Shown: positions 1 through 64,000 of the stretch, piece after piece | Numbering within the stretch: the stretch's first letter is position 1 | How the letters are laid out: every line of letters starts with the position of its first letter | Assembly (NCBI RefSeq): GCF_000429325.1 | Contig: NZ_AUBQ01000012.1 | Coordinates: 124,001 to 188,000 of the forward strand | Length of the DNA stretch: 64,000 bases | Direction of reading: 5' to 3' | Origin: Fundidesulfovibrio putealis DSM 16056 | Lineage (GTDB): Bacteria > Desulfobacterota > Desulfovibrionia > Desulfovibrionales > Desulfovibrionaceae | Notes under the pieces: generated by a model | Told to the model about the DNA's origin: nothing | Databases searched by the model: none | What the model saw: the letters and a program-made list of their open reading frames with translations, nothing else | Position numbers and translations under genes: made by a program

Positions 1-1
1 A

Positions 2-1411
2 AAACTCGTGCGGGCCGTGACCCTGCCAGCGGCGGATTTCGACACGGATCCCTCGAACTCAAAGCGATCCGCCGCGATACTTGAAGTGACACGCCATTAC
101 CTCCTGGACATCCTCTCCCGATACGCCCGCTTTACTCGTTTTGACAGACGTACAGGGAGACGACAGCCATGCAATCCGCCAAAAGAGGTTGCGGAGATTG
201 TCCTTGCTCGGAAAGGTTTCTGGAAGGTTCCTGTTCTGCGTGGGGTCTTGAACTGCCCAACGCTTCGGGCCGACGGGACGGTCATCGCCGCACCAGGGTA
301 TGATCAAATAAGCGGGTACTTCCTAGCTCATAGTCTGAGGATCAACCTCGCTGATGAACCTTCGGCGAAGGATGTCCAGAACGCCCTCAAGAAACTGATC
401 AACCTACTCTCTGGCTTCTCGTTCGTCGGAGATGAAGACCGTTCTGTAGCCCTGAGCCTTATCATGACCTCTGTCATCCGGTCTGCACTAGATTGCGCCC
501 CATTGTCGGTAATCTCCGCAACGACTCGCGGTAGTGGTAAGAGCACTTTGGCCGACATCTGTTCTGCCATCTCACAGGGACGCAGGAGTACCGTTCTGTC
601 CTCGACAACCGATCGGGAGGAGTTCGAAAAACGACTTACGGGATGCCTTATAGGGGGAGACCCCATGGTCAACATGGACAATATTAACGGTACGCTAGAG
701 TCCGATTTGCTTTGCCAGGCTGTCACTTCGGAATCTCTGAGAATCCGTCCTCTTGGTGGAAGCGGTCAGATTGAAATTCCCAACACAGCCCTGTTTTGCG
801 CCAACGGCAACAACCTAACTGTCAGCGGGGACCTTGCTCGTCGGACCATCCTGTGCAAACTGGACCCCGGCCTCGAGCGTCCAGAGGAACGGACATTCCC
901 CTTTGATCCAGTCGCGTTGGCCCTTGCGACTCGGACCTTGTACGTCGAAGCTGTCCTGACCATCGTGAGAGGCTATCTTGCAGCGGGCAAGCCCAACATG
1001 GGGCTTACCCCCTTTGGCAGCTTCGAACGGTGGTCGGCACTGGTCCGGTCGCCATTGGTTTGGGCTGGGATGGTCGATCCGTGCAAAAGCCGGGTGGCTG
1101 TCATCGAAGGAGACCCAGATGCCCAGTTGCTTAAGGAGATGCTTGTTGAGTGGCACAAGATTTTTGGGCGTACCCCAAAGACCGTGAAGGAGGTTATTGG
1201 AGTCGCTACCGCTGATCATGATGGGATGTTGTATGAAATTCTCGATGCCATCGCTGGGGATCGCAGTGAGATTAACGCCAGGAGGCTGGGGCACTGGCTC
1301 AAACGCAACATTGGCCGGATCGCGAATGGTCTAAGGGTGGAACAGCATTCAAGCTCCAGCAGGGTCCATTGGAAGGTCATACCCGTTGGAAGTGGGCATG
1401 ATCGGTTTTGA
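2..1411 (+). CDS. Phage/ICE-type replication helicase-like ATPase, 5'-truncated
   Basis: The frame is open back to the first bases of the window, so the N-terminus is missing; about 470 residues are visible. A P-loop (ATTRGSGKST, about residues 171-180 counted from base 8), an acidic Walker-B-like segment (MVNMDNI, about 219-225) and a possible arginine finger (GDLARRTI, about 273-280) fit the AAA+/SF3-like helicase half of primase-helicases carried by prophages and integrative elements. It probably unwinds DNA for replication of the host element. A nuclease gene and an iteron-like array lie just downstream, which suits a replication module. The exact family (D5-like, DUF927/DUF3987 type) cannot be fixed without a profile search. 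The 3' end of the gene runs into 9-bp direct repeats. Confidence 0.7.
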   Translation, partial: KLVRAVTLPAADFDTDPSNSKRSAAILEVTRHYLLDILSRYARFTRFDRRTGRRQPCNPPKEVAEIVLARKGFWKVPVLRGVLNCPTLRADGTVIAAPGYDQISGYFLAHSLRINLADEPSAKDVQNALKKLINLLSGFSFVGDEDRSVALSLIMTSVIRSALDCAPLSVISATTRGSGKSTLADICSAISQGRRSTVLSSTTDREEFEKRLTGCLIGGDPMVNMDNINGTLESDLLCQAVTSESLRIRPLGGSGQIEIPNTALFCANGNNLTVSGDLARRTILCKLDPGLERPEERTFPFDPVALALATRTLYVEAVLTIVRGYLAAGKPNMGLTPFGSFERWSALVRSPLVWAGMVDPCKSRVAVIEGDPDAQLLKEMLVEWHKIFGRTPKTVKEVIGVATADHDGMLYEILDAIAGDRSEINARRLGHWLKRNIGRIANGLRVEQHSSSSRVHWKVIPVGSGHDRF

Positions 1412-1425
1412 CGGTTTTGACGGTT
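1403..1425 (+). repeat. Short direct repeat at the stop of the helicase gene
   Basis: CGGTTTTGA occurs twice head to tail (1403-1411, 1412-1420), followed by a partial copy CGGTT. The first TGA is the stop codon of the helicase gene and the second copy contains another TGA in the same frame. Function unknown. Confidence 0.6.
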
Positions 1426-1602
1426 CTCTACCCCCACGTATGAGAAGTATCAGGACAGTTTATATACAGGTGGTGAAACAAACCATCAAAAGCGACAAAA
1501 CATTCAGGATGAAAACAAGACAAGGACACGCAGCTTTGAGACACAGCCTTCCTGAATTCGGTCTTGCAGAGATCAGGTATCTTAACCAAGATCGGGGCCA
1601 AT

Positions 1603-2163
1603 ATGGGCGTGAGTGCCAGCATGGCGAGTAAAACCATCCCATACGCCCCGCTTCGGATCGTGGTAGATACCCGTGAGCAGCGCCCCTATCAGTTCGAGAA
1701 GTACGACGTGGAAGCCATCCGGCATACCCTGAAGACCGGGGATTACTCCCTGGCCGGGTACGAAGATCGTGTGGCCTTCGAGCGTAAATCCTTGGATGAT
1801 CTGATCGGCTGCCTCACCACTGGCCGGGATCGCTTCGAGCGCGAACTTGCCAGGGCCAAGGGGCTCGACCTCTTCGCCGTCATCGTGGAAGGGACCATGC
1901 AAGAGGTGAGGGAGGGAAGATACCGAAGTCGGATTAACCCTCATGCCGCGCTCCAGAGTATAATTGCTTTTCAGGTACGTTACGGCACTCAATTCGTGTG
2001 GGCCGGATCAAGGGCCAATGCGGAATACGCGACCTACTGGATGCTTGAGAAGTTCAAGCGAGAGCAGGAATCCGCCAAGGGGGATACTCCGCCTGCCGAG
2101 AACGTGAGGGCCAGTGGAGAGTCACAGGCTCCGAAACGAGGTCGAGCACCGAGGGCCAACTGA
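1603..2163 (+). CDS. ERCC4-domain nuclease
   Basis: About 186 residues. The N-terminal half carries the ERCC4/XPF nuclease signature in order: VDTREQRPY, then GDYSL, then an ERKSLDDL segment, giving the acidic and E-R-K residues of the ERK-D active site. Such small ERCC4 proteins in phages and islands are predicted to cut branched or flap DNA. The C-terminal 35 residues are low-complexity and basic (KRGRAPRAN at the end). Start choice: ATG 1603 has GGGG five bases upstream; ATG 1621 and TTG 1564 are in the same frame. A clear hairpin terminator follows. Together with the upstream helicase it forms a plausible replication/recombination module of the element. Confidence 0.8.
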   Translation: MGVSASMASKTIPYAPLRIVVDTREQRPYQFEKYDVEAIRHTLKTGDYSLAGYEDRVAFERKSLDDLIGCLTTGRDRFERELARAKGLDLFAVIVEGTMQEVREGRYRSRINPHAALQSIIAFQVRYGTQFVWAGSRANAEYATYWMLEKFKREQESAKGDTPPAENVRASGESQAPKRGRAPRAN

Positions 2164-2165
2164 AA

Positions 2166-2211
2166 AGCAGGAAATGCCGGATTCCGAAAGGGGTCCGGCG
2201 TTCCTGTTTTA
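2166..2211 (+). terminator. Rho-independent terminator after the ERCC4 nuclease
   Basis: An interrupted stem of CAGGAA and GCCGGA pairs with TCCGGC and TTCCTG around a GAAA loop, followed by a T run, three bases after the TGA stop. Confidence 0.8.
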
Positions 2212-2310
2212 TGAATAGGTGTCGTTTTTCCCTTATTAAAAAGATGCTGCCTGGATGTGGACACCCACCTGGGTCGGACAATCGCACCGGAGCCTCGCCT
2301 CCTCCAGGCA

Positions 2311-2371
2311 TACGTAACTCCGACGTTACGTAACACGGGTGTTGCAATTAATCCGTAGCATGGGTGTTACG
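2311..2371. promoter_or_regulatory. Cluster of CGTAAC/GTTACG inverted repeats, possible operator
   Basis: TACGTAAC (2311-2318) pairs with GTTACGTA (2325-2332), and CGTAACAC (2329-2336) pairs with GTGTTACG (2364-2371). The half-site CGTAAC thus occurs four times in 61 bp in alternating orientation. A TTGACC hexamer follows at about 2374 but has no convincing -10. This suggests a site for a dimeric regulator, replication initiator or recombinase of the island; the binding protein is unknown. Confidence 0.45.
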
Positions 2372-2694
2372 TGTTGACCAAAATTCGACCTGATCTCGGT
2401 TTGCCGCCCGTCCCCCGTTGGCGTCCCCCCTGGCCCTTTTTTATGGCACGGGACCGTGGGCGCACATGGCCCTCGAAGCCTGATCTATCCTCCCCCGCTA
2501 TCTGGCCCTATTTACAGTAATCAGAAAGGCAAAATAATCATCCTAGCGGCTAAGCCGACCTTCCATATACCCTGGAGGTTTGCGACGTTTTTCAGGTCGG
2601 GATAGCTACTACAACAGTAAGCATTTCGAAGGGGCCGCTGGGCGAAAGGAAGCTCGGGAGAGGGAAGCGCTCACGTAGAGCTTGGCCGGTGGCA

Positions 2695-2755
2695 ATCGGA
2701 CAGATCGGACAGGATCGGACACCCATCGGACGGGTCTCGGACAAACAATCGGACA
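2695..2755. repeat. Phased block 1, motif ATCGGACA x6
   Basis: Six copies of TCGGAC followed by A (G once); five of six are preceded by A. The linker to block 2 is 68 bp, longer than the ~35 bp between later blocks. Confidence 0.85.
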
Positions 2756-2815
2756 CGCGACTTCATCCGAGATGATGGCACGGACTCCATATTCTTCCCT
2801 GCGGCTATCATCGGT

Positions 2816-2876
2816 TGCGGACAGTGCGGACACTTGCGGACAGCATTCGGACAGTCTGCGGACGCCCCTGCGGACA
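2816..2876. repeat. Phased block 2, motif TGCGGACA x6
   Basis: Six CGGAC copies; five are preceded by TG and one by TT. One copy ends GGACG rather than GGACA. Confidence 0.85.
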
Positions 2877-2903
2877 CCCTGATCTTCACCCGCTGTGCCG
2901 AGT

Positions 2904-2965
2904 TGTGGACAGCGTGGACAGTAATGGACTGCTTCTGGACAGTCCGTGGACATTCCGGTGGACGC
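2904..2965. repeat. Phased block 3, motif GTGGACA x6
   Basis: Six TGGAC copies with the more degenerate flanks of an older or decaying block (one TGGACT, one TGGACG). Confidence 0.85.
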
Positions 2966-2992
2966 CCCCGAACATCACCCCTTGTGCCGAAC

Positions 2993-3074
2993 TGTGGACA
3001 GTGTGGACAGTTGTGGACACCGTGTGGACAGTTGTGGACACCGTGTGGACAGTCTGTGGACACTTTTGTGGACA
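2993..3074. repeat. Phased block 4, motif TGTGGACA x8
   Basis: Eight perfect TGTGGACA copies. The pitch is 9, 10, 11, 10, 11, 11, 12, i.e. the standard pattern with the 10+11 step pair duplicated in tandem (21 bp). Confidence 0.85.
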
Positions 3075-3101
3075 GCCTGAACTTCCCCGCATGCGCAGGA
3101 A

Positions 3102-3162
3102 TGTGGTCACCGTGGTCAGGTGAGGTCAGCGTGTGATCAGCCTGTGACCCCAAAAGTGGTCA
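3102..3162. repeat. Phased block 5, motif GTGGTCA x6, diverged
   Basis: Cores TGGTCA, TGGTCA, AGGTCA, TGATCA, TGACCC and TGGTCA keep the 9-10-11-11-12 pitch although three copies carry substitutions. Confidence 0.8.
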
Positions 3163-3232
3163 CCCTTGGCTTGATCGGGCCAGCAGCAGGCGCTGATGAT
3201 GATCTATGCCAGGACGTCGGCTGCCCAGACCA

Positions 3233-3949
3233 TCAATACAACCACTCCTCATGGCTGACCGGCAGACGGTTGAGCTGCTCCCGGTAGAACCGCCACTTCG
3301 GCATGAGCCGGTCCATGAGAGCGACGAAGCGCGGGTTGTGCGTGGGTTCCAGCAAGTGGGCCAGTTCATGGACGACGAGATACTCCAGGCAGTCCTTGGG
3401 CTTCTTGGCAAGGTCGGTGTTGAACCGGATGCAGCGGGTCGCCGGGTTGCAGCTCCCCCATCGGGTCTTCATCCTGCGCACGAAAAACCGTTCGACCTGC
3501 ACCCCGATGCGCTTCTCCCATTTCTTTATCAGCGGAGGAGCCGCCGCTTTCACCTGGCCCCGATACCACCCATCGACAATCGCCTGACGCTTTTCTTCAT
3601 CCGTTCCGGGGCGGACTTTCAGGGTCATCGTGCGGTGTTCAAGCTCGACACGGGGAGCCTCATCCACTTCGACCACTCGCATAAGGTAGCGTCGCCCCCA
3701 GAGGAAATGGCTTTCCCGTTCAAGATATTCGCGGGGGGTCTCCCGTTCCTGGTCACGGAACTTCTTCTGCTGCTTCCTGATCCAGTCGAGCTTCGAGATG
3801 GTGAAAACGCGGATGGTGTCCAGGTCCATGCGCGATGGGGCGGCAACGCGGACCTTGCCGTGCGGGGGGTAGACGCTCAAGTGGATGTTCTTGATGTCCT
3901 TCAGCACGACGTCCACCTCAATATCTCCGAGGTTGATCTGAGTGACCAT
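3233..3949 (-). CDS. YgjP/WLM-type zinc metallopeptidase (DUF45) of the hsd operon
   Basis: 238 residues from ATG 3949. The C-terminal half has the HExxH zinc motif (VVHELAHLLEP) followed by the downstream ligand region THNPRF, and a MKTRWGSCNP segment typical of the DUF45/YgjP family. These putative metallopeptidases often sit in type I restriction loci; their substrate is unknown. The start overlaps the hsdR stop as TGATG, so translation is coupled and the protein is the last gene of the hsdMSR operon. An upstream in-frame TTG (3952) is possible but less likely. A role in turning over HsdR or protecting the cell from restriction is only a guess from position. Confidence 0.85.
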   Translation of the reverse strand: MVTQINLGDIEVDVVLKDIKNIHLSVYPPHGKVRVAAPSRMDLDTIRVFTISKLDWIRKQQKKFRDQERETPREYLERESHFLWGRRYLMRVVEVDEAPRVELEHRTMTLKVRPGTDEEKRQAIVDGWYRGQVKAAAPPLIKKWEKRIGVQVERFFVRRMKTRWGSCNPATRCIRFNTDLAKKPKDCLEYLVVHELAHLLEPTHNPRFVALMDRLMPKWRFYREQLNRLPVSHEEWLY

Positions 3950-6900
3950 CAATATTCGCTCTGCGCCTTGATGATGAGGAATATGCGCTCCACCTCTGCC
4001 TTGTCGCCATCCAAGAGTGGCAGCAGCGCCGCCTTGATGATGTTCTCCTTGGCGAGGTGTCCCCGCCAGCCATCGGGGCGCGTATCCTTAATCGCTTGGT
4101 CCAACTTCAGGGCCAGCTCCTCATTCTGATTCAGGTTGTTGTACAGCGCCCGCCTACCCGGCGTGTCCAGCGTCTTCGGCGTCTCTTCCGATTGCCCGGC
4201 CTCGACCTGCTTTGCCAGCGCGGCGATACGTTTCAGGTACTCCTCGTATTCGATGGCCTTCGCCTTGCGCGCGGCGATGATTTCGTCCAGCAGCTCGGAC
4301 ATCTTTTCGTAGTAGTCCGGGTCGCTCAGATGCCCCTTGATGATCTTGCTGCGGACGTTGTTCTCGATGGTCTCGGCCACGGCATTCTTGTTGCCCTTCA
4401 TCCCGGCGAGACGCTCATTGATGGCCTTAGCGATGCCGGTCTTCACGATCAGTTCCAGCAGGCCCATGTTGTCGAAGGGGGAAATCGGCCTCGGCATGTC
4501 GGCTTCGATGTAGGTGTCGATCAAGTGCCGCATGTCCGCCTCGTAAGCCTTCAGGTCAAGCTCTTCCCCACTGGCCTTTCGCACAACATCCCGGACTTTC
4601 AGGAAGTGATCCAGTTGCTGCTTGATGCGGCTGACGTCGACTGGCGTGTACCCTGCGGGTTCCATCTCATCGGCGATGTTGGCGTAGGCGCGGATCAGCG
4701 CCACCGTGGCCTTGTAGAGCGCGGCACGTTGTGGCTCATGTTCCTTCAAGTCCGATGCGATCTCGGTGTTACCGCAGAAATAGTGGATATGCTCCAGCTC
4801 CCCTTTCGGCGGCTTGACCGGTTCGCAGAGCAGGATGATGGATTCCAGGGTGGCATCGAGCCGTTCTTTCCCCGTCTTGAGGCGATCGTGCAGAAGCACT
4901 TCGGGACTGACCCCTTCCGCACTATGATCCAGTTCGGAGGTGTAGACCGCGATGGCGTTTTCGACCTTCTTGAACAGGTCCTTGTAGTCCACGATGTAGC
5001 CGAAGCTCTTGTCCTCGCCGTCCAGCCGGTTCGTGCGGCAGATGGCCTGGAACAGGCCGTGATCCTGCATGGATTTGTCGATGTAGAGATAGGTGCAGGA
5101 CGGCGCGTCGAATCCGGTGAGCAGTTTGTCCACCACCACCAGCAGCTTCATGTTCGCCGGTTCCTTGATGAACAGTTCCTTGGCCCACTCCTCGTAGGTC
5201 TCTGTCTTGGTCATGCCCGGCTTGGCTTCGACATCCTTGAGCAGCTCTGTGTAGGTATTAAAGACGAATTTCTTGTCGGTATCTTTGTTGTCCCCAGTCT
5301 CCTCCTTGGTCACATCTTTCACCAGCGGGTTGTAGGAGGTCACCACCGCGCATTTGTCCTTGAAAGATGAGGCCTGGAATAGCTTGAAATACTTGCACGC
5401 CTCGTAAATGCTCGAAGCCACGAGGATGGCGTTGCCGCGATGATCGGATAGGCGGGGCTTCAGGCTGAAGTCGTACTCTATGTCGTCCACCACCCTTGCC
5501 ATCCGGGACTTTGACGAAAGCACATGCTCCATCGTGCCCCAGTGCTTCTTAAGCTCGTCCTTCTGCCAGTCATTGAGAAATTTTGTTTTGGCGTCGAACA
5601 GCATGTCGATCCTGAACCCCGAACCAAGGCGCTGGTCGATGTCCCGCGCCTCGTAAAGCAGGTCCAGCACTACCCCGTCCTCGACGCCCTCGCTGAACTT
5701 GTAGGTATGGATGTAACCGCCAAACACTTCCAGGCTGGTCTTCTTGTCCTTCTTCAGGAGCGGCGTGCCCGTAAAGCCGATAAATACGGCGTTTGGCATC
5801 ATGGCCTTCATCACCTGGTGCAGCTTGCCGGTCTGCGTGCGGTGGCACTCGTCCACGAAGACGAACACCTCGCCCACAGTCTGACTGGGCTGGGCTTCCA
5901 GTTCCTTGATGAAGGCATCGAAGTCGTCCACGTCCTTGCGCCCAAACTTGTGGACCAGGGAGCACAAGAGACGCGGGGTGGCCTGTCCGAGCTGGCTGAT
6001 CAACTCTCGTCCGCTGCTGGTACGTTTGATCGGCTCTCCCGCTTCCATGAAGACGCGCTCGATCTGCTTGTCCAGCTCATCGCGGTCAGTGATGATAGCG
6101 ATTCGGGCGTGCGGATTGTTCTCCAGAATCCATTTCGCTAGCAGCACCATCACGATGCTTTTACCGCTGCCCTGAGTGTGCCAGATGATGCCGCCCTTGC
6201 GCTCGCGGACATGGCGTTGCGCGGCCTTGATCCCGAAATACTGGTGGACGCGGGGCAGCTTCTTCCAGCCGCCGTCGAAGAGCACGAAGTCGTGCATCAG
6301 CTCGATCAGCCGGTCCTTGCTGCACATCTTCAGCAGGTACTTGTCCAGCTTGTACCGGGTGTTGTCCTGTTCGTCTTCCTTCCACTTCAGGAAGTACTTC
6401 TCCTCTGTGCCGACGGTGCCATATCGCATTCCCTCGGAGTCGCTCCCCGCGAAGACGAACTGCACCGTGCTGAAAAACCACGCGTTGAACTCGGGACGCT
6501 GGTTGGACAGATTCTGGCGAATGCCGTCGCCGATGGTGGTGCGGCTGTTCTTCAACTCCAGCACGCCAATGGCGATGCCGTTCACGTACAGCACGATGTC
6601 AGGACGCCGCTCCCAGTTGCCCTTGAGGGTCACCTCCTCCGCGATGGCGAAGTCGTTCTTTTGCGGCTCCTCCCAGTTGATGAGATGGACGGTCTCAGTG
6701 GGCTTGCCAGCTTCGGTCTTTACCGGCACGCCGTAGCGCAGCAGGCTGTAGACGGCCTTATTGTTCCCGTAGAGGCTGCGCCCGGGGTTGTTGACCTCGG
6801 TGCGGAGCAAGTGAATGGCTCTGCTGATCTGGGAAGAGGTGTAGCCGCACTTCTTCAGGTGGGCGGTAAGCAAACCCTCCTCGACGTTGGTGTTGCCTTC

Positions 6901-7002
6901 ACGGTCTGACCAGTCGCCAAGGTTGCTGTAACCCATCTCATCGCGGAACAGAGCGATGACGCGGTTCTGGGTGACACGCTCGGATTTGCCGATGTCGCTC
7001 AT
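3949..7002 (-). CDS. hsdR: Type I restriction enzyme, R subunit
   Basis: 1,017 residues from ATG 7002. It is the motor and nuclease subunit that translocates DNA and cuts unmodified DNA. Visible in order: a PD-(D/E)xK nuclease site (D135 in RPDIVLYV, E149 and K151 in GVLELK), a Walker A (TQGSGKS, about 277-283), a DECH box (384-387) and the TGTP helicase motif. Length is normal for HsdR. The start overlaps the hsdS stop (ATGA), which excludes the longer reading frame that would run into hsdS. No frameshift or lost motif is seen, so it should be active. Confidence 0.95.
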   Translation of the reverse strand: MSDIGKSERVTQNRVIALFRDEMGYSNLGDWSDREGNTNVEEGLLTAHLKKCGYTSSQISRAIHLLRTEVNNPGRSLYGNNKAVYSLLRYGVPVKTEAGKPTETVHLINWEEPQKNDFAIAEEVTLKGNWERRPDIVLYVNGIAIGVLELKNSRTTIGDGIRQNLSNQRPEFNAWFFSTVQFVFAGSDSEGMRYGTVGTEEKYFLKWKEDEQDNTRYKLDKYLLKMCSKDRLIELMHDFVLFDGGWKKLPRVHQYFGIKAAQRHVRERKGGIIWHTQGSGKSIVMVLLAKWILENNPHARIAIITDRDELDKQIERVFMEAGEPIKRTSSGRELISQLGQATPRLLCSLVHKFGRKDVDDFDAFIKELEAQPSQTVGEVFVFVDECHRTQTGKLHQVMKAMMPNAVFIGFTGTPLLKKDKKTSLEVFGGYIHTYKFSEGVEDGVVLDLLYEARDIDQRLGSGFRIDMLFDAKTKFLNDWQKDELKKHWGTMEHVLSSKSRMARVVDDIEYDFSLKPRLSDHRGNAILVASSIYEACKYFKLFQASSFKDKCAVVTSYNPLVKDVTKEETGDNKDTDKKFVFNTYTELLKDVEAKPGMTKTETYEEWAKELFIKEPANMKLLVVVDKLLTGFDAPSCTYLYIDKSMQDHGLFQAICRTNRLDGEDKSFGYIVDYKDLFKKVENAIAVYTSELDHSAEGVSPEVLLHDRLKTGKERLDATLESIILLCEPVKPPKGELEHIHYFCGNTEIASDLKEHEPQRAALYKATVALIRAYANIADEMEPAGYTPVDVSRIKQQLDHFLKVRDVVRKASGEELDLKAYEADMRHLIDTYIEADMPRPISPFDNMGLLELIVKTGIAKAINERLAGMKGNKNAVAETIENNVRSKIIKGHLSDPDYYEKMSELLDEIIAARKAKAIEYEEYLKRIAALAKQVEAGQSEETPKTLDTPGRRALYNNLNQNEELALKLDQAIKDTRPDGWRGHLAKENIIKAALLPLLDGDKAEVERIFLIIKAQSEY

Positions 7003-8240
7003 ATGAGTCGGACCCTCCCAGTAAGAAGTTCCTGCATCATGCCTTGCTTGATCTGGCGGGCCTTGGATAGCTTTGACTCCAGAGTGGAGAGTTCGGCGTC
7101 CATGTCGGAGAGGATTGCAGAGATGGCGGTTTGTTCGGCGAGGGGAGGAAGGCTTACTGTAATTTCCGAGAAAGCAGGCCATCTTAAGCTGCCTCTACGA
7201 TCTACAGAAGAGCATGTCGCAGTTTCGAACTTCTGACGATAACATTCTAATTTTAACAGCCTATGCAAAAAATAACTATCGACCTCTTCGTTTACTGAGA
7301 ATACAACATAAATTGGGCTGACGAGTGCCCTGTCGTAGAAGCTCTGAAGTCCAATTGACCCTTCCTCGACATGGTTCGCTGGGTAGCCAATCTCTCCTCT
7401 CTTGATGATTTTGTAGCCACTGGTGTCTCTGCTAAATACTTGGTTCTTGAAGTAGCCTAGCGAATCGACGAAGCCAAGGTGCTTTGAGCAGGTCAAGACG
7501 GTCAGTTGCTCACCCAAACTGTTTTTTTCGCATTTTGGCGAAGCAATTTCTGCAATTCGTTTGACTTTCCACTCCCCACAGAATCCCAGCAACCGCTTGC
7601 TGCCGGTAAGCAACTCCTGCATCGCCCCCTGCTTGATGTTGCGTTTCTTGGCGATGAGTTGCTCCAGGGATTCGATGAGGGCGTCCGCATCGGAGAGTGC
7701 GGCGGCGATGGCTTCTTGCTCTGCCTTGGTGGGGGGGAGGGGAATTGGAAATGATTCAAGAATCGTTCGATCAATCTTAACCATCGAGTTGCTGGAACCA
7801 CGAGCATTATCGGAAAAATATCGCCTCCCAGGGGACGACAAAAGGCAGAACAAGAGATACTCGGGATTTAATGAGTCCCCCAGTCTTATCCTCATAAGAA
7901 GATCAGGATATGCACAGGGGGTCGGTTCCCCTCGATAAACGCCCGCCAATCCGACGCGATCAGGTGTATTCGACCTGCTAACAACGACATCATCGACGAC
8001 TAGCAGGTTCTGCAAAACACGTGGGTCGTTGGCCGGAGCGTGCTTTACCCCCGAAGGGTTAAGCCCATTGGGTGATACGGCAGACAAAGATAGTATCCAT
8101 ACCCCTGTCGGCTGGGAGGAGCACACAGGGCTGTAACCATTTCTGATGGGTTCGCGGAGGTTGTTACCGAGTTGGGATAACTCCCAGTCCTCCGGGATCA
8201 CCCCTACCTCTGTCTGCTTGTAGCCGGGCTTCACGTCCAT
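6999..8240 (-). CDS. hsdS: Type I restriction enzyme, specificity subunit
   Basis: 413 residues. It sets the DNA target of the HsdM/HsdR complex. Two target-recognition domains (about 1-165 and 220-365) are each followed by a conserved helical spacer ending in the same sentence: KQGAMQELLTG (about 205) and KQGMMQELLTG (near the C-terminus). The second recognition domain (about 7,150-7,560) is visibly more AT-rich than the conserved parts, as expected for swapped recognition domains. It starts 10 bp inside the end of hsdM and overlaps hsdR by 4 bp. The recognised sequence cannot be read from the protein. Confidence 0.95.
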   Translation of the reverse strand: MDVKPGYKQTEVGVIPEDWELSQLGNNLREPIRNGYSPVCSSQPTGVWILSLSAVSPNGLNPSGVKHAPANDPRVLQNLLVVDDVVVSRSNTPDRVGLAGVYRGEPTPCAYPDLLMRIRLGDSLNPEYLLFCLLSSPGRRYFSDNARGSSNSMVKIDRTILESFPIPLPPTKAEQEAIAAALSDADALIESLEQLIAKKRNIKQGAMQELLTGSKRLLGFCGEWKVKRIAEIASPKCEKNSLGEQLTVLTCSKHLGFVDSLGYFKNQVFSRDTSGYKIIKRGEIGYPANHVEEGSIGLQSFYDRALVSPIYVVFSVNEEVDSYFLHRLLKLECYRQKFETATCSSVDRRGSLRWPAFSEITVSLPPLAEQTAISAILSDMDAELSTLESKLSKARQIKQGMMQELLTGRVRLI

Positions 8241-10936
8241 GAGAAACCCATCCTCTCCAGGTGCTTGTTTACCCTCTCTTCCAGTTCAGCCACGCGGCTG
8301 ACCATCTCTGGCAGCGGAGCTTCGTACCGTTCCGCCAATTCCTTCACCCGCTGGGTGAGCGACTGACTCACCCGGTCCATCTCGCCATGGATGGCTCCGT
8401 CCAGCGCGGCAAGCCATTTGTCGTCCACCACCAGCGTCTGGACGTCGGCCTCGGTGAGCCTGGGATATTTCGCGTAGGCTAGGGCATCGAGTTCAGCTTT
8501 AGCATCCTTTAGCGCTTGCTTATTTGCATGGATTTGTTCGGTCAATTCAATGAACGCGTTAAGCACCTGAGGGTCAATAAGTTCTTCATGGATAGGCTCA
8601 TGCTGGAGCTTGTCCATCATACAACTCATGGATGACTCAAAAATAGCGTCGACGAGCTGCTTTAATTCTTGTTGTGTTGCAAACGCATTATTATACTCTT
8701 GTAGTAGCGCGCGTTCTTCGATGTCATTTGTATTCTTTATCCTGGCATTAATTTTTGACTTTGTGGGCTTTCCTCTTGCTCCTGCAAGAGATTTAATGCG
8801 GATATCTCTACATAATTCAGCAAAAACTTCTTGAATCTCGTCATGCTTCTTCTGTGCATCCGAATAGCTCCTGAACGTATCAGGCATCACAACTTCCCAA
8901 GCGCTCAACATTGCTTCTTTGAGGGAGGAAACAGCATCGACTTTACTTGCAACTCCATTGAGTGCCCCACCATCGCCCCCGTGCTCCTCTTCCAGCTCGG
9001 CCATGCTGGCGCTGACAGCCTCCAGGTCGGCTGCGAGTTGGTCAATGGCCTCCTGCTCCTTGGCGAAATAGCGGGCCACGACCAGACCCTTGGGCACAAG
9101 GTCGCAGGTCCACCCTTTGTCCTTCTCCTTGCCCTGCTTGTTCTTCACGATGATGCGGCTGGTCTCGGCCTTCCACCCGTCGGAAGCGATGAGGTAGCAG
9201 TCATCCTGCATGGTCTCGGCCCAGTAGTTCATCAGGTGCTGGTAGACGTCGTAGGGGTCGATGAGGGGCTTGCCGGTATAGTGGACAAGCAGGTCCTCGG
9301 CCAGCGCGGTGATAACGTCCTTGGGATGGCAGCCAACCTGCAACTGTTTGAGCGTTGCGGCGCTCTTCTGCCTCCATGCGTCGAAGTGGGCGTTCATGCC
9401 GGTGATGAAGTCGGCAAACTGGGGATGCTCGTAGATGGCCGATTTGATGACGGCCTTGTCCACGGCGAGGTCCAGGTAGCCGGGGCGGTTGTCCTTGAAC
9501 AGGGCCTGCTTGAGCTGCGGGCAGACGTCCCAGTAACGCTGGAGGGCGTCCACGTCGGCAACCGGGATGCCGCCCTTCAAGTGCCCCTCGATGTCCTGGA
9601 GGTCCTCGGCCTGCTGGCTGTCGATGTAGCGCGGCAGGTTGAGGTTGAACTCGTTCTTCTCGATCTCCTCCACTGGCACCATGCGAGAGTATCTGGGGAC
9701 CTCGATGCACTTGTTGAAGACGTCCACGATCTTGTGGATGTCCTGGTCGCGCAAACGGTTCTTGGGGCCATCCTTCATGAAGCCAGAGCTGGCGTCGATC
9801 ATGAAGACACCCTTGCGGGCATGGGCGTCCAGCTTGTCCACCACCACGATGCAGGCCGGGATGCCCGTGCCGTAAAAGAGGTTCGCGGGGAGGCCGATGA
9901 TGCCCTTTATGTAGCCCTTTCGGATGAGCGCCCGGCGAATGTCGGCTTCTGCGTTGCCCCGGAACAGGACGCCGTGCGGCAGGATGCACGCGCCCTTGCC
10001 CGTGCTTTTGAGCGAGCGGATGATGTGCAGCAGGTAGGCGTAGTCGCCCTGCTTGGCAGGAGGCGTGCCGAACGGTTGGAAACGGTCGTAGGGATCGTGC
10101 AGCGGGTCAATGCCGGTGCTCCAGCGCTTGTCGCTGAAGGGCGGGTTGGCGACCACGAAGTCGAAGGTCTTGAGCGTGCCTCCCTCCTTGAATCGGGGGG
10201 CTGCCAGGGTGTTTCCCTGGACAATTTCAGCATCGGGGTTGTCGTGCAGGATCATGTTCATACGAGCGAGGCCACTCGTGGCCGCATCCTTCTCCTGCCC
10301 GTAGGGCGTAACCTTGGTGGTAGCCTCGTCTGCCACCTTCAACAATAAGGACCCGGACCCGCAGGTGGGATCATAGACAGTTGTGCTCTTGGTTGTCTGA
10401 GCTTCGCGGATGCCGATGATCTTCGCCATGACGCGGCTGACTTCAGCAGGGGTGTAGAACTGGCCCTTGCTCTTACCGCTCTCCGTGGCGAAGTGGCGCA
10501 TCAGGTATTCGTAGGCATCCCCGAGAATGTCGTCGCCGTCTGCCCGGTTCTTTGAGAAGTCGAGGGCCTTGTTCTCGAAGATGGCGATGAGGTTGGTAAG
10601 CCGCTCCACCTTCTCCTTGCCGGTTCCGAGCTTTGTGGCGTCGTCGAAGTCCGGCATGTCAGAGAGCTTGTTGGCGTCAGCCAGGGGGGCGATGATCTTC
10701 TTGTTGATCTGGTCGCCAATGTCTGACTTGCCCTTGAGCGCCACCATGTCCGCGAAGCTGGCTCCCGCCGGGATGGTGATCGGCGCATACGACAGGTCGG
10801 CGTATTTGTCGCTGACATACTTGATGAAAAGCAGGACGAGGACGTAATCCTTGTACTGACTGGCATCCATGCCGCCGCGAAGTTCGTCGCAGGATTGCCA
10901 GAGGGACGAGTAAAGTTCGGACTTCTTGAGGGCCAT
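8231..10936 (-). CDS. hsdM: Type I DNA adenine methyltransferase subunit with long C-terminal extension
   Basis: 901 residues. N6-adenine methylase that modifies the host target. Seen: an HsdM N-terminal helical domain (1-140), the SAM motif DPTCGSGS (189-196) and catalytic NPPF (264-267). Compact HsdM proteins end near 500-550 residues; this one has roughly 350 more, rich in charged helical sequence and probably coiled coil (for example ELEERVNKHLERMG at the end). The DNA for part of this extension (about 8,440-8,990) is clearly AT-richer than the methylase core. A TATAAT on the minus strand at 11,047-11,042 is a possible -10, without a good -35. First gene of the hsdM-hsdS-hsdR-peptidase operon. 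Confidence 0.93.
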   Translation of the reverse strand: MALKKSELYSSLWQSCDELRGGMDASQYKDYVLVLLFIKYVSDKYADLSYAPITIPAGASFADMVALKGKSDIGDQINKKIIAPLADANKLSDMPDFDDATKLGTGKEKVERLTNLIAIFENKALDFSKNRADGDDILGDAYEYLMRHFATESGKSKGQFYTPAEVSRVMAKIIGIREAQTTKSTTVYDPTCGSGSLLLKVADEATTKVTPYGQEKDAATSGLARMNMILHDNPDAEIVQGNTLAAPRFKEGGTLKTFDFVVANPPFSDKRWSTGIDPLHDPYDRFQPFGTPPAKQGDYAYLLHIIRSLKSTGKGACILPHGVLFRGNAEADIRRALIRKGYIKGIIGLPANLFYGTGIPACIVVVDKLDAHARKGVFMIDASSGFMKDGPKNRLRDQDIHKIVDVFNKCIEVPRYSRMVPVEEIEKNEFNLNLPRYIDSQQAEDLQDIEGHLKGGIPVADVDALQRYWDVCPQLKQALFKDNRPGYLDLAVDKAVIKSAIYEHPQFADFITGMNAHFDAWRQKSAATLKQLQVGCHPKDVITALAEDLLVHYTGKPLIDPYDVYQHLMNYWAETMQDDCYLIASDGWKAETSRIIVKNKQGKEKDKGWTCDLVPKGLVVARYFAKEQEAIDQLAADLEAVSASMAELEEEHGGDGGALNGVASKVDAVSSLKEAMLSAWEVVMPDTFRSYSDAQKKHDEIQEVFAELCRDIRIKSLAGARGKPTKSKINARIKNTNDIEERALLQEYNNAFATQQELKQLVDAIFESSMSCMMDKLQHEPIHEELIDPQVLNAFIELTEQIHANKQALKDAKAELDALAYAKYPRLTEADVQTLVVDDKWLAALDGAIHGEMDRVSQSLTQRVKELAERYEAPLPEMVSRVAELEERVNKHLERMGFSWT

Positions 10937-11162
10937 ACTGCTGATATTCCTGATTAATCCTTGAGAATTGAGGAGGCTGTCTTGTGTGCTTCACTCGAAG
11001 CAAGCTGATAGGGAAACCCCATCAGTCGAAAACTGTCAAGGATTATAGACGAGTGGAAAGAGTAATACGAAAGTGCGGAATATGCTGCCGGGCTGGAGTG
11101 TGTCATCACACGACATGGCGGATGGCACACCGGTATGGACACGCAACAGGAACCGCGCAGCC

Positions 11163-11206
11163 CCTGTGCGGACGTTGCACCAGAATCTCTTGGGGTGGAT
11201 GGAACC
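11163..11206 (+). repeat. Dispersed cassette-boundary repeat, copy between hsdM and the HTH gene
   Basis: It begins CTGTGCGGACGTTGCACC and ends GGTGGATGGAACC, the same boundaries as the copies at 12,310, 12,571, 15,363 and 15,621. A perfect GC-rich hairpin follows. Confidence 0.75.
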
Positions 11207-11211
11207 ATTCA

Positions 11212-11242
11212 TGAGGGGAGGGGGCTGCCCTCCCTCCCCTCA
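11212..11242. terminator. Perfect GC-rich hairpin, terminator-like
   Basis: TGAGGGGAGGG pairs exactly with CCCTCCCCTCA (11-bp stem, 9-base loop). There is no strong T run on either side. It may terminate transcripts of the HTH gene (minus strand) or belong to the adjacent repeat, since G/C-rich hairpins also follow other copies. Confidence 0.45.
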
Positions 11243-11440
11243 TTATGTCACGCCGCCATGTCCATCAAATCATTCATCGCAGAGTCAGACAGCGGAGTGT
11301 GATCTCCTACTTCGATCAAGGGCGTGGGAAACGAAAATCTCGCTGTTGATCACCATCTCCTGGCGTATCGCATCCAGCACACCACTGTATCGTCGTAATT
11401 ATTCACAGTCAACACCAGCAAATGCACTTATTGCACTTCG

Positions 11441-11926
11441 TCACATTCCATTCTTTAACGCGACACGTCGCACAAACTCCTCGCAAATTGCCATAGACAA
11501 AGCGTGTATAGTCTCTTCACTCATTCCACCATCAACACCAAGCTGTACAAGTTCGCTCCTTGCCCCCAAGTATTCGTCTATACCAAATTTTGACTCAGCA
11601 GATTCAACCGCATGCGTGAGTGTCTCGGCCTTGCTTAAGCCAGTAGCATTACTTGGCGTTACGTATTTCCAACCATGACGCTTCACCATTCTATCGTGCC
11701 CATCTGCTATAAACGTAGCAAGTGGCATCCCGTAATGTTCAGCAATTTTCTCTTGCAGATCAAGGCTTGGGTCAAGTGACCCTGAACATATCTCACTTAC
11801 AATGTGCTCAGACACGCTTATTGCTTTAGCAACTTTTGCAGTCTCTGCACTCACATTTGCACCATCCAGCCTGACACGAAGTGCAAGCCTCACTGCCGCC
11901 AAACTTGTAACTGCACCAATTTCCAT
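11441..11926 (-). CDS. Small helix-turn-helix protein, possible regulator
   Basis: 161 residues from ATG 11926, preceded by an AAGGGGG ribosome site. Residues about 20-75 resemble an XRE-like helix-turn-helix (AKAISVSEHIVSEI, then SGSLDPSLDLQEKIAEHYGMP). The remainder has no motif I recognise. The coding DNA is AT-richer than its neighbours, suggesting a separate origin. It stands alone between two copies of the cassette-boundary repeat, upstream of the hsd operon on the same strand. It could be an element or restriction-locus regulator, but that is inferred only from the fold and the place. Confidence 0.6.
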   Translation of the reverse strand: MEIGAVTSLAAVRLALRVRLDGANVSAETAKVAKAISVSEHIVSEICSGSLDPSLDLQEKIAEHYGMPLATFIADGHDRMVKRHGWKYVTPSNATGLSKAETLTHAVESAESKFGIDEYLGARSELVQLGVDGGMSEETIHALSMAICEEFVRRVALKNGM

Positions 11927-12309
11927 TAAATACCCCCTTTCCGTGTTAATCAATTCCCAGCAAGTGAGCATCCAAGGCCGAATTGGGGCCAGCATAACAC
12001 ATACGGGAGCCAGGGAAAGGAAAATTGTATTTAATACTGGCAGGTTACAGCATCCTTGCCTAAAGACATGCCCCCAAGACGATTTTCGTCACTTCAGGCG
12101 AGAATCACCTCTCGGCCCCTGGTCTCGACAGGACTGGGTGTACGACGTCGAACTTCCCGGCGATTGTTCGACGATCTGGCCGCAGAGCTGAGTAGGCAGC
12201 CAACCCAGAAAACGCATCTGGATCGCCTTGCCAACACTTCCCTGCCCGGAGTCATCAGAATCGTTTTACACGGGGGGATTGGATGGGAAAAATGCGTTTC
12301 ACCACCTGC
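11927..12309. other. Non-coding gap before the first long repeat
   Basis: Nothing convincing seen. Short frames exist but lack ribosome sites or recognisable content. It holds the presumed promoter region of the HTH gene. Confidence 0.5.
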
Positions 12310-12613
12310 CCCTGCGGACGTTCCCATGGAACCCTTGCCGGGTGGATGGAACCGCTGACCTGGGGGCCGGGGGAGCCCCCCCACCCTATTCAAGTGGGCC
12401 AGAGGGAGGAGTGGTTCACGGAAAAGCGGCAAAACTACCAAGCAACACAGTACAAAGAAGGCTCGAAAAACGATCCTGGCTCACTTTGCCTACGTAGTAC
12501 CCCGGCAAGGGAGATAGACGCAGAAATTTGCCTGTCTGCGCTGGATAATCTGTAGTTGTTTTTGCCTCCCCCTGCGGACGTTCCACCTGCACCTTTACCG
12601 GGTGGATGGAACC
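12310..12613 (+). repeat. Long dispersed repeat, copy A (pair with 15,363-15,663)
   Basis: Two boundary motifs (12,310-12,354 and 12,571-12,613), each running from CTGCGGACGTTCC to GGTGGATGGAACC, enclose about 215 bp. That interior matches copy B over most of its length, including identical CAAGCAACACAGTACAAAGA and AATTTGCCTGTCTGCG stretches. It carries no convincing gene. An additional GGTGGATGGAACC half-site follows at 12,653-12,665. The two copies bracket the umuDC-yedK block in direct orientation. Confidence 0.85.
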
Positions 12614-12782
12614 TCTGGTCGGGGCTGGAAGAGGCTACTTCAACCGCTTCCAGGTGGATGGAACCACTAATTGGGGGCTGGGATGCAAGGAAGATTAATT
12701 GTCCGAAAGAATATGAACTAGGGAACGCGCAAAACAGTTTGAGAATTCCTTCAATTTAGTCTGAGAATTCTGAGCCTTCTTC

Positions 12783-14048
12783 TCAGCTGATTGTCACGCT
12801 AGGAATCTCCCCCCAAACCGTCGTAAACCTCGGCGACCTGTAATCCTGCCGCATGTTCCACTTTCTCTCCGTGCCGGTAGACGCCACAAACAGCGTTTCC
12901 CGGCCCCATTTGGTGTTCACCCTGTCCAGCACCCCCATCAGTTGCTTGCCCCGCTCGTCCGGCTCGCGTAGCAGCGACAACTGGGCCGTCCCCTCGTACT
13001 CGATGCCTGAAAGCATCACCCCCACCTTCTTATAGCGGAAGCCTGCCCGGAAGATCCGCTTCAGCGCCTCGCCGCCACGGCGCACGATCTCAGCCGTATG
13101 CGACGTGGGGGGCACCAGCGCCATGCTCGTTGCCTGGCAGTACTGCGGCTCCCCCTCAATGAAGGTGTTGGTCTGGATGAACACCAGGATGCTGTTGGCC
13201 TGCCCGCCCTGAGCGCGCAGCTTCTCGGCGGCGCGGCTGGCGTGCCGGGTCATGGCCTGTTCCATCTCCTCCAGCGTCGTGACAGGCCTGCCAAACGACC
13301 GTGAGGACACGATGGTCTTCTTGGGCGCTTCCGCATGCTGCATGGCGATACAGGGCACGCCGTGCAGCTCCAACCAGGTGTGCAGTCCGGCCACCGTCAT
13401 CTTCTTCTGCACCCATTCGCGCGACAGCCCCATGAAATCCAAGGCCGTCATGACGCCGCGCTCCTTCAACCGCCTGGCGTGGCGATGCCCGATGCCCCAG
13501 ACGTCCTCCACGTCCAGCGATGCCAGGAGCGCGTCCTTGTCAGGCCGATGCATCAGATCCAGCACGCCCTCGAACTCCGGGCGCTTCTTAGCCAGCTTGT
13601 TAGCGGTCTTAGCCAGGGTCTTGGTCGGCCCGACGCCGATGGACACCGGGATGCCCGTCCACTTGCGCACGGTTACGCGGATATGCGCGGCATACCCGCG
13701 CACGTTCTCCTGGAGCCCGGCCAAATTCAGGAAGGCCTCGTCGATGGAGTATATTTCCATGTCCGGCGTGAACATGGACAGCGTCGCCATCACCCGTGCG
13801 GAGAGGTCTCCGTACAGGGCGTAGTTGGAGGAAAACACGGCCACGCCGTGGCGCTTGAGCCGCGCCCGCGCCTGGAACTCAGGTTCGGCCATCTTAAAGC
13901 CCAGAGCCTTGGCCTCCGGGGAACGTGCAATGATACAGCCGTCGTTGTTGGTCAGCACTACCACCGGGCGACCGTTCAGGTGCGGGGCGAACACCCGCTC
14001 GCACGAGACGTAGAAGTTGTTGCAGTCCACCAGGGCAAACACGGGCAT
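12783..14048 (-). CDS. umuC: Y-family DNA polymerase V catalytic subunit
   Basis: 421 residues from ATG 14048 (MPVFALVDCNNFYVSCERVF). Error-prone translesion polymerase that copies past DNA lesions with UmuD'. The N-terminal DCNNFYVSCE and the SIDEAFLNL motif supply the catalytic acidic residues. A helix-hairpin-helix region follows (DVWGIGHRHARRLKERG) and then the little-finger domain. Length matches UmuC. It lies five bases after umuD on the same strand. Being on an island, next to an abasic-site protein and between repeats, it looks like a mobile mutagenesis cassette. No canonical E. coli LexA box is visible upstream of umuD. Confidence 0.95.
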   Translation of the reverse strand: MPVFALVDCNNFYVSCERVFAPHLNGRPVVVLTNNDGCIIARSPEAKALGFKMAEPEFQARARLKRHGVAVFSSNYALYGDLSARVMATLSMFTPDMEIYSIDEAFLNLAGLQENVRGYAAHIRVTVRKWTGIPVSIGVGPTKTLAKTANKLAKKRPEFEGVLDLMHRPDKDALLASLDVEDVWGIGHRHARRLKERGVMTALDFMGLSREWVQKKMTVAGLHTWLELHGVPCIAMQHAEAPKKTIVSSRSFGRPVTTLEEMEQAMTRHASRAAEKLRAQGGQANSILVFIQTNTFIEGEPQYCQATSMALVPPTSHTAEIVRRGGEALKRIFRAGFRYKKVGVMLSGIEYEGTAQLSLLREPDERGKQLMGVLDRVNTKWGRETLFVASTGTERKWNMRQDYRSPRFTTVWGEIPSVTIS

Positions 14049-14053
14049 GACGG

Positions 14054-14497
14054 TCAGGCCTTGTGAATGATGAAGGTTACCACTCCCCACACCGCGAAAT
14101 CCGTCTCCGGGGTGATCTCAACGGACTTGAAGGCATGGTTGGCGGGCTCAAGGAATATGCGCCCGTTCTTGCGGCGCAACCGTTTGACGGTGAAATCCCC
14201 ATCCACAACTGCTATGACGATCCTGCCGTTGACCGCGTCCAGGGCGCGGTCCACCACCAGGATGTCCCCCGGCTGGATGTTGTCTCCGGCCATGGATTCG
14301 CCTACCACCCGGACGAAGAAGGTCGCAGCCGGGTGGGACACCAGGTGGTCGTTAAGGTCCAGATGCTGGTCGATGTAGTCCTCGGCAGGCGACGGAAAGC
14401 CCGCCGGGATCAGCGAGAGTAGCAGCGGCAGCTCCAGCGGCTTGCCGGACTCACATCTCAGGACCTGGAAACTCGGATGATGTTGCAGGGAGCTCAT
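14054..14497 (-). CDS. umuD: UmuD-like self-cleaving SOS protein
   Basis: 147 residues. LexA/UmuD-type S24 peptidase that trims itself under RecA stimulation; the shortened form joins UmuC as polymerase V. Seen: a likely cleavage pair A32-G33 (IPAGFPSPAEDYID), catalytic Ser68 in VVGESM and Lys105 in FTVKRL. Length is normal for UmuD. Start ATG 14497; the ribosome site is weak. A TTGCCA and TACATC pair 17 bp apart lies directly upstream, but so close to the start that it would give a nearly leaderless message. Confidence 0.93.
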   Translation of the reverse strand: MSSLQHHPSFQVLRCESGKPLELPLLLSLIPAGFPSPAEDYIDQHLDLNDHLVSHPAATFFVRVVGESMAGDNIQPGDILVVDRALDAVNGRIVIAVVDGDFTVKRLRRKNGRIFLEPANHAFKSVEITPETDFAVWGVVTFIIHKA

Positions 14498-14647
14498 AGG
14501 GCTGCGATGTACCAGCGCGACTTTACATTGGCAAGAATAAGCTTACAAAGTATTGACGGGCAAGACACGGATACTGAATCTGGGCCAGGGCTTAGATCAT
14601 GAAAATTGTTCCGATGGCTGAGAGTGAGATCGCCAGGGAGGTGTTCG

Positions 14648-15343
14648 ATGTGCGGACGATTCGCGCTGGGCATACCGCGTAAGCGCCTGCAGGAGCGCTT
14701 CGAGCTGGCCGAAGTGCCGCAGGCCCCGGCCCGCTACAACATCGCGCCCGGCCAGCTGGTGGAGGCTGTCGTGCAGACTCCCGAGCGCAGGGAGATGCGC
14801 CTGCTGAAGTGGGGGCTGATTCCTTCCTGGGCTAAGGACAAGTCCATCGGCTACAAGATGATCAACGCCCGAGCGGAGACCGTGGCGGAGAAGCCATCCT
14901 TCAAGACTGCCATGCGGCGCAGACGCTGCCTGATCCCGGCTCAGGGATTCTACGAATGGCACGACGAGAACGGCCACCGCCAGCCCTGGTTCATCACCTC
15001 CCGCAACCCGGAGGATGTCCTGGCCCTGGCCGGGATTTGGGAACACTATGAGAGCCAAGAAGGAGAGATCATCGAAAGCGTGGCTATCATCACCTGCCAA
15101 GCCAACGAGCTGGTCTCGCCGCTGCACGACCGCATGCCTGTGATCGTCGTCCCGAAGGACGATGCCCGCTGGCTGGACCCGAAACAAAGCGACCCAGCCC
15201 AGGTGGCGGACATCCTGACCAGCCGTCCCTGGCCGGGCATGCTGGCGTATCGTGTGAGCACTAGGGTAAATTCACCGAAGAACGACGATTCGGGATTAAT
15301 CGAGATGATGTCAGGCCAGCAGGATGATGTACCGGAAAACTGA
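14648..15343 (+). CDS. yedK: SRAP-family abasic-site protein (YedK/HMCES type)
   Basis: 231 residues from ATG 14648, with an AGGGAGGT ribosome site. Starting here places Cys at position 2 (MCGRFAL). After Met removal this Cys forms the thiazolidine cross-link with abasic sites in single-stranded DNA, protecting them during replication. The other SRAP active-site segments are present: INARAET (Asn), GFYEWH (Glu) and PLHDRMPV (His). It is transcribed divergently from umuDC, forming a lesion-tolerance pair. The last ~20 residues are poorly conserved-looking and run up to the second long repeat. Confidence 0.93.
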   Translation: MCGRFALGIPRKRLQERFELAEVPQAPARYNIAPGQLVEAVVQTPERREMRLLKWGLIPSWAKDKSIGYKMINARAETVAEKPSFKTAMRRRRCLIPAQGFYEWHDENGHRQPWFITSRNPEDVLALAGIWEHYESQEGEIIESVAIITCQANELVSPLHDRMPVIVVPKDDARWLDPKQSDPAQVADILTSRPWPGMLAYRVSTRVNSPKNDDSGLIEMMSGQQDDVPEN

Positions 15344-15362
15344 CGGTCCATTTTCCAGGTCT

Positions 15363-15663
15363 CTGTGCGGACGTTGCCATGGAACCTTTACCGGGTGGAT
15401 GGAACCGCTGATCGGGTGCCGGAGGTCCCCCCCCACCCCGTTCAAGCGGGCCAGGGGGCGAGGTGGTTCACGGAATAACGGCGAAACGACCAAGCAACAC
15501 AGTACAAAGAAGGCTCGAAAAACGCTCCTGGCTCGCTTTGCTTGCGTAGACCCCGGCCAGGGGGATAGACGCAAAAATTTGCCTGTCTGCGATGGATAAG
15601 CTGGAGTCGTTTTGCCACTCCCTGCGGACGTTCCACCAGCGACAACACCTGGTGGATGGAACC
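15363..15663 (+). repeat. Long dispersed repeat, copy B
   Basis: Boundary motifs at 15,363-15,407 and 15,621-15,663 enclose an interior matching copy A at 12,310-12,613. In the right motif GTTCCACCAG can pair with CTGGTG and GGAAC of the 3' part, giving a bulged hairpin. A GGGGGGCTCCCCCC-type hairpin follows. Confidence 0.85.
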
Positions 15664-15736
15664 TATGAGCCGGGATCGGGGGGCTCCCCCCCTCGTCCAG
15701 CATATCCTGGAATATTTTGCAGACGGCTCTCAGGGC

Positions 15737-15757
15737 GGGTAACTTTTCGGGTAACTA
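15737..15757 (+). repeat. Tandem CGGGTAACT direct repeat, possible recombinase arm site
   Basis: CGGGTAACT at 15,737-15,745 and 15,749-15,757, followed by an AT-rich tract and then the putative attachment remnant. Arm-type integrase sites often look like this; no integrase gene is in the window, so it is only suggestive. Confidence 0.35.
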
Positions 15758-15809
15758 CATTTATATAATATTTTTTATTATTTTTTTTCAGGCACTTACA
15801 GGACAACTC

Positions 15810-15828
15810 GATTCCCCCCGCCCCACCA
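15810..15828 (+). other. tRNA/tmRNA 3'-end remnant, putative island attachment site
   Basis: GATTCCCCCCGCCCCACCA, directly preceded by CTC, resembles the T-loop, acceptor arm and CCA end of a tRNA or tmRNA, but no upstream tRNA body is present and one base is missing for a perfect fold. A terminator lies 56 bp further on, where a tRNA terminator would be. This is what remains at one end when an element integrates into a tRNA 3' end; the other end would be left of the window. Inference. Confidence 0.45.
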
Positions 15829-15883
15829 ACAGGACTTCCAGTACAGTCCGACAAAGTCCACATCCCCCAGGAATTTAAGGAAA

Positions 15884-15918
15884 AAGGCGGTCCGCAAGGG
15901 CCGCCTTCGTCCGTTTTG
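15884..15918 (+). terminator. Hairpin terminator beyond the putative attachment site
   Basis: AAGGCGG (15,884-15,890) pairs with CCGCCTT (15,901-15,907), extended by CC/GG around a GCAA loop; a short TTTT follows at 15,914. It may be the original terminator of the tRNA gene used as integration target. Confidence 0.6.
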
Positions 15919-16007
15919 GGCCGTTGACAGCCAATATATCTCTGAGTTGAGGCATGAGTATGACGACTGCCTCACGCTCCTGGATCAGTTGACTGCCATA
16001 CAAATCC

Positions 16008-16022
16008 ATACCAGTATGGTAT
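16008..16022. promoter_or_regulatory. Palindrome ATACCA-GTA-TGGTAT, possible operator
   Basis: A perfect 6-bp inverted repeat with 3-bp spacer, about 330 bp upstream of the CBS-liv operon. The ACCA/TGGT arms resemble GntR-family operators. No repressor gene is adjacent in the window. Confidence 0.4.
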
Positions 16023-16351
16023 GATTAATTTGCCAATATTCATCATTTATCCAAGAATTTTAGCACGCAACGACTCTCCCTTGATTTCTGCCTCGCAGAG
16101 CTACCGGGGCAGTTGGCTTCGACCATAAATCTAACATGCTTATATTACACATGTAATTTATTCTCAACTCTAAACGAGGCATTCCCAAACAGTCACGAGT
16201 TCCAGTGTCACCAAAGTAACAATGCCCTACCAATATCACACCAACAAGGTATACAATCGTCCGTTCACGGAAGGAATCATGCCGTTGATCGAATAGTTTT
16301 TGCTTCAAACAATCAGACAGGTCATGAATGGTGAACTCAGTGGAGGTCGCC

Positions 16352-17008
16352 ATGTACGTCGGTCTGAAAATGCTGAAAGACTTTGTCACGGTCACTCCGA
16401 AGACGCCCGTGGCGAAAGTGCAGGATCTGCTCGAAAAGCAGGCGTTGGGCATGCTTCTGGTAACCGAAGGCGACAAGGCCGTGGGCTATGTGCGCAAGGC
16501 GGACGTGTCCGCCGCCCTGCCCTCGGTGATGTCCACCCTGGAGAAGCACGAGGCCCTGTATCTGCTCTCCAGGCTGACCGTTGACAAGATCATGCACCGC
16601 GACATCGTCACCGTGCACCCGGAGATGGAGATCGAGGCCGCCGCCGAGATGATGTACCAGAAGAAGCTCTCCGGGCTTGCCGTGGTGGATTCCACCGGAA
16701 AACTCGTCGGCTACATCAACCGAACGGTCATGCTCGATTTCCTGATAGAGGAGATGGGCTTTCGCCAGGGCGGTTCGCGAATATTCTTCGAGGTGGAGGA
16801 CAAACGCGGCGTGCTCCACGCCATCGCGGGCGTCATCAAGGACAAGGGCGTCTCCATCATCTCCACGGCGACCTTCCCCTTGGGCGGCAAGCGTCAACTG
16901 GTCATTCGCCTGGCCACGGACGATCCCTCCGAGATCATCGCCGAACTGGAGGCCCAGGGCTATCGCATGAACACCCCGGATGATTTTTCCGGAGAGTGGG
17001 CACGCTGA
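16352..17008 (+). CDS. CBS-pair and ACT domain sensor protein
   Basis: 218 residues from ATG 16352, chosen because TGGAGGT lies seven bases upstream. Two CBS domains (about 8-60 and 75-135, the second starting DKIMHRDIVTVHPEMEIEAA) bind adenosyl nucleotides in this superfamily. They are followed by an ACT domain (about 143-218, FFEVEDKRGVLHAIAGVIKD) that usually binds amino acids. No membrane or catalytic segment is seen, so it is probably a cytoplasmic ligand sensor. Its stop overlaps the next ATPase start (TGATG). It is therefore the first gene of the transporter operon and may gauge energy or amino-acid state for it. Confidence 0.85.
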   Translation: MYVGLKMLKDFVTVTPKTPVAKVQDLLEKQALGMLLVTEGDKAVGYVRKADVSAALPSVMSTLEKHEALYLLSRLTVDKIMHRDIVTVHPEMEIEAAAEMMYQKKLSGLAVVDSTGKLVGYINRTVMLDFLIEEMGFRQGGSRIFFEVEDKRGVLHAIAGVIKDKGVSIISTATFPLGGKRQLVIRLATDDPSEIIAELEAQGYRMNTPDDFSGEWAR

Positions 17009-17790
17009 TGACCCTGCTGGACGTTTCTGACGTCACCCTGACCTTCAAGGGCATCGCCGCGCTGGTGAGCGTCTGCTTCCAGGTGGAGGAGGGGCAGATC
17101 GTCTCGCTCATCGGCCCCAACGGGGCGGGCAAGACCAGCATGCTCAACTGCATCTCCGGGCGCTACCACCCGGAGGCTGGCTCCATCACCTTGGCCGGAA
17201 GCGAGCTCCTCAAGGTCCCGACCCATCGGCGCACCTCCATGGGGCTCTCGCGCACCTTCCAGAACATCGCCCTGTTCCGGGGCCTCTCAGTGCTGGACAA
17301 CCTCATGGTGGGCCGCCACGCGCAGCTGAAATACGGCCTTTTGTCCTCCATCCTCTACTTCGGCGCGGCCCGCCGGGCTGAGGACGCCCACCGACGCAGG
17401 GTGGAAGAGATCATCGACTTTCTGAACCTCTCCCCCTACCGCCACCAGCCCGCCGGGCTTCTGCCCTACGGCCTGCAGAAGCGCGTGGAGCTAGGGCGTG
17501 CGCTGGCGGCCGAGCCCCGGCTTCTGCTGCTCGACGAGCCAATGGCCGGGATGAACCTGGAGGAGACCGAGGACATGGCCCGCTTCGTCCTGGACATCAA
17601 CGAGGAGTGGGGCCTGACCGTGCTCCTGGTGGAGCACGACATGGGCGTGGTCATGAACATTTCGCATCAGGTGGTGGTGCTGGACTTCGGGCAGGTGCTG
17701 GCCCAGGGCGCGCCGGAGGCCGTGCAGGCCGACCCCAAGGTGCTGGCCGCATACCTGGGAAGCGAAGACGCGACCTTCCTGGGCAGGTGA
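17008..17790 (+). CDS. livG: Branched-chain-type ABC transporter ATPase (LivG-like)
   Basis: 260 residues. One of two ATPases powering a HAAT-family importer. Walker A GPNGAGKT (about 36-43), signature segment LPYGLQKRVELGRAL (a relaxed LSGGQ, common in LivG) and Walker B LLLLDEPMAGMN are present, with an H-loop in LLVEHDMGVV. Coupled to the CBS-ACT gene by a 1-bp overlap and followed after 7 bp by an acyl-CoA synthetase. The substrate is unlikely to be branched-chain amino acids given two CoA-ligase neighbours. Confidence 0.92.
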   Translation: MTLLDVSDVTLTFKGIAALVSVCFQVEEGQIVSLIGPNGAGKTSMLNCISGRYHPEAGSITLAGSELLKVPTHRRTSMGLSRTFQNIALFRGLSVLDNLMVGRHAQLKYGLLSSILYFGAARRAEDAHRRRVEEIIDFLNLSPYRHQPAGLLPYGLQKRVELGRALAAEPRLLLLDEPMAGMNLEETEDMARFVLDINEEWGLTVLLVEHDMGVVMNISHQVVVLDFGQVLAQGAPEAVQADPKVLAAYLGSEDATFLGR

Positions 17791-17797
17791 AGCACGC

Positions 17798-19690
17798 ATG
17801 ACCTACCACAAGACACTCCCCGGGCTGCTGATCGATCAGGCCAAGGCCAGGCCCAACCAGTCCGCGCTGCGCGAGAAGGAGCTGGGCATCTGGCAGACCG
17901 TCAGCTGGCGGCAGTACCTGGACACCGCCGCGCAGTTTGCCGCCGGGCTCGCCGAGCTGGGCCTTGGCAAGGGCGACATCGTGATCCTCATCGGCGACAA
18001 CCGCCCGGAGTGGCTGTTCGCGGAGCTGGCCATCCAGTCGCTGGGCGGCATGGCTCTGGGCCTCTACCAGGACGCCCCCGCCGACGAGATCGCCTACGTG
18101 TTCGAACTGTCCCAGGCCAAGCTGGTGGTGGCCGAGGACCAGGAGCAGGTGGACAAGATCCTCTCCATACGCGACTCGCTCGCGGACCTGCGCCACATCG
18201 TCTACCACGACCCCAAGGGCATGGCCGGGTACTCAAGCGACGGCCTGATGCGCTTCGAGGACGTGTGCCGCAAGGACGAGTCCGCCGTCCGGGACTTCGA
18301 GGCGCGGGTGGCGGCCCTCTCCCCGGAGGACCCCTGCCTGATCGCCACCACGTCCGGCACCACGGGGCGGCCCAAGCTGGCCGTGCTCTCCCACAGGAAC
18401 CTGTTGTCCATGGCCTCCAACCTGGGGCAGGTGGACCCCAAGCGCCCCGGCGACGAGTTCGTGTCCTTCCTGCCCCTGGCCTGGATGGGCGAACAGATGA
18501 TGGCCGTGGCCTCGGCCCTGCTGTTCGGCTTCTGCGTGAGTTTTCCCGAAGAGCCGGACACGGTGCAAGAAAACATCCGCGAGATCGGCCCGCATATCCT
18601 CTTCTCGCCGCCGCGCGTGTGGGAGAATCTGGCGGCCAGAGTTCGGGTGAAGATCATGGAGACCACCCCGTTCAAGCGGGCGCTCTTCAACCTGTTCATG
18701 CCGGTGGGCGAACGCTACGCGCAGGTGCGCTTCGAAGGCGGCAAGCCCGGCCTCTTGCTGGGCCTGGCCTACGCCCTGGCCGAAGCGATGCTGTTTCGCG
18801 CGCTCAAGGACCGGCTGGGCTTTTCGCGCGTGCGCTCCGCCAGCACGGGCGGCGCGGCGCTAGGGCCGGACACCATGAAGTTCTTCCACGCCATCGGGGT
18901 GAACCTCAAGCAGATCTACGGCCAGACGGAAATTGCGGGCATCTCCTGCATCCACGAGAACGGCAAGGTGGATTACCTTTCCGTGGGCAAGCCCATTCCG
19001 GAGACCGAGATCAGGCTCTCCGAGGAGGGCGAGATCCTCTCGCGCAGCCCGGCGGTGTTCCTGGGCTATTACAAGAACGAGAAGGCCACCGCCGAAACCC
19101 TTGAGGACGGCTGGCTGCGTTCCGGCGACGCCGGACACTTCGACGAGCAGGGGCGACTGGTGGTCATCGACCGGCTGAAGGACGTGATGCTCCTGGCCGG
19201 GGGCACGCGCTTCTCCCCGCAGTTCGTGGAGAACAAGCTCAAGTTCTCGCCCTTCATCAAGGAGGCCTCGGTGCTCGGGCGCGGGCGCGACTACCTGACG
19301 GCCATCATCTGCATCGACGGCGAGATCGCCGGGCGCTGGGCCGAGGGACGCCAGATCACCTACACCACCTACCAGGACCTGGCCGCCAAGCCCGAGGTGT
19401 ACGGGCTCGTGAAAGAGGAGGTGGCCAGGATCAACGCGGTGCTGCCCGCAGACATCCGCGTGCGGCGCTTCGCCCTGCTCTTCAAGGAGTTCGACCCCGA
19501 CGACGGGGAGATGACCCGCACCCGCAAAGTGCGCCGCCAGATCGTGGAGGAGCGTTACCAGCCGCTGGTGGAGGCCCTGTTCACCAGCCAGGAAGGCGTG
19601 GACCTGACCGTGTCCATCCAATACCAGGACGGCCGCTCGCGGCGCATGGCCGGGCCCATCCGGCTCGAGACCATGGAAGAAGGAGCCTAG
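17798..19690 (+). CDS. Long-chain-type acyl-CoA synthetase (AMP-forming)
   Basis: 630 residues. Activates a carboxylic acid to its CoA thioester via acyl-AMP. The P-loop TSGTTGRPK (185-193), the YGQTE motif (KQIYGQTEIAG) and the WLRSGDAG and DRLKDVMLLAGG adenylation motifs are intact. Length fits the FadD15/FACS class. Unusually, the gene sits inside the transporter operon between the ATPase and the first permease (1 bp before the next start). This suggests that the imported substrate is trapped as CoA ester. The substrate could be a fatty, aromatic or branched acid. Confidence 0.92.
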   Translation: MTYHKTLPGLLIDQAKARPNQSALREKELGIWQTVSWRQYLDTAAQFAAGLAELGLGKGDIVILIGDNRPEWLFAELAIQSLGGMALGLYQDAPADEIAYVFELSQAKLVVAEDQEQVDKILSIRDSLADLRHIVYHDPKGMAGYSSDGLMRFEDVCRKDESAVRDFEARVAALSPEDPCLIATTSGTTGRPKLAVLSHRNLLSMASNLGQVDPKRPGDEFVSFLPLAWMGEQMMAVASALLFGFCVSFPEEPDTVQENIREIGPHILFSPPRVWENLAARVRVKIMETTPFKRALFNLFMPVGERYAQVRFEGGKPGLLLGLAYALAEAMLFRALKDRLGFSRVRSASTGGAALGPDTMKFFHAIGVNLKQIYGQTEIAGISCIHENGKVDYLSVGKPIPETEIRLSEEGEILSRSPAVFLGYYKNEKATAETLEDGWLRSGDAGHFDEQGRLVVIDRLKDVMLLAGGTRFSPQFVENKLKFSPFIKEASVLGRGRDYLTAIICIDGEIAGRWAEGRQITYTTYQDLAAKPEVYGLVKEEVARINAVLPADIRVRRFALLFKEFDPDDGEMTRTRKVRRQIVEERYQPLVEALFTSQEGVDLTVSIQYQDGRSRRMAGPIRLETMEEGA

Positions 19691-19691
19691 C

Positions 19692-20579
19692 GTGGAATAT
19701 TATCTCCAGGTGTTCATATCCGGGCTGGTGGTGGGCTCCATCTACTCGCTGGTGGCTCTGGGCTTCGTGATCATCTACAAGGCCACCAAGGTGGTCAACT
19801 TCGCCCAGGGCGAGCTCTTGATGCTGGGCGCTTACGTATGCTTCTCGCTCACCGTGGAGTACGGCCTGCCGTTTCCGGCCGCCTTCCTGCTGACGCTCTG
19901 CTTCTCGCTTGTGCTGGGCCTGACGGTTGAGCGCCTGGCGCTTAGGCCCCTCATCGGGCAACCCATAATAAGCGTGGTCATGGTCACCATCGGGCTGTCC
20001 TCGGTGCTCAAGTCGCTGGTGCAGTTCGTCTGGGGCACCCAGATCAGGGTGTTCCCCCAGGTGCTGCCCGTGGCCCCGGTCACGATCGGCGGGCTGCCCG
20101 TGGCACCGGTGTACATCGTGGCCTTCGCCCTGTCGCTTGCGCTCTTCGTGGCCTTCTCGGCCTTCTTCAAGTACTCGCGCACCGGCATCGCCATGCGGGC
20201 CACGGCCTACGATCAGGCCGCAGCCGCCTCCATGGGCATCTCCATCAAACGCATCTTCGCAATGTCCTGGTGCATCGCGGCGGTGGTCTCGGCCATCGGC
20301 GGGGTCATCCTGGGCAACATCAACGGCATCAACTCCCAGCTGGGCTATCTGGGGCTCAAGGTGTTCCCGGCGGTCATCCTGGGCGGGCTGGACAGCATGC
20401 TGGGCGCGGCCCTGGGCGGGCTCATCATCGGAATCCTGGAGAACGTCTGCGACGGTCTGGCCAAGGACATCCTGGGGCTGGACGGCTTCAGGGACGTGGC
20501 GGCCTTCGTGGTGCTGGTGATCGTGCTGATGATAAAACCCCACGGGCTGTTCGGCACCCATGAGATAGAGAGGGTCTAG
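19692..20579 (+). CDS. livH: Branched-chain-type ABC permease (LivH-like)
   Basis: 295 residues starting at GTG 19692, with GGAG upstream inside the preceding gene's end. Polytopic inner-membrane protein with the GxxxGxIYSLVALGFVIIYKAT start and VNFAQGELLMLGAY segment typical of LivH. The FKYSRTGIAMRATAYDQAAA cytoplasmic loop contacts the ATPases. It starts one base after the synthetase stop and ends one base before livM. Confidence 0.92.
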   Translation: MEYYLQVFISGLVVGSIYSLVALGFVIIYKATKVVNFAQGELLMLGAYVCFSLTVEYGLPFPAAFLLTLCFSLVLGLTVERLALRPLIGQPIISVVMVTIGLSSVLKSLVQFVWGTQIRVFPQVLPVAPVTIGGLPVAPVYIVAFALSLALFVAFSAFFKYSRTGIAMRATAYDQAAAASMGISIKRIFAMSWCIAAVVSAIGGVILGNINGINSQLGYLGLKVFPAVILGGLDSMLGAALGGLIIGILENVCDGLAKDILGLDGFRDVAAFVVLVIVLMIKPHGLFGTHEIERV

Positions 20580-20580
20580 C

Positions 20581-21630
20581 ATGCAGGACAAGTGCGGGCT
20601 GTTCTTCTGTTCCTACCGGGCCGAGTCGGCCCTGTTCCCCAGCGGATTCCAGCGAGCCTGCCTCGCGGCGTTTCTCCTGGCTCTGGTCATCATTCCCCTG
20701 GGCATCAACAGCTACTATGTATCCATCCTCTGCCTGATGAACATCGCGGTGATCGGCGCGGTGTCGCTCAACCTGCTCACCGGGCTGTGCGGACAGATTT
20801 CGCTTGGGCACGGGGCCTTTTTCGGGGTGGGCGCGTACACGGCGGGCATCCTGGCGGCCAAGGGCGTGCCGTTCCTCGTCACGCTGCCCGCATCCGGCGC
20901 GGTTGCCGCGCTGGCGGGCATGGCCTTCGGGCTGCCTTCGCTTCGGCTCAAGGGCATCTATCTGGCCATCGCAAGCCTGGCCGCGCAGCTCATCCTGGAG
21001 TACGTGTTCCTGCACTGGGAATCCATGACCGGAGGGTCCAACGGGCTTATGCTCATGGCCCCGGAGATCTTCGGCCTGAAGTTCGATTCGGACATCAAGA
21101 TGTTCTACCTCACCCTGGCCGTGGCCGCGCTGACCGTGCTGGCCGTGTCCAACATCACCCGCACCCGGCCCGGGCGCGCCTTCGTGGCCATCCGCGACCA
21201 CTATCTCTCGGCGGAGATCGTGGGGGTGAACCTGTTCGCCGGGAAGCTCCAGGCCTTCGGGCTGAGCTCCTTCCTGGCCGGAGTGGGCGGCTGCCTGTGG
21301 GCCCACTACACCAACTTCATCACCCCGGAGCAGTTCAACATCGGCCTGTCCATCAACTATCTGGCCATGATCATCATCGGCGGCCTTGGCAGCGTGCTGG
21401 GGGCCGTCTTCGGGGCCGTTTTCCTGACCGTGCTGCCCGAGGCCCTGAACGCGGTGGCCGCGCTGGCGGGCCAGATGCTCGGCGGCGACCCCACGGCCAG
21501 CCTGGCCGCCCTCAAGGGCGGCGTGTTCGGCCTAGTGCTGACCCTGTTTCTTATCTTCGAGCCGGACGGGCTGGCCCAGCGCTGGCGCATGGCCAAGGCC
21601 TACTGGAAGCTCTACCCCTTCGCCCATTAA
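20581..21630 (+). CDS. livM: Branched-chain-type ABC permease (LivM-like)
   Basis: 349 residues. Second membrane subunit of the importer: NLLTGLCGQISLGHGAFFGVGAYTAG is the LivM hallmark, and the loop TRTRPGRAFVAIRDHYLSAEIVGVN is the ATPase contact. Multiple hydrophobic segments throughout. It follows livH directly and precedes the binding-protein gene by 32 bp. Confidence 0.92.
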   Translation: MQDKCGLFFCSYRAESALFPSGFQRACLAAFLLALVIIPLGINSYYVSILCLMNIAVIGAVSLNLLTGLCGQISLGHGAFFGVGAYTAGILAAKGVPFLVTLPASGAVAALAGMAFGLPSLRLKGIYLAIASLAAQLILEYVFLHWESMTGGSNGLMLMAPEIFGLKFDSDIKMFYLTLAVAALTVLAVSNITRTRPGRAFVAIRDHYLSAEIVGVNLFAGKLQAFGLSSFLAGVGGCLWAHYTNFITPEQFNIGLSINYLAMIIIGGLGSVLGAVFGAVFLTVLPEALNAVAALAGQMLGGDPTASLAALKGGVFGLVLTLFLIFEPDGLAQRWRMAKAYWKLYPFAH

Positions 21631-21662
21631 CCTGCAGCCATCAACAACACAGGAGGAACGCC

Positions 21663-22847
21663 GTGAAACATCCCCTCAGGCGACTCGCGCGCGCCCTGGC
21701 CGCCCTTGCACTCATCGTGGTGCTTGCGGCCCCGGCGGCCCTGGCCCAGGAAATCAGCATCGGCATGCTGGCGGACCTGTCCGGCCCCACCGCCGACGTC
21801 AGCACCCCTTACGCCAGCGGCCTGCGCGACGGCGCGAAATACATCAACGAGGCAGGACTCCTGGGCGCGGCCAAGCTGAAGTTCACCCTGGTGGACTACG
21901 CCTACAACGCCCAGCAGGCGCTCTCGGCCTACAAGAAGTTCACCTCGCAGGACAACATCCTCTTCCTGCAGGGCTGGGGCACCCAGGACACCGAGGCCCT
22001 GACCCAGTTCGTCACCAAGGACAAAATCCCCACCATCTCGGCCTCCTACTCGGCCCACCTCACCGACCCGAGCAAGGCCCCGTACAACTTCTTCATCGCT
22101 GCGGACTACTCCACCCAGGTCCGCGCGGCCCTCAAGTACTTCAAGGACAACTGGAAAGAGTCCCGCGCTCCCAAGCTGGCCCTCATGTATCCCAACGTGC
22201 CTTACGGGCTGGCCTCCATTCCCCCGGCCAAGGAATACGCCAAGGAGCTGGGTTTCGAACTGGTGGGCGAGGAGATCGTGGACCTGAAGGCCATGGACGC
22301 CACGGCTCAGTTGTTGCGCCTGGCCAAGGCCGCTCCGGACTTCACCTGGATCGGCGGCACCACCCAGAGCACGGCGGTGATCTTGAAGGACGCCCAGAAG
22401 CTCAACCTCAAGACCCAGTTCTTCACCAACATCTGGGGCGCGGACGAGAACCTGCCGCCCCTGGCCGGTCCCGCCGCAGAGGGCGTCATTTCCCTCCAGG
22501 CTGCCGTGGCCTACGGGCAGGACGTGCCCGGCATGAAGGCCATCGAGAAGCTGACCGGCGGCAAACCCCAGATGACCCACTACGTGCGCGGCTTCGCCAG
22601 CATGCTGGTCATGGCCGAGGGCATCAAGCGCGCCCAGGCCAAGGGCAAGCTCGGCGGCGAGGAGATCAAGGCGGCGCTTGAAACCCTGCGCGACTTCGAC
22701 CCCATGGGACTCACCGCGCCCATCAGCTACTTCCCGGACGACCATCGCCCCAACATGACCGCCTACCTCTACGTGTTCAAGGGCGGCAAGATGGAGCTTT
22801 TGGCCAAACAGTCCCTGGAGCGCAAAAAGGAATGGCTGGGCAAATAG
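21663..22847 (+). CDS. livK: Periplasmic substrate-binding protein (LivK/HAAT family)
   Basis: 394 residues from GTG 21663, with a strong AGGAGGA ribosome site. An N-terminal signal peptide (basic KHPLRRLARAL, hydrophobic core, cleavage near ALAQ) exports it. The mature protein is a type I periplasmic binding fold (ISIGMLADLSGPTADVSTPY start). It delivers substrate to LivHM. The strong Shine-Dalgarno is consistent with its excess over other subunits. Substrate unknown. Confidence 0.92.
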   Translation: MKHPLRRLARALAALALIVVLAAPAALAQEISIGMLADLSGPTADVSTPYASGLRDGAKYINEAGLLGAAKLKFTLVDYAYNAQQALSAYKKFTSQDNILFLQGWGTQDTEALTQFVTKDKIPTISASYSAHLTDPSKAPYNFFIAADYSTQVRAALKYFKDNWKESRAPKLALMYPNVPYGLASIPPAKEYAKELGFELVGEEIVDLKAMDATAQLLRLAKAAPDFTWIGGTTQSTAVILKDAQKLNLKTQFFTNIWGADENLPPLAGPAAEGVISLQAAVAYGQDVPGMKAIEKLTGGKPQMTHYVRGFASMLVMAEGIKRAQAKGKLGGEEIKAALETLRDFDPMGLTAPISYFPDDHRPNMTAYLYVFKGGKMELLAKQSLERKKEWLGK

Positions 22848-22913
22848 CCTTGGGCGAGGCGCGCGCCACGCCCGCCACGTCCGATTGTCCGCTTGAACAG
22901 CCTGGAGGCCCTG

Positions 22914-23711
22914 GTGGATCTGCTCTGCGTTGAAAATCTCGAGGTCGTGTACAACGACGTGATCCTGGTGCTCAAAGGCCTGTCGCTCACCTGTGGCGAC
23001 GGGCGGATCACCGCCCTCCTGGGGGCCAACGGGGCAGGGAAATCCACCACCCTCAAGGCCATCTCCGGGCTCCTGATGGGCGAGGAAGGCAAGATAACGG
23101 ACGGGCGTGTGCTTCTGGACGGCGCGCCCATCCACAACCAGCCGCCGGAGCGCATCGTGCGCGCCGGAGTGTTCCAGGTGATGGAGGGCAGGCGGGTCTT
23201 CCAGGACATGACCGTGGAGGAAAACCTGCGCTGCGGAGGCTACACCCGTCCAGGTTCCGAGCGGACCGAGTCCCTGGACATGGTTTACGGCTACTTCCCC
23301 CGCCTCAAGGAACGCCGCAAACAGCTGGCTGGCTACATGTCCGGCGGGGAGCAGCAAATGCTGGCCATCGGGCGCGCGCTCATGGCCAAGCCCAGGCTGC
23401 TGCTGCTGGACGAGCCGTCGCTGGGGCTGGCCCCGCTGCTGGTGGAGGAGATCTTCGAGATAATCGCCCGGGTCAACCGCGAAGCCGGGGCCACAATCCT
23501 CCTGGTGGAGCAGAACGCCAGGGCGGCGCTGAACATCGCCCACAACGGCTACATCATGGAAAACGGGCGCATCGTGCTGGAGGGCGAGTCCCAGACGCTG
23601 CTGAACAACCCCGACGTCCAGGAATTCTACCTGGGGCTGTCCCACGGCGGCTTGAAACGCGATTACCGTGACGTCAAGCACTACCGCAGGCGCAAGCGCT
23701 GGCTGGGTTAA
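22914..23711 (+). CDS. livF: Branched-chain-type ABC transporter ATPase (LivF-like)
   Basis: 265 residues. Start GTG 22914 chosen because GGAGG lies six bases upstream; a TTG at 22893 is in frame but has no such site. Walker A GANGAGKS, signature MSGGEQQM, Walker B LLLLDEPSLGLAP and H-loop LLVEQN are visible. Partner of the LivG-like ATPase; the pair with LivHMK makes a complete importer. Confidence 0.92.
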   Translation: MDLLCVENLEVVYNDVILVLKGLSLTCGDGRITALLGANGAGKSTTLKAISGLLMGEEGKITDGRVLLDGAPIHNQPPERIVRAGVFQVMEGRRVFQDMTVEENLRCGGYTRPGSERTESLDMVYGYFPRLKERRKQLAGYMSGGEQQMLAIGRALMAKPRLLLLDEPSLGLAPLLVEEIFEIIARVNREAGATILLVEQNARAALNIAHNGYIMENGRIVLEGESQTLLNNPDVQEFYLGLSHGGLKRDYRDVKHYRRRKRWLG

Positions 23712-23744
23712 CCGGATATTTCCATTTTCCCGCAGGAGGACTGC

Positions 23745-24998
23745 ATGACCACGGAGCGTCCCTACCACGACGTCGAAACCCTCCCGGCAGCAGAGCGCGA
23801 GGCCCTGCTGCTGTCGCGCGTTCAGGAGCTTACCGCCCACGCCTGGGCCAACGCGCCAGCCTTTCGCGTCCGCATGGAGCAGGCCGGGCTTTCCCCCGCC
23901 GACATAACCGGCATGGACGCCTTCGCGCGCATCCCGGTGCTGCGCAAAAAGGACCTGATGGCCGCCCAGGCCCAGGGAGTGCGGCTGGGCGGACTCTTGG
24001 GCGTGGATTTCGGGCGGCTTCGCCACGTGTATCAGTCGCCCGGCCCGATCTACGACCCGGAGAGCCGCGAGCCTGACTCCTGGGGCTGGACCGAGGCGTT
24101 CCACGCTGCCGGGTTCCGTCCGGGCGGCCTGGTGCAGAACACCTTCAGCTACCACCTCACCCCGGCGGGCATGATGTTCGAGGAACCCCTGCATGAGCTC
24201 GGCTGCGCCGTGATTCCAGCCGGACCGGGCAACACCCCGGTCCAGATCGAGCTTTTATCTCGCCTGCCGGTGACTGGCTTCGTGGGCATGACCAGCTACC
24301 TGCGCGCCATTGGCGAGAAGGCGCTGGAAATGGGACTCGATCCCAAGAGGGATTTCCAACTTCAAGTGGGGTTCGTGGCCGCCGAGCGGCTCTCCGAGTC
24401 GCTGCGATCCGAGGTGGAGGCCATGTTCGGCATGGTCATCCGCCAGGGCTACGGCACGGCGGACGTGGGGGCCATCGCCTACGAGTGCCGGGAACTGGGC
24501 GGCATGCACGCCACCAGCCGGGGCATTGTGGAGATTTGCGACCCGCAGTCCGGCCTTCCGGTGGAGGCAGGCGAGATCGGCGAGGTGGTGTTCACGCCTT
24601 TCTGCAAGGACTACCCTCTCATCCGTCTGGCCACGGGCGATCTCTCCGCCTTCAGCCTGGACGTCTGCCCCTGCGGGCGCACCGCGCCCAAGCTCAGGGG
24701 TATCCTTGGCCGCGTAGACGACACGGCAAAGGTCAAGGGACAGTTCCTCTACGTCGCCCAAGTGGCCCAGGCCGTGGCCCTTTTCCCGGCGATTTCCGCC
24801 TGGCAGGTCGTGGTGGACAACCCCGGAGGCAAGGACAGGCTGCGGCTGCGCTATGCCTGTGGCGCCGACATGGATGAGGACGCACTGCGGGAACAGTTCC
24901 AGGCGCTATGCAAGTTGCGCCCGGAGTTGGAAGCGTGCGAAGCCGATGATTTCCAGGATGAGGGGAAAAAGCTTGTCGACCTTAGAGTGTATGAATGA
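23745..24998 (+). CDS. PaaK-type (phenylacetate-CoA ligase-like) adenylating enzyme
   Basis: 417 residues, ribosome site AGGAGGA. It belongs to the PaaK branch of AMP-forming CoA ligases: the N-terminal region HAWANAPAFRVRMEQAG, the YHLTPAGMMFEEPLHELG segment, GYGTADVG, and the C-terminal Cys-containing CPCGRTAPKL with GRVDD are typical. It would activate an aryl or similar acid to CoA. Last gene of the transporter operon, giving two CoA ligases for one importer. Phenylacetate itself is not proven. Confidence 0.85.
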   Translation: MTTERPYHDVETLPAAEREALLLSRVQELTAHAWANAPAFRVRMEQAGLSPADITGMDAFARIPVLRKKDLMAAQAQGVRLGGLLGVDFGRLRHVYQSPGPIYDPESREPDSWGWTEAFHAAGFRPGGLVQNTFSYHLTPAGMMFEEPLHELGCAVIPAGPGNTPVQIELLSRLPVTGFVGMTSYLRAIGEKALEMGLDPKRDFQLQVGFVAAERLSESLRSEVEAMFGMVIRQGYGTADVGAIAYECRELGGMHATSRGIVEICDPQSGLPVEAGEIGEVVFTPFCKDYPLIRLATGDLSAFSLDVCPCGRTAPKLRGILGRVDDTAKVKGQFLYVAQVAQAVALFPAISAWQVVVDNPGGKDRLRLRYACGADMDEDALREQFQALCKLRPELEACEADDFQDEGKKLVDLRVYE

Positions 24999-25210
24999 TC
25001 CCAATGAAACCACGCCTTCATGGTCTCGGGTCGCCTTTGTTGCCTCTTTGGCAGCTCGAAACGCTTCCACGGAGTCCATGCAGGTTTCCCCTCTCTCAGC
25101 CGCCTCCCGCGTTCCGGGCATGGATTGCTTAAGGCGAGATCAACGGCGCATCCTAAGGAGAGAGGCAATCCCAGACATTTCTTTTTCGAGCCCTGCTTTT
25201 TCCCAGCCGG
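24999..25210. other. Convergent intergenic region
   Basis: The plus-strand liv operon meets the minus-strand molybdoenzyme gene here. I see no clear terminator hairpin or credible small gene. Confidence 0.4.
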
Positions 25211-27910
25211 TCAGCTCCCGGAACGGGTGAGCTCCAGCCAGCGCTGAGCGACCTGGGCGCAGAACGCCTCGGATCTGGCGACGGTTGCGGGCAGCTTTTC
25301 GACCATCTTCCTGAAGTACTCCTCGCCGTACTGGGCGGCGTCCTCCTTGTAGACGTCGATCTCGCCGTTGCGGAATTTCCTGATCCAGCTGCTTACGATG
25401 GCTGAATCCACTTCCAGGTGGAATTGGAACCCGTAGGCCGCCCTCCCCACCTTGAAGCACTGCTGCCGGCAGGCGTCGCCCTGAATCAGGGCCGTGGCCC
25501 CCTCGGGCAGGTCGAAGCTGTCCTGATGGAACTCCATGAGCGGCGGCGGCTGGCGATCGCCCCCCACCACCGGGTCGAGGGCGCCCTCCGGGGTGAACGC
25601 ATGGCTGACGAATCCGAACTCCAGTGCCTCCATGGTCCACACGCGGCCACCATAGGCCCTTGCCAGCAGCTGGCAGCCCAGGCAGATGCCCGCCACGGGC
25701 CGTCCCAGAGCGTCAAAATCGCGCATCAACTGCATGAGCGGCGCAAAATGCGCGCACGAGGCGTCGTCAAAGGCGTGTTGCGGCCCGCCCAGCACCACGA
25801 GCCCTGCGTAGTCCTGAGGGGAATCCGGCAGCGCGTCGCCCTTCACGGGATGCAACACGTCCAGCACGGCCCCCTGACGCAGGAGCGCCTTGCAGAAGTT
25901 GCCGCCGGGCGCGATGTCGCTGTGCTGCACCACCAGAATCTTCGCCCCGGCCACGCCGACTTCCGGCCAGGGACCGACGTTCACACAGGTTTCGTAATAC
26001 GGGGTTCCCATGCCCACCTTGCTGGCGAGATCCCTGGTCAGGCGGTTCAGGCCGTGACCGGCCTTGATCCAGCCGCCGCGCTCCGCGACCACCACATCGG
26101 GGCGCTGGTTCGCGTCGCACCGCAGGACCGCCTTGACCTGGCCCACGGCGCTTCGGACCATCACGTTCATGCCGTCGCGCAGCCCGGCCTTCATGGCCTC
26201 GCGATCATTGAGACGGATTTCGGGGAGGGGTTCGTGCTCGGCCATGGTCCGCTCGGAGCAGATGTAGCCGTGGGGGGCGATGGTCAGGAGCCTGTAGGGA
26301 AACTCCGGATCGGTCCCTGACAAGGCTGCGGGGTCCAGGGCCGTCAGCAGCCGGAACTTTCCCGATGGGGTCGCGAACGTGCGGTCGGCATACGGCACCA
26401 TGGGAGCCGGATAACGGAATGGTGTCGTTTTCAGGGCCTTCAAGTCGCAGCCCTTGTCGCGCATGGGCGCGCACAAATCATGCAACCAGTCCTCTTCGCT
26501 GCGCCGGTAGAAATGGGCGAAGGGAAAGCGCGAGGACAGCTCAAAGAACATGCGAAATTCCGATTTGCACTCGCCCACCGGCTCGATGGCCTTGTTCACC
26601 GCCCCCACGTAGTTGTGGCCGTAGCTGGCCATCACGTCTTCTTCTTCCAGAAAGGTGGTGGCAGGCAGGAAGACGTCGGCATAGTCGGCGGTGTCGTCCA
26701 GGAAGTGGCCGGAATAGACCACGAACGCCGCCTTCCTGAAGGCCTGGGCCACCCTTTCGGAGTTGGCAGCCATGCAGACCGGGTTGGCGGCGGTCACGAA
26801 GATCATGCGGATCTCCGGGTCCACGGCGTTCAGGATCTCTTCGCCGACCCTGGGCAATAGGAGCGTGCGCCGGGGAGGATTCAGCCCGTCGCCCCAATAT
26901 TGCTGGTCATAGGGGCCGTACTCCTCGAACCCCTGGCTCACGCCGCCGCCAGGCACGCCGATGTTGCCGGACACCGCGCCCAGGGCGTCCACCGCACGAA
27001 TTGACTGGTGCGCGTACTCGTGACGGTGCAGCCCCCAGCCCATCAGTGTGGCTGTGGGTTTCTGCTCCATGAGCGTCTCGGCCAGGTACTGCGCGTCCTC
27101 CACGGGCACTCCGGCCAGCTCGCACAGCTGCTCCAGGGAGTAGCTGTCCACCAGACGCCGGAACTCGCGCGCACCCTCGGCGCAGCGCTCCAGGAAATCC
27201 CGGTCCTCTTTCCCGGCCTGGAAAATCAGCTTCGCGGCGGCCAGGGCCAGGTACGCGTCGCGGCCTGGCTGCGGGGCGATGTGCCTGTCCGCCAGCGGGG
27301 CCGACCGGTTGCGCATGGGATCGATCACGATGACCCGCCCGCCCCGTTTGCGTATCTCGCGCATGATGGGCACAAGGCTTATGTTGGTGGACACCGGGTT
27401 CCTGGCCCAGAGGATCATGGACGCACTGTTGTGGTGGTCCAGCGGGTCGTGGGAGACGCGCTCCCCCACGTCCAGGTTCTGCGACGCCTGCCCCGCTCCT
27501 CCGCAGAGCGAGCCCCGGAGCGTGGTCACGCCTCCGAACAGGTTGAAGAAATAGCGGTTCAGCAGTTTGAGCGCCGTGCGTTCGCCGTAGCCCTGGTAGT
27601 ACAGGATGGCCTCGTTGCCGGACTCGTCGCGGATCGACTTCATGCGCTGGGCGATATGGTCCAGGGCCTCGTCCCAGGTGACGCGCTCCCACTCGCCGTT
27701 GCGGCGCATCATGGGATGCGTGACGCGCTCCGGGCTGTAGACGCGCGTTACGTATTTCGCCGTCTTGTGGCAGGCCAGCCCCCTGGTCAGCGGATGGTCG
27801 GGATCGCCGGTCAGTTTGATCAGGCGTCCGTTTTCCACCGTGGCGACCAGACCGCAGGTGTTGGCGCAGTCGCGGGTGCAGGTGGTGACGATGGTCTTGA
27901 TGTCGCTCAT
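25211..27910 (-). CDS. Molybdopterin oxidoreductase fused to a class I glutamine amidotransferase domain
   Basis: 899 residues from ATG 27910. N-terminal ~650 residues: a bis-MGD oxidoreductase with a [4Fe-4S] motif C11-x3-C15-x3-C19-x27-C47. A Cys in GSLCGGAGQ lies about where the family places its Mo ligand (inferred). The dinucleotide-binding C-terminal domain is also present. From about 655 a class I glutamine amidotransferase-like domain follows, with nucleophile-elbow Cys743 (GICLGCQL) and His831/Glu833 (FQFHLEVD), i.e. an intact triad. The two are in one uninterrupted frame. No signal peptide, so cytoplasmic. The substrate is unknown. The start overlaps the radical SAM stop (ATGA). Confidence 0.88.
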   Translation of the reverse strand: MSDIKTIVTTCTRDCANTCGLVATVENGRLIKLTGDPDHPLTRGLACHKTAKYVTRVYSPERVTHPMMRRNGEWERVTWDEALDHIAQRMKSIRDESGNEAILYYQGYGERTALKLLNRYFFNLFGGVTTLRGSLCGGAGQASQNLDVGERVSHDPLDHHNSASMILWARNPVSTNISLVPIMREIRKRGGRVIVIDPMRNRSAPLADRHIAPQPGRDAYLALAAAKLIFQAGKEDRDFLERCAEGAREFRRLVDSYSLEQLCELAGVPVEDAQYLAETLMEQKPTATLMGWGLHRHEYAHQSIRAVDALGAVSGNIGVPGGGVSQGFEEYGPYDQQYWGDGLNPPRRTLLLPRVGEEILNAVDPEIRMIFVTAANPVCMAANSERVAQAFRKAAFVVYSGHFLDDTADYADVFLPATTFLEEEDVMASYGHNYVGAVNKAIEPVGECKSEFRMFFELSSRFPFAHFYRRSEEDWLHDLCAPMRDKGCDLKALKTTPFRYPAPMVPYADRTFATPSGKFRLLTALDPAALSGTDPEFPYRLLTIAPHGYICSERTMAEHEPLPEIRLNDREAMKAGLRDGMNVMVRSAVGQVKAVLRCDANQRPDVVVAERGGWIKAGHGLNRLTRDLASKVGMGTPYYETCVNVGPWPEVGVAGAKILVVQHSDIAPGGNFCKALLRQGAVLDVLHPVKGDALPDSPQDYAGLVVLGGPQHAFDDASCAHFAPLMQLMRDFDALGRPVAGICLGCQLLARAYGGRVWTMEALEFGFVSHAFTPEGALDPVVGGDRQPPPLMEFHQDSFDLPEGATALIQGDACRQQCFKVGRAAYGFQFHLEVDSAIVSSWIRKFRNGEIDVYKEDAAQYGEEYFRKMVEKLPATVARSEAFCAQVAQRWLELTRSGS

Positions 27911-28887
27911 TGCAGTGATGCTCCAGGCAAGAGAATGTGAGGGCTCGGATTGACGTCGGGAACACGGGGCCGGGTGAGGGCCATGCAGCCGCCCTGGCAA
28001 TGGCGCTTGAACTCGGCGCAGCCGCCGCAGCGGGCTTCGGAGCCGGAGAACCGGATGGGGCGCGTGATTTCGGCGAAATGGCCCATCAGGGCCTGCTCGC
28101 CTTCGAAGGCGGTCACGTCCGGCACGCGCACGTCGTGCAGCGGCAGACAGTAGGACGCGCCCAGGTCCGGATGCACGTCGATGGAGGGATGGCAGATGCC
28201 CCGGAACTTCATGGACACCTGCTCCAGATAGCGCCGGTCGGGCTCGGGCAGATCGCAAAGGCGCACGCAGCAATCAAGCCCGGTGCGCACGCCCCGCTCC
28301 TCGCAGGCCCTCACGAACCCGACGATGTGCGTGGCCATGCCGGAAGCCTGCTCCAGGCCCAGGTGCTCGTTGGCGGCCTCGGCGTCGGGGCGGGAGATGT
28401 CGTAGCGCACGGCCCGGACGCCGTAGCGCTCCACCCCCTCCAGCAGGTAGCCGTATTCGCACAGTCCGGCGGAGAAGTTCTTGGAGAAGGTTATCCGCGC
28501 GCCCAGGTCGCGCAAGAGCGACAGGTTGGCATGCAACGCGGCGCTCTGGGCTCTCGTGTACAGGGACGGATCATTGTAGTTGACCACGAAGTTGGACACG
28601 CTCCCGGCCAGCCTTTCGGCCAGGGGGGCGGGAAACAGCCCGTTGGTGAAGAGCACCGCCGGGATTCCGGCAGCCGTCGTCCGCTCGATCATGTCCGCCA
28701 GATGCGGGTGCAGCGTGGGCTCGCCGCCGATGAAGGCCGCAGACTGCAACCGGGCCGACTCCATCCAGCCCAGCAACGCGTTGAAACTCTCCGGCGTCAT
28801 GTCCGCCGGATACGCACGGGCGAGCCCCCTGGCAAAACAGTAAGGGCAGGCCAAGTTGCATCGGTAGGTGACGAAGATGTTTATCAT
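27907..28887 (-). CDS. Radical SAM protein with SPASM-like Cys cluster
   Basis: 326 residues. The CxxxCxxC motif (CNLACPYC, about 10-17) binds the SAM cluster and GGEPTLHPH is the usual downstream SAM segment. The C-terminus has extra cysteines (CGGCAEFKRHCQGGC), like SPASM/twitch auxiliary-cluster domains used in peptide or protein modification and in sulfatase maturation. The gene overlaps the molybdopterin-GATase gene by 4 bp and lies upstream of it, so the two products probably act together, for example in maturation or in one pathway. No target peptide is evident nearby. Confidence 0.88.
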   Translation of the reverse strand: MINIFVTYRCNLACPYCFARGLARAYPADMTPESFNALLGWMESARLQSAAFIGGEPTLHPHLADMIERTTAAGIPAVLFTNGLFPAPLAERLAGSVSNFVVNYNDPSLYTRAQSAALHANLSLLRDLGARITFSKNFSAGLCEYGYLLEGVERYGVRAVRYDISRPDAEAANEHLGLEQASGMATHIVGFVRACEERGVRTGLDCCVRLCDLPEPDRRYLEQVSMKFRGICHPSIDVHPDLGASYCLPLHDVRVPDVTAFEGEQALMGHFAEITRPIRFSGSEARCGGCAEFKRHCQGGCMALTRPRVPDVNPSPHILLPGASLQ

Positions 28888-29001
28888 GTCATGTGCGAGC
28901 GCTTAAGGTCCGGGAGACAACGCCGCTTCCAGGCCGCGAGCCGGTCAAGGCGCTGGAGCCGCGTGTGCAGGTTTGCATAAGCACGATGCGTCCGGGAGGG
29001 C

Positions 29002-30123
29002 TCAGGCCGTGATACGCCGTCCGGTTCCCAGGCTGAATGCCAGCAGGGCGGAAGGATTGACTATTTCGACGCCCACGTTCTGCCCCGCCCGCATCCCGAG
29101 CGTGCGGACGCTCTCCACCACCAGGCGCAGCTCCGCCGCGTCGTTGCGGACGGTGAGCACGGATTTGACGCCCAGGGCTTCCACGTCCACCACCTGCGCG
29201 CGGATGGGTGCGTCAGAATCGTTTGCGGCAAGCGCAAGGTTCTCGGGGCGTATGCCCAGTTCGAAGTCGGGCTCCGAGCCGGACAGTCCGGCCTTCAAGT
29301 GCTCCGGAAGGGGCAGGACCGCGCCGGCGGCCAGGATGACGCCGTGCCCAAGCGTCTCGATGCGCGCGCGGATCAGGTTGATCTGGGGAGCGCCCACGAA
29401 CTGCGCCACCTCCCGGTCCACGGGCAGGTCATAGAGGGTCTGGGGGGCGTCTATCTGCACCACCCGGCCCTCGCGCAGCATGACCACGGTGTCGGCGATG
29501 GCCAGGGCCTCGGTGTAGTCCGGCGTGGCCATCAGGAAGGTGCAGCCGCATTCGCGCTGCAAGCGCTTGAGCTCCGCGCGCAACTCGATGCGCAGCATGG
29601 CGTCCAGGCTGGAGAGGGGCTCGTCCAGCAGGAATAGCACCGGGGTGCGGATCAGCGCCCGCCCCAGGGCGATGCGCTGGCGTTCGCCGCCGCTCATGGT
29701 CTTTGGAAGCCGGTCCAGGGTGTGCGACACCTTGAGCTTGGCGGCCATCCCGGCCACCTTCTCTTTTATGACGTGCTTGGACTCCCCACGGATCACCAGC
29801 GGGCTGGCGATGTTCTCAAATCCGGTCTTGTCGGGATAGAGCGCCAGGTTGTCGAATATCATGGCGATGTTGCGGTCGCGCGGCTCCCATCCGCTCACGT
29901 CCTGGCCGTTGAGTGACACGGTACCCGCATCGGGCTTGTCCAGCCCGGCGATCATGCGCAGGGTGGTGGTCTTGCCCGCGCCCGCCGGTCCGAGGATGAC
30001 GGTCAGGGAGGAGGCCGGGACGTGAAACTCCACGTCGCGCAGGGCCGGTTTTCCCCGGAAGCTCTTGCTCACGCCGCCCATGTGGAGCACGGACACGTCC
30101 AAAGGTTTCATCTCGCCGCTCAT
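29002..30123 (-). CDS. MalK-type ABC ATPase 2, with normal signature but altered Q- and H-loops
   Basis: 373 residues from ATG 30123. It has a Walker A (GPAGAGKT, 45-52), canonical signature MSGGE (143-147), Walker B with Glu168 (FLLDEP) and a C-terminal TOBE/MalK-like regulatory domain. However, the Q-loop Gln is Asp91 (IFDNLAL) and the H-loop His is Pro201 (MATPDYTEA). With its partner it should form one competent and one degenerate ATP site. The start overlaps the partner's stop (ATGA). Last gene of the importer operon. Confidence 0.92.
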   Translation of the reverse strand: MSGEMKPLDVSVLHMGGVSKSFRGKPALRDVEFHVPASSLTVILGPAGAGKTTTLRMIAGLDKPDAGTVSLNGQDVSGWEPRDRNIAMIFDNLALYPDKTGFENIASPLVIRGESKHVIKEKVAGMAAKLKVSHTLDRLPKTMSGGERQRIALGRALIRTPVLFLLDEPLSSLDAMLRIELRAELKRLQRECGCTFLMATPDYTEALAIADTVVMLREGRVVQIDAPQTLYDLPVDREVAQFVGAPQINLIRARIETLGHGVILAAGAVLPLPEHLKAGLSGSEPDFELGIRPENLALAANDSDAPIRAQVVDVEALGVKSVLTVRNDAAELRLVVESVRTLGMRAGQNVGVEIVNPSALLAFSLGTGRRITA

Positions 30124-31241
30124 GCGCACACCCTCCCGGTGAAAAGATCGTCGATCCTGCGGCTGGTCTTGCCGCAGAAGAACACCAGGGCGTCGCTGTC
30201 CACCCAAAGGCCCACGGTTTCGCCCTCTGCCGGATGGCTCAGGGCCGGGGCCACCATCTTCAGGTTGACGGAGCCCACGGCCACCGTGAGGATCACCTCC
30301 GGCCCGCGCGTCTCCACCAGGAGCACCGTGCCGCGAAGCTCTGCCCCGCTCTCCGGGACCACGCGCAGCGACTCCGGCCTGATGCCAAGCGTGTAGCGGC
30401 TGTAGGGGCGCACCCCGGAGGCGCACTCCCCGTCCGCGACCCGCAGCGAGAAGCCGTCCTGGACGAAGCGCAGGCCCTCGCCCGAGGCCGCAAGTTCCCC
30501 CGAGATCAGGTTCATGGGCGGTGACCCCAGGAATCCGGCCACGAACACGTGGTCCGGCTTGTCGCAGATGAGCGCCGTCTTCTCCACCTGGAGGATCTTG
30601 CCCGAGCGCATCACCGCGATGCGGTCCGCCAGGGACAAAGCCTCGATCTGGTCGTGAGTCACGTAGATGATGGTCAGGCCGATCTCGCTCTGCAAGCGGC
30701 GCAGCTCGCGGCGCATGGCCAGCCGGGCCGCCGTCTCCAGGTTGGAGAGGGGCTCGTCCAGCAGCAGGATGGCAGGCTTGGTCACCAGGGTGCGCCCGAT
30801 GGCCACCCGCTGGAGCTCGGACCCGCCCAGCTCCTTGGCCTTGGCGTCCAGGCGGTCGGACATGCCCAAAAGCTCGGCCACTTCGTCCACGGCGCGCTTG
30901 ATTTCATGATCCGCGACCTTGCGCACCTCCAGGCCGAAGGCCAGATTCTGGCGCACGGTCATGGCCGTGAACACCGCGTAGTCCTGGAAGACCAAGCCGA
31001 TGTTGCGCTGGCCCGGCGGGATGCCCACCACGGACTTGCCGTCGATCTGGATGTCGCCGGAGGTGGGGTTTTCCAGGCCGACGATCATGTTCAGGGTGGT
31101 GGACTTCCCGCAGCCGGAAGGCCCCAGCAGGGCGATGGTCTCGCCCGCCTCGATGCTCAGGTCGATGCCGTCCACCGCTGGCACGGACCCTTCGCCGTAT
31201 TCCTTGCAGAGGGAAACCAGTTCCAATTTGGGCCTGTTCAT
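30120..31241 (-). CDS. MalK-type ABC ATPase 1, with degenerate signature motif
   Basis: 373 residues. Walker A GPSGCGKS (40-47), Q-loop Gln86 (VFQDYAV), Walker B Glu163 (LLLDEP) and H-loop His196 (VTHDQIEA) are intact, but the signature is LGGSE (138-142) instead of LSGGQ/E. A TOBE-type domain follows. It is a paralogue of the next ATPase. Two unlike ATPases in a sugar-type importer recall glycerol transporters of the GlpST kind, but the substrate here is not established. Overlaps the permease stop by 4 bp. Confidence 0.92.
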   Translation of the reverse strand: MNRPKLELVSLCKEYGEGSVPAVDGIDLSIEAGETIALLGPSGCGKSTTLNMIVGLENPTSGDIQIDGKSVVGIPPGQRNIGLVFQDYAVFTAMTVRQNLAFGLEVRKVADHEIKRAVDEVAELLGMSDRLDAKAKELGGSELQRVAIGRTLVTKPAILLLDEPLSNLETAARLAMRRELRRLQSEIGLTIIYVTHDQIEALSLADRIAVMRSGKILQVEKTALICDKPDHVFVAGFLGSPPMNLISGELAASGEGLRFVQDGFSLRVADGECASGVRPYSRYTLGIRPESLRVVPESGAELRGTVLLVETRGPEVILTVAVGSVNLKMVAPALSHPAEGETVGLWVDSDALVFFCGKTSRRIDDLFTGRVCA

Positions 31242-32098
31242 TTCTTGATCGCTCCAAAGGTCATGCCGCGCGCAAGATGCGACTGGATGAGATAGCCCGC
31301 GAGAATGAGGGGGACCATGGCGAGCACGGCCAGGGCCGCCTGCACGCCGTAGAGCGTCCCCGCCGTGGCCGTTACGTACTTGGCCAGCTGCACCGGGATG
31401 GTGCTGACGTTGGAGTAGGACAACACCAGCGCGAACATGAACTCCGACCAGTTGAGGATGAAGATGAACAGGGTGGTGGCGAACAGCCCGCCCCGGATCA
31501 GGGGGATCGTCACGGTGAGGTGGGCCGCCAGGCGGGAGCGACCGTCGATCATGGCCGCTTCCTCGATCTCGCGCGGGAGATCCTCCACGAAGCTTTTGAG
31601 CATCCAGGTGGAGAACGGCAGCGTGGCCGCCACGTAAATGGCGATGATGCCCGTGTAGCTGTCTGTCAGCCCCACGTTGGAGAAGATAATCACGAAGGGC
31701 ACGGCGATGGCCGCCGGGGGGAACATCCGGCCTGACAGGATGATAAGCGGGGTAGCCTTGCTGCCGCTGCCGTAGCGCGTGATGCCGATGGCTGAGAACA
31801 GCCCGATGAGCACCGACAGCGCCGTGGACACCACCGAGGCCAGCACGGAGCCGATAACGGACTTCGTGGCGGCCTGGCTTACGCCGCCTACGCCGTATTC
31901 GCGGATGGCGTCGGGGTTGAAGAGGGTCTGGAAGTTGATCAGCGTGGGCTCCGAGGGCAGCCAGATCGCTGGCGAGGCGTTCCAGTCGATGGGTGGCTTG
32001 ATGGACGTCATGGCTATCCAGAACACCGGAAACAGCACCAGGACGAGCGCCGCGCCCATGACCACGGCCAGGGGGAAAGAGAGCTTCTTGGCGTGCAT
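31238..32098 (-). CDS. MalG-type ABC permease
   Basis: 286 residues with about six hydrophobic segments and the EAA loop (REIEEAAMIDGRSRLAAHLTV) that docks on the ATPase. Inner-membrane half of the importer. It overlaps both neighbours (TGATG with the upstream permease, ATGA with ATPase 1), so all four genes from 33,069 to 29,002 are translationally coupled. Confidence 0.93.
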   Translation of the reverse strand: MHAKKLSFPLAVVMGAALVLVLFPVFWIAMTSIKPPIDWNASPAIWLPSEPTLINFQTLFNPDAIREYGVGGVSQAATKSVIGSVLASVVSTALSVLIGLFSAIGITRYGSGSKATPLIILSGRMFPPAAIAVPFVIIFSNVGLTDSYTGIIAIYVAATLPFSTWMLKSFVEDLPREIEEAAMIDGRSRLAAHLTVTIPLIRGGLFATTLFIFILNWSEFMFALVLSYSNVSTIPVQLAKYVTATAGTLYGVQAALAVLAMVPLILAGYLIQSHLARGMTFGAIKK

Positions 32099-33069
32099 CA
32101 GCGTCCGCCCTCCAGAAGTTGGTCGCGGACCGGCGCGAGCAGCAGGTGCACCAGGGCGAGCGACCCCACCAGCACGATGAACGCGGCGGCCGCGCCGTAG
32201 GCCAGCTGGAAGTCGTTAAAGGCCAGCTTGTAGATGTAGAGGCTGATGGTCTCCGTGGAGGAGCCCGGCCCGCCCCTGGTCAGCATGTATACCTCGTCGA
32301 AGAGCTTGATGATCTCCATGGAGCGGATGACGAAGGCCACGATGATGACCGGCTTAATCATGGGCATCACCACCCGCCAGAACACCTGGCGTGGGTTCGC
32401 GCCCAGGATGACCGCCGCGCGCACCGGGTTTTCCGGCACGGAATTGAGCCCGGAGAGCAGGATCAGGAAGAACAGCGGGGTCCAGTGCCAGACCTCCGTG
32501 ATGATGACCGCCAGAATGGCCAGCGGGGCGCGCCGGAACCACTCCAGCGTGGCCTGCGACCCCAGGAAGAATTCCAGGATCTGGTTCACCGGCCCGTTGG
32601 ACTGGAACAGCATCCAGAACGTGTAGCCGACCACCACGGGCAGGATCATCATGGGTGTGAGGAAGGCCGAAAACAGGAGCGACTTGCCCCTGAACTCCCT
32701 CAGGAAGAGGACAGCCAGCCCCAACCCCAGCACGAATTCCAGCGACAGGCACACCGCCGAAATGAGCAGCGTCCTGACTACGGCATAGACGAAGCGCGTA
32801 TCCCAAATCAGCAGGTCGCTGTAGTTGTCGAACCCCACGAACTGGGCGTCCAGCAGGGAACTGCGCGTGGGCGACCAGTCCGTGAAGCTCATGTACAGGG
32901 CGACCATCAGCGGCACCACCAGAACAACGATGGACACCACCTGCCCCGGCAGGGTCAGGATGCGGGCCACAGCCGTGCTGCCAAGGCCCCCCTGGGGCCG
33001 CCCCCCCGAGGGTTTCCCCTCGGAGGGCGGCGCATCGACGGTTGTTGCGATTCCAACTCGATCATCCAC
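32098..33069 (-). CDS. MalF-type ABC permease
   Basis: About 323 residues from GTG 33069, chosen for GAGGT about eight bases upstream; a longer TTG start at 33102 is possible. The N-terminal ~25 residues are Gly/Pro-rich and polar, then about six membrane segments. The EAA loop reads ENPVRAAVILGANPRQVFWRV. Separated from the binding-protein gene by 225 bp that contain a large hairpin, so it may be made at a lower level. Confidence 0.9.
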   Translation of the reverse strand: MDDRVGIATTVDAPPSEGKPSGGRPQGGLGSTAVARILTLPGQVVSIVVLVVPLMVALYMSFTDWSPTRSSLLDAQFVGFDNYSDLLIWDTRFVYAVVRTLLISAVCLSLEFVLGLGLAVLFLREFRGKSLLFSAFLTPMMILPVVVGYTFWMLFQSNGPVNQILEFFLGSQATLEWFRRAPLAILAVIITEVWHWTPLFFLILLSGLNSVPENPVRAAVILGANPRQVFWRVVMPMIKPVIIVAFVIRSMEIIKLFDEVYMLTRGGPGSSTETISLYIYKLAFNDFQLAYGAAAAFIVLVGSLALVHLLLAPVRDQLLEGGR

Positions 33070-33182
33070 TATGAATACCTCGCGGCCGTTTGGGCTCTGC
33101 AAAAGGCTCAGGCCAGATTTTCTGCGGCCGCCCGCATGGGGGTTGGCAGCCTGATTAATAATCCCCGCCGGCTGCGTTGCCT

Positions 33183-33235
33183 GGAAACAGCCAAGCCCTC
33201 ACGTATGCCCAATACGCATCGGGCCTGGTATTTCC
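33183..33235. repeat. Long imperfect palindrome between binding protein and permease genes
   Basis: GGAAACAGCCAAGCCC pairs imperfectly with GGGCCTGGTATTTCC, with a nested CGTAT/ATACG stem inside. REP-like hairpins at this place in sugar operons stabilise the upstream binding-protein mRNA or lower read-through; that role is inferred. It may be one copy of a dispersed chromosomal repeat. Confidence 0.6.
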
Positions 33236-33294
33236 TGCGCCTTGCCATCGAGTTCATTGAACAGGCTGCAAGAGTCGACTTTCAAGGCGGGCTG

Positions 33295-34863
33295 TCAGCT
33301 CCACTTGTCCGCGCCGCTGGCCTTCTTGATGGGCTCGGCCAGGTTCTTGGTCAGCGCCAGCCAGGACTTCTTCACCTTTTCCTTACCGATGCGCTTGGTG
33401 ATCCGGTCAAAGGCGCGGGCGGCGTTGTCCAGGGCGGGTTTGGGGGCGATCGCTCCGGTCATGCAGGCGTGCACCTGCTTGTCCAGGGCGTCCTGGTACT
33501 CGAAGCCGCCGGGCAGGCAGAAGTCGGGCACGGTGTTGACCATGTTGTCGTACAGGGTTTGCAGGTAGGGGACCGTGTAGGTGTCGATCAGCCGCTGGGT
33601 GGGCTTGAGCATGTGGTTGATGCGGTAGGGGTCCGAGTAGCCGCCCAGGTACGGGATGGCGTCCGCCGAGATGGTGGGGGAGGTCATCCACTGGGAGTAG
33701 GCGTATGCCAGCTCCGGGTTGGCGGAGTACTTGGACACCGCGTAGCCGTAGCCCCAGCAGAACATGCCCGCGTAGAGCTTGGTGCCGTCCTTCAGGGTGT
33801 CGGCGGGCATCACGGTGGCGGCGATCTTGCCTGAGGTGGCGGGTCCGGTGGAGGGGGCCTTGGAGTACTTGTAGCCGGAGGGCCACACGATGTTCATGAA
33901 GCCTTCGCCGCGACCGAAAGCGTTGTAGTTGGAGGACCAGGTGAAGCTGAAGGCGTCCGGGTGCAGGTACTTGTTCATCGCCAGCATGTCTTCCAGCGCG
34001 GCGACGCCCTCGTCGGAGTTGAAGGTGGGGTTCATGTCCTGGTCGAAGTACAGGCGTCCCTTGGACACCAGGCGCTGCATGAACATCCACTTCACGTAAT
34101 ACGGGGAGCGGTACTCCAGGCTGCCGTAGAACTTGTTGGCCGGGTCGTGCATGAACTGCGCGAGGTTGTAGTATTCCTTCCAGGTATTGGGCACGGCCAG
34201 GGGGTAGCCGTACTTGTCGGCGAAGGCCTTGGCCTTGTCGGGATTCTTCAGATAGTCGTCGCGGCACAAGAGGGTGATCTGGTCGCCGTCGTTCAAGAGG
34301 CCAGCGACGCGTCCGTTGTAAAGCTGCGCGTGGTGGCTGGCCGGGAAGACCACGCCCCACTCCTTGTCGAAGAGGTCGGGCTGGTATTTCTCGGTCCACT
34401 CGGTGAGGTCATAGATCACGCCCGAGTCGATCCAGTCGGGGTAGGACATGGCCGTGGGCATCATGACGTCGTAGCGGCCGGTCTTGGCCACGGCTTCCTG
34501 CATGCCCTTGGTGTGGATGACCTCGTCCGGCTCCTCGATGAACTCCAGGGTGATGCCCAGCTCGTTCTTCCACTTGTCGGCGTAGGGGGTCATGTTGCCG
34601 ATGGAGCCGGTGGGGATCAAGAGGGTCAGGGACTTCTTGGTGGCCTTGGCGGCGGCGATCTTGGCCAGCTCCCAGGCGCGCTCCTCGGGGCCGCCGATGG
34701 CCGCAAAGGCCTTGACCGCGCCCAGGGGCGACAGGCTCACCGCGTTGGCCACGAAGGCCGTGACGCCAAGGGCCGTCATCTTGCTCAAAAAGCTCCTGCG
34801 GCTCATGCCGCCCGCGTCGAACTTGTTGAGCACCACATCGATTTCAGGATTTGTCTTTGCCAC
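33295..34863 (-). CDS. Tat-exported family 1 solute-binding protein
   Basis: 522 residues. The N-terminal twin-arginine motif SRRSFL (21-26) followed by a hydrophobic stretch (LGVTAFVANAVSLSPLGAV) predicts Tat export of a folded protein, unusual for sugar-type binding proteins. The mature part resembles extracellular solute-binding family 1 (KKSLTLLIPTGSIGNM, then a large two-lobe fold). First gene of the importer operon. Ligand unknown; the C45 and glutamine-synthetase-like neighbours point to an amine or amide-containing compound rather than a simple sugar. Confidence 0.9.
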   Translation of the reverse strand: MAKTNPEIDVVLNKFDAGGMSRRSFLSKMTALGVTAFVANAVSLSPLGAVKAFAAIGGPEERAWELAKIAAAKATKKSLTLLIPTGSIGNMTPYADKWKNELGITLEFIEEPDEVIHTKGMQEAVAKTGRYDVMMPTAMSYPDWIDSGVIYDLTEWTEKYQPDLFDKEWGVVFPASHHAQLYNGRVAGLLNDGDQITLLCRDDYLKNPDKAKAFADKYGYPLAVPNTWKEYYNLAQFMHDPANKFYGSLEYRSPYYVKWMFMQRLVSKGRLYFDQDMNPTFNSDEGVAALEDMLAMNKYLHPDAFSFTWSSNYNAFGRGEGFMNIVWPSGYKYSKAPSTGPATSGKIAATVMPADTLKDGTKLYAGMFCWGYGYAVSKYSANPELAYAYSQWMTSPTISADAIPYLGGYSDPYRINHMLKPTQRLIDTYTVPYLQTLYDNMVNTVPDFCLPGGFEYQDALDKQVHACMTGAIAPKPALDNAARAFDRITKRIGKEKVKKSWLALTKNLAEPIKKASGADKWS

Positions 34864-35082
34864 GTCACACCTCTCGAAAGGAAGTTATGTAACACTGTTG
34901 CAAACAATGAAGCCCTGGCCTGTTGTTCCTGTACCGGGAAGCTCTCCGCTGACGGAATGCGCTCACTGGCCTCGCCGCACATAACGCATTTGCCCTAAAC
35001 AAGAATCTTTCCTGCGATCACAACGCGAAAGAACCATTTTCATAGCGTAACAATCCCGCTCATTCTCTTCACAACGGCAACG
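34864..35082. other. Upstream region of the importer operon
   Basis: It should contain the promoter of the importer operon (minus strand) and the 3' flank of the C45 gene. I looked for a -24/-12 element: a GCAA and CC pair near 34,900 has the wrong spacing. No terminator is clear. Confidence 0.4.
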
Positions 35083-36183
35083 CTACAGACTGCACCGCTG
35101 ATACTCGTTCTCGCACGGGTTGCCCGCGCACACGTCGAACCAGCCCGCCGCAGGGTCCATCACGATCCCGAAGACCGTATGGAAAGCGGTCTTCTCGTCC
35201 TCTCCGGGGAACCCGTGGGCGCAGATGCAGCGGGGATGGTTGGTGTGGTCGCGACTCAAGTCTTTCAGCAGTTCCGGGGTCAGAGCGCCCCGGTGCTTCT
35301 TGAGGAAGCCGTCCGCCACCTGTTTGCGCACCATGGACCCACCGTGGGAGAGCCAGCCGGGCGTTTCGAAGCGGCGCATGAACTGGCCCACGTAGTGGTT
35401 GGTGTGGGCCACGGCCCCGTCGATATCCAGCAGCTGGTAGTAGGTGGCCGAGGTCTCGGCGCAGAAGGCTACGCCTGATCCGGCCAGCTGGTAGGTGATG
35501 CCCGTGGCGCGCGGGGAAAAGATCACCGCGCCCAGGGCGTCGCCAATGCGCTCGGCGGCCAGGGCCTTGCGCATGACGAAGGGATAGATCACGCCGGGGC
35601 GTGCGTCCGTGGCCGCTACCTTGTTGATCACGGCCCCCACTCCGGCGGCGTTCAGGCCGTTCAGGCCCAGGATGCCCGCGAAGGTGAGCACCAGCATGGC
35701 CGGGCCTCTCTCCGGGGTGATGCGCAGCACGCACAGGAAGCGCTCGTAGTACTTCTCCATGTCGTAGGTCTGGCCGATGTAGGCCCGACCGTCCGCGCTG
35801 GCCGAGCGCGTGATGTTGAAGGTGGTGCACCCCCACAGGGCGTCGGGCAGGGCTTTTCCACCCAGGCCCGGAGCGCGCAGGTCTTCAAGCTCCAGGAAGC
35901 AGTTCAGGTAGACGATGTCCTCGAAGGGCACGCCCGCTCCGGCGGCAATGCCGCGCATTTCATCAAGAAGGTCCATGGAGAATTTTTCCAGGAAGCCCTG
36001 GTTGCGCATGCAAAACGAAATCAGGGAGTGGCGCTCCGCCTTCAGGAAGGTGTTGTTGGCCTGATGCACGGCAGTAACGGAGGCCACGAACTCCGTGATG
36101 AGGTCCTTCATGGCCTTGCCGTGCGCAAGTCCGATCTCGTAAGGCGACCCTGAGAGGTCCAGGACAGGTATGGAAGAAGGCAT
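35083..36183 (-). CDS. C45-family amidohydrolase/acyltransferase-like protein
   Basis: 366 residues from ATG 36183, which has GGAG seven bases upstream; ATG 36195 is in frame but less well placed. The region GSPYEIGLAHGKAM at the N-terminus and WGCTTFNI, whose Cys would be the nucleophile exposed by self-cleavage, match the isopenicillin-N acyltransferase (peptidase C45, Ntn-hydrolase) family. Such enzymes cleave or transfer acyl groups on amines. No signal peptide is apparent, so it probably acts in the cytoplasm on an imported amide. Between the importer and a glutamine-synthetase-like ligase on the same strand. Confidence 0.85.
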   Translation of the reverse strand: MPSSIPVLDLSGSPYEIGLAHGKAMKDLITEFVASVTAVHQANNTFLKAERHSLISFCMRNQGFLEKFSMDLLDEMRGIAAGAGVPFEDIVYLNCFLELEDLRAPGLGGKALPDALWGCTTFNITRSASADGRAYIGQTYDMEKYYERFLCVLRITPERGPAMLVLTFAGILGLNGLNAAGVGAVINKVAATDARPGVIYPFVMRKALAAERIGDALGAVIFSPRATGITYQLAGSGVAFCAETSATYYQLLDIDGAVAHTNHYVGQFMRRFETPGWLSHGGSMVRKQVADGFLKKHRGALTPELLKDLSRDHTNHPRCICAHGFPGEDEKTAFHTVFGIVMDPAAGWFDVCAGNPCENEYQRCSL

Positions 36184-36270
36184 TCGTATCTCCATGAATC
36201 TCAAACATGTCTGTTCTTGGGGGGGAGGGGCGCGGCGTGCCCTCCCCCCTACCGGTACAGGCAGGCAGAA

Positions 36271-37653
36271 CTAGATAAGCTCCATGTAGTAGTCCCATTC
36301 CCAGGGATCGACCCGGTTGTTGAAGGCCGGGGTGCCGTAGTCCTCGAACCGGCTCTTGGCGTTCTCCACCTCGAAGCGCTTCACGGCCAGGACCAGCTTG
36401 ACGAACTCCGGGTCCAGCACGGCGTGCAGGGCGGTGTCTTTTTCAAATTCGTCCACAGCCTCTTCCAGGCTGAAGGGCAGCTTGGGCACGTCGTCACGCA
36501 GGTAGGCGATGTCCGTGATGGGCGCGGGCAACTCGGGCGACGACTGGATGCCCTCAAGCCCGGCGGCCAGGGTGCTGAGCGCCAGCAGATAGGGGTTGGT
36601 GCCGCCGCAGGCCAGGCGGTTCTCGAAATGGGTGCTCTGCCCCCGGCATCCCTTCAGGCGCACGCCGATGGTGCGGTTCTCCATGCCCCAGGTGGCGCTG
36701 TGGGGCGCGAAGGAGTTTATGCGGTAGCGCTTGTAGCAGTTGATGGTGGGCGCGGTGAACACGGTGTTGGCCCTGGCGTGTTTGAGCACGCCAGCGAGGA
36801 ATTTCTTGGCCAGATCCGTCAGGCCGTATTCGGCGCTGGGGTCGTCAAAGACGTTCCTGCCGGTCTTCTTGTCGATCAGGCTGACGTGGAAGTGCGATCC
36901 GGAGCCGCTGGAATCGATGAAGGGCTTGGTCATCCAGGTGGCCAGGTAGCCGTGCTGGAGGGCGATCTCCTTGGTGCCGTTCTTGAACAGGAAGGCCGTG
37001 TCTGCGGCGGCGAGGCCGTCCTTGTAGTAGAGGTTCAGCTCCTGCTGGCCGGGACCGTGTTCGGAGTTCTGGGTGATGATGCGCACCCCGGCCTGATCCA
37101 TCTTGCGCATCAGGTCGTAGGTGAAGTTGATGTCGAAGTTGTTCTTCAGGGTCACGAAGATGGGCTGGCCCGTGTAGGCGGGCTCCCTGGTCTTGGCGTC
37201 GAGGACGTAGAACTCGAACTCGTAGCCCAGGCGGCAGACGTACCCCATCTTGTCGAATTCGTTTATTATCTTCTTCAGCAGCAGGCGGGGCGAGGCCATG
37301 GCCGGGGAGCCGTCGTACCAGTAGGGGTCCACGGTGATGTTGGCCGTGTTGGGAACCCAGGGCAGCACCGTGAAGGTGGAGAGGTCAGGTACGGTGCAGT
37401 GGTCGGCGTAGGCCACCTCTTCGGCGTACCCGGTGCCGCTCGGGACCATGGACTGAATGTCCAGGCCCAGCAGGCCGCCGTAGAAGTTCAAGCCGTTGTC
37501 CACGTAATCCATGAAACAGCCCACGGGGACGGTTTTGCTCCGGGAAACGCCGTACAGGTCGGCCTGTTCGAAGCGGATGAACTGGATGTCGTGGTCGCGG
37601 ATCGTTTTCTTGATGATATCGATCTGACTGGACTTATTCTGGAGCATGGTCAT
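36271..37653 (-). CDS. Glutamine synthetase family ligase (amine gamma-glutamylation candidate)
   Basis: 460 residues from ATG 37653 (ATG 37647 also possible). Metal-binding glutamates in GYEFEFYV and QNSEHGPGQQELNL, the ATP-site segment GSGSHFHVSL and the later ENRTIGVRLKGC mark the GS catalytic fold. The context (C45 hydrolase, amine-type importer, private two-component system) and divergence from housekeeping GlnA suggest the group that glutamylates amines, as PuuA does, rather than ammonia assimilation. This is inference. A sigma-54-like promoter and an inverted repeat lie upstream. Confidence 0.85.
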   Translation of the reverse strand: MTMLQNKSSQIDIIKKTIRDHDIQFIRFEQADLYGVSRSKTVPVGCFMDYVDNGLNFYGGLLGLDIQSMVPSGTGYAEEVAYADHCTVPDLSTFTVLPWVPNTANITVDPYWYDGSPAMASPRLLLKKIINEFDKMGYVCRLGYEFEFYVLDAKTREPAYTGQPIFVTLKNNFDINFTYDLMRKMDQAGVRIITQNSEHGPGQQELNLYYKDGLAAADTAFLFKNGTKEIALQHGYLATWMTKPFIDSSGSGSHFHVSLIDKKTGRNVFDDPSAEYGLTDLAKKFLAGVLKHARANTVFTAPTINCYKRYRINSFAPHSATWGMENRTIGVRLKGCRGQSTHFENRLACGGTNPYLLALSTLAAGLEGIQSSPELPAPITDIAYLRDDVPKLPFSLEEAVDEFEKDTALHAVLDPEFVKLVLAVKRFEVENAKSRFEDYGTPAFNNRVDPWEWDYYMELI

Positions 37654-37670
37654 ACGTTTCCCATTCCGTG

Positions 37671-37745
37671 TTGAATTGGTGGTCCCGGCCCGAGCGCCCT
37701 CATGCGGCGTTTTACATTCCCGTAAAATCACGACCACTAATTCAA
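37671..37745. repeat. Inverted repeat with 14-bp arms upstream of the GS-like gene
   Basis: TTGAATTGGTGGTC (37,671-37,684) and GACCACTAATTCAA (37,732-37,745) pair at 13 of 14 positions across a 47-bp loop that itself holds a TTTTAC/GTAAAA hairpin. The right arm overlaps the -12 part of the putative sigma-54 promoter. Confidence 0.75.
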
Positions 37746-37756
37746 GGGGCGTGCCA
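37741..37756 (-). promoter_or_regulatory. Putative sigma-54 promoter of the GS-like gene
   Basis: The minus strand reads TGGCACGCCCCTTGAA: a perfect -24 box (TGGCACG), correct 4-base gap and TTGA at -12 where TTGC is usual. It lies about 90 bp before the GS-like start and close to a divergent NtrC-type regulator gene. Confidence 0.6.
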
Positions 37757-37864
37757 AATGCGCACCCTTCAACACTGCCTATACATTTCAGGATGTTATG
37801 TTGATTGCGTGACACAGGCCACGCCAGGGGGGAGGCGCAGAAGGCAAGCTCAACTTCTAAGAAA

Positions 37865-37881
37865 TGAGAAGAATTTTCTCA
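37865..37881. promoter_or_regulatory. Dyad TGAGAA-N5-TTCTCA, candidate activator site
   Basis: A perfect 6-bp dyad about 110 bp upstream of the sigma-54-like promoter, a normal distance for an NtrC-type enhancer. The binding protein is inferred to be the regulator at 39,951-41,408. Confidence 0.4.
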
Positions 37882-38001
37882 AACATGATACAACAGCGCC
37901 GATTACTAGCATAAACATATAAGATAAAACATTTTATTAAGAATATTTGGCAGTTGATTTCCTGGAGCAGGCGGGCTAGGCAGAAACCAAGGATGACGAA
38001 A

Positions 38002-39909
<1,908 letters not shown>

Positions 39910-39950
39910 ACGCGCGCCTTCAGCGTTTAATGGCCCAAAAGGGGATTGCC

Positions 39951-41408
39951 ATGGCCAGAATCCTGATCATCGACGACGACGAATCCGTCCGCAACAGCCT
40001 GACGCGCTGCTTTGCGGGCAGAGGACACGAGATACTGCTGGCGGCCAGCCTGAGCGCCGGGATGGAGCTGGCCATGACTGGCGTGGACATCATCTATCTG
40101 GACCTTGGCCTCCCCGACGGCGACGGCAAGAAGGCCATCGACGACCTGTCCGCCATCGCGCCCTTCCCGGAGATCATCGTCATCACGGGGATGGGCAACA
40201 ACTACGGCGCGCAGGAAACCATGGCCAGCGGCGCCTGGGACTACATCACCAAACCGGCATCGCCCCACATCGTCAAGGCATCGCTGCAAAGCGCCCTGAA
40301 CTACCGCAAGGACCGCATCGCCAACCTGAAGATCAAATCAGCGTTCGACGAGTGCGGTATCATCGGCGATTCGCCCTCCATGAAGCGCGCCAAGAGGCTT
40401 ATCTCGCGCGCAGCGGAAAGCGAAGCCAGCGTGCTGATCCTCGGCGAGACCGGCGTTGGCAAGGAACTGGTGGCCCAGGCCATCCACGCCAACAGCTGCC
40501 GCCGGGCAGGCCCGTTCGTGGTGGTGGACTGCTCGAACCTCTCCGAGTCGCTGGTGGAGAGCCTGCTGTACGGACACGCCAAAGGGGCCTTCACCGGGGC
40601 GCACACCGACCACAAGGGGCTGGTGGCCAGGGCCAACGGCGGCACGCTGTTCCTGGACGAGGTCGGCGAGCTGCCGCCGTCGCTCCAGAAGTCCTTCCTG
40701 CGGGTGTTGCAGGAGCACCGCTTCCGCGCGGTGGGCGCGGCCCAGGAGCAAACCAGCGACTTCCGGCTGGTGGCGGCCACCAACCGCGACCTGGAATCCA
40801 TGACCCACAGCGGCAACTTCCGCAGCGACCTGCTGTTCCGGCTGCGCACGGTGGAGGTCGCCCTGCCCCCCCTGCGCGACCGCGACAGCGACGTGACGCT
40901 GCTGGCGGACCACTTCGTGGCCAGATACTGCGAACGCTACGGGCAGCCCCCCAAGCGCATCTCCCCGCAGCTCGGCAAGGTGCTTGAGGGCTATACCTGG
41001 CCGGGCAACGTCCGGGAGCTCGGCAACGTGATGGAGGCGGCTGTGATCGAGGCCGGGGATGACCCTGCGATCTACCCCAAACACCTGCCCCGCAACGTGC
41101 GCATGTCCTGTCTGGACACTCCCGATAGAGGGCTTGCGGGAGACAGGGGGGAAAGGACGGCTCCCGACGCGCCGCCGGGGCAACCGCCCGCAGGGCGGGA
41201 CCCTTCTCCGGAGGCGGCTGGCGTGCGCGCCGTGCCGACCTATGAAGAGTACAAATCCTTGCGTGACACGGCCTATTTCACGCAGCTCATGGCTGCCTGC
41301 GACCACGACATCGCCAGGGCCAGCCAGACCTCGGGCCTGAGCGTGCCGAGCATCTACCGACACCTCGGGCTGGCCGGGATACCGACGCGCAGCAAGGCCA
41401 AGCGGTGA
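39951..41408 (+). CDS. NtrC-family sigma-54-dependent response regulator
   Basis: 485 residues from ATG 39951 (AAAGGGGA upstream). Receiver domain with Asp51 in IIYLD51LGLPDGDG. AAA+ domain with GETGVGKE, the sigma-54 loop GAFTGA, and GGTLFLDEVGELP. A Pro-rich linker leads to a Fis-type helix-turn-helix at the C-terminus (ASQTSGLSVPSIYRHLGL). It should activate a -24/-12 promoter, and one is found in the adjacent divergent region. Probably controls the GS-like/C45/importer genes. Confidence 0.93.
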   Translation: MARILIIDDDESVRNSLTRCFAGRGHEILLAASLSAGMELAMTGVDIIYLDLGLPDGDGKKAIDDLSAIAPFPEIIVITGMGNNYGAQETMASGAWDYITKPASPHIVKASLQSALNYRKDRIANLKIKSAFDECGIIGDSPSMKRAKRLISRAAESEASVLILGETGVGKELVAQAIHANSCRRAGPFVVVDCSNLSESLVESLLYGHAKGAFTGAHTDHKGLVARANGGTLFLDEVGELPPSLQKSFLRVLQEHRFRAVGAAQEQTSDFRLVAATNRDLESMTHSGNFRSDLLFRLRTVEVALPPLRDRDSDVTLLADHFVARYCERYGQPPKRISPQLGKVLEGYTWPGNVRELGNVMEAAVIEAGDDPAIYPKHLPRNVRMSCLDTPDRGLAGDRGERTAPDAPPGQPPAGRDPSPEAAGVRAVPTYEEYKSLRDTAYFTQLMAACDHDIARASQTSGLSVPSIYRHLGLAGIPTRSKAKR

Positions 41409-41601
41409 GGTGTCCGTCCGGGCGGATGCCTTGAGACTTCCTTCAGGTTGGGGGCTCGCCGGGTAGCAGGCTGGTTTTGCTGTTAGATTGGCCGGTGCGG
41501 CGTTTGGAGTTGGCGGGTGGAGGAAGGGGTACACGGGATGGCGCGTGACGTATTCCAGGACATGACATATCAGGAGCCATGACACATCAAAAGGCTGGCC
41601 C

Positions 41602-41784
41602 TTGGATGATAAAAAGCTTCTTCTGGACTTTTACCACGAACCGACCCCGGAGATGATAAACGAGTACGGGACGTGGTCGATGGAACGGCGGGCGGCGTGG
41701 CTCTTTGAGGGGCTTAAGATGCGAATGCTGCTGCCCAAGGAGATTCGGGATTTGCAGGATCAGTTCCGGCGGGGGGAGCGGTAG
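41602..41784 (+). CDS. Small hypothetical protein
   Basis: 60 residues, acidic/basic and helical in character, no known motif (MDDKKLLLDFYHEPTPEM at the start). It needs a TTG start at 41602 with AGG eight bases upstream. It has host-like codon use and is followed closely by a strong terminator, which supports a real transcript. An overlapping 25-codon frame from ATG 41579 has the better ribosome site (AGGAG) and might be a leader. Confidence 0.5.
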   Translation: MDDKKLLLDFYHEPTPEMINEYGTWSMERRAAWLFEGLKMRMLLPKEIRDLQDQFRRGER

Positions 41785-41802
41785 TCCTTCACATTGAACA
41801 AC

Positions 41803-41835
41803 AAAGCGCCGGGCGGCCACACCGCCCAGCGCTTT
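41803..41835. terminator. Bidirectional hairpin terminator
   Basis: AAAGCGC-C-GGGCGG pairs with CCGCCC-A-GCGCTTT. It lies between the small plus-strand gene and the end of the minus-strand VOC gene and can serve both. Confidence 0.8.
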
Positions 41836-41836
41836 A

Positions 41837-41872
41837 TATGGGATTCCAAAGGGGCTTGCCCCTTCGGCCGCC
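41837..41872. repeat. Dispersed intergenic repeat, copy 1
   Basis: TGGGATTCCAAAGGGGCTTG and onward through GGCCGCC; the same sequence recurs at 42,498-42,542 and 60,861-60,908. Here it abuts a terminator. Confidence 0.65.
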
Positions 41873-41887
41873 ACCTTCCTCCGCCGG

Positions 41888-42361
41888 TCATGCCTCCTCG
41901 TAGGCCTGCCTCAGCAGGGCGATATCCAGCTTTACCATCTTCAGCATGGCCCGCATGACGTTGTCGGCCTTCCTGGCATCTTTGTCCCGTAGCATGACGG
42001 GCAGGATCGCGGGAAAGATCTGCCACGACACACCGAATTTGTCCGAGAGCCAGCCGCATTCCATGGGCGCGCCGCCCTCGAGGAGGCGCGTCCAGTAATG
42101 ATCGATCTCTTCCTGAGTGTCGCAGGGCACGGCGAACGAGATGGCCGGCGTGAACTGAAACTCCGGGCCGCCGTTCAAGGCCGAAAATTCCTGCCCGTTC
42201 AGTGTGAACGTGACCATCAGGACGCTGCCTTTCTCGCCCGGACCAGCCTCGCCGTAACGCATGACCTCGCCGAGTTTTGCGTTCTTAAAAACCGAAATAT
42301 AGAAATTCGCCGCTTCCTCGGCCTTGCCGTCGAACCACAGACACGGGGTGATGGCTTGCAT
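41888..42361 (-). CDS. VOC-superfamily (PhnB-like) protein
   Basis: 157 residues, strong AAAGGAGG ribosome site. ITPCLWFDGKAEEAANFYISVF at the start and the repeated beta-alpha-beta-beta-beta pattern are those of the PhnB/3-demethylubiquinone-methyltransferase-like branch of the glyoxalase/VOC fold. The activity of this branch is usually unknown. Monocistronic between two terminators. Confidence 0.85.
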   Translation of the reverse strand: MQAITPCLWFDGKAEEAANFYISVFKNAKLGEVMRYGEAGPGEKGSVLMVTFTLNGQEFSALNGGPEFQFTPAISFAVPCDTQEEIDHYWTRLLEGGAPMECGWLSDKFGVSWQIFPAILPVMLRDKDARKADNVMRAMLKMVKLDIALLRQAYEEA

Positions 42362-42460
42362 GGTGCCTCCTTTGCGTTGCCCGGGACATCCGCAACCCGG
42401 CTCCTTCGGAAATTCTTACCCTCTTAGCCCATGGGGGGAAAAAGGGACAGCCCCAAAACA

Positions 42461-42493
42461 AAAGCGCCGGGCGGCATAACCGCCCGGCGCTTT
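42461..42493 (-). terminator. Terminator of the rpsU-rpoD operon
   Basis: A perfect 14-bp stem AAAGCGCCGGGCGG/CCGCCCGGCGCTTT with a five-base loop and an adjacent T run, 76 bp beyond the rpoD stop. Confidence 0.88.
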
Positions 42494-42497
42494 TAAT

Positions 42498-42542
42498 ATG
42501 GGATTCCAAAGGGGCTTGCCCATTTGGCCGCCGGAGGCTTCT
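42498..42542. repeat. Dispersed intergenic repeat, copy 2
   Basis: TGGGATTCCAAAGGGGCTTG then TTTGGCCGCCGGAGGCTTCT, nearly the same as copies at 41,837 and 60,861. Confidence 0.7.
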
Positions 42543-42568
42543 CCCCGTCCGGCTTGTCTTTTTACGAC

Positions 42569-44337
<1,769 letters not shown>

Positions 44338-44341
<4 letters not shown>

Positions 44342-46077
44342 TGATTCCTCCCCACAAGCTCGCTTAACGCCTGGGATAGCCGGGTGACTTCGGCGGAGTC
44401 GCCCGCGTCCTGCGCCACGCGCATGGCCTCTATGAGTTCACGCTTGCGTCCATCGGCCCGCTCGCGGCTCGCATGGGCCGTTATGTCTTCCCACCAGCCT
44501 TTTGCCTCCTCTTCGGAGAGAGGCTCCTTGCTGGCGCATTGTCCCCAGAAGCTCTTCTGGCGCTCGTCCAGGTAGGGCAGCACGTCGTACTGGCCGAACT
44601 GGGCGAGAAGACGCCAAAAAGCCCTGGCCCGATCCGTGGCCAGGGTCTCAAAAACCCCTATCCGCTCCAATTCCGGGATATAGCCCGGACAGCGGATGGC
44701 AAATTCCAGCACCTGTGCGTCCTTCTTGGCTTCGGCGCTCAGAGGCTGCGCCTTGCCGGACGCCCTGCCCCCAGCCTGCGATCCGGACCGGGCATCGGTC
44801 CGGGACGCGGCGCGCGTGGCGTTCAGGTTGCGCAGTTCATGCTCCCCAAGGCCGAGCCCGTGGGCCAGCCGGGTCAGCATGGCGGCCTTGACCCCGTCGG
44901 AGTCCAGGCCGTCCAGAAATTCAAAGGCCCACTCCACCAGCTCCTTGGGGGAGCGCGTGCGCCTTATGGTGGACAGGCAGAAATCAAGCCCTTCGCGGGC
45001 CGCGTCCAGGCAGGCCTGGAACGCCGGTGCGCCGCCGGACTTGAGCACGCTGTCCGCGTCCTCGCCTTGCGGCAGGAGCACCACCCGGCACTCCGCGCCC
45101 TGCGACAGCAGCATCTGGGCGCTTCGAAGCGCGGCCTTCTCGCCAGCCGGGTCGCCGTCGAACACCAGGGTGATCTGACGGGTGAAGCCGGTCAGGCGCT
45201 TGACCTGATGCGGCGTCAGCGCCGTGCCCAGCACACCCACGGCTTCGGTGAAGCCGTGCTGGTGCAGGGCGATAACGTCCAGGTAGCCCTCGGTGATGAG
45301 CGCCCGCCCGGCCCGCGCCAGGTTGGCCCTGGCCTGATGCAGGCCGAAAAGATGGTCGCCCTTCTTGTAGACCACCGAATCGGCGCTGTTCAGATACTTG
45401 GGCTCGCCCTCGCCCATCACGCGCCCGCCAAAGGCCACGACCTTGCCGGACACCTCGTGAATGGGGAACATCAGCCTGTCGCGGAAGCGGTCCCACACGT
45501 TGCCGTTGTCGCCCCTGACCATGAGCCCGGCGGCCACGGCGTCCTGGGATTTGAACCCCTTGCGTTGCAGATGCTGCGCCAGCCCGTGAAAATCGTTCAG
45601 TGAGTACCCCAGCTGGAAGCGCTCGGCCATCTCCTGGGACACGCCCCGACGCTCCAGGTATTCGCGCGCAAGCTCGCCTTGGGGGCCACGAAGATTGTCG
45701 CGGTAGTGGTCCCTGGCGTGGGCGTGCATGTCGCTGGCCGCCTGGCGCTGCTTTCGCCGCATTTCCTCCTGGGGATCCGGTTTGAATTCGGCCAGGGCGA
45801 TACCCGCCTCACGAGCCAATTGCTCCAAACCCTCACGGAAGTCCAGGCCGTTGATACGGCAGTAAAAGTCTATCACATCACCGGACGCCTGGCAGCCGAA
45901 GCAATAGAAGACGCCCTTGTCCGGGTTGACGCTAAACGATGCGGTTTTCTCGTTGTGAAACGGACACAATCCCACGAGACGCGACCCGGCGGGCCGAAGC
46001 GCGAGGTAGCGCTTGACCACATCGGCAATATTCATCCGGGACTTGAGGGCCTGAATGGCCCTGGGATCGCTCTTCAT
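44338..46077 (-). CDS. dnaG: DNA primase
   Basis: 579 residues. Makes RNA primers for replication. N-terminal CHC2 zinc finger ([22 protein letters not shown]), the TOPRIM glutamate in [13 protein letters not shown] and acidic motif [11 protein letters not shown], then a helicase-binding C-terminal domain. Coupled to rpoD by an ATGA overlap and 67 bp downstream of mutS2. Confidence 0.97.
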
Positions 46078-46144
46078 GATCCGCCAGTGTTGGGGTTGCG
46101 CTCAAGCTAAGTCCGTTTTCGCCGGGGGCAACCCCCCGGAAGCA

Positions 46145-48517
46145 TTATTTCAGTTCCACCATGGTCATTCCGTCGCCGCCGCGATCCTCGGCGGCCACGG
46201 CGAACGACGCCACGGCGGGGAAGTCCTTGAGGAAGGCGTGCACCTCGCGCCGAAGCGCACCGGTGCCGCGCCCGTGGACGATCTCCAGGCTGCTGACGCC
46301 GCGCAGGATGGCCTTGTCCAGAAAGCTGGAGAGGTCCGCGACGGCCTCCTCGGCGCGCATGCCGCGAATGTCCAGCACCAGCGTCGGCCCAGTGGAAGGC
46401 TTGCCCTCTTCGCCTGACGGAGCCGTGCCGGACAGCTGCGCTGCGGCCTTGGCCTTCTTGCCGGACACGGGAGGCGGGGCAGACGCAGCCTGCTGGCCGG
46501 AGCCATGGACCGGGGTCACGTCCTCGAAAGCGGCCCAGAGGCTGACGCCCCCCATGTCCACCTTGAGGGCGCGGCGCTTGTCGTCCTTTTCGCGCACGGT
46601 CCCTGATTTGTCCCACCCCTTCAGGCGCACCTGGTCGCCGGGCTTGGAGTCCTCCCATGACCAGGACGGGGCGGAAGCCCCCTGGGTTTCACCCGCGCCG
46701 AGCTTTTCCACGGCCTTGCGGGTTTCGGCCAGTTCCTTCATGGCCTGCTTGCGCCCGATTTTCTCGGTCTCGGCCTGGCGCAGCAGGGTGCGGGCCTGGG
46801 CGCGCAACTCGTCCAGAAGGACCTTGCGCTCCTTCTCAAAATTTTCCGCCAGCTTGCGGCGCTTCTCTTCCAGCTTGAGGCGCTCGCGGCCCAAAGCCTG
46901 AATCTCCAGCTCGCGCTCCAGGGCCAGCTCGTTCAGCCGCTCGAAGAGCTTGGCCGAATCCTCGCCGCCAAGCAGCAGGTACTTCTGGGCCTGATCCAGC
47001 ACTCCCTCGTCCAGGCCGCAGTCGCGCGCCACGTCCAGGGCCACGGACGCGCCCACCTGGTCGTAGGCCAGCACGTACAGGGGCTTCTTGCTGCGCGGGT
47101 CGAAGAGCATGGACGCCGAGCGCACGCCCGGCTTGGTGAGCCCGTAGGCCTTGAGCGCGGGAAAGTGCGTGGCCGCAGCCACGAAAGCGCCCTTTTCCAA
47201 AAGCTTGTCCACCACTGCCTGGGCCAGGGCCGCGCCCTGCGAGGGATCGGTGCCCGCGCCGAACTCGTCCAGCAGCACAAGCGAGTCCGGGCCAAGGTCC
47301 GGCCAGGAGCGGCTCAGGTGGCTGATCTGCGCGGTGAAGGTGGAGAGATGGTCTTCCAGGCTCTGTTCGTCGCCCATGAACACCGAGACGTCCGTCCAGA
47401 ACGGCAGGCGGCTTCCCTCTTTCACGGGGATCGGCAGGCCGGAAAGGGCCATGACGGCGTTCAGGCCCAGAGTCTTCAGGCACACGGTCTTGCCTGCGGC
47501 GTTGGCTCCGCTGATGATGAGCGCGCGCTGGTCGGGCTTCAGGAGAATATCCACAGGGCGGGCCTTGCCCGGCTCGGACAGGGCCAGCAGGGGATGGCGC
47601 GCCGCGAAAAGTTCCACGGAGCCCTCGCCGCCCACGGACGGCACCTGCCCGTCCAGCAGGCCGGATAGCGCGGCCTTGGCCAGCAGCACGTCGATGTCCA
47701 CGGACAGGGTGTACACTCCGTGCAGCTCGTCTTCCTCGGCGCGGCACAGGCCCGTGAGGAACTGGAGGACCTTCAGCTCCTCCTCGCGCTCCTCGCGCTT
47801 GAGCTCCTGGAGGCGGTTGTTGACCTCCACCAGGAACAACGGCTCCACGTAGCAGGTCTCGCCGGTCTGGGAGTAGTCGTGCAGGATGCCCTGGATGCGC
47901 CCCTTGAAGTTGGTCTTCACGGGCAGCACGTAGCGGTCCGAGGAGATGGTCATGTAGTCGTCCTGCAGGAACAGGGCGAGCCCCTCCTTGGAGACGAAGT
48001 CCTTGACCTGGGTGGTGCAGCGTTGATGGATGCGCCTGATCTCCTGGCGCACGGAGAAGAGCTCGGGGCTCGATTCGTCGCGCAGGCCGCCGTCCTTGGA
48101 GAGGCAGCGTTTCAGCGCGGGGTGCAGGCGCTGGGGCCAGACGCAGGAGAGCACCGTGTCGGCCAGGGTGGGCCAGCGCAAAGGCTCGCGGGAGGATTCG
48201 AAGTGGTCGCGAAGAATCCTGGCTGCGTCCAGCACCTCGCGCACGGCCCACAGGCCGTCGGCGTCCAGGGTGCGGTGCGCCTGGGAAAGATACTGGAAGA
48301 CGCCGTCCAGGGCGGGAAAGGCCTGGACGCGAAGGCCGGTTTCCACTGCGCAGGCCAGGCCCTGGCGCAGCAGCTCCTGGGCGGCAGACAGCGCGGCAGG
48401 GCTCTCCATGGGGGACAGCGCAAGGCAGGCCTCGGCTCCGGGTTCGCTCACGGCGAGCCGGGACAGGTGGGCCAGGACTTTGGGAAATTCGAGCTGAACG
48501 AGGGCGCGGGAATGCAT
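46145..48517 (-). CDS. mutS2: Endonuclease MutS2
   Basis: 790 residues. MutS-like ATPase with a C-terminal Smr nuclease, implicated in suppressing recombination and in rescue of collided ribosomes. Walker A SGANAAGKT, Walker B region LLDEFGAGTDPSQG, a long coiled-coil (ELEIQALGRERLKLEEKR), then the Smr domain with LDIRGMRAEEA and IVHGRGTGALR. Its place inside the rpsU-dnaG-rpoD cluster is less usual than in enterics. Confidence 0.95.
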   Translation of the reverse strand: MHSRALVQLEFPKVLAHLSRLAVSEPGAEACLALSPMESPAALSAAQELLRQGLACAVETGLRVQAFPALDGVFQYLSQAHRTLDADGLWAVREVLDAARILRDHFESSREPLRWPTLADTVLSCVWPQRLHPALKRCLSKDGGLRDESSPELFSVRQEIRRIHQRCTTQVKDFVSKEGLALFLQDDYMTISSDRYVLPVKTNFKGRIQGILHDYSQTGETCYVEPLFLVEVNNRLQELKREEREEELKVLQFLTGLCRAEEDELHGVYTLSVDIDVLLAKAALSGLLDGQVPSVGGEGSVELFAARHPLLALSEPGKARPVDILLKPDQRALIISGANAAGKTVCLKTLGLNAVMALSGLPIPVKEGSRLPFWTDVSVFMGDEQSLEDHLSTFTAQISHLSRSWPDLGPDSLVLLDEFGAGTDPSQGAALAQAVVDKLLEKGAFVAAATHFPALKAYGLTKPGVRSASMLFDPRSKKPLYVLAYDQVGASVALDVARDCGLDEGVLDQAQKYLLLGGEDSAKLFERLNELALERELEIQALGRERLKLEEKRRKLAENFEKERKVLLDELRAQARTLLRQAETEKIGRKQAMKELAETRKAVEKLGAGETQGASAPSWSWEDSKPGDQVRLKGWDKSGTVREKDDKRRALKVDMGGVSLWAAFEDVTPVHGSGQQAASAPPPVSGKKAKAAAQLSGTAPSGEEGKPSTGPTLVLDIRGMRAEEAVADLSSFLDKAILRGVSSLEIVHGRGTGALRREVHAFLKDFPAVASFAVAAEDRGGDGMTMVELK

Positions 48518-48891
48518 GGGAATCGCCTACTCTACAGAATCTGATGGAAATGCAGACTCTGGGATGGAATGGACCGACACAAAATGCAAAGGGCTTGTCG
48601 GCCCGGCAGTGACAGCGATACTCATGTGACGGCCCCGCAATGATCGTGGCCCCGGCGGTGCGTGCGGCATGCGACGCGTCCAGCCAGGGATTGAATCAAC
48701 ACGCACATCACGCCGAAAACACGCTCCGGCCACAGTCGGCTGCTGCCGGACACTCATCGTAAAACGGGAAAGTGGAGCCGGAACGCGTCCGAAACCCCAC
48801 TCACAACGTCGTCTGGGCCAACAGCGCAAACCGGAAAGCAACGTCCGGGAAAAACTGGCCGGGAGGCCGGTACAAACCAGACCAGGCCGAA
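48518..48891. other. 374-bp gap inside the operon
   Basis: It lies between yqeY and mutS2 on one strand. Several short inverted repeats (for example CCGGGAGGCCGG near 48,860) are present, but I see no credible gene, clear promoter or terminator. An internal promoter for mutS2-dnaG-rpoD is possible. Confidence 0.4.
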
Positions 48892-49338
48892 TCAGGCCGA
48901 CAGCCGGGCCTTGACCAGTTCGCCGACAGCCTTGCCGTCGATGCGCCCCTTGTGCTTGCCCATGACCGCCTGCATCACCATGCCCATCTGCTTGACGGAG
49001 GTCGCGCCCGTTTCGGCAATGGCTGCGTCCACGGCTGCGGCGGTCTCCTCGGCAGTGAGCTGGGTGGGGAGATAGCCCTTGAGTTCGGCCATTTCGGCCT
49101 CCTCACGGTCGGCCATCTCGTTGCGGCCAGCCTGGCGGAACGAGACGATGGACTCCTGGCGCTGCTTGACCTGCCGGGCGATCACTTCAAGCATCTCCTC
49201 GTCGGTGAGGGGACGCAACAGCTCCACCTGGCGGTTCTTGGCAGCCGTCTTGAGCATCCTCAAGACGGCCACCCGAACCTCTTCCTTGGCCTTATAGGCA
49301 GCCAGAAAGTCTTTTTCGATTTTTTCTTGGAGATTCAT
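48892..49338 (-). CDS. yqeY: GatB/YqeY domain protein
   Basis: 148 residues. The YqeY family is homologous to the tRNA-binding C-terminal domain of GatB; exact role unknown. Typical MNLQEKIEKDFLAAYKAKEE start, the LGMVMQ-like KQMGMVMQAVMGKHKGRIDG segment at the end. Start overlaps the rpsU stop by one base (TAATG), the usual rpsU-yqeY pairing. Confidence 0.95.
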   Translation of the reverse strand: MNLQEKIEKDFLAAYKAKEEVRVAVLRMLKTAAKNRQVELLRPLTDEEMLEVIARQVKQRQESIVSFRQAGRNEMADREEAEMAELKGYLPTQLTAEETAAAVDAAIAETGATSVKQMGMVMQAVMGKHKGRIDGKAVGELVKARLSA

Positions 49339-49538
49339 TACATTTGGTTGATCTTGCGCATCTTCTTGAGCAGACGCTTGCGGGCGGCAGCCTTCTTCTT
49401 CTTGCGCATGACACTCGGCTTTTCATAGTGCTGACGTTTTTTCAGCTCGGAGAGAACGCCGGCCTTTTCCACCTGCTTCTTGAAACGACGCAGGGAGATG
49501 TCGAAGTTGTCAGATTCTTCAAGGTAAACACCGGGCAA
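49338..49538 (-). CDS. rpsU: Ribosomal protein S21
   Basis: 66 residues if started at TTG 49538, which gives the family N-terminus PGVYLEESDNFDISLRRFKK; GGGGGT lies seven bases upstream. No ATG is available at this point, and longer frames add residues not seen in S21. The C-terminus is the basic KKKKAAARKRLLKKMRK. First gene of the rpsU-yqeY-mutS2-dnaG-rpoD cluster. A non-ATG start on a ribosomal protein suggests tuned translation. Confidence 0.95.
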   Translation of the reverse strand: MPGVYLEESDNFDISLRRFKKQVEKAGVLSELKKRQHYEKPSVMRKKKKAAARKRLLKKMRKINQM

Positions 49539-49559
49539 AGAGATCACCCCCTCTTTCGG

Positions 49560-49577
49560 TCCAGCCATCAGGCTGGA
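49560..49577 (-). promoter_or_regulatory. Hairpin in the rpsU leader
   Basis: TCCAGCC and GGCTGGA form a perfect 7-bp stem with a 4-base loop about 22 bases before the TTG start, just upstream of the ribosome site; it could modulate initiation. Confidence 0.45.
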
Positions 49578-49658
49578 CGCCCGAAAATGGCATAAGCGTA
49601 AAGACCGATTCTTTAGCCTGCACTTGAGCCGGCATCAAGAACTATTTCACGAATAGCA

Positions 49659-49693
49659 CAAAATAATGCCGCCCGGCCTCTCGACCGGGCGGC
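49659..49693 (-). terminator. Terminator of the HU gene
   Basis: GCCGCCCGG pairs with CCGGGCGGC around an 8-base loop; on the minus strand it is followed by ATTATTTTG. It lies 174 bp after the HU stop. Confidence 0.75.
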
Positions 49694-49866
49694 GCAAATC
49701 CATCTGCTCCACCGAGGCAACCACCCCGGGCAATCGGGGAGTTCCCGTACAACCGGATTACGACCGTGTGGAACACACACAGCGTACGGCAACAGGAAAC
49801 ACCCGCAATGCAGGAACAGCAGAGGAGGACCGGCCGCAGACGCGGCACGAAACCACCCCTAAAAAA

Positions 49867-50139
49867 CTACTTTACTGCGTCTTTCAGCAGCTTGCCGGGG
49901 CGGAACTTCACCACCTTGGAGGCGGGGATGTTGATTTCCGCGCCAGTGCGGGGGTTGCGGCCAGTGCGGGCCTGGCGCTCTTCCACCATGAAGGTGCCGA
50001 AGCCAGTCAGGGTCAGTTTCCCGTCGGAAACCAGAGTGGCCTCAACAGCCTCCAGGAAGGCGTTCAGGGCGCGTTCGGCGTTGGCCTTGGTGATGCCGGC
50101 CTTCTCAGCGATTTTCACTACCAGATCAGCCTTCGTCAT
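49867..50139 (-). CDS. hup: HU-family DNA-binding protein
   Basis: 90 residues from ATG 50139 (GAGGAGAGGA upstream). Small nucleoid protein that bends DNA: MTKADLVVKIAEKAGITKANAERALNAF N-terminal helices, GFGTFMVEERQARTGRNPRTG arm with the intercalating Pro region. Single gene; strong ribosome site fits high expression. Confidence 0.96.
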   Translation of the reverse strand: MTKADLVVKIAEKAGITKANAERALNAFLEAVEATLVSDGKLTLTGFGTFMVEERQARTGRNPRTGAEINIPASKVVKFRPGKLLKDAVK

Positions 50140-50388
50140 CGGTCCTCTCCTCCTCGGTTCTGTTGCGATACGTCTCAAGCGTATCGAGGCTTGCGTGTTC
50201 GGTTGGTTCTTCAAGCCCTCGAAAGCCAGTAAGGCCGGACCTTTTCGGGGTCCGACCGCTCGGCGGAAGACGGGTCAGGCTTAAAGCAATCAAAGATCAA
50301 TGTCCAGCGGGAAAGCCCTGTTTTTGCTTAATCTACGGGTTTCCCCCCATTTTGCCCTTCCGAAAGGCCAATTTCACCCCAGTTCCCG

Positions 50389-51174
50389 TTATCCGAGGGT
50401 TTTCCAGAGGTTATACATGACTCCCGGCGAAAGCTCCTCAGGCCTGCTGGTGGCTCCAAGACCTTCTGAATCTAGATATTCTCTTCCAGAAACCGATAAG
50501 TCCGGACCAAGAATTCGTCCCAGCTGTTTTCTTCGCATTCCGAACAGCCGCTTGATGAACCCTGCGAAACGCTCCGGTTCGTCCGGCCTTTCAGATAGCG
50601 GCTTCGGCGTAAAGGAGACCACGGCGGAGTCCACCTTGGGTTTGGGGTGGAAAACACCTGGTCCCACCTTGAAAAGCTTCTCGGCCCGCACGAAACTTTG
50701 CAGCCATACGCTCAGACCACCGTAATCCCCGGTGCGCGTCCTGGCCACTATCCGCTCCGCCACCTCAAGCTGCACCATGAACACCGCGCGCTCAAAACGC
50801 GTGGCGCGCCGGGCGATGTCCCACATGATGGGCGAGGCCACGTTGTACGGAAGATTGCCCACAATGCGCACGGAGGGGAGCCTGTCCAGGCGCTCCCAGG
50901 GGAACTGCATGGCGTCGGCGTTCACCACGCCAAGCTCCGGCCAGCGTTTCGCCAGCTCCGCAGCAAGGTCGCAGTCCTTCTCCAGCGCCAGCACCCTCCC
51001 CGCCCCGGACTCCATGAAAAAGCCCGTGAGCGCGCCCCGGCCCGGACCGATCTCCAGCACCGTGTCGCCGGGACGAATCCGCAGGGAATCCACGATGCGC
51101 CGGGCCACGTTGGCGTCGGTCAGGAAGTTCTGCCCGAGGCTGCGTTTGGGCCTGTTGAAAGTGGGCTGACTCAC
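50389..51174 (-). CDS. ksgA: 16S rRNA dimethyladenosine methyltransferase
   Basis: 261 residues from GTG 51174 ([18 protein letters not shown]). Dimethylates the two adjacent adenines near the 3' end of 16S rRNA. SAM motif [11 protein letters not shown] and catalytic [10 protein letters not shown]. The start overlaps the metY stop (GTGA), so the two are coupled, an uncommon pairing. Confidence 0.96.
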
Positions 51175-52484
51175 GCCTGGCTCGCCGCCAGAGCCTGATC
51201 CAGATCGGCGATGATGTCCTCGGCTGTCTCCAGGCCCACGGAGATGCGTACAAGATCCGGTGGCACGCCCGCGTTCAGCTGCTCCTGGGGGGTCAGCTGC
51301 GAGTGGGTGGTGGAGGCAGGATGGATCACCAGGGTCTTGGCGTCCAGGATGTTGGCCAGATGCGAACACAGCTTCACTGCCTCGATGAACTTGCGCCCGG
51401 CCTCCAGGCCGCCCTTGACGCCGAAGCCGAACACCGCGCCCGGGCCGTTCGGGAAGTATTTCATGGCCCGCTGGTGGTCCGGATGGCCGGGCAGGGCCGC
51501 GTAGTTCACGAACGTCACTGCCGGGTGCTTTTCCAGCCAGGAGGCCACGGCCATGGCGTTTTCGCAGTGCGCCCTGGCGCGAAGCGGCAGAGTCTCGACG
51601 CCTTGCAGGATCAGAAAGGCGTTCTGGGGCGCCAGGCACGCGCCGGTGTCGCGCAGCAGGCCGCAGCGCACCTTGAGCAGGTAGGCCATGCACTTGAGCG
51701 TGCTCTCGTCCAGGCCGCAGAAGCTCTTGAAGAAGCTCACGCCGTTATAGGTGGGATCGGGCTCGGTGATCTCGGGATATTTCCCGTTCGCGGACCAGTC
51801 GAAGCTGCCCTTCTCCACGATGGCCCCGCCGATGGAGGTGCCGTGCCCGCCGATCAGCTTGGTGAGCGAGTACACGCAGATGTCGGCCCCGAAATCGAAG
51901 GGATTCAGGATGGGCGGGGGGGACACGGTGTTGTCCACGATAAGCGGCAGGCCGTGCTCGTGGGCCACGCGGGCGATGGCCTCCAGGTCGTCCACGTTGC
52001 AGCGCGGGTTGCCGATGGACTCGGTGAAGACGAGGCGCGTATTCTCGTCGATGGCCTTGGCGAAGTTGGCCGGGTCGGACGAATCCACGAAGCGCACCTC
52101 GATGCCGAAGCGCTTGAGGGTGTGGGCGAACAGCGTCACCGTGCCGCCGTAGAGGTTCGAGCCTGACACGATGTTCTGCCCGGCCTGGGTGATGGCCGCC
52201 ACGGCGTAGAAGATGGCTGACATGCCCGAAGCAGTCACCAGCCCGGCGGCGGCTCCGTGCATGGCGGCCAGACGGTTCTCCAGCACGTCGTTGGTGGGGT
52301 TCATGATGCGCGAATAGATGAATCCGAACTCCTTCAGCGCGAAGAGGTTCGCTGCGTGCTCGGTGTCGCGGAATGTGAACGAGGTGGTCTGGTAGATGGG
52401 GACGGCCCTGGAGCGGGTCTGGCTGTCCGGGGTCTGCCCCGCGTGCAGTGCCAGGGTCTCTATGCCGGGTTGCTTGGCGCTCAT
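51171..52484 (-). CDS. metY: O-acetylhomoserine sulfhydrylase/Cys-Met PLP enzyme
   Basis: 437 residues from ATG 52484 (AAGGAG upstream). Gamma-replacement PLP enzyme forming homocysteine from O-acetylhomoserine and sulfide, apt for a sulfide-producing organism. [12 protein letters not shown] start, PLP-binding Lys in [16 protein letters not shown], phosphate-binding ASGMSA and the [12 protein letters not shown] segment all fit MetY. Related Cys/Met enzymes cannot be excluded by sequence reading alone. Confidence 0.92.
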
Positions 52485-52587
52485 GGATTTGCTCCTTGCT
52501 GATGGTCCGTCATTCTCTACCCGCAGGGCGGGAAAAAGAAAAGGGAGTTGAGCAAACGCAGCGAATGCGTGTATGGAAGGCATACAT

Positions 52588-54255
52588 ATGAACATCCTCA
52601 AAAAATTATTCGGCCAGAATGAGCAGGAGGTTTCGGACATGCCAGCCCCCCCCCCCGAACAGGACTGGTTCCTGCCGGAAAAAAGCCGGGAGCAGCTGAA
52701 AGCCCTCTTCGTGGACATGCTCCACCCGGTAAATCTGCACATCTTCACCCTGCCCGGAACCGGAGACGTGTTCAACGAATACCTGCGGCGCTTCAGCACC
52801 GATATCGCCCGTGTCTGCGACAAGATCATCCTGCACCAGCACCGCATCGGAGACGACGACGCCAGGAAGTGGGGTGTCACCTACTCGCCCACGGTGCTCC
52901 TGGAGCCGGAGCGCTACCGCATTCGGTTCGTGGGCGCGCCCATGGGCGAGGAAGGACGCAGCTTCCTTGCGGCACTGCTGATGGTCTCCCAACGGGAATC
53001 GGGGCTCACCGACGCCACCAAGGACATCCTGAAAGCCCTGGACGAGGAGCGCACCGTCAAGGTGTTCGCCTCCCCCACCTGTCCCTACTGCCCGCCCCAG
53101 GCGGTCAACGCCTTCCGTTGCGCCGTGGAACGCCCCGACCTTGTGAGCGTCTGGTGCGTGGAGACGGGGCAGATGGTGGAGCTTGCCCAGCGCTACAACG
53201 TGGGCAGCGTGCCCCACACCGTCTTCAACGAGAAGCTGACCGTGCTCGGCCTGGAGCCGGAGACCCGCTTCGCCATGGAGCTCGTCACGTTGAAAGACAT
53301 GCAGGCCGAGCTTCTGGCCCCCAAGCATCAGCCCGGCGAAACCGTCAGCGTGGACTGCCTGATCCTGGGCGCTGGCCCAGCCGGGCTGACTGCCGGAATC
53401 TACGCCGGGCGCGCAGGCCTGAAGACGCTCATCCTGGAGAAGGACACCATCGGCGGACAGGTTGCCGTGACCCCGGTGGTGGAGAACTACCCGGGTTTCT
53501 CCAACATTCCGGGCCTGGCCCTCATGGAGGTCATGGCGGCGCAGGCGCGCCAGTACTGCGAGATTCTTCCCGAGGAGCCCGTCAGCCTGAGCGCGGGAGA
53601 AGCGGGGGTCACGGCGGCCACGGCGTCCATCACCATCAAGGCCAAAGTTTTGCTGATCGCCACCGGGGCCAAGTGGCGCAAGCTGGAAGTCCCCGGCGAG
53701 ACCGAATACTTCGGCCACGGCGTGAACTATTGCGCCACCTGCGACGGGTATCTCTACAAAGGGCGCACCGTGCTGGTGGTGGGGGGCGGCAACACGGCGC
53801 TCACCGACGCGTTGTATCTCAAGAACCTGGGCGTGAACGTGGCCCTGGTGCACCGGCGCGGGGAGTTCCGGGCGGAGAAACATCTGGTGGATTCCGTCGA
53901 ACGCGAGAACATCCCCCTGCACCTGAACTGCGTGGTGGAGGCCATCCTGGGAGACGTGAAGGTGACCGCCGTGCGAGCGCGGTCCGTGACTACCGGCGAG
54001 GTGAAGGATATCCCCACGGACGGCGTGTTCATCGCCATCGGCGAGACCCCCAACTCCGAGGTGGCCGCACGCCTGGGCTGCGTCCTCACCCCGGAGGGCA
54101 ACATCGTGGTGGACTCAGACATGCGCACCAACGTGCCCCGCGTGTACGCGGCGGGCGACGTGACCGGCGGCGTGCGCCAGATCATCACGGCTGTGGGCCA
54201 GGGGGGCACGGCTGCGCTGAAGATCTTCGAGGATATGGCCAGGGAGCACCCCTGA
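52588..54255 (+). CDS. AhpF-like thioredoxin reductase with N-terminal double thioredoxin fold
   Basis: 555 residues from ATG 52588 (GGAAGG upstream). Residues about 35-140 form a thioredoxin-like fold without CxxC, followed by a second with C165-P-Y-C168. From about 253 an FAD/NAD(P)H reductase core starts with GAGPAGL (261-267) and has redox CATC (382-385) plus NADPH segment [13 protein letters not shown]. This is the AhpF layout, passing electrons to its own disulfide domain and then to a peroxiredoxin or other partner. No ahpC is adjacent; divergent from metY. Confidence 0.9.
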
Positions 54256-54268
54256 AGCGCGAGGAGCC

Positions 54269-54403
54269 TTACGGCCTGCCGCACACCCTACACCGGCAGG
54301 CGCTCAGTGCCGCGCCCGCCTCGCGAAGGGCGAGCAGCGCAAGCAGAGCCAGGCACAGGGGAATCGCCACGATTGCGCAAACGACGTCGTAATCAGCTTC
54401 CAT
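54269..54403 (-). CDS. Small single-span membrane protein with C-terminal Cys cluster
   Basis: 44 residues from ATG 54403, preceded by GGAGAG at 7 bases. An acidic N-terminus (MEADYDVVC), one hydrophobic segment (AIVAIPLCLALLALLAL), then REAG and CRCRVCGRP, a CxCxxC ending that could bind metal. Codons are host-like. Convergent with the thioredoxin-reductase gene, 13 bp after its stop. Function unknown. Confidence 0.5.
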   Translation of the reverse strand: MEADYDVVCAIVAIPLCLALLALLALREAGAALSACRCRVCGRP

Positions 54404-54792
54404 ATCTATTCTCTCCGGGACTCATGAGGGATTCTGGCGGGAGGCAGGCTCCCTGCCAGTTCATATCAGTACCAGTACGGCTTGAGCCATTGTCGGAAGA
54501 GGGCGTTCGCCCTCTGCGCACGCTGGAACTTCCCGTGCAGGCGAATGTTGTCATACGTCTTCCCAGATCCACCAGCATGGCCGGGCCATGCATCGTGCCC
54601 TGATCCGTGGAGACAACACTTCCTAATGATGTCCTCCTGCGACGCAAACGCACCTTGTGTCAAGCGAAAGACAAGGGTCCGAAACCAGTGTTCCGACAGT
54701 CCTGCCTTTTTCCCCTGGCGTGCTGCCCCGGACTCGCCAAGGCAGCACGCACGTACGCGACAGACCCTTCCGGCCTTCCGCCAGCTCCCTGA
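54404..54792. other. Intergenic stretch without assigned gene
   Basis: Short frames on the minus strand (for example 54,466-54,663) lack ATG starts with ribosome sites and recognisable content. I assign nothing. Confidence 0.4.
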
Positions 54793-55131
54793 TTACTTGG
54801 TGACTGTGGTCGACTTCTGCCAGCTTTTGGTCTTGCCGCCGGGACCGGTGACGGACTTGTCCTTGGTCCAGGTGTTGGTGGCCTTGTCGTAATTGCCGGA
54901 GGATTCCGAACTCGCGGATTTCCCGCCAGGGCCGGTGGTGGACGAGGAGCGCTCGTACCCGGTGGCGGTGCGATTGGCGTTCACTTCCCGGGTTGCGGTC
55001 TTGCCGTCCGCCCCGGTCACAGTGGACTGGCGCTTGTAGGCCTGGGCGTCCGAAGACAGGCCGCCCGCAAGAAAGGCGACCGCCAGGGTCAGGCTGAATA
55101 AGGCTGATAGACCGCGTTTGGCGAGATTCAT
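54793..55131 (-). CDS. Secreted protein with Gly-Gly-Lys repeats
   Basis: 112 residues from ATG 55131 (AAGGAG upstream). A signal peptide (MNLAKRGLSALFSLTLAVAF core, cleavage near AQA-YKRQ) leads to a polar mature protein with three similar units: VTGADGKTATRE, TTGPGGKSASSE and VTGPGGKTKSWQ, rich in Thr/Ser/Lys. Probably periplasmic or secreted, unfolded or ion-binding; no known family recognised. Confidence 0.75.
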   Translation of the reverse strand: MNLAKRGLSALFSLTLAVAFLAGGLSSDAQAYKRQSTVTGADGKTATREVNANRTATGYERSSSTTGPGGKSASSESSGNYDKATNTWTKDKSVTGPGGKTKSWQKSTTVTK

Positions 55132-55254
55132 GAGTGTGCTCCTTGTTGTTCGTGACGGCTGCGCTAGCCGTTTCCGGCCAGGACAGTCACCATGAAGTCC
55201 GCCGGATGCGAACAACGGTTACACACTTTCTTTTCGGCAGGCGAACGAGCGGCC

Positions 55255-56829
55255 TCACTCCTTGGTGATGCCCAGTTTCTTCAGGCGGGAATCGAACGTT
55301 GACCTGTTCACCCCGGCGCTGGAAGCGGCCTTGGTGATGTTCCACTTGTGTTTCTCCAACAGTTCCAGGGTGTAGGCGCGTTCCAGCTGGTCCCAGGTCA
55401 TGCCGGAGAGCCCGAGTCCGCAGCCCGGTGCACCGGGAACGTCGGGAGCGTCCGGGAAATCCTGCGGCGTGTCCGCCCCGGCCCCGGCCTGCCTTGACCC
55501 GGCGCGCGGCGCACAGCCAGCCTGCTCCCCCACGATGTGGGCAGGCAGGTCGCGCTCTTCGATGACGTCGCCCTCGGTCACGGTGAGGATATACTTCACC
55601 AGGTTCTCCATCTCCCGGATGTTGCCCTTCCAGGCGTATCCCTGGAGCCGGGCGCGCGCCGGAGCGGCGATGCGCTTCGGGGGGAGCCCCAGGCGCAGGC
55701 AGTCGCGCCGGATGAAGTAGTCCAGCAGTTCGGGGATGTCCTCGGCGCGTTCGCGCAGCGGCGGCAACTCCAGGGGCAAAACGTTCAGGCGGTAGAAGAG
55801 GTCCTCGCGGAACTCGCCTTCTTCGATGGCCTGGCGCAGGTCCTTGTTGGTGGCCGAGACGATGCGAACGTCCACGGTGCGGGTGGCGGCCCCGCCCAGC
55901 GGCTTGACCTCGCTGTTCTGGATGAGGCGCAGGATCTTGGCCTGAAGCGCCGGAGCCATGTCGCCTATCTCGTCCAGGAAGACCGTGCCGCCATCGGCGT
56001 TCTCGAACAGCCCGGCCTTGTCGCGGTCCGCGCCGGTGAAGGCTCCTTTCTTGTAGCCGAACAGTTCGCTCTCAAGAAGAGTCTCAGGGATGGCCGAGCA
56101 GTTCTGCACGAAAAACGGCTTGTCCTTTCGCGTGCTGGCCTGATGAACCGCCTGGGCGAAAAGCTCCTTGCCGGTGCCGGATTCGCCGGTAATGAGCACG
56201 GGATAATCTGTGCGGGCGTAGGAGCAGGCCTTCTTGAAGGCGTCTCGCACCACCTGGGAGCGCCCCACCAGCGGCGGCTGGCCGCGAAAACGCTCCAGCG
56301 CGGACTTCAAGCCCCGGCACTCGCGCCCGAGGTTGTCGAAGGCCAGGGCCTGCCCAAGCGCGATGGCCCCAACGGCCACCAGATGCTCCAGCAGTTCCAG
56401 GAAGTCTGCGCGCAGGTTGAGGCGGCTGCCCCGCGACGAGGTGTCGATCAGCTCCACCGCGCCGTAGACCGTGCCGTCGCGCAGCACCAGCGGATAGCAC
56501 AGGATGAGCGTGCTCTTGGCCTCCAGCCCGTCCTCCATCTCCTTGTAGTGGCGGGGGTCCTTGACGGGCTCGGCGATGGTCATGCGGGCGTTTTCGATCA
56601 CCCAGCCCACCACGCTCGGTTTGTCGGCGGGGATCTCCACACCCAGGATCTGATCGCTCTGCTCGCCTGCGGCCTCGATGCAGGCGATGACGCCGCCCCG
56701 CTTCACCCACAGCGAGCCGCGCTCCACGTTCTGGGCCGCCAGCAGCCCGTCCAGGAAGCGGCGCTGAAGAGCCTTGGTGTCCAGGTCCTCGAATATGGCG
56801 CGGGTATACTGCAACAGCTTGTCGAGCAT
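55255..56829 (-). CDS. GAF-domain sigma-54-dependent transcription activator
   Basis: 524 residues from ATG 56829. N-terminal GAF domain (about 15-170, RGSLWVKRGGVIACIEAAG) for ligand sensing, AAA+ domain with GESGTGKE, GAFTGA (YKKGAFTGADRDK) and GGTVFLDEIGDM, a Pro/Gly-rich linker, and a Fis-type helix-turn-helix (NITKAASSAGVNRSTFDSRLKKL). No receiver, so it responds directly to a ligand. Starts 7 bp after the DUF6125 gene; the pair is an operon. Confidence 0.92.
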   Translation of the reverse strand: MLDKLLQYTRAIFEDLDTKALQRRFLDGLLAAQNVERGSLWVKRGGVIACIEAAGEQSDQILGVEIPADKPSVVGWVIENARMTIAEPVKDPRHYKEMEDGLEAKSTLILCYPLVLRDGTVYGAVELIDTSSRGSRLNLRADFLELLEHLVAVGAIALGQALAFDNLGRECRGLKSALERFRGQPPLVGRSQVVRDAFKKACSYARTDYPVLITGESGTGKELFAQAVHQASTRKDKPFFVQNCSAIPETLLESELFGYKKGAFTGADRDKAGLFENADGGTVFLDEIGDMAPALQAKILRLIQNSEVKPLGGAATRTVDVRIVSATNKDLRQAIEEGEFREDLFYRLNVLPLELPPLRERAEDIPELLDYFIRRDCLRLGLPPKRIAAPARARLQGYAWKGNIREMENLVKYILTVTEGDVIEERDLPAHIVGEQAGCAPRAGSRQAGAGADTPQDFPDAPDVPGAPGCGLGLSGMTWDQLERAYTLELLEKHKWNITKAASSAGVNRSTFDSRLKKLGITKE

Positions 56830-56836
56830 GGAGGCC

Positions 56837-57553
56837 TCATTGTCCGTCGGACTGGTCTTTCTCCAGGGTGAAGCGCCAGGAACAGAACTCGTCCGGGGCA
56901 AGATCGTCCGGCGGACAGGCCAGACATTCGGTGCGGATGCGCGCGTCCACGTGCCGGGCGAACCCCCGGTATTCGGTCACCCCGGCGGATTTGCAAGGAT
57001 AATCCTCAAGGCCCTTGCGGCGGCGGGCGGCCTGCACCCGACAGGTGAGCACCCGGAACATCAACGAATCCGATTCACGAGTGATCGCCACCTCGTTCAC
57101 GCGGCTGTTCATGCGCCACTTCAGAGCTTCTTCCAGCGCATCAAGTCCGCCGTGTTCAGGGAGCTTCAGCATGGCCTTCAGGCGAACGGCCTCCAGCGGG
57201 GCGAATCGCGCCCAGCAGGTGTCGTTCACCCGTTTGGCCCCGTCCATGCCCTCCAGGGATTCCACGGCCTGGAACCACACTCCGTCCATGCCGAGCCAGA
57301 GTTTGCTGAACGTATCCAGAAACGTTTCAAGCTGATCTTTGCTGAGATTCGCGAAGGGATTTGACGCGTTGGAAAGGCGTTTCAAGGCCATGTCGCAGGT
57401 CAGGTCGCCAGCGCGGCTTTCGGCCTGGAGCGCGGCGTCCAGCCCGAACTGGTGGACGGTCTCCGAGAACCAGAGGCCGTAGTGGACGGACATGAGGCGG
57501 ATTTGCTCAAGGGCGGCGGCAGCAAGGGCGGTGGTGTCGTCGTCAGCGTCCAC
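56837..57553 (-). CDS. DUF6125-family cytosolic protein
   Basis: 238 residues from GTG 57553, with GGAGG seven bases upstream; longer frames lack a ribosome site. KLWLGMDGVWFQAVESLEG, the CRVQAARRRKGLEDYPCKS stretch and C-terminal CLACPPDDLAPDEFCSWRF are a conserved Cys-containing pattern I associate with DUF6125 (L-2-amino-thiazoline-4-carboxylate-hydrolase-like annotation). Function unproven. Its partner activator may respond to the same ligand. Confidence 0.75.
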   Translation of the reverse strand: MDADDDTTALAAAALEQIRLMSVHYGLWFSETVHQFGLDAALQAESRAGDLTCDMALKRLSNASNPFANLSKDQLETFLDTFSKLWLGMDGVWFQAVESLEGMDGAKRVNDTCWARFAPLEAVRLKAMLKLPEHGGLDALEEALKWRMNSRVNEVAITRESDSLMFRVLTCRVQAARRRKGLEDYPCKSAGVTEYRGFARHVDARIRTECLACPPDDLAPDEFCSWRFTLEKDQSDGQ

Positions 57554-57723
57554 TGGCAGACCTCCAGGAAGAAAAGACGAATATGCCTCCGGCGGGCAAA
57601 GGGCTTCGCCCTCTGCACACCCTCTCCGCTTCGCAATGGTGTTCGTAAGCGCAGCGGTCACCAGCACACCGTGTACAGGTTGGCAGCTTCGCATTCCACG
57701 CGCCAGAACGTGGTAGCGGCTAT

Positions 57724-57825
57724 GGCTGAAGGTTGTCACGAGCGGGTTCTGGCGGGTGGGCGACGAATCGTCTTCAAATCGGTTCTAGCCCACCCGCCAG
57801 GACCCGAACGGAACAGCCTTCAGCC
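57724..57825. repeat. 102-bp near-palindrome
   Basis: GGGTTCTGGCGGGTGGGC (57,744-57,761) pairs with GCCCACCCGCCAGGACCC (57,788-57,805) at 17 of 18 positions, and outer arms GGCTGAAGG and CCTTCAGCC (57,724 and 57,817) also pair. It lies in the non-coding gap upstream of the DUF6125 gene. Confidence 0.75.
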
Positions 57826-57871
57826 GCAGCAATGAAACTCAATACCCCACGCACACGACGCGAAGCGGAAA

Positions 57872-57954
57872 GCCGGGTCCAGGGGGGACTTCCCCCCTTG
57901 CGGGTCCAGGGCAGAGCCCTGGCAGGGGCCTGGGGACAACGCCCCAGGCGCCTG
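57872..57954. repeat. GC-rich hairpin repeat after ettA
   Basis: A string of three hairpins: CCAGGGGGGACTTCCCCCC, CCAGGGCAGAGCCCTGG and GCCTGGGG/CCCCAGGC. It is immediately downstream of ettA and may end its transcript. Its composition is that of dispersed intergenic repeats in Desulfovibrio-type genomes (recalled, not searched). Confidence 0.6.
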
Positions 57955-57968
57955 CGCAAACATATCTC

Positions 57969-59654
57969 TTAAGCGCGACTGAACTTGCGGTACTTGATCC
58001 TGTGGGGCTGGTCGGCCTCCTTGCCCAGGCGCTCCTTCCGGTCGGCCTCGTACTCGGAGTAGTTGCCGTCGAACCAGAGGGCCTTGGAATCGCCCTCGAA
58101 AGCCAGGATATGCGTGGCCACGCGGTCCAGGAACCAGCGGTCGTGGCTGATGATGAGCGCGCAGCCCGCAAAGTTCACCAACGCGTCTTCCAGGGCGCGC
58201 ATGGTGTTCACGTCCAGGTCGTTGGTAGGTTCGTCCAGAAGGATGACGTTGGCGCCGCTTTTGAGCATGCGGGCCAGGAACACGCGGTTGCGCTCACCGC
58301 CGGAGAGCACGCCGACCTTCTTCTGCTGATCAGGGCCGGTCATGCCGAAGCGGGACACGTAGGCGCGCGAGTTCACCTCGCGCTTGCCCAGGGGGATGGT
58401 GTCCTTGCCTTCGCTGATGGCCTCCCAGACGCTCATGTCGGGCTTGAGCGCGTCGCGGGACTGGTCCACGTGGGCCAACACCACGGTCTCACCGAGCTTG
58501 AGCTCACCGCAGTCGGGCTTCTCGACGCCGGTGATCATCCGGAACAAGGTGGACTTGCCCGCGCCGTTGGGGCCGATGATGCCGACGATCGCTCCGGGCG
58601 GGACGATGAAGTTGAGGTCGTCCACCAGCATGTTGTCGCCGAAGGCCTTGCACACGTGCTCGACCTCGATGACCTTGTTGCCCAGGCGGGGACCTGCGGG
58701 GATGAATATTTCCAGATCCTTGGAAACCTTGTCGGCGTCCTGGGCGGCCAGGGCCTCGTAAGCGCTGACGCGGGCCTTGCTCTTGGCGTGGCGGCCCTTG
58801 GGGTTCATCCTGATCCACTCGAGCTCGCGTTCCAGTGTCTTGCGGCGCTCGTCCTCGGCCTTTTCCTCGTTCTTCAGGCGGTCCTGCTTCTGCTCAAGCC
58901 AGGAAGAGTAGTTGCCCTTCCAGGGAATGCCCCGGCCCCGGTCCAGCTCCAGAATCCAGCCCGCCACATTGTCCAGGAAGTAGCGGTCGTGGGTGACGGC
59001 GATGATGGTGCCGGGATAGCTGTGCAGATGGTGCTCCAGCCAGGCCACGGTCTCGGCGTCCAGGTGGTTGGTGGGTTCGTCCAGCAGCAGGATGTCGGGC
59101 TGCTTGAGCAGCAGGCGGCACAGTGCCACGCGGCGCTTCTCGCCGCCGGAGATCACCTTGACCAGGGTGTCGGGCGGCGGACAGCGCAGGGCGTCCATGG
59201 CCATGTCCAGGCGCGAGTCGATGTCCCAGGCGTTGACGGCGTCCAGCTTCTCCTGCACCTGGCCCTGGCGCTCGATGAGGGCGTTCATCTCGTCGTCGTC
59301 CATGGGCTCTGCGAATCTGGCGTTGATCTCCTCGAACTCCTTGACCAGGGCCATGGTCTCGGCCACGCCCTCCTCCACGATCTCGCGGACGGTCCTGGTT
59401 TCGTCGAGCTGGGGCTCCTGCTCCAGATAGCCGATGGTGTAACCCGGCGCGAGTACGGTTTCGCCCTGGAAATCCTTGTCCACCCCGGCCAGGATCTTCA
59501 GGAGCGTGGACTTGCCCGAGCCGTTCATGCCCAGCACGCCGATCTTCGCGCCGTAGAAGTAGGACAGCGAAATATTTGAAAGGATTGGTTTCTTGTCGTG
59601 AAACTTGGAAACCTTGATCATGGAATAGATGATCTTGTTGGGTTCGTTGCTCAT
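57969..59654 (-). CDS. ettA: ABC-F translation factor EttA
   Basis: 561 residues, ribosome site GAAGGT. Soluble ABC-F protein that binds the ribosomal E site and gates translation with ATP level. Two ATPase domains (GMNGSGKST and GPNGAGKST; VISGGEKRRV and VLSGGERNRV) joined by the linker with the arm insert. Length and both signatures match EttA rather than other ABC-F types. Monocistronic. Confidence 0.94.
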   Translation of the reverse strand: MSNEPNKIIYSMIKVSKFHDKKPILSNISLSYFYGAKIGVLGMNGSGKSTLLKILAGVDKDFQGETVLAPGYTIGYLEQEPQLDETRTVREIVEEGVAETMALVKEFEEINARFAEPMDDDEMNALIERQGQVQEKLDAVNAWDIDSRLDMAMDALRCPPPDTLVKVISGGEKRRVALCRLLLKQPDILLLDEPTNHLDAETVAWLEHHLHSYPGTIIAVTHDRYFLDNVAGWILELDRGRGIPWKGNYSSWLEQKQDRLKNEEKAEDERRKTLERELEWIRMNPKGRHAKSKARVSAYEALAAQDADKVSKDLEIFIPAGPRLGNKVIEVEHVCKAFGDNMLVDDLNFIVPPGAIVGIIGPNGAGKSTLFRMITGVEKPDCGELKLGETVVLAHVDQSRDALKPDMSVWEAISEGKDTIPLGKREVNSRAYVSRFGMTGPDQQKKVGVLSGGERNRVFLARMLKSGANVILLDEPTNDLDVNTMRALEDALVNFAGCALIISHDRWFLDRVATHILAFEGDSKALWFDGNYSEYEADRKERLGKEADQPHRIKYRKFSRA

Positions 59655-59837
59655 ACTACCTTCTATATGGAGTCAAAATGATCAGCGACGACAAAATACA
59701 CTGCAAATCTCACACATGAAATTCGACCATCAATAACCGTGACCAGGGCGACGCACCCTGCTCCGCCTGCTTCCCATCAGCTTATCTGGCGGGATGGCCA
59801 TAGATCATAGGCCAGGATTGTTCAAGACTGCGATGCT

Positions 59838-60779
59838 CTAGCCTCTTTGACAAGCCAGCCGTGCGGCGGCAAGATCAAGCGCAGCGCAGCCCACGGCCTT
59901 GTAGAGCACAGGGCCTTGATGCGCAAGCGCGACATCTCCCGGCCTTCCTGGGCAGCCATGGCTGCTCCGCGCGATGCACATCTGTTCCAGCGGCGTGACC
60001 TCCGCCCAGTCAACGCCTGCCAGGAGGAGGTCTCCGGCTTCGGTGCGCGCGCCCTCCAGGCTGTCCGTGAACAGGCGGCAACGGCGGACCAGGGACGCCG
60101 GGATTTCAGCCCGCTCCGGGCTGAAGGACCCGATTGCCGCTATGAATACGTCATCGCGCACAGTTTCAGGAATGACCGGCGTCGGGCTGTTGGTGGCCGT
60201 GACGATGAGCGTGGCCCGGTCCAACACGTCTTCAGGTCGCGCCACACTCCGCGCCGGGACGCCCGCCCCGCGCAGGCGCTCGGCCAGGGCTTCGGCCTTC
60301 GCGCCATCCCGCGCGCAGACGAACAGCTCCTGCACGCCCAGGCCCGCGTGGAAGGCCATGGAGTGCGACAAGGCCTGCACCCCGGAGCCGATCACCAGAA
60401 GCGGCCCCTGCGGCTCAGGAGCCAGCAGCTCCGCCGCCAGGAGCGACGCGCCAGCAGTGCGCCGGGCCGTGACCTCCGGGCCGTCCAAAAGCCCCAGGCG
60501 CTCGCCCGTGGCGGCGCGCATCACGTCCACCTCGCCCTGGATGAGCGGCAAACCCAGGGCGGGATTTCCGGGGCTGACCGTTATCAGCTTGGTGACGGCC
60601 AGCACCCCATCAGTTGCGGGCATCACCAACAGCACCCCGCCGCCCGGCAATGGCAGACTCAACCGCTCGGGCACGTTCAATTCGCCTCTGCTCTTCGCGG
60701 CAAGGACGCCCGCAATTTCCTCGCTCAAGGGGACATAGGGCAACAGGGCGGCAGTGGCCGCCGCATCATATACTTTCAC
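59838..60779 (-). CDS. Ornithine cyclodeaminase/mu-crystallin family dehydrogenase
   Basis: 313 residues from GTG 60779 (weak ribosome site). NAD(P) fold with GSGVQALSHSMAF and the family start PLSEEIAGVLAAKSRGE. Members include ornithine cyclodeaminase, delta1-pyrroline-2-carboxylate reductase and alanine dehydrogenases; the reaction here cannot be told. The C-terminal ~15 residues are unusually Ala-rich. Single gene between ettA and an efflux pump. Confidence 0.85.
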   Translation of the reverse strand: MKVYDAAATAALLPYVPLSEEIAGVLAAKSRGELNVPERLSLPLPGGGVLLVMPATDGVLAVTKLITVSPGNPALGLPLIQGEVDVMRAATGERLGLLDGPEVTARRTAGASLLAAELLAPEPQGPLLVIGSGVQALSHSMAFHAGLGVQELFVCARDGAKAEALAERLRGAGVPARSVARPEDVLDRATLIVTATNSPTPVIPETVRDDVFIAAIGSFSPERAEIPASLVRRCRLFTDSLEGARTEAGDLLLAGVDWAEVTPLEQMCIARSSHGCPGRPGDVALAHQGPVLYKAVGCAALDLAAARLACQRG

Positions 60780-60860
60780 GACAATACCTGTTTTTATTTT
60801 GAGTTACTTAGCGAGAGAAATAATCCGCACACTGCATCAAGCCCTCCCTACGACGCACCC

Positions 60861-60908
60861 CACAGGGGATTCCACAAGGGCGAAGCCCTTTGGCCGCCGG
60901 AGGCTTCT
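60861..60908. repeat. Dispersed intergenic repeat, copy 3
   Basis: GGGGATTCCACAAGGGCGAA, then GCCCTTTGGCCGCCGGAGGCTTCTT, a third version of the repeat at 41,837 and 42,498, here with a GGGCGAAGCCC hairpin. Confidence 0.7.
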
Positions 60909-60976
60909 TCCACGCCCATCTCTCCTGGCCATTTCAGGAGAAGGCGACACCGCAACACCCACACGCATCACTCCCG

Positions 60977-63900
60977 TTACGCCTCGCCCCTTTCGTAGCG
61001 GCGCTTCATCCAGTTCTGCAACTCGTCCAGGTACGTATACATCACCGGAGTCAGGAACAGCGTCACCACCTGGGAGATCACCAGCCCTCCGGCCACGGCC
61101 AGCCCCAGCGGCTGGCGCGCCCCGCCGCCCGCCCCGTAAGCCATGGCGATGGGCATGATGCCCGCGATGGCGGCCACTGTCGTCATCATGATGGGCCTGA
61201 AACGCGTGAGACACCCCTCGAAGGCGGCGTCATAGGCGCTCTTGCCGGTCTTCTCGCTCTCGATGGCGAAGTCGATGACCATGATGGCGTTCTTCTTCAC
61301 GATGCCGATCAGCATGATGATGCCCACGAAGCCGTAGAGGTCCAGCTCGCGCCCGAAGATGAGCAGCGTGATGAGTCCACCCAGGGCAGCCGAGGGCAGC
61401 CCGGACAGGATGGTGATGGGATGGATGAAGCTCTCGTAGAGCACGCCAAGGATGATGTAGATGACCACGATGGCCAGGAGCAGCAGGAAGGGCACGCTGG
61501 CCGCAGATTCCTTGAAGGCTGTGGCCTGGCCCTCGAAGGTGTGGCTCACCTCGCCGGGCAGCTCCTTGGCCGCAAGATCCTCGATGGCGCGGACCGCCTG
61601 CCCCAGGGAATAGCCCGGGGCGGTGTTGAAGGAGATGGTCACGCTGGTGAGCTGTCCGGTGTGATTGACGGTGATCGGCCCCACCGTCTCCTCGATTTCC
61701 ACCAGGTTGTCCAGGGGGACCAGCTTGTCCTTGTTCTTGTCTTTGTTGTTCTCCAGGTCCGGCTGCACGTAGAGCTTGGAGAGCATGCCCGGGTCGGTCT
61801 GGAACTGCGGCTCCACCTCGATGACCACGCGGTAGGTGTCCGTGGTGGCGTAGACGTTGGATATCTGGCGCGCGCCATAGGCCGACCACAGGGCGGTCTC
61901 GATGGCCTTGGCCGAGATGCCGAAGCTGGCGGCCTTGTCGCGGTCGATGTTCAGGCGCACCTGGGGTCCGTCGATCTGCATGTCGGAGTTCACGTCGCGA
62001 AGCTGCGGCAGTGTGCGCATCTTCAGTTCCATGTCGCGCGCGGCGGCGTAGAGCTTCTCCACCTCGGGCGAGAGGATGGTGAACTGGTAGAGCGCGCGCG
62101 TGCTGCGGCCGCCGATCTGGATGGCCGGGGGGTTGAACATGAAGGCGCGCAGGTTGCTCACCCCGGAGACCGCGCCGCGAAGCTGGTTCAGCACGGAGTC
62201 GATGTCGTCCTCGCGTTGCGAGGCGGGCTTCACCAGCGTGAAGAAGGCGGCGTTGTTCATGGAGGTGTTGGGGCCGCCCACGCCCACGATGCCCACCACC
62301 TTGTGCACGTTGGGGTTGGGCGAGATGCGCCCGGACACGTCCAGCAGGCGGGTCTTCATGGTCTCGAAGGAGGCGCTCTGCTCGGCCTGGGCGTACCCGA
62401 AGATGAAACCGGTGTCCGTGGTGGGGATGAAGCCGGTGGGCACCTTGGTGAAGAGCCACAGCGTCAGCGCGAGAATCCCGAAGCTTGCCATGAGGGTGGC
62501 GAAGCGGTGGCGCAGCACGAAGCGCAGGCTCGTTTCGTAGAGCCCCTCCACGAACTTGAACACCTTGCCCGAGTGCCCCACGGAGCCGTGGCGCAGAAAC
62601 TGGCTGCATAGCATGGGCGTGAACGACAGGGTGACGAATCCGGACACCAGGATGGCGATGGTGATGGTTACGGCCAGTTCGTTCAGGATGCGACCCAGAA
62701 TGCCCGCCATGAACATGATGGGCACGAACACCACGGCCAGCGAGAGCGTCATGGACACGATGGTGAAGCCAATCTGGCGCGCGCCCTCCAGCGAGGCCAT
62801 CATGGGCGGCTTTCCCATCTCCATGTGGCGCACGATATTTTCCAGCATGACGATGGCGTCGTCCACGATGAAGCCCACGGCCAGCGTGAGCGCCATGAGC
62901 GAGAGGTTATCAAGGGAGAACCCCATCTCCTTCATGATGGCGAACGTGCCGACAAGCGCCGCCGGGAGCGCAAGGCTCGCGATGATGGTGGCCCGGATGT
63001 TCTTCAGGAACAGGAACACCACCACGACCACCAGGGACACGGCCAGCCCCATGGTGAGCTTCACGTCCTCCACGGACTCCCGGATGGTCTGGGAGCGGTC
63101 GAACATGACCTCGAACTCCACAGACTGGGGAAGCGTTGCCTGGATGGACGGAAGGAGGGCCTTGATGTCGTCCACCACTTTTATGGTGTTGGTGCCGGGC
63201 TGGCGCCTGACCGCGATGGTCAGCGAGGGCTGCTGGTTGTGGAAGGAGGCGTTCTTGTCGTTTATCGTGGAGTTCACGGCGGTGCCCACGTCGCTTATAC
63301 GGATGGGCTTGGAGCCGCGCCAGGCAACTATCTGGTTCAGGTAGTGCTTGGCGTTCATGAGCATGCCCCGGGCCTTGATGGTGAAGAGCTTCACCTGGCC
63401 GTAGAGCGAGCCCGTGGGCAGGTTCACGTTCTCGGACTGGATGGCCTCGGCCACCTGGTTGATGGACAGGTTGTAGGCGGCCAGCTTGTCCGGGTCCAGG
63501 CGGATACGCGGGGAGTAGGTCTGGTCGCCGTAGATTATCACCTGGGCCACGCCAGAGGACATGGAGATGCGCTGGGACACGAAGGTCTTGGCGAACTCCG
63601 TCAGCTTGTACAGCGGCAGCGTGGCCGAGCGCATGCCGATGTACAACACGGGGACGTCGGCGGGGTTCACCTTCTGGTAGGTGGGCGGGTTGGGGAGGTT
63701 GGGCGGCAGGTAGCCCGTGGCCGCCGAGATGGCGGTCTGTACGTCGGAGCCCGCGCCGTCGATGTTGCGGTTCAGTTCGAACTGCAAGGTGATGCTGGTC
63801 TGGCCCAGGGTGTTCACCGAGTTCATGGAGGTGATGCCGGAAATGGTGGCCAGCTGTTTTTCCAGGGGCGTGGCCACGGAGGAGGCCATGGTCTCCGGGT

Positions 63901-64000
63901 CCGCGCCGGGCAGGTTGGCGGACACCTGGATGGTGGGGAAGTCGATGGCCGGCATCTCGGACACCGGCAGCGACTTGTAGGCCGTCAGCCCCAAAAAGAT
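60977..64000 (-). CDS. RND efflux pump inner-membrane transporter, 5'-truncated
   Basis: At least 1,007 residues; the frame continues past the window end, so only the N-terminus is missing. HAE1/AcrB-type proton-driven drug pump: porter domain start MPAIDFPTIQVSANLPGA, the membrane motif GFIVDDAIVMLENI with two Asp for proton relay, and a second set of membrane helices before WMKRRYERGEA. Together with a periplasmic adaptor (presumably upstream, outside) and an outer-membrane channel it exports toxic compounds. Related to MdtBC/MexF types. Confidence 0.93.
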   Translation of the reverse strand: MFLGLTAYKSLPVSEMPAIDFPTIQVSANLPGADPETMASSVATPLEKQLATISGITSMNSVNTLGQTSITLQFELNRNIDGAGSDVQTAISAATGYLPPNLPNPPTYQKVNPADVPVLYIGMRSATLPLYKLTEFAKTFVSQRISMSSGVAQVIIYGDQTYSPRIRLDPDKLAAYNLSINQVAEAIQSENVNLPTGSLYGQVKLFTIKARGMLMNAKHYLNQIVAWRGSKPIRISDVGTAVNSTINDKNASFHNQQPSLTIAVRRQPGTNTIKVVDDIKALLPSIQATLPQSVEFEVMFDRSQTIRESVEDVKLTMGLAVSLVVVVVFLFLKNIRATIIASLALPAALVGTFAIMKEMGFSLDNLSLMALTLAVGFIVDDAIVMLENIVRHMEMGKPPMMASLEGARQIGFTIVSMTLSLAVVFVPIMFMAGILGRILNELAVTITIAILVSGFVTLSFTPMLCSQFLRHGSVGHSGKVFKFVEGLYETSLRFVLRHRFATLMASFGILALTLWLFTKVPTGFIPTTDTGFIFGYAQAEQSASFETMKTRLLDVSGRISPNPNVHKVVGIVGVGGPNTSMNNAAFFTLVKPASQREDDIDSVLNQLRGAVSGVSNLRAFMFNPPAIQIGGRSTRALYQFTILSPEVEKLYAAARDMELKMRTLPQLRDVNSDMQIDGPQVRLNIDRDKAASFGISAKAIETALWSAYGARQISNVYATTDTYRVVIEVEPQFQTDPGMLSKLYVQPDLENNKDKNKDKLVPLDNLVEIEETVGPITVNHTGQLTSVTISFNTAPGYSLGQAVRAIEDLAAKELPGEVSHTFEGQATAFKESAASVPFLLLLAIVVIYIILGVLYESFIHPITILSGLPSAALGGLITLLIFGRELDLYGFVGIIMLIGIVKKNAIMVIDFAIESEKTGKSAYDAAFEGCLTRFRPIMMTTVAAIAGIMPIAMAYGAGGGARQPLGLAVAGGLVISQVVTLFLTPVMYTYLDELQNWMKRRYERGEA

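Follow-up and report, generated by a model that had tools for sequence, protein, structure and literature searches.

How can neighbouring blocks of DNA keep one irregular spacing while the letters of the repeated motif change from block to block, and what kind of protein would read such an array? Both questions are raised by a repeat array in a stretch of 64,000 nucleotides from Fundidesulfovibrio putealis DSM 16056, which is referred to here as the window. The core positions of the array, with the core start defined as the first base of GGACA or its equivalent, were taken directly from the sequence, and they agree with the description in the initial annotation, namely five blocks with spacings of 9,10,11,11,12 bp and one duplicated step pair in block 4 (Table 1). 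This extra 10-11 pair adds 21 bp to block 4 relative to the other blocks. Block 5 is the least regular one, with GGTCA cores except for two of the six sites, which read GATCA and GACCC; for its fourth and fifth sites the script placed the start one base earlier (TGATCA, TGACC), and the core is read thereafter.

Table 1. Positions of the array blocks and of the other features of the integrated element (window coordinates unless the locus L002 is named).
Feature	Position	Strand	Description
tmRNA gene	L002 10693-11043		left of the window
Integrase	L002 11251-12480		left of the window
AlpA gene	L002 13358-13570		left of the window
DUF5906 helicase, 3′ part	1..1411	+	gene start left of the window
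ERCC4-domain nuclease	1564..2163	+	PF02732, 5.5e-17; next gene upstream of the array
Degenerate stretch	2500..2695	+	aligns partly with the pre-array region of G004
Block 1	2696..2755	+	cores at 2698, 2707, 2717, 2728, 2739, 2751; spacing 9,10,11,11,12; six TCGGAC sites, next base A in five and G in the fourth
Block 2	2817..2876	+	cores at 2819, 2828, 2838, 2849, 2860, 2872; spacing 9,10,11,11,12; five GCGGAC sites and one TCGGAC site
Block 3	2905..2964	+	cores at 2907, 2916, 2926, 2937, 2948, 2960; spacing 9,10,11,11,12; six GTGGACA-type sites
Block 4	2994..3074	+	cores at 2996, 3005, 3015, 3026, 3036, 3047, 3058, 3070; spacing 9,10,11,10,11,11,12; eight identical GTGGACA sites
Block 5	3103..3162	+	cores at 3105, 3114, 3124, 3135, 3146, 3158; spacing 9,10,11,11,12; six GTGGTCA-type sites, degenerate
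YgjP-like metallopeptidase	3233..3952	-	cargo adjoining the array
hsdR, hsdS, hsdM (type I restriction-modification)	3949..10936	-	cargo
attR	15808..15919	+	direct repeat of the ssrA 3′ end/attL (L002 11022-11134); right end of the element

The motif reads TCGGACA, GCGGACA, GTGGACA, GTGGACA and GTGGTCA from block 1 to block 5, and its letters are uniform inside the blocks and different between them (within-block agreement of 240 versus a maximum of 190 over 20,000 shuffles). A scan for agreement at the offsets 0, 9, 19, 30, 41 and 53 that leaves the letters free gives 36, 35 and 34 of 36 for blocks 1, 2 and 3 and 32 of 36 for block 5, against 26 for the best place elsewhere in the window and a maximum of 28 over 60 shuffled windows. 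With the letters fixed as GGWCA at the array spacing and up to three mismatches allowed, four matches are found in the window and none in 100 shuffles; block 5 is not among the four, and the match in block 4 is a sub-register of that block. Motif perfection declines from block 1 to block 5, with the exception of the perfect block 4.

The array is non-coding and fivefold. The mechanical frames that overlap it are at most 160 residues long, and none of the six that were scanned gave a Pfam match at the curated cut-off. Its RNA folding is no better than chance, with a z-score of +1.75 and 97 of 100 shuffles folding equally well or better. The blocks and spacers are not AT-rich, the AT fraction being 0.32-0.44 in 50-bp intervals from 2700 to 3199; the nearest AT-richer intervals lie at 2500-2549 (0.60) and 2200-2249 (0.66).

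The array sits in an element integrated at ssrA. The attL sequence is repeated at attR as 15 plus 97 identical bases with a one-base offset between them, which places the end of the element at 15919 and makes it about 18.9 kb long. The Pfam score of its DUF5906 helicase is 26.6, slightly below the curated cut-off of 27.6. To the right of the hsd genes, a frame with a weak HTH match is followed by UmuC, S24 peptidase and SRAP genes, which form SOS-type cargo at 12783-15343 beside attR. GGGTAAC motifs occur near attL (L002 11159-11204) and once near attR (15735-15746), and are candidate integrase arm sites. By eye, words resembling 'GWMEPL' are common to mechanical frames in the intergenic regions ~11073-11200, 12228-12750 and 15311-15703, possibly as a repeated element.

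Relatives of the array were sought in seven genomes of the genus, its own included, with the nuclease and a profile of six blocks as queries. In one of them, G004, an integrase, an AAA_25 ATPase and an ERCC4 gene are followed by two blocks spaced 9,10,11,11,12, and a protein fragment matching Pfam PriCT-1 (1.6e-7) stops shortly before the array. A damaged second copy of the array is present in the own genome (contig C5, 28 kb), where the pre-array fragment is 89% identical to the PriCT-1 remnant of G004, the first block is spaced 9,11,12 and the second 9,10,11,11,12. Both of these arrays thus follow a PriCT-1 remnant, and the window itself has only the degenerate aligned stretch, from which about 190 bp of a remnant of the G004 type appear to be missing judging by the alignment. 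G005 carries a degenerate GTGGTCA array that was overlooked by the six-block profile. G003 carries eight GGACA sites spaced 10,11,10,10,11,11,11, adjoining the same YgjP-hsdR cargo. G006 shares the insertion site and the hsd cargo, and no array was seen in it. The YgjP-HsdR module also occurs in G006 (L016, with HsdS and HsdM beside an ssrA gene) and in G003 (L120), in both with other replication genes alongside. Profile hits at E ≤0.01 were obtained in 17 of 288 genomes of the family, strong ones only in G000 and G004, and at E 0.001 in 2 of 395 genomes of a phylum sample (G000 and G302).

Is the geometry itself constrained, or are the five blocks the product of a recent duplication? The pairwise comparison covered the six blocks that share one geometry, namely blocks 1, 2, 3 and 5 of the window and the two blocks of G004; lengths differ in block 4, in the second copy's first block and in the G003 and G005 arrays, which were all omitted. 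The cores are 0.63-0.97 identical and the linkers 0.25-0.60, with 14-34 substitutions per 62 bases in each pair. Since the linkers have diverged to 25-60% identity with the cores and the spacing held, the blocks are not a recent duplication of an ordinary sequence, the outcome that had been named as a refutation. Length changes between copies of the window block lineage are whole step pairs of 21 bp, one gained in block 4 and one lost from the second copy's first block. The geometry is therefore real and under constraint, and the selection on geometry put forward in the initial annotation is borne out by the difference between cores and linkers. The placement of the motifs of a block on one helical face is supported as well. 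The window, G004 and G003 share a pitch of close to 10.6 bp. The exact 9-10-11-11-12 series did not hold as a universal rule, given the different series of G003 in the same genus and those of the phage lineages below; it is a trait of one block lineage. Retention of geometry while letters change recurs more widely than this series, and a search of related genomes with free letters recovers the same style of geometry in generalised form, not one exact series.

The profile hit in another family of the phylum connects this style of geometry with a gene. In G302, two genomic loci have a Prim-Pol/helicase gene with a TGTGGACA array inside it, one with 11 copies at spacings of 9,9,9 and then seven times 10, the other with seven counted copies at a spacing of 10. 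The gene is intact; it begins with Prim-Pol and has a weak AAA_25/DnaB match towards its end. The first locus belongs to a prophage that also has genes for capsid, prohead protease, HNH and terminase proteins. Relatives of the gene were found in 52 of 288 family genomes and in one archaeal virus, and in-gene arrays with other letters in 6 of 30 fetched family loci and in the archaeal virus, for example GCGTCA at 9,9,9,10,10,11,11,12 and GTCAAC at 9,9,9,10,11. Five of the six array-bearing family loci show a spacing that widens along the gene, and so does the archaeal virus until the last step; this virus, assigned to Methanomicrobiales, has an in-gene GTTGAA array at 9,10,11,12,10.

Phage genes for winged-helix/DnaB-like helicases, some of them fused to Prim-Pol, carry arrays of the same style in or before the gene, the letters being different and the spacing either graded between 9 and 12 or 10,11,10,10,10. 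The viral sample comprised 57 loci found by protein alone, from an alignment of eight such proteins. An array finder with free letters gave a score of at least 26 at 19 of them, the null maximum being 24 over 171 random loci with the same base-pair statistics; the remaining 38 loci have no array at this threshold. Real DNA served as a control: 8 of 47 ERCC4 loci pass, as does 1 of 15 weak profile loci, and all 19 other DUF5906 loci fail. One of the eight ERCC4 loci is the G004 array and the others, judged by their spacing, are mostly short coding or simple repeats, so that real DNA does yield false arrays. Ten of a total of 67 loci had been added after arrays were seen there, and all ten score at least 26. 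Clustering of 66 of the 67 helicases (one was unrecovered) at 70% identity gave 41 clusters, 17 of which carry an array. Eleven of these arrays have six sites, two have seven, and the others have 8, 9, 11 and 11; ACA is part of the consensus in 13 of the 17. The arrays of the phage helicase genes are defined by at least six repeats of a motif of 6-8 bp on one strand, spaced 9-12 bp, and the window array has these too.

Among the 70%-identity clusters the spacing shows a trend over the length of the array (permutation p 1e-4), and identical vectors of the first five spacings are shared by six pairs of clusters versus 0.86 expected (p 0.002), with 10,11,10,10,10 common to four clusters. A cruder clustering by letters gives weaker results (p 3.5e-4 for the global trend, Fisher p 0.056 for trend and p 0.21 for shared vectors). 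The direction of the gradient is mixed, with L207, L212 and L233 dropping from 11-12 to 10. L197, L203 and L201, whose proteins share 75-85% identity, have the steps 10,11,10,10,10 at the same place in the gene, with TCTACA-type sites in two of them and GTTACA-type sites in the third; several single sites are one letter off. L224, L240 and L190, at 40-49% identity to these three, have TGACAA, CCACA and TTACAG sites respectively, the spacing being 10,11,10,10,10 in the group of L224 and L240 and 10,11,10,10,9 in L190. In all six, and in L225, L185 and L207, the array starts lie within 5 bases of each other, at positions 5 to 10 from the start of the winged-helix alignment. The letters hence switch as a set and leave the geometry unaltered, which is also what the blocks of the window show.

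What fold do the proteins of these genes have? For the L186 protein, a model of the 300 residues at the C-terminus has a mean pLDDT of 84, and reading the order of elements in it gives a winged helix at about residues 11-74 and then a RecA core. Proteins of the L186 type match DnaB and RadA by sequence; Pfam DnaB_C is above the cut-off for L186 and slightly below it for L201. The best PDB fold matches of the model are again DnaB and RadA, with query TM-scores of about 0.4-0.5. A winged helix with a RecA fold is thus predicted for the array-gene protein. DnaB-type helicases are hexamers, and a hexamer suits six sites per array; each helicase subunit may take one site. The structure model of the C-terminus of the DUF5906 helicase is weak.

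We propose that the array represents the iterons of a phage-type replication origin read by a winged-helix hexameric helicase, and put the probability of this reading at roughly 0.7. The geometry, its context in the relatives and the arrays in or beside phage helicase genes are observed. The initiator would be a hexameric helicase with a RecA fold (DnaB-like/AAA_25). The six sites of each block would lie on one face of the helix, every subunit binding one of them through its winged-helix domain, and the hexamer would thereby be placed on the origin and loaded. The protein oligomer would set the geometry, which is kept within a lineage, and the winged helix would set the letters, so that all sites would change together as its specificity shifts. 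In the window, the original primase gene would have decayed and the block would have been tandemly multiplied to five non-coding copies in four letter variants, now sitting in an ssrA-integrated element with P4-like traits. The present reader may be the DUF5906 helicase of the element, a helper phage initiator, or none. The suggestion in the initial annotation of a multimeric protein as the reader thus stands as likely, and its link of the array to replication is supported; none of the results connects the HTH gene at 11,441 with the array. Several observations weigh against this reading. The element has a DUF5906 helicase, which is of another family, in place of a matching Prim-Pol/winged-helix gene, and G006 shares the insertion site and cargo without a visible array. 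The same holds for the lack of AT-richness in blocks and spacers, the arrays missing at DUF5906 loci and at 38 viral helicase loci, the clusters with the array outside the helicase ORF, the mixed direction of the gradient, the weaker statistics of the clustering by letters, the ten loci added after their arrays were seen and the false arrays in real DNA.

The nearest described origins, as far as the available portions of the reports go, are those of SaPIs and PICIs (PMC7581432, PMC6092414). By these descriptions, the iterons of PICI and SaPI Rep origins adjoin a helicase gene, as does the array. The legend of one figure gives the iteron sequences of several PICIs apart (PMC6092414), and the accessible text has PICIs always carrying two iteron sets that flank an AT-rich region (PMC6092414). 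Unlike PICI origins, the array has no AT-rich centre, and the two sets 3′ of rep by which these partial descriptions define PICI and SaPI origins are not seen in it. The origin and crr of P4 (X51522) also have 8-bp iterons, partly in same-strand runs spaced 9-11 bp, which read GGTGAACA on one strand and resemble GTGGACA of the window, and crr, with two 120-bp direct repeats, lies immediately downstream of the primase-helicase gene, which we count as a likeness. The sites of P4 occur in both orientations with mixed spacing, whereas those of the window form five same-strand blocks in several letter variants. Of the traits of a P4-like satellite, the element has an integrase and an AlpA relative, which P4 has as well, and its helicase shows no BLASTP similarity to P4 alpha. 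The pRN1 replicon, in the part of its description that is available, likewise combines a plasmid replication protein with a required sequence downstream of the gene (PMC4234260). The arrays of phage winged-helix/DnaB-like helicases are similar in being same-strand, mostly of six sites, with a pitch of about one turn and an irregular spacing kept within lineages. They differ in number and place: each is single, and 13 of the 17 clusters have it inside the helicase ORF (4 outside), whereas the window array is fivefold and non-coding; a cognate helicase of this type is absent from the window element, and G004 has its AAA_25 gene. PriCT and winged-helix fusions are described in PMC5862659, the available main text of which does not use the word iteron. 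The initial annotation named no described array of this exact geometry; in kind, described iteron origins (P4 ori and crr, PICI, SaPI) are close.

Could the blocks instead be what is left of a phage replication gene that has died, multiplied in tandem and now out of use? The primase remnants in G004 and the second copy would be expected from such a history, as would the degenerate arrays of G005 and C5 and the lack of a visible one in G006. Against this, TCGGAC is present at six of six sites of block 1 and GTGGACA at eight of eight sites of block 4, with the linkers between blocks only 25-60% identical; intact motifs amid diverged linkers imply that constraint acted after the blocks arose, and we consider a mere relic unlikely.

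Proteins other than an initiator could also line up along such blocks. The Cox and Apl proteins of P2-like phages bind direct-repeat arrays, and the element has an AlpA gene, so that a cooperative regulator or excision factor of the AlpA or Cox/Apl kind might polymerise along the blocks and control excision or transcription. Arrays of the same style, however, lie in or beside phage helicase genes and not at att sites, and near attL and attR the motif is a different one, GGGTAAC, which makes this role distinctly improbable. ParR and TubR sites too are short direct repeats with about one turn per repeat, and the array resembles them in this. That the array serves in partition as parC or tubC do, with a small centromere-binding protein wrapping it, is nevertheless very improbable, as the phage relatives of the array adjoin replication genes and the larger frames of the element, which were scanned, matched no segregation ATPase or centromere-binding family.

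Returning to the origin reading, why would one element hold several letter variants? The five blocks might be an origin-code panel for several helper-phage initiators, or a layered record of past initiator specificities, under the rule that the hexamer fixes the spacing and the letters are free and change together; we regard this extension as rather doubtful. Vibrio offers one force that would change iterons: in the available part of that report, a phage nuclease cuts satellite origins at their iterons, and satellites with iteron variants escape (PMC8263062).

If the origin reading holds, geometry alone, with the letters left open, could suffice to locate the origin arrays in a large class of phages and satellites; various phages and at least one archaeal virus have similar arrays within their replication genes or next to them. 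With six sites for one hexamer, the stoichiometry of initiator loading would be directly testable. L197/L203 versus L201, in which the sites have switched together between closely related helicases, would provide ready-made cases for the co-change of specificity and target, and the window adds an element that holds several letter variants side by side.

Some further clusters and repeats were seen in passing. On the minus strand of L014 (12861-12886), three GGACA sites spaced 10 and 11 bp follow directly after the stop of an AAA_25 gene, in gene direction. Prophage-like ERCC4 loci in L005, L006, L007 and L009 (about 730-1110) have clusters of GGGGACA, GGGTACA or GTTACC in two orientations before the nuclease gene. 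The window contains two further short tandem repeats, at 43901-43947 and 47004-47056.
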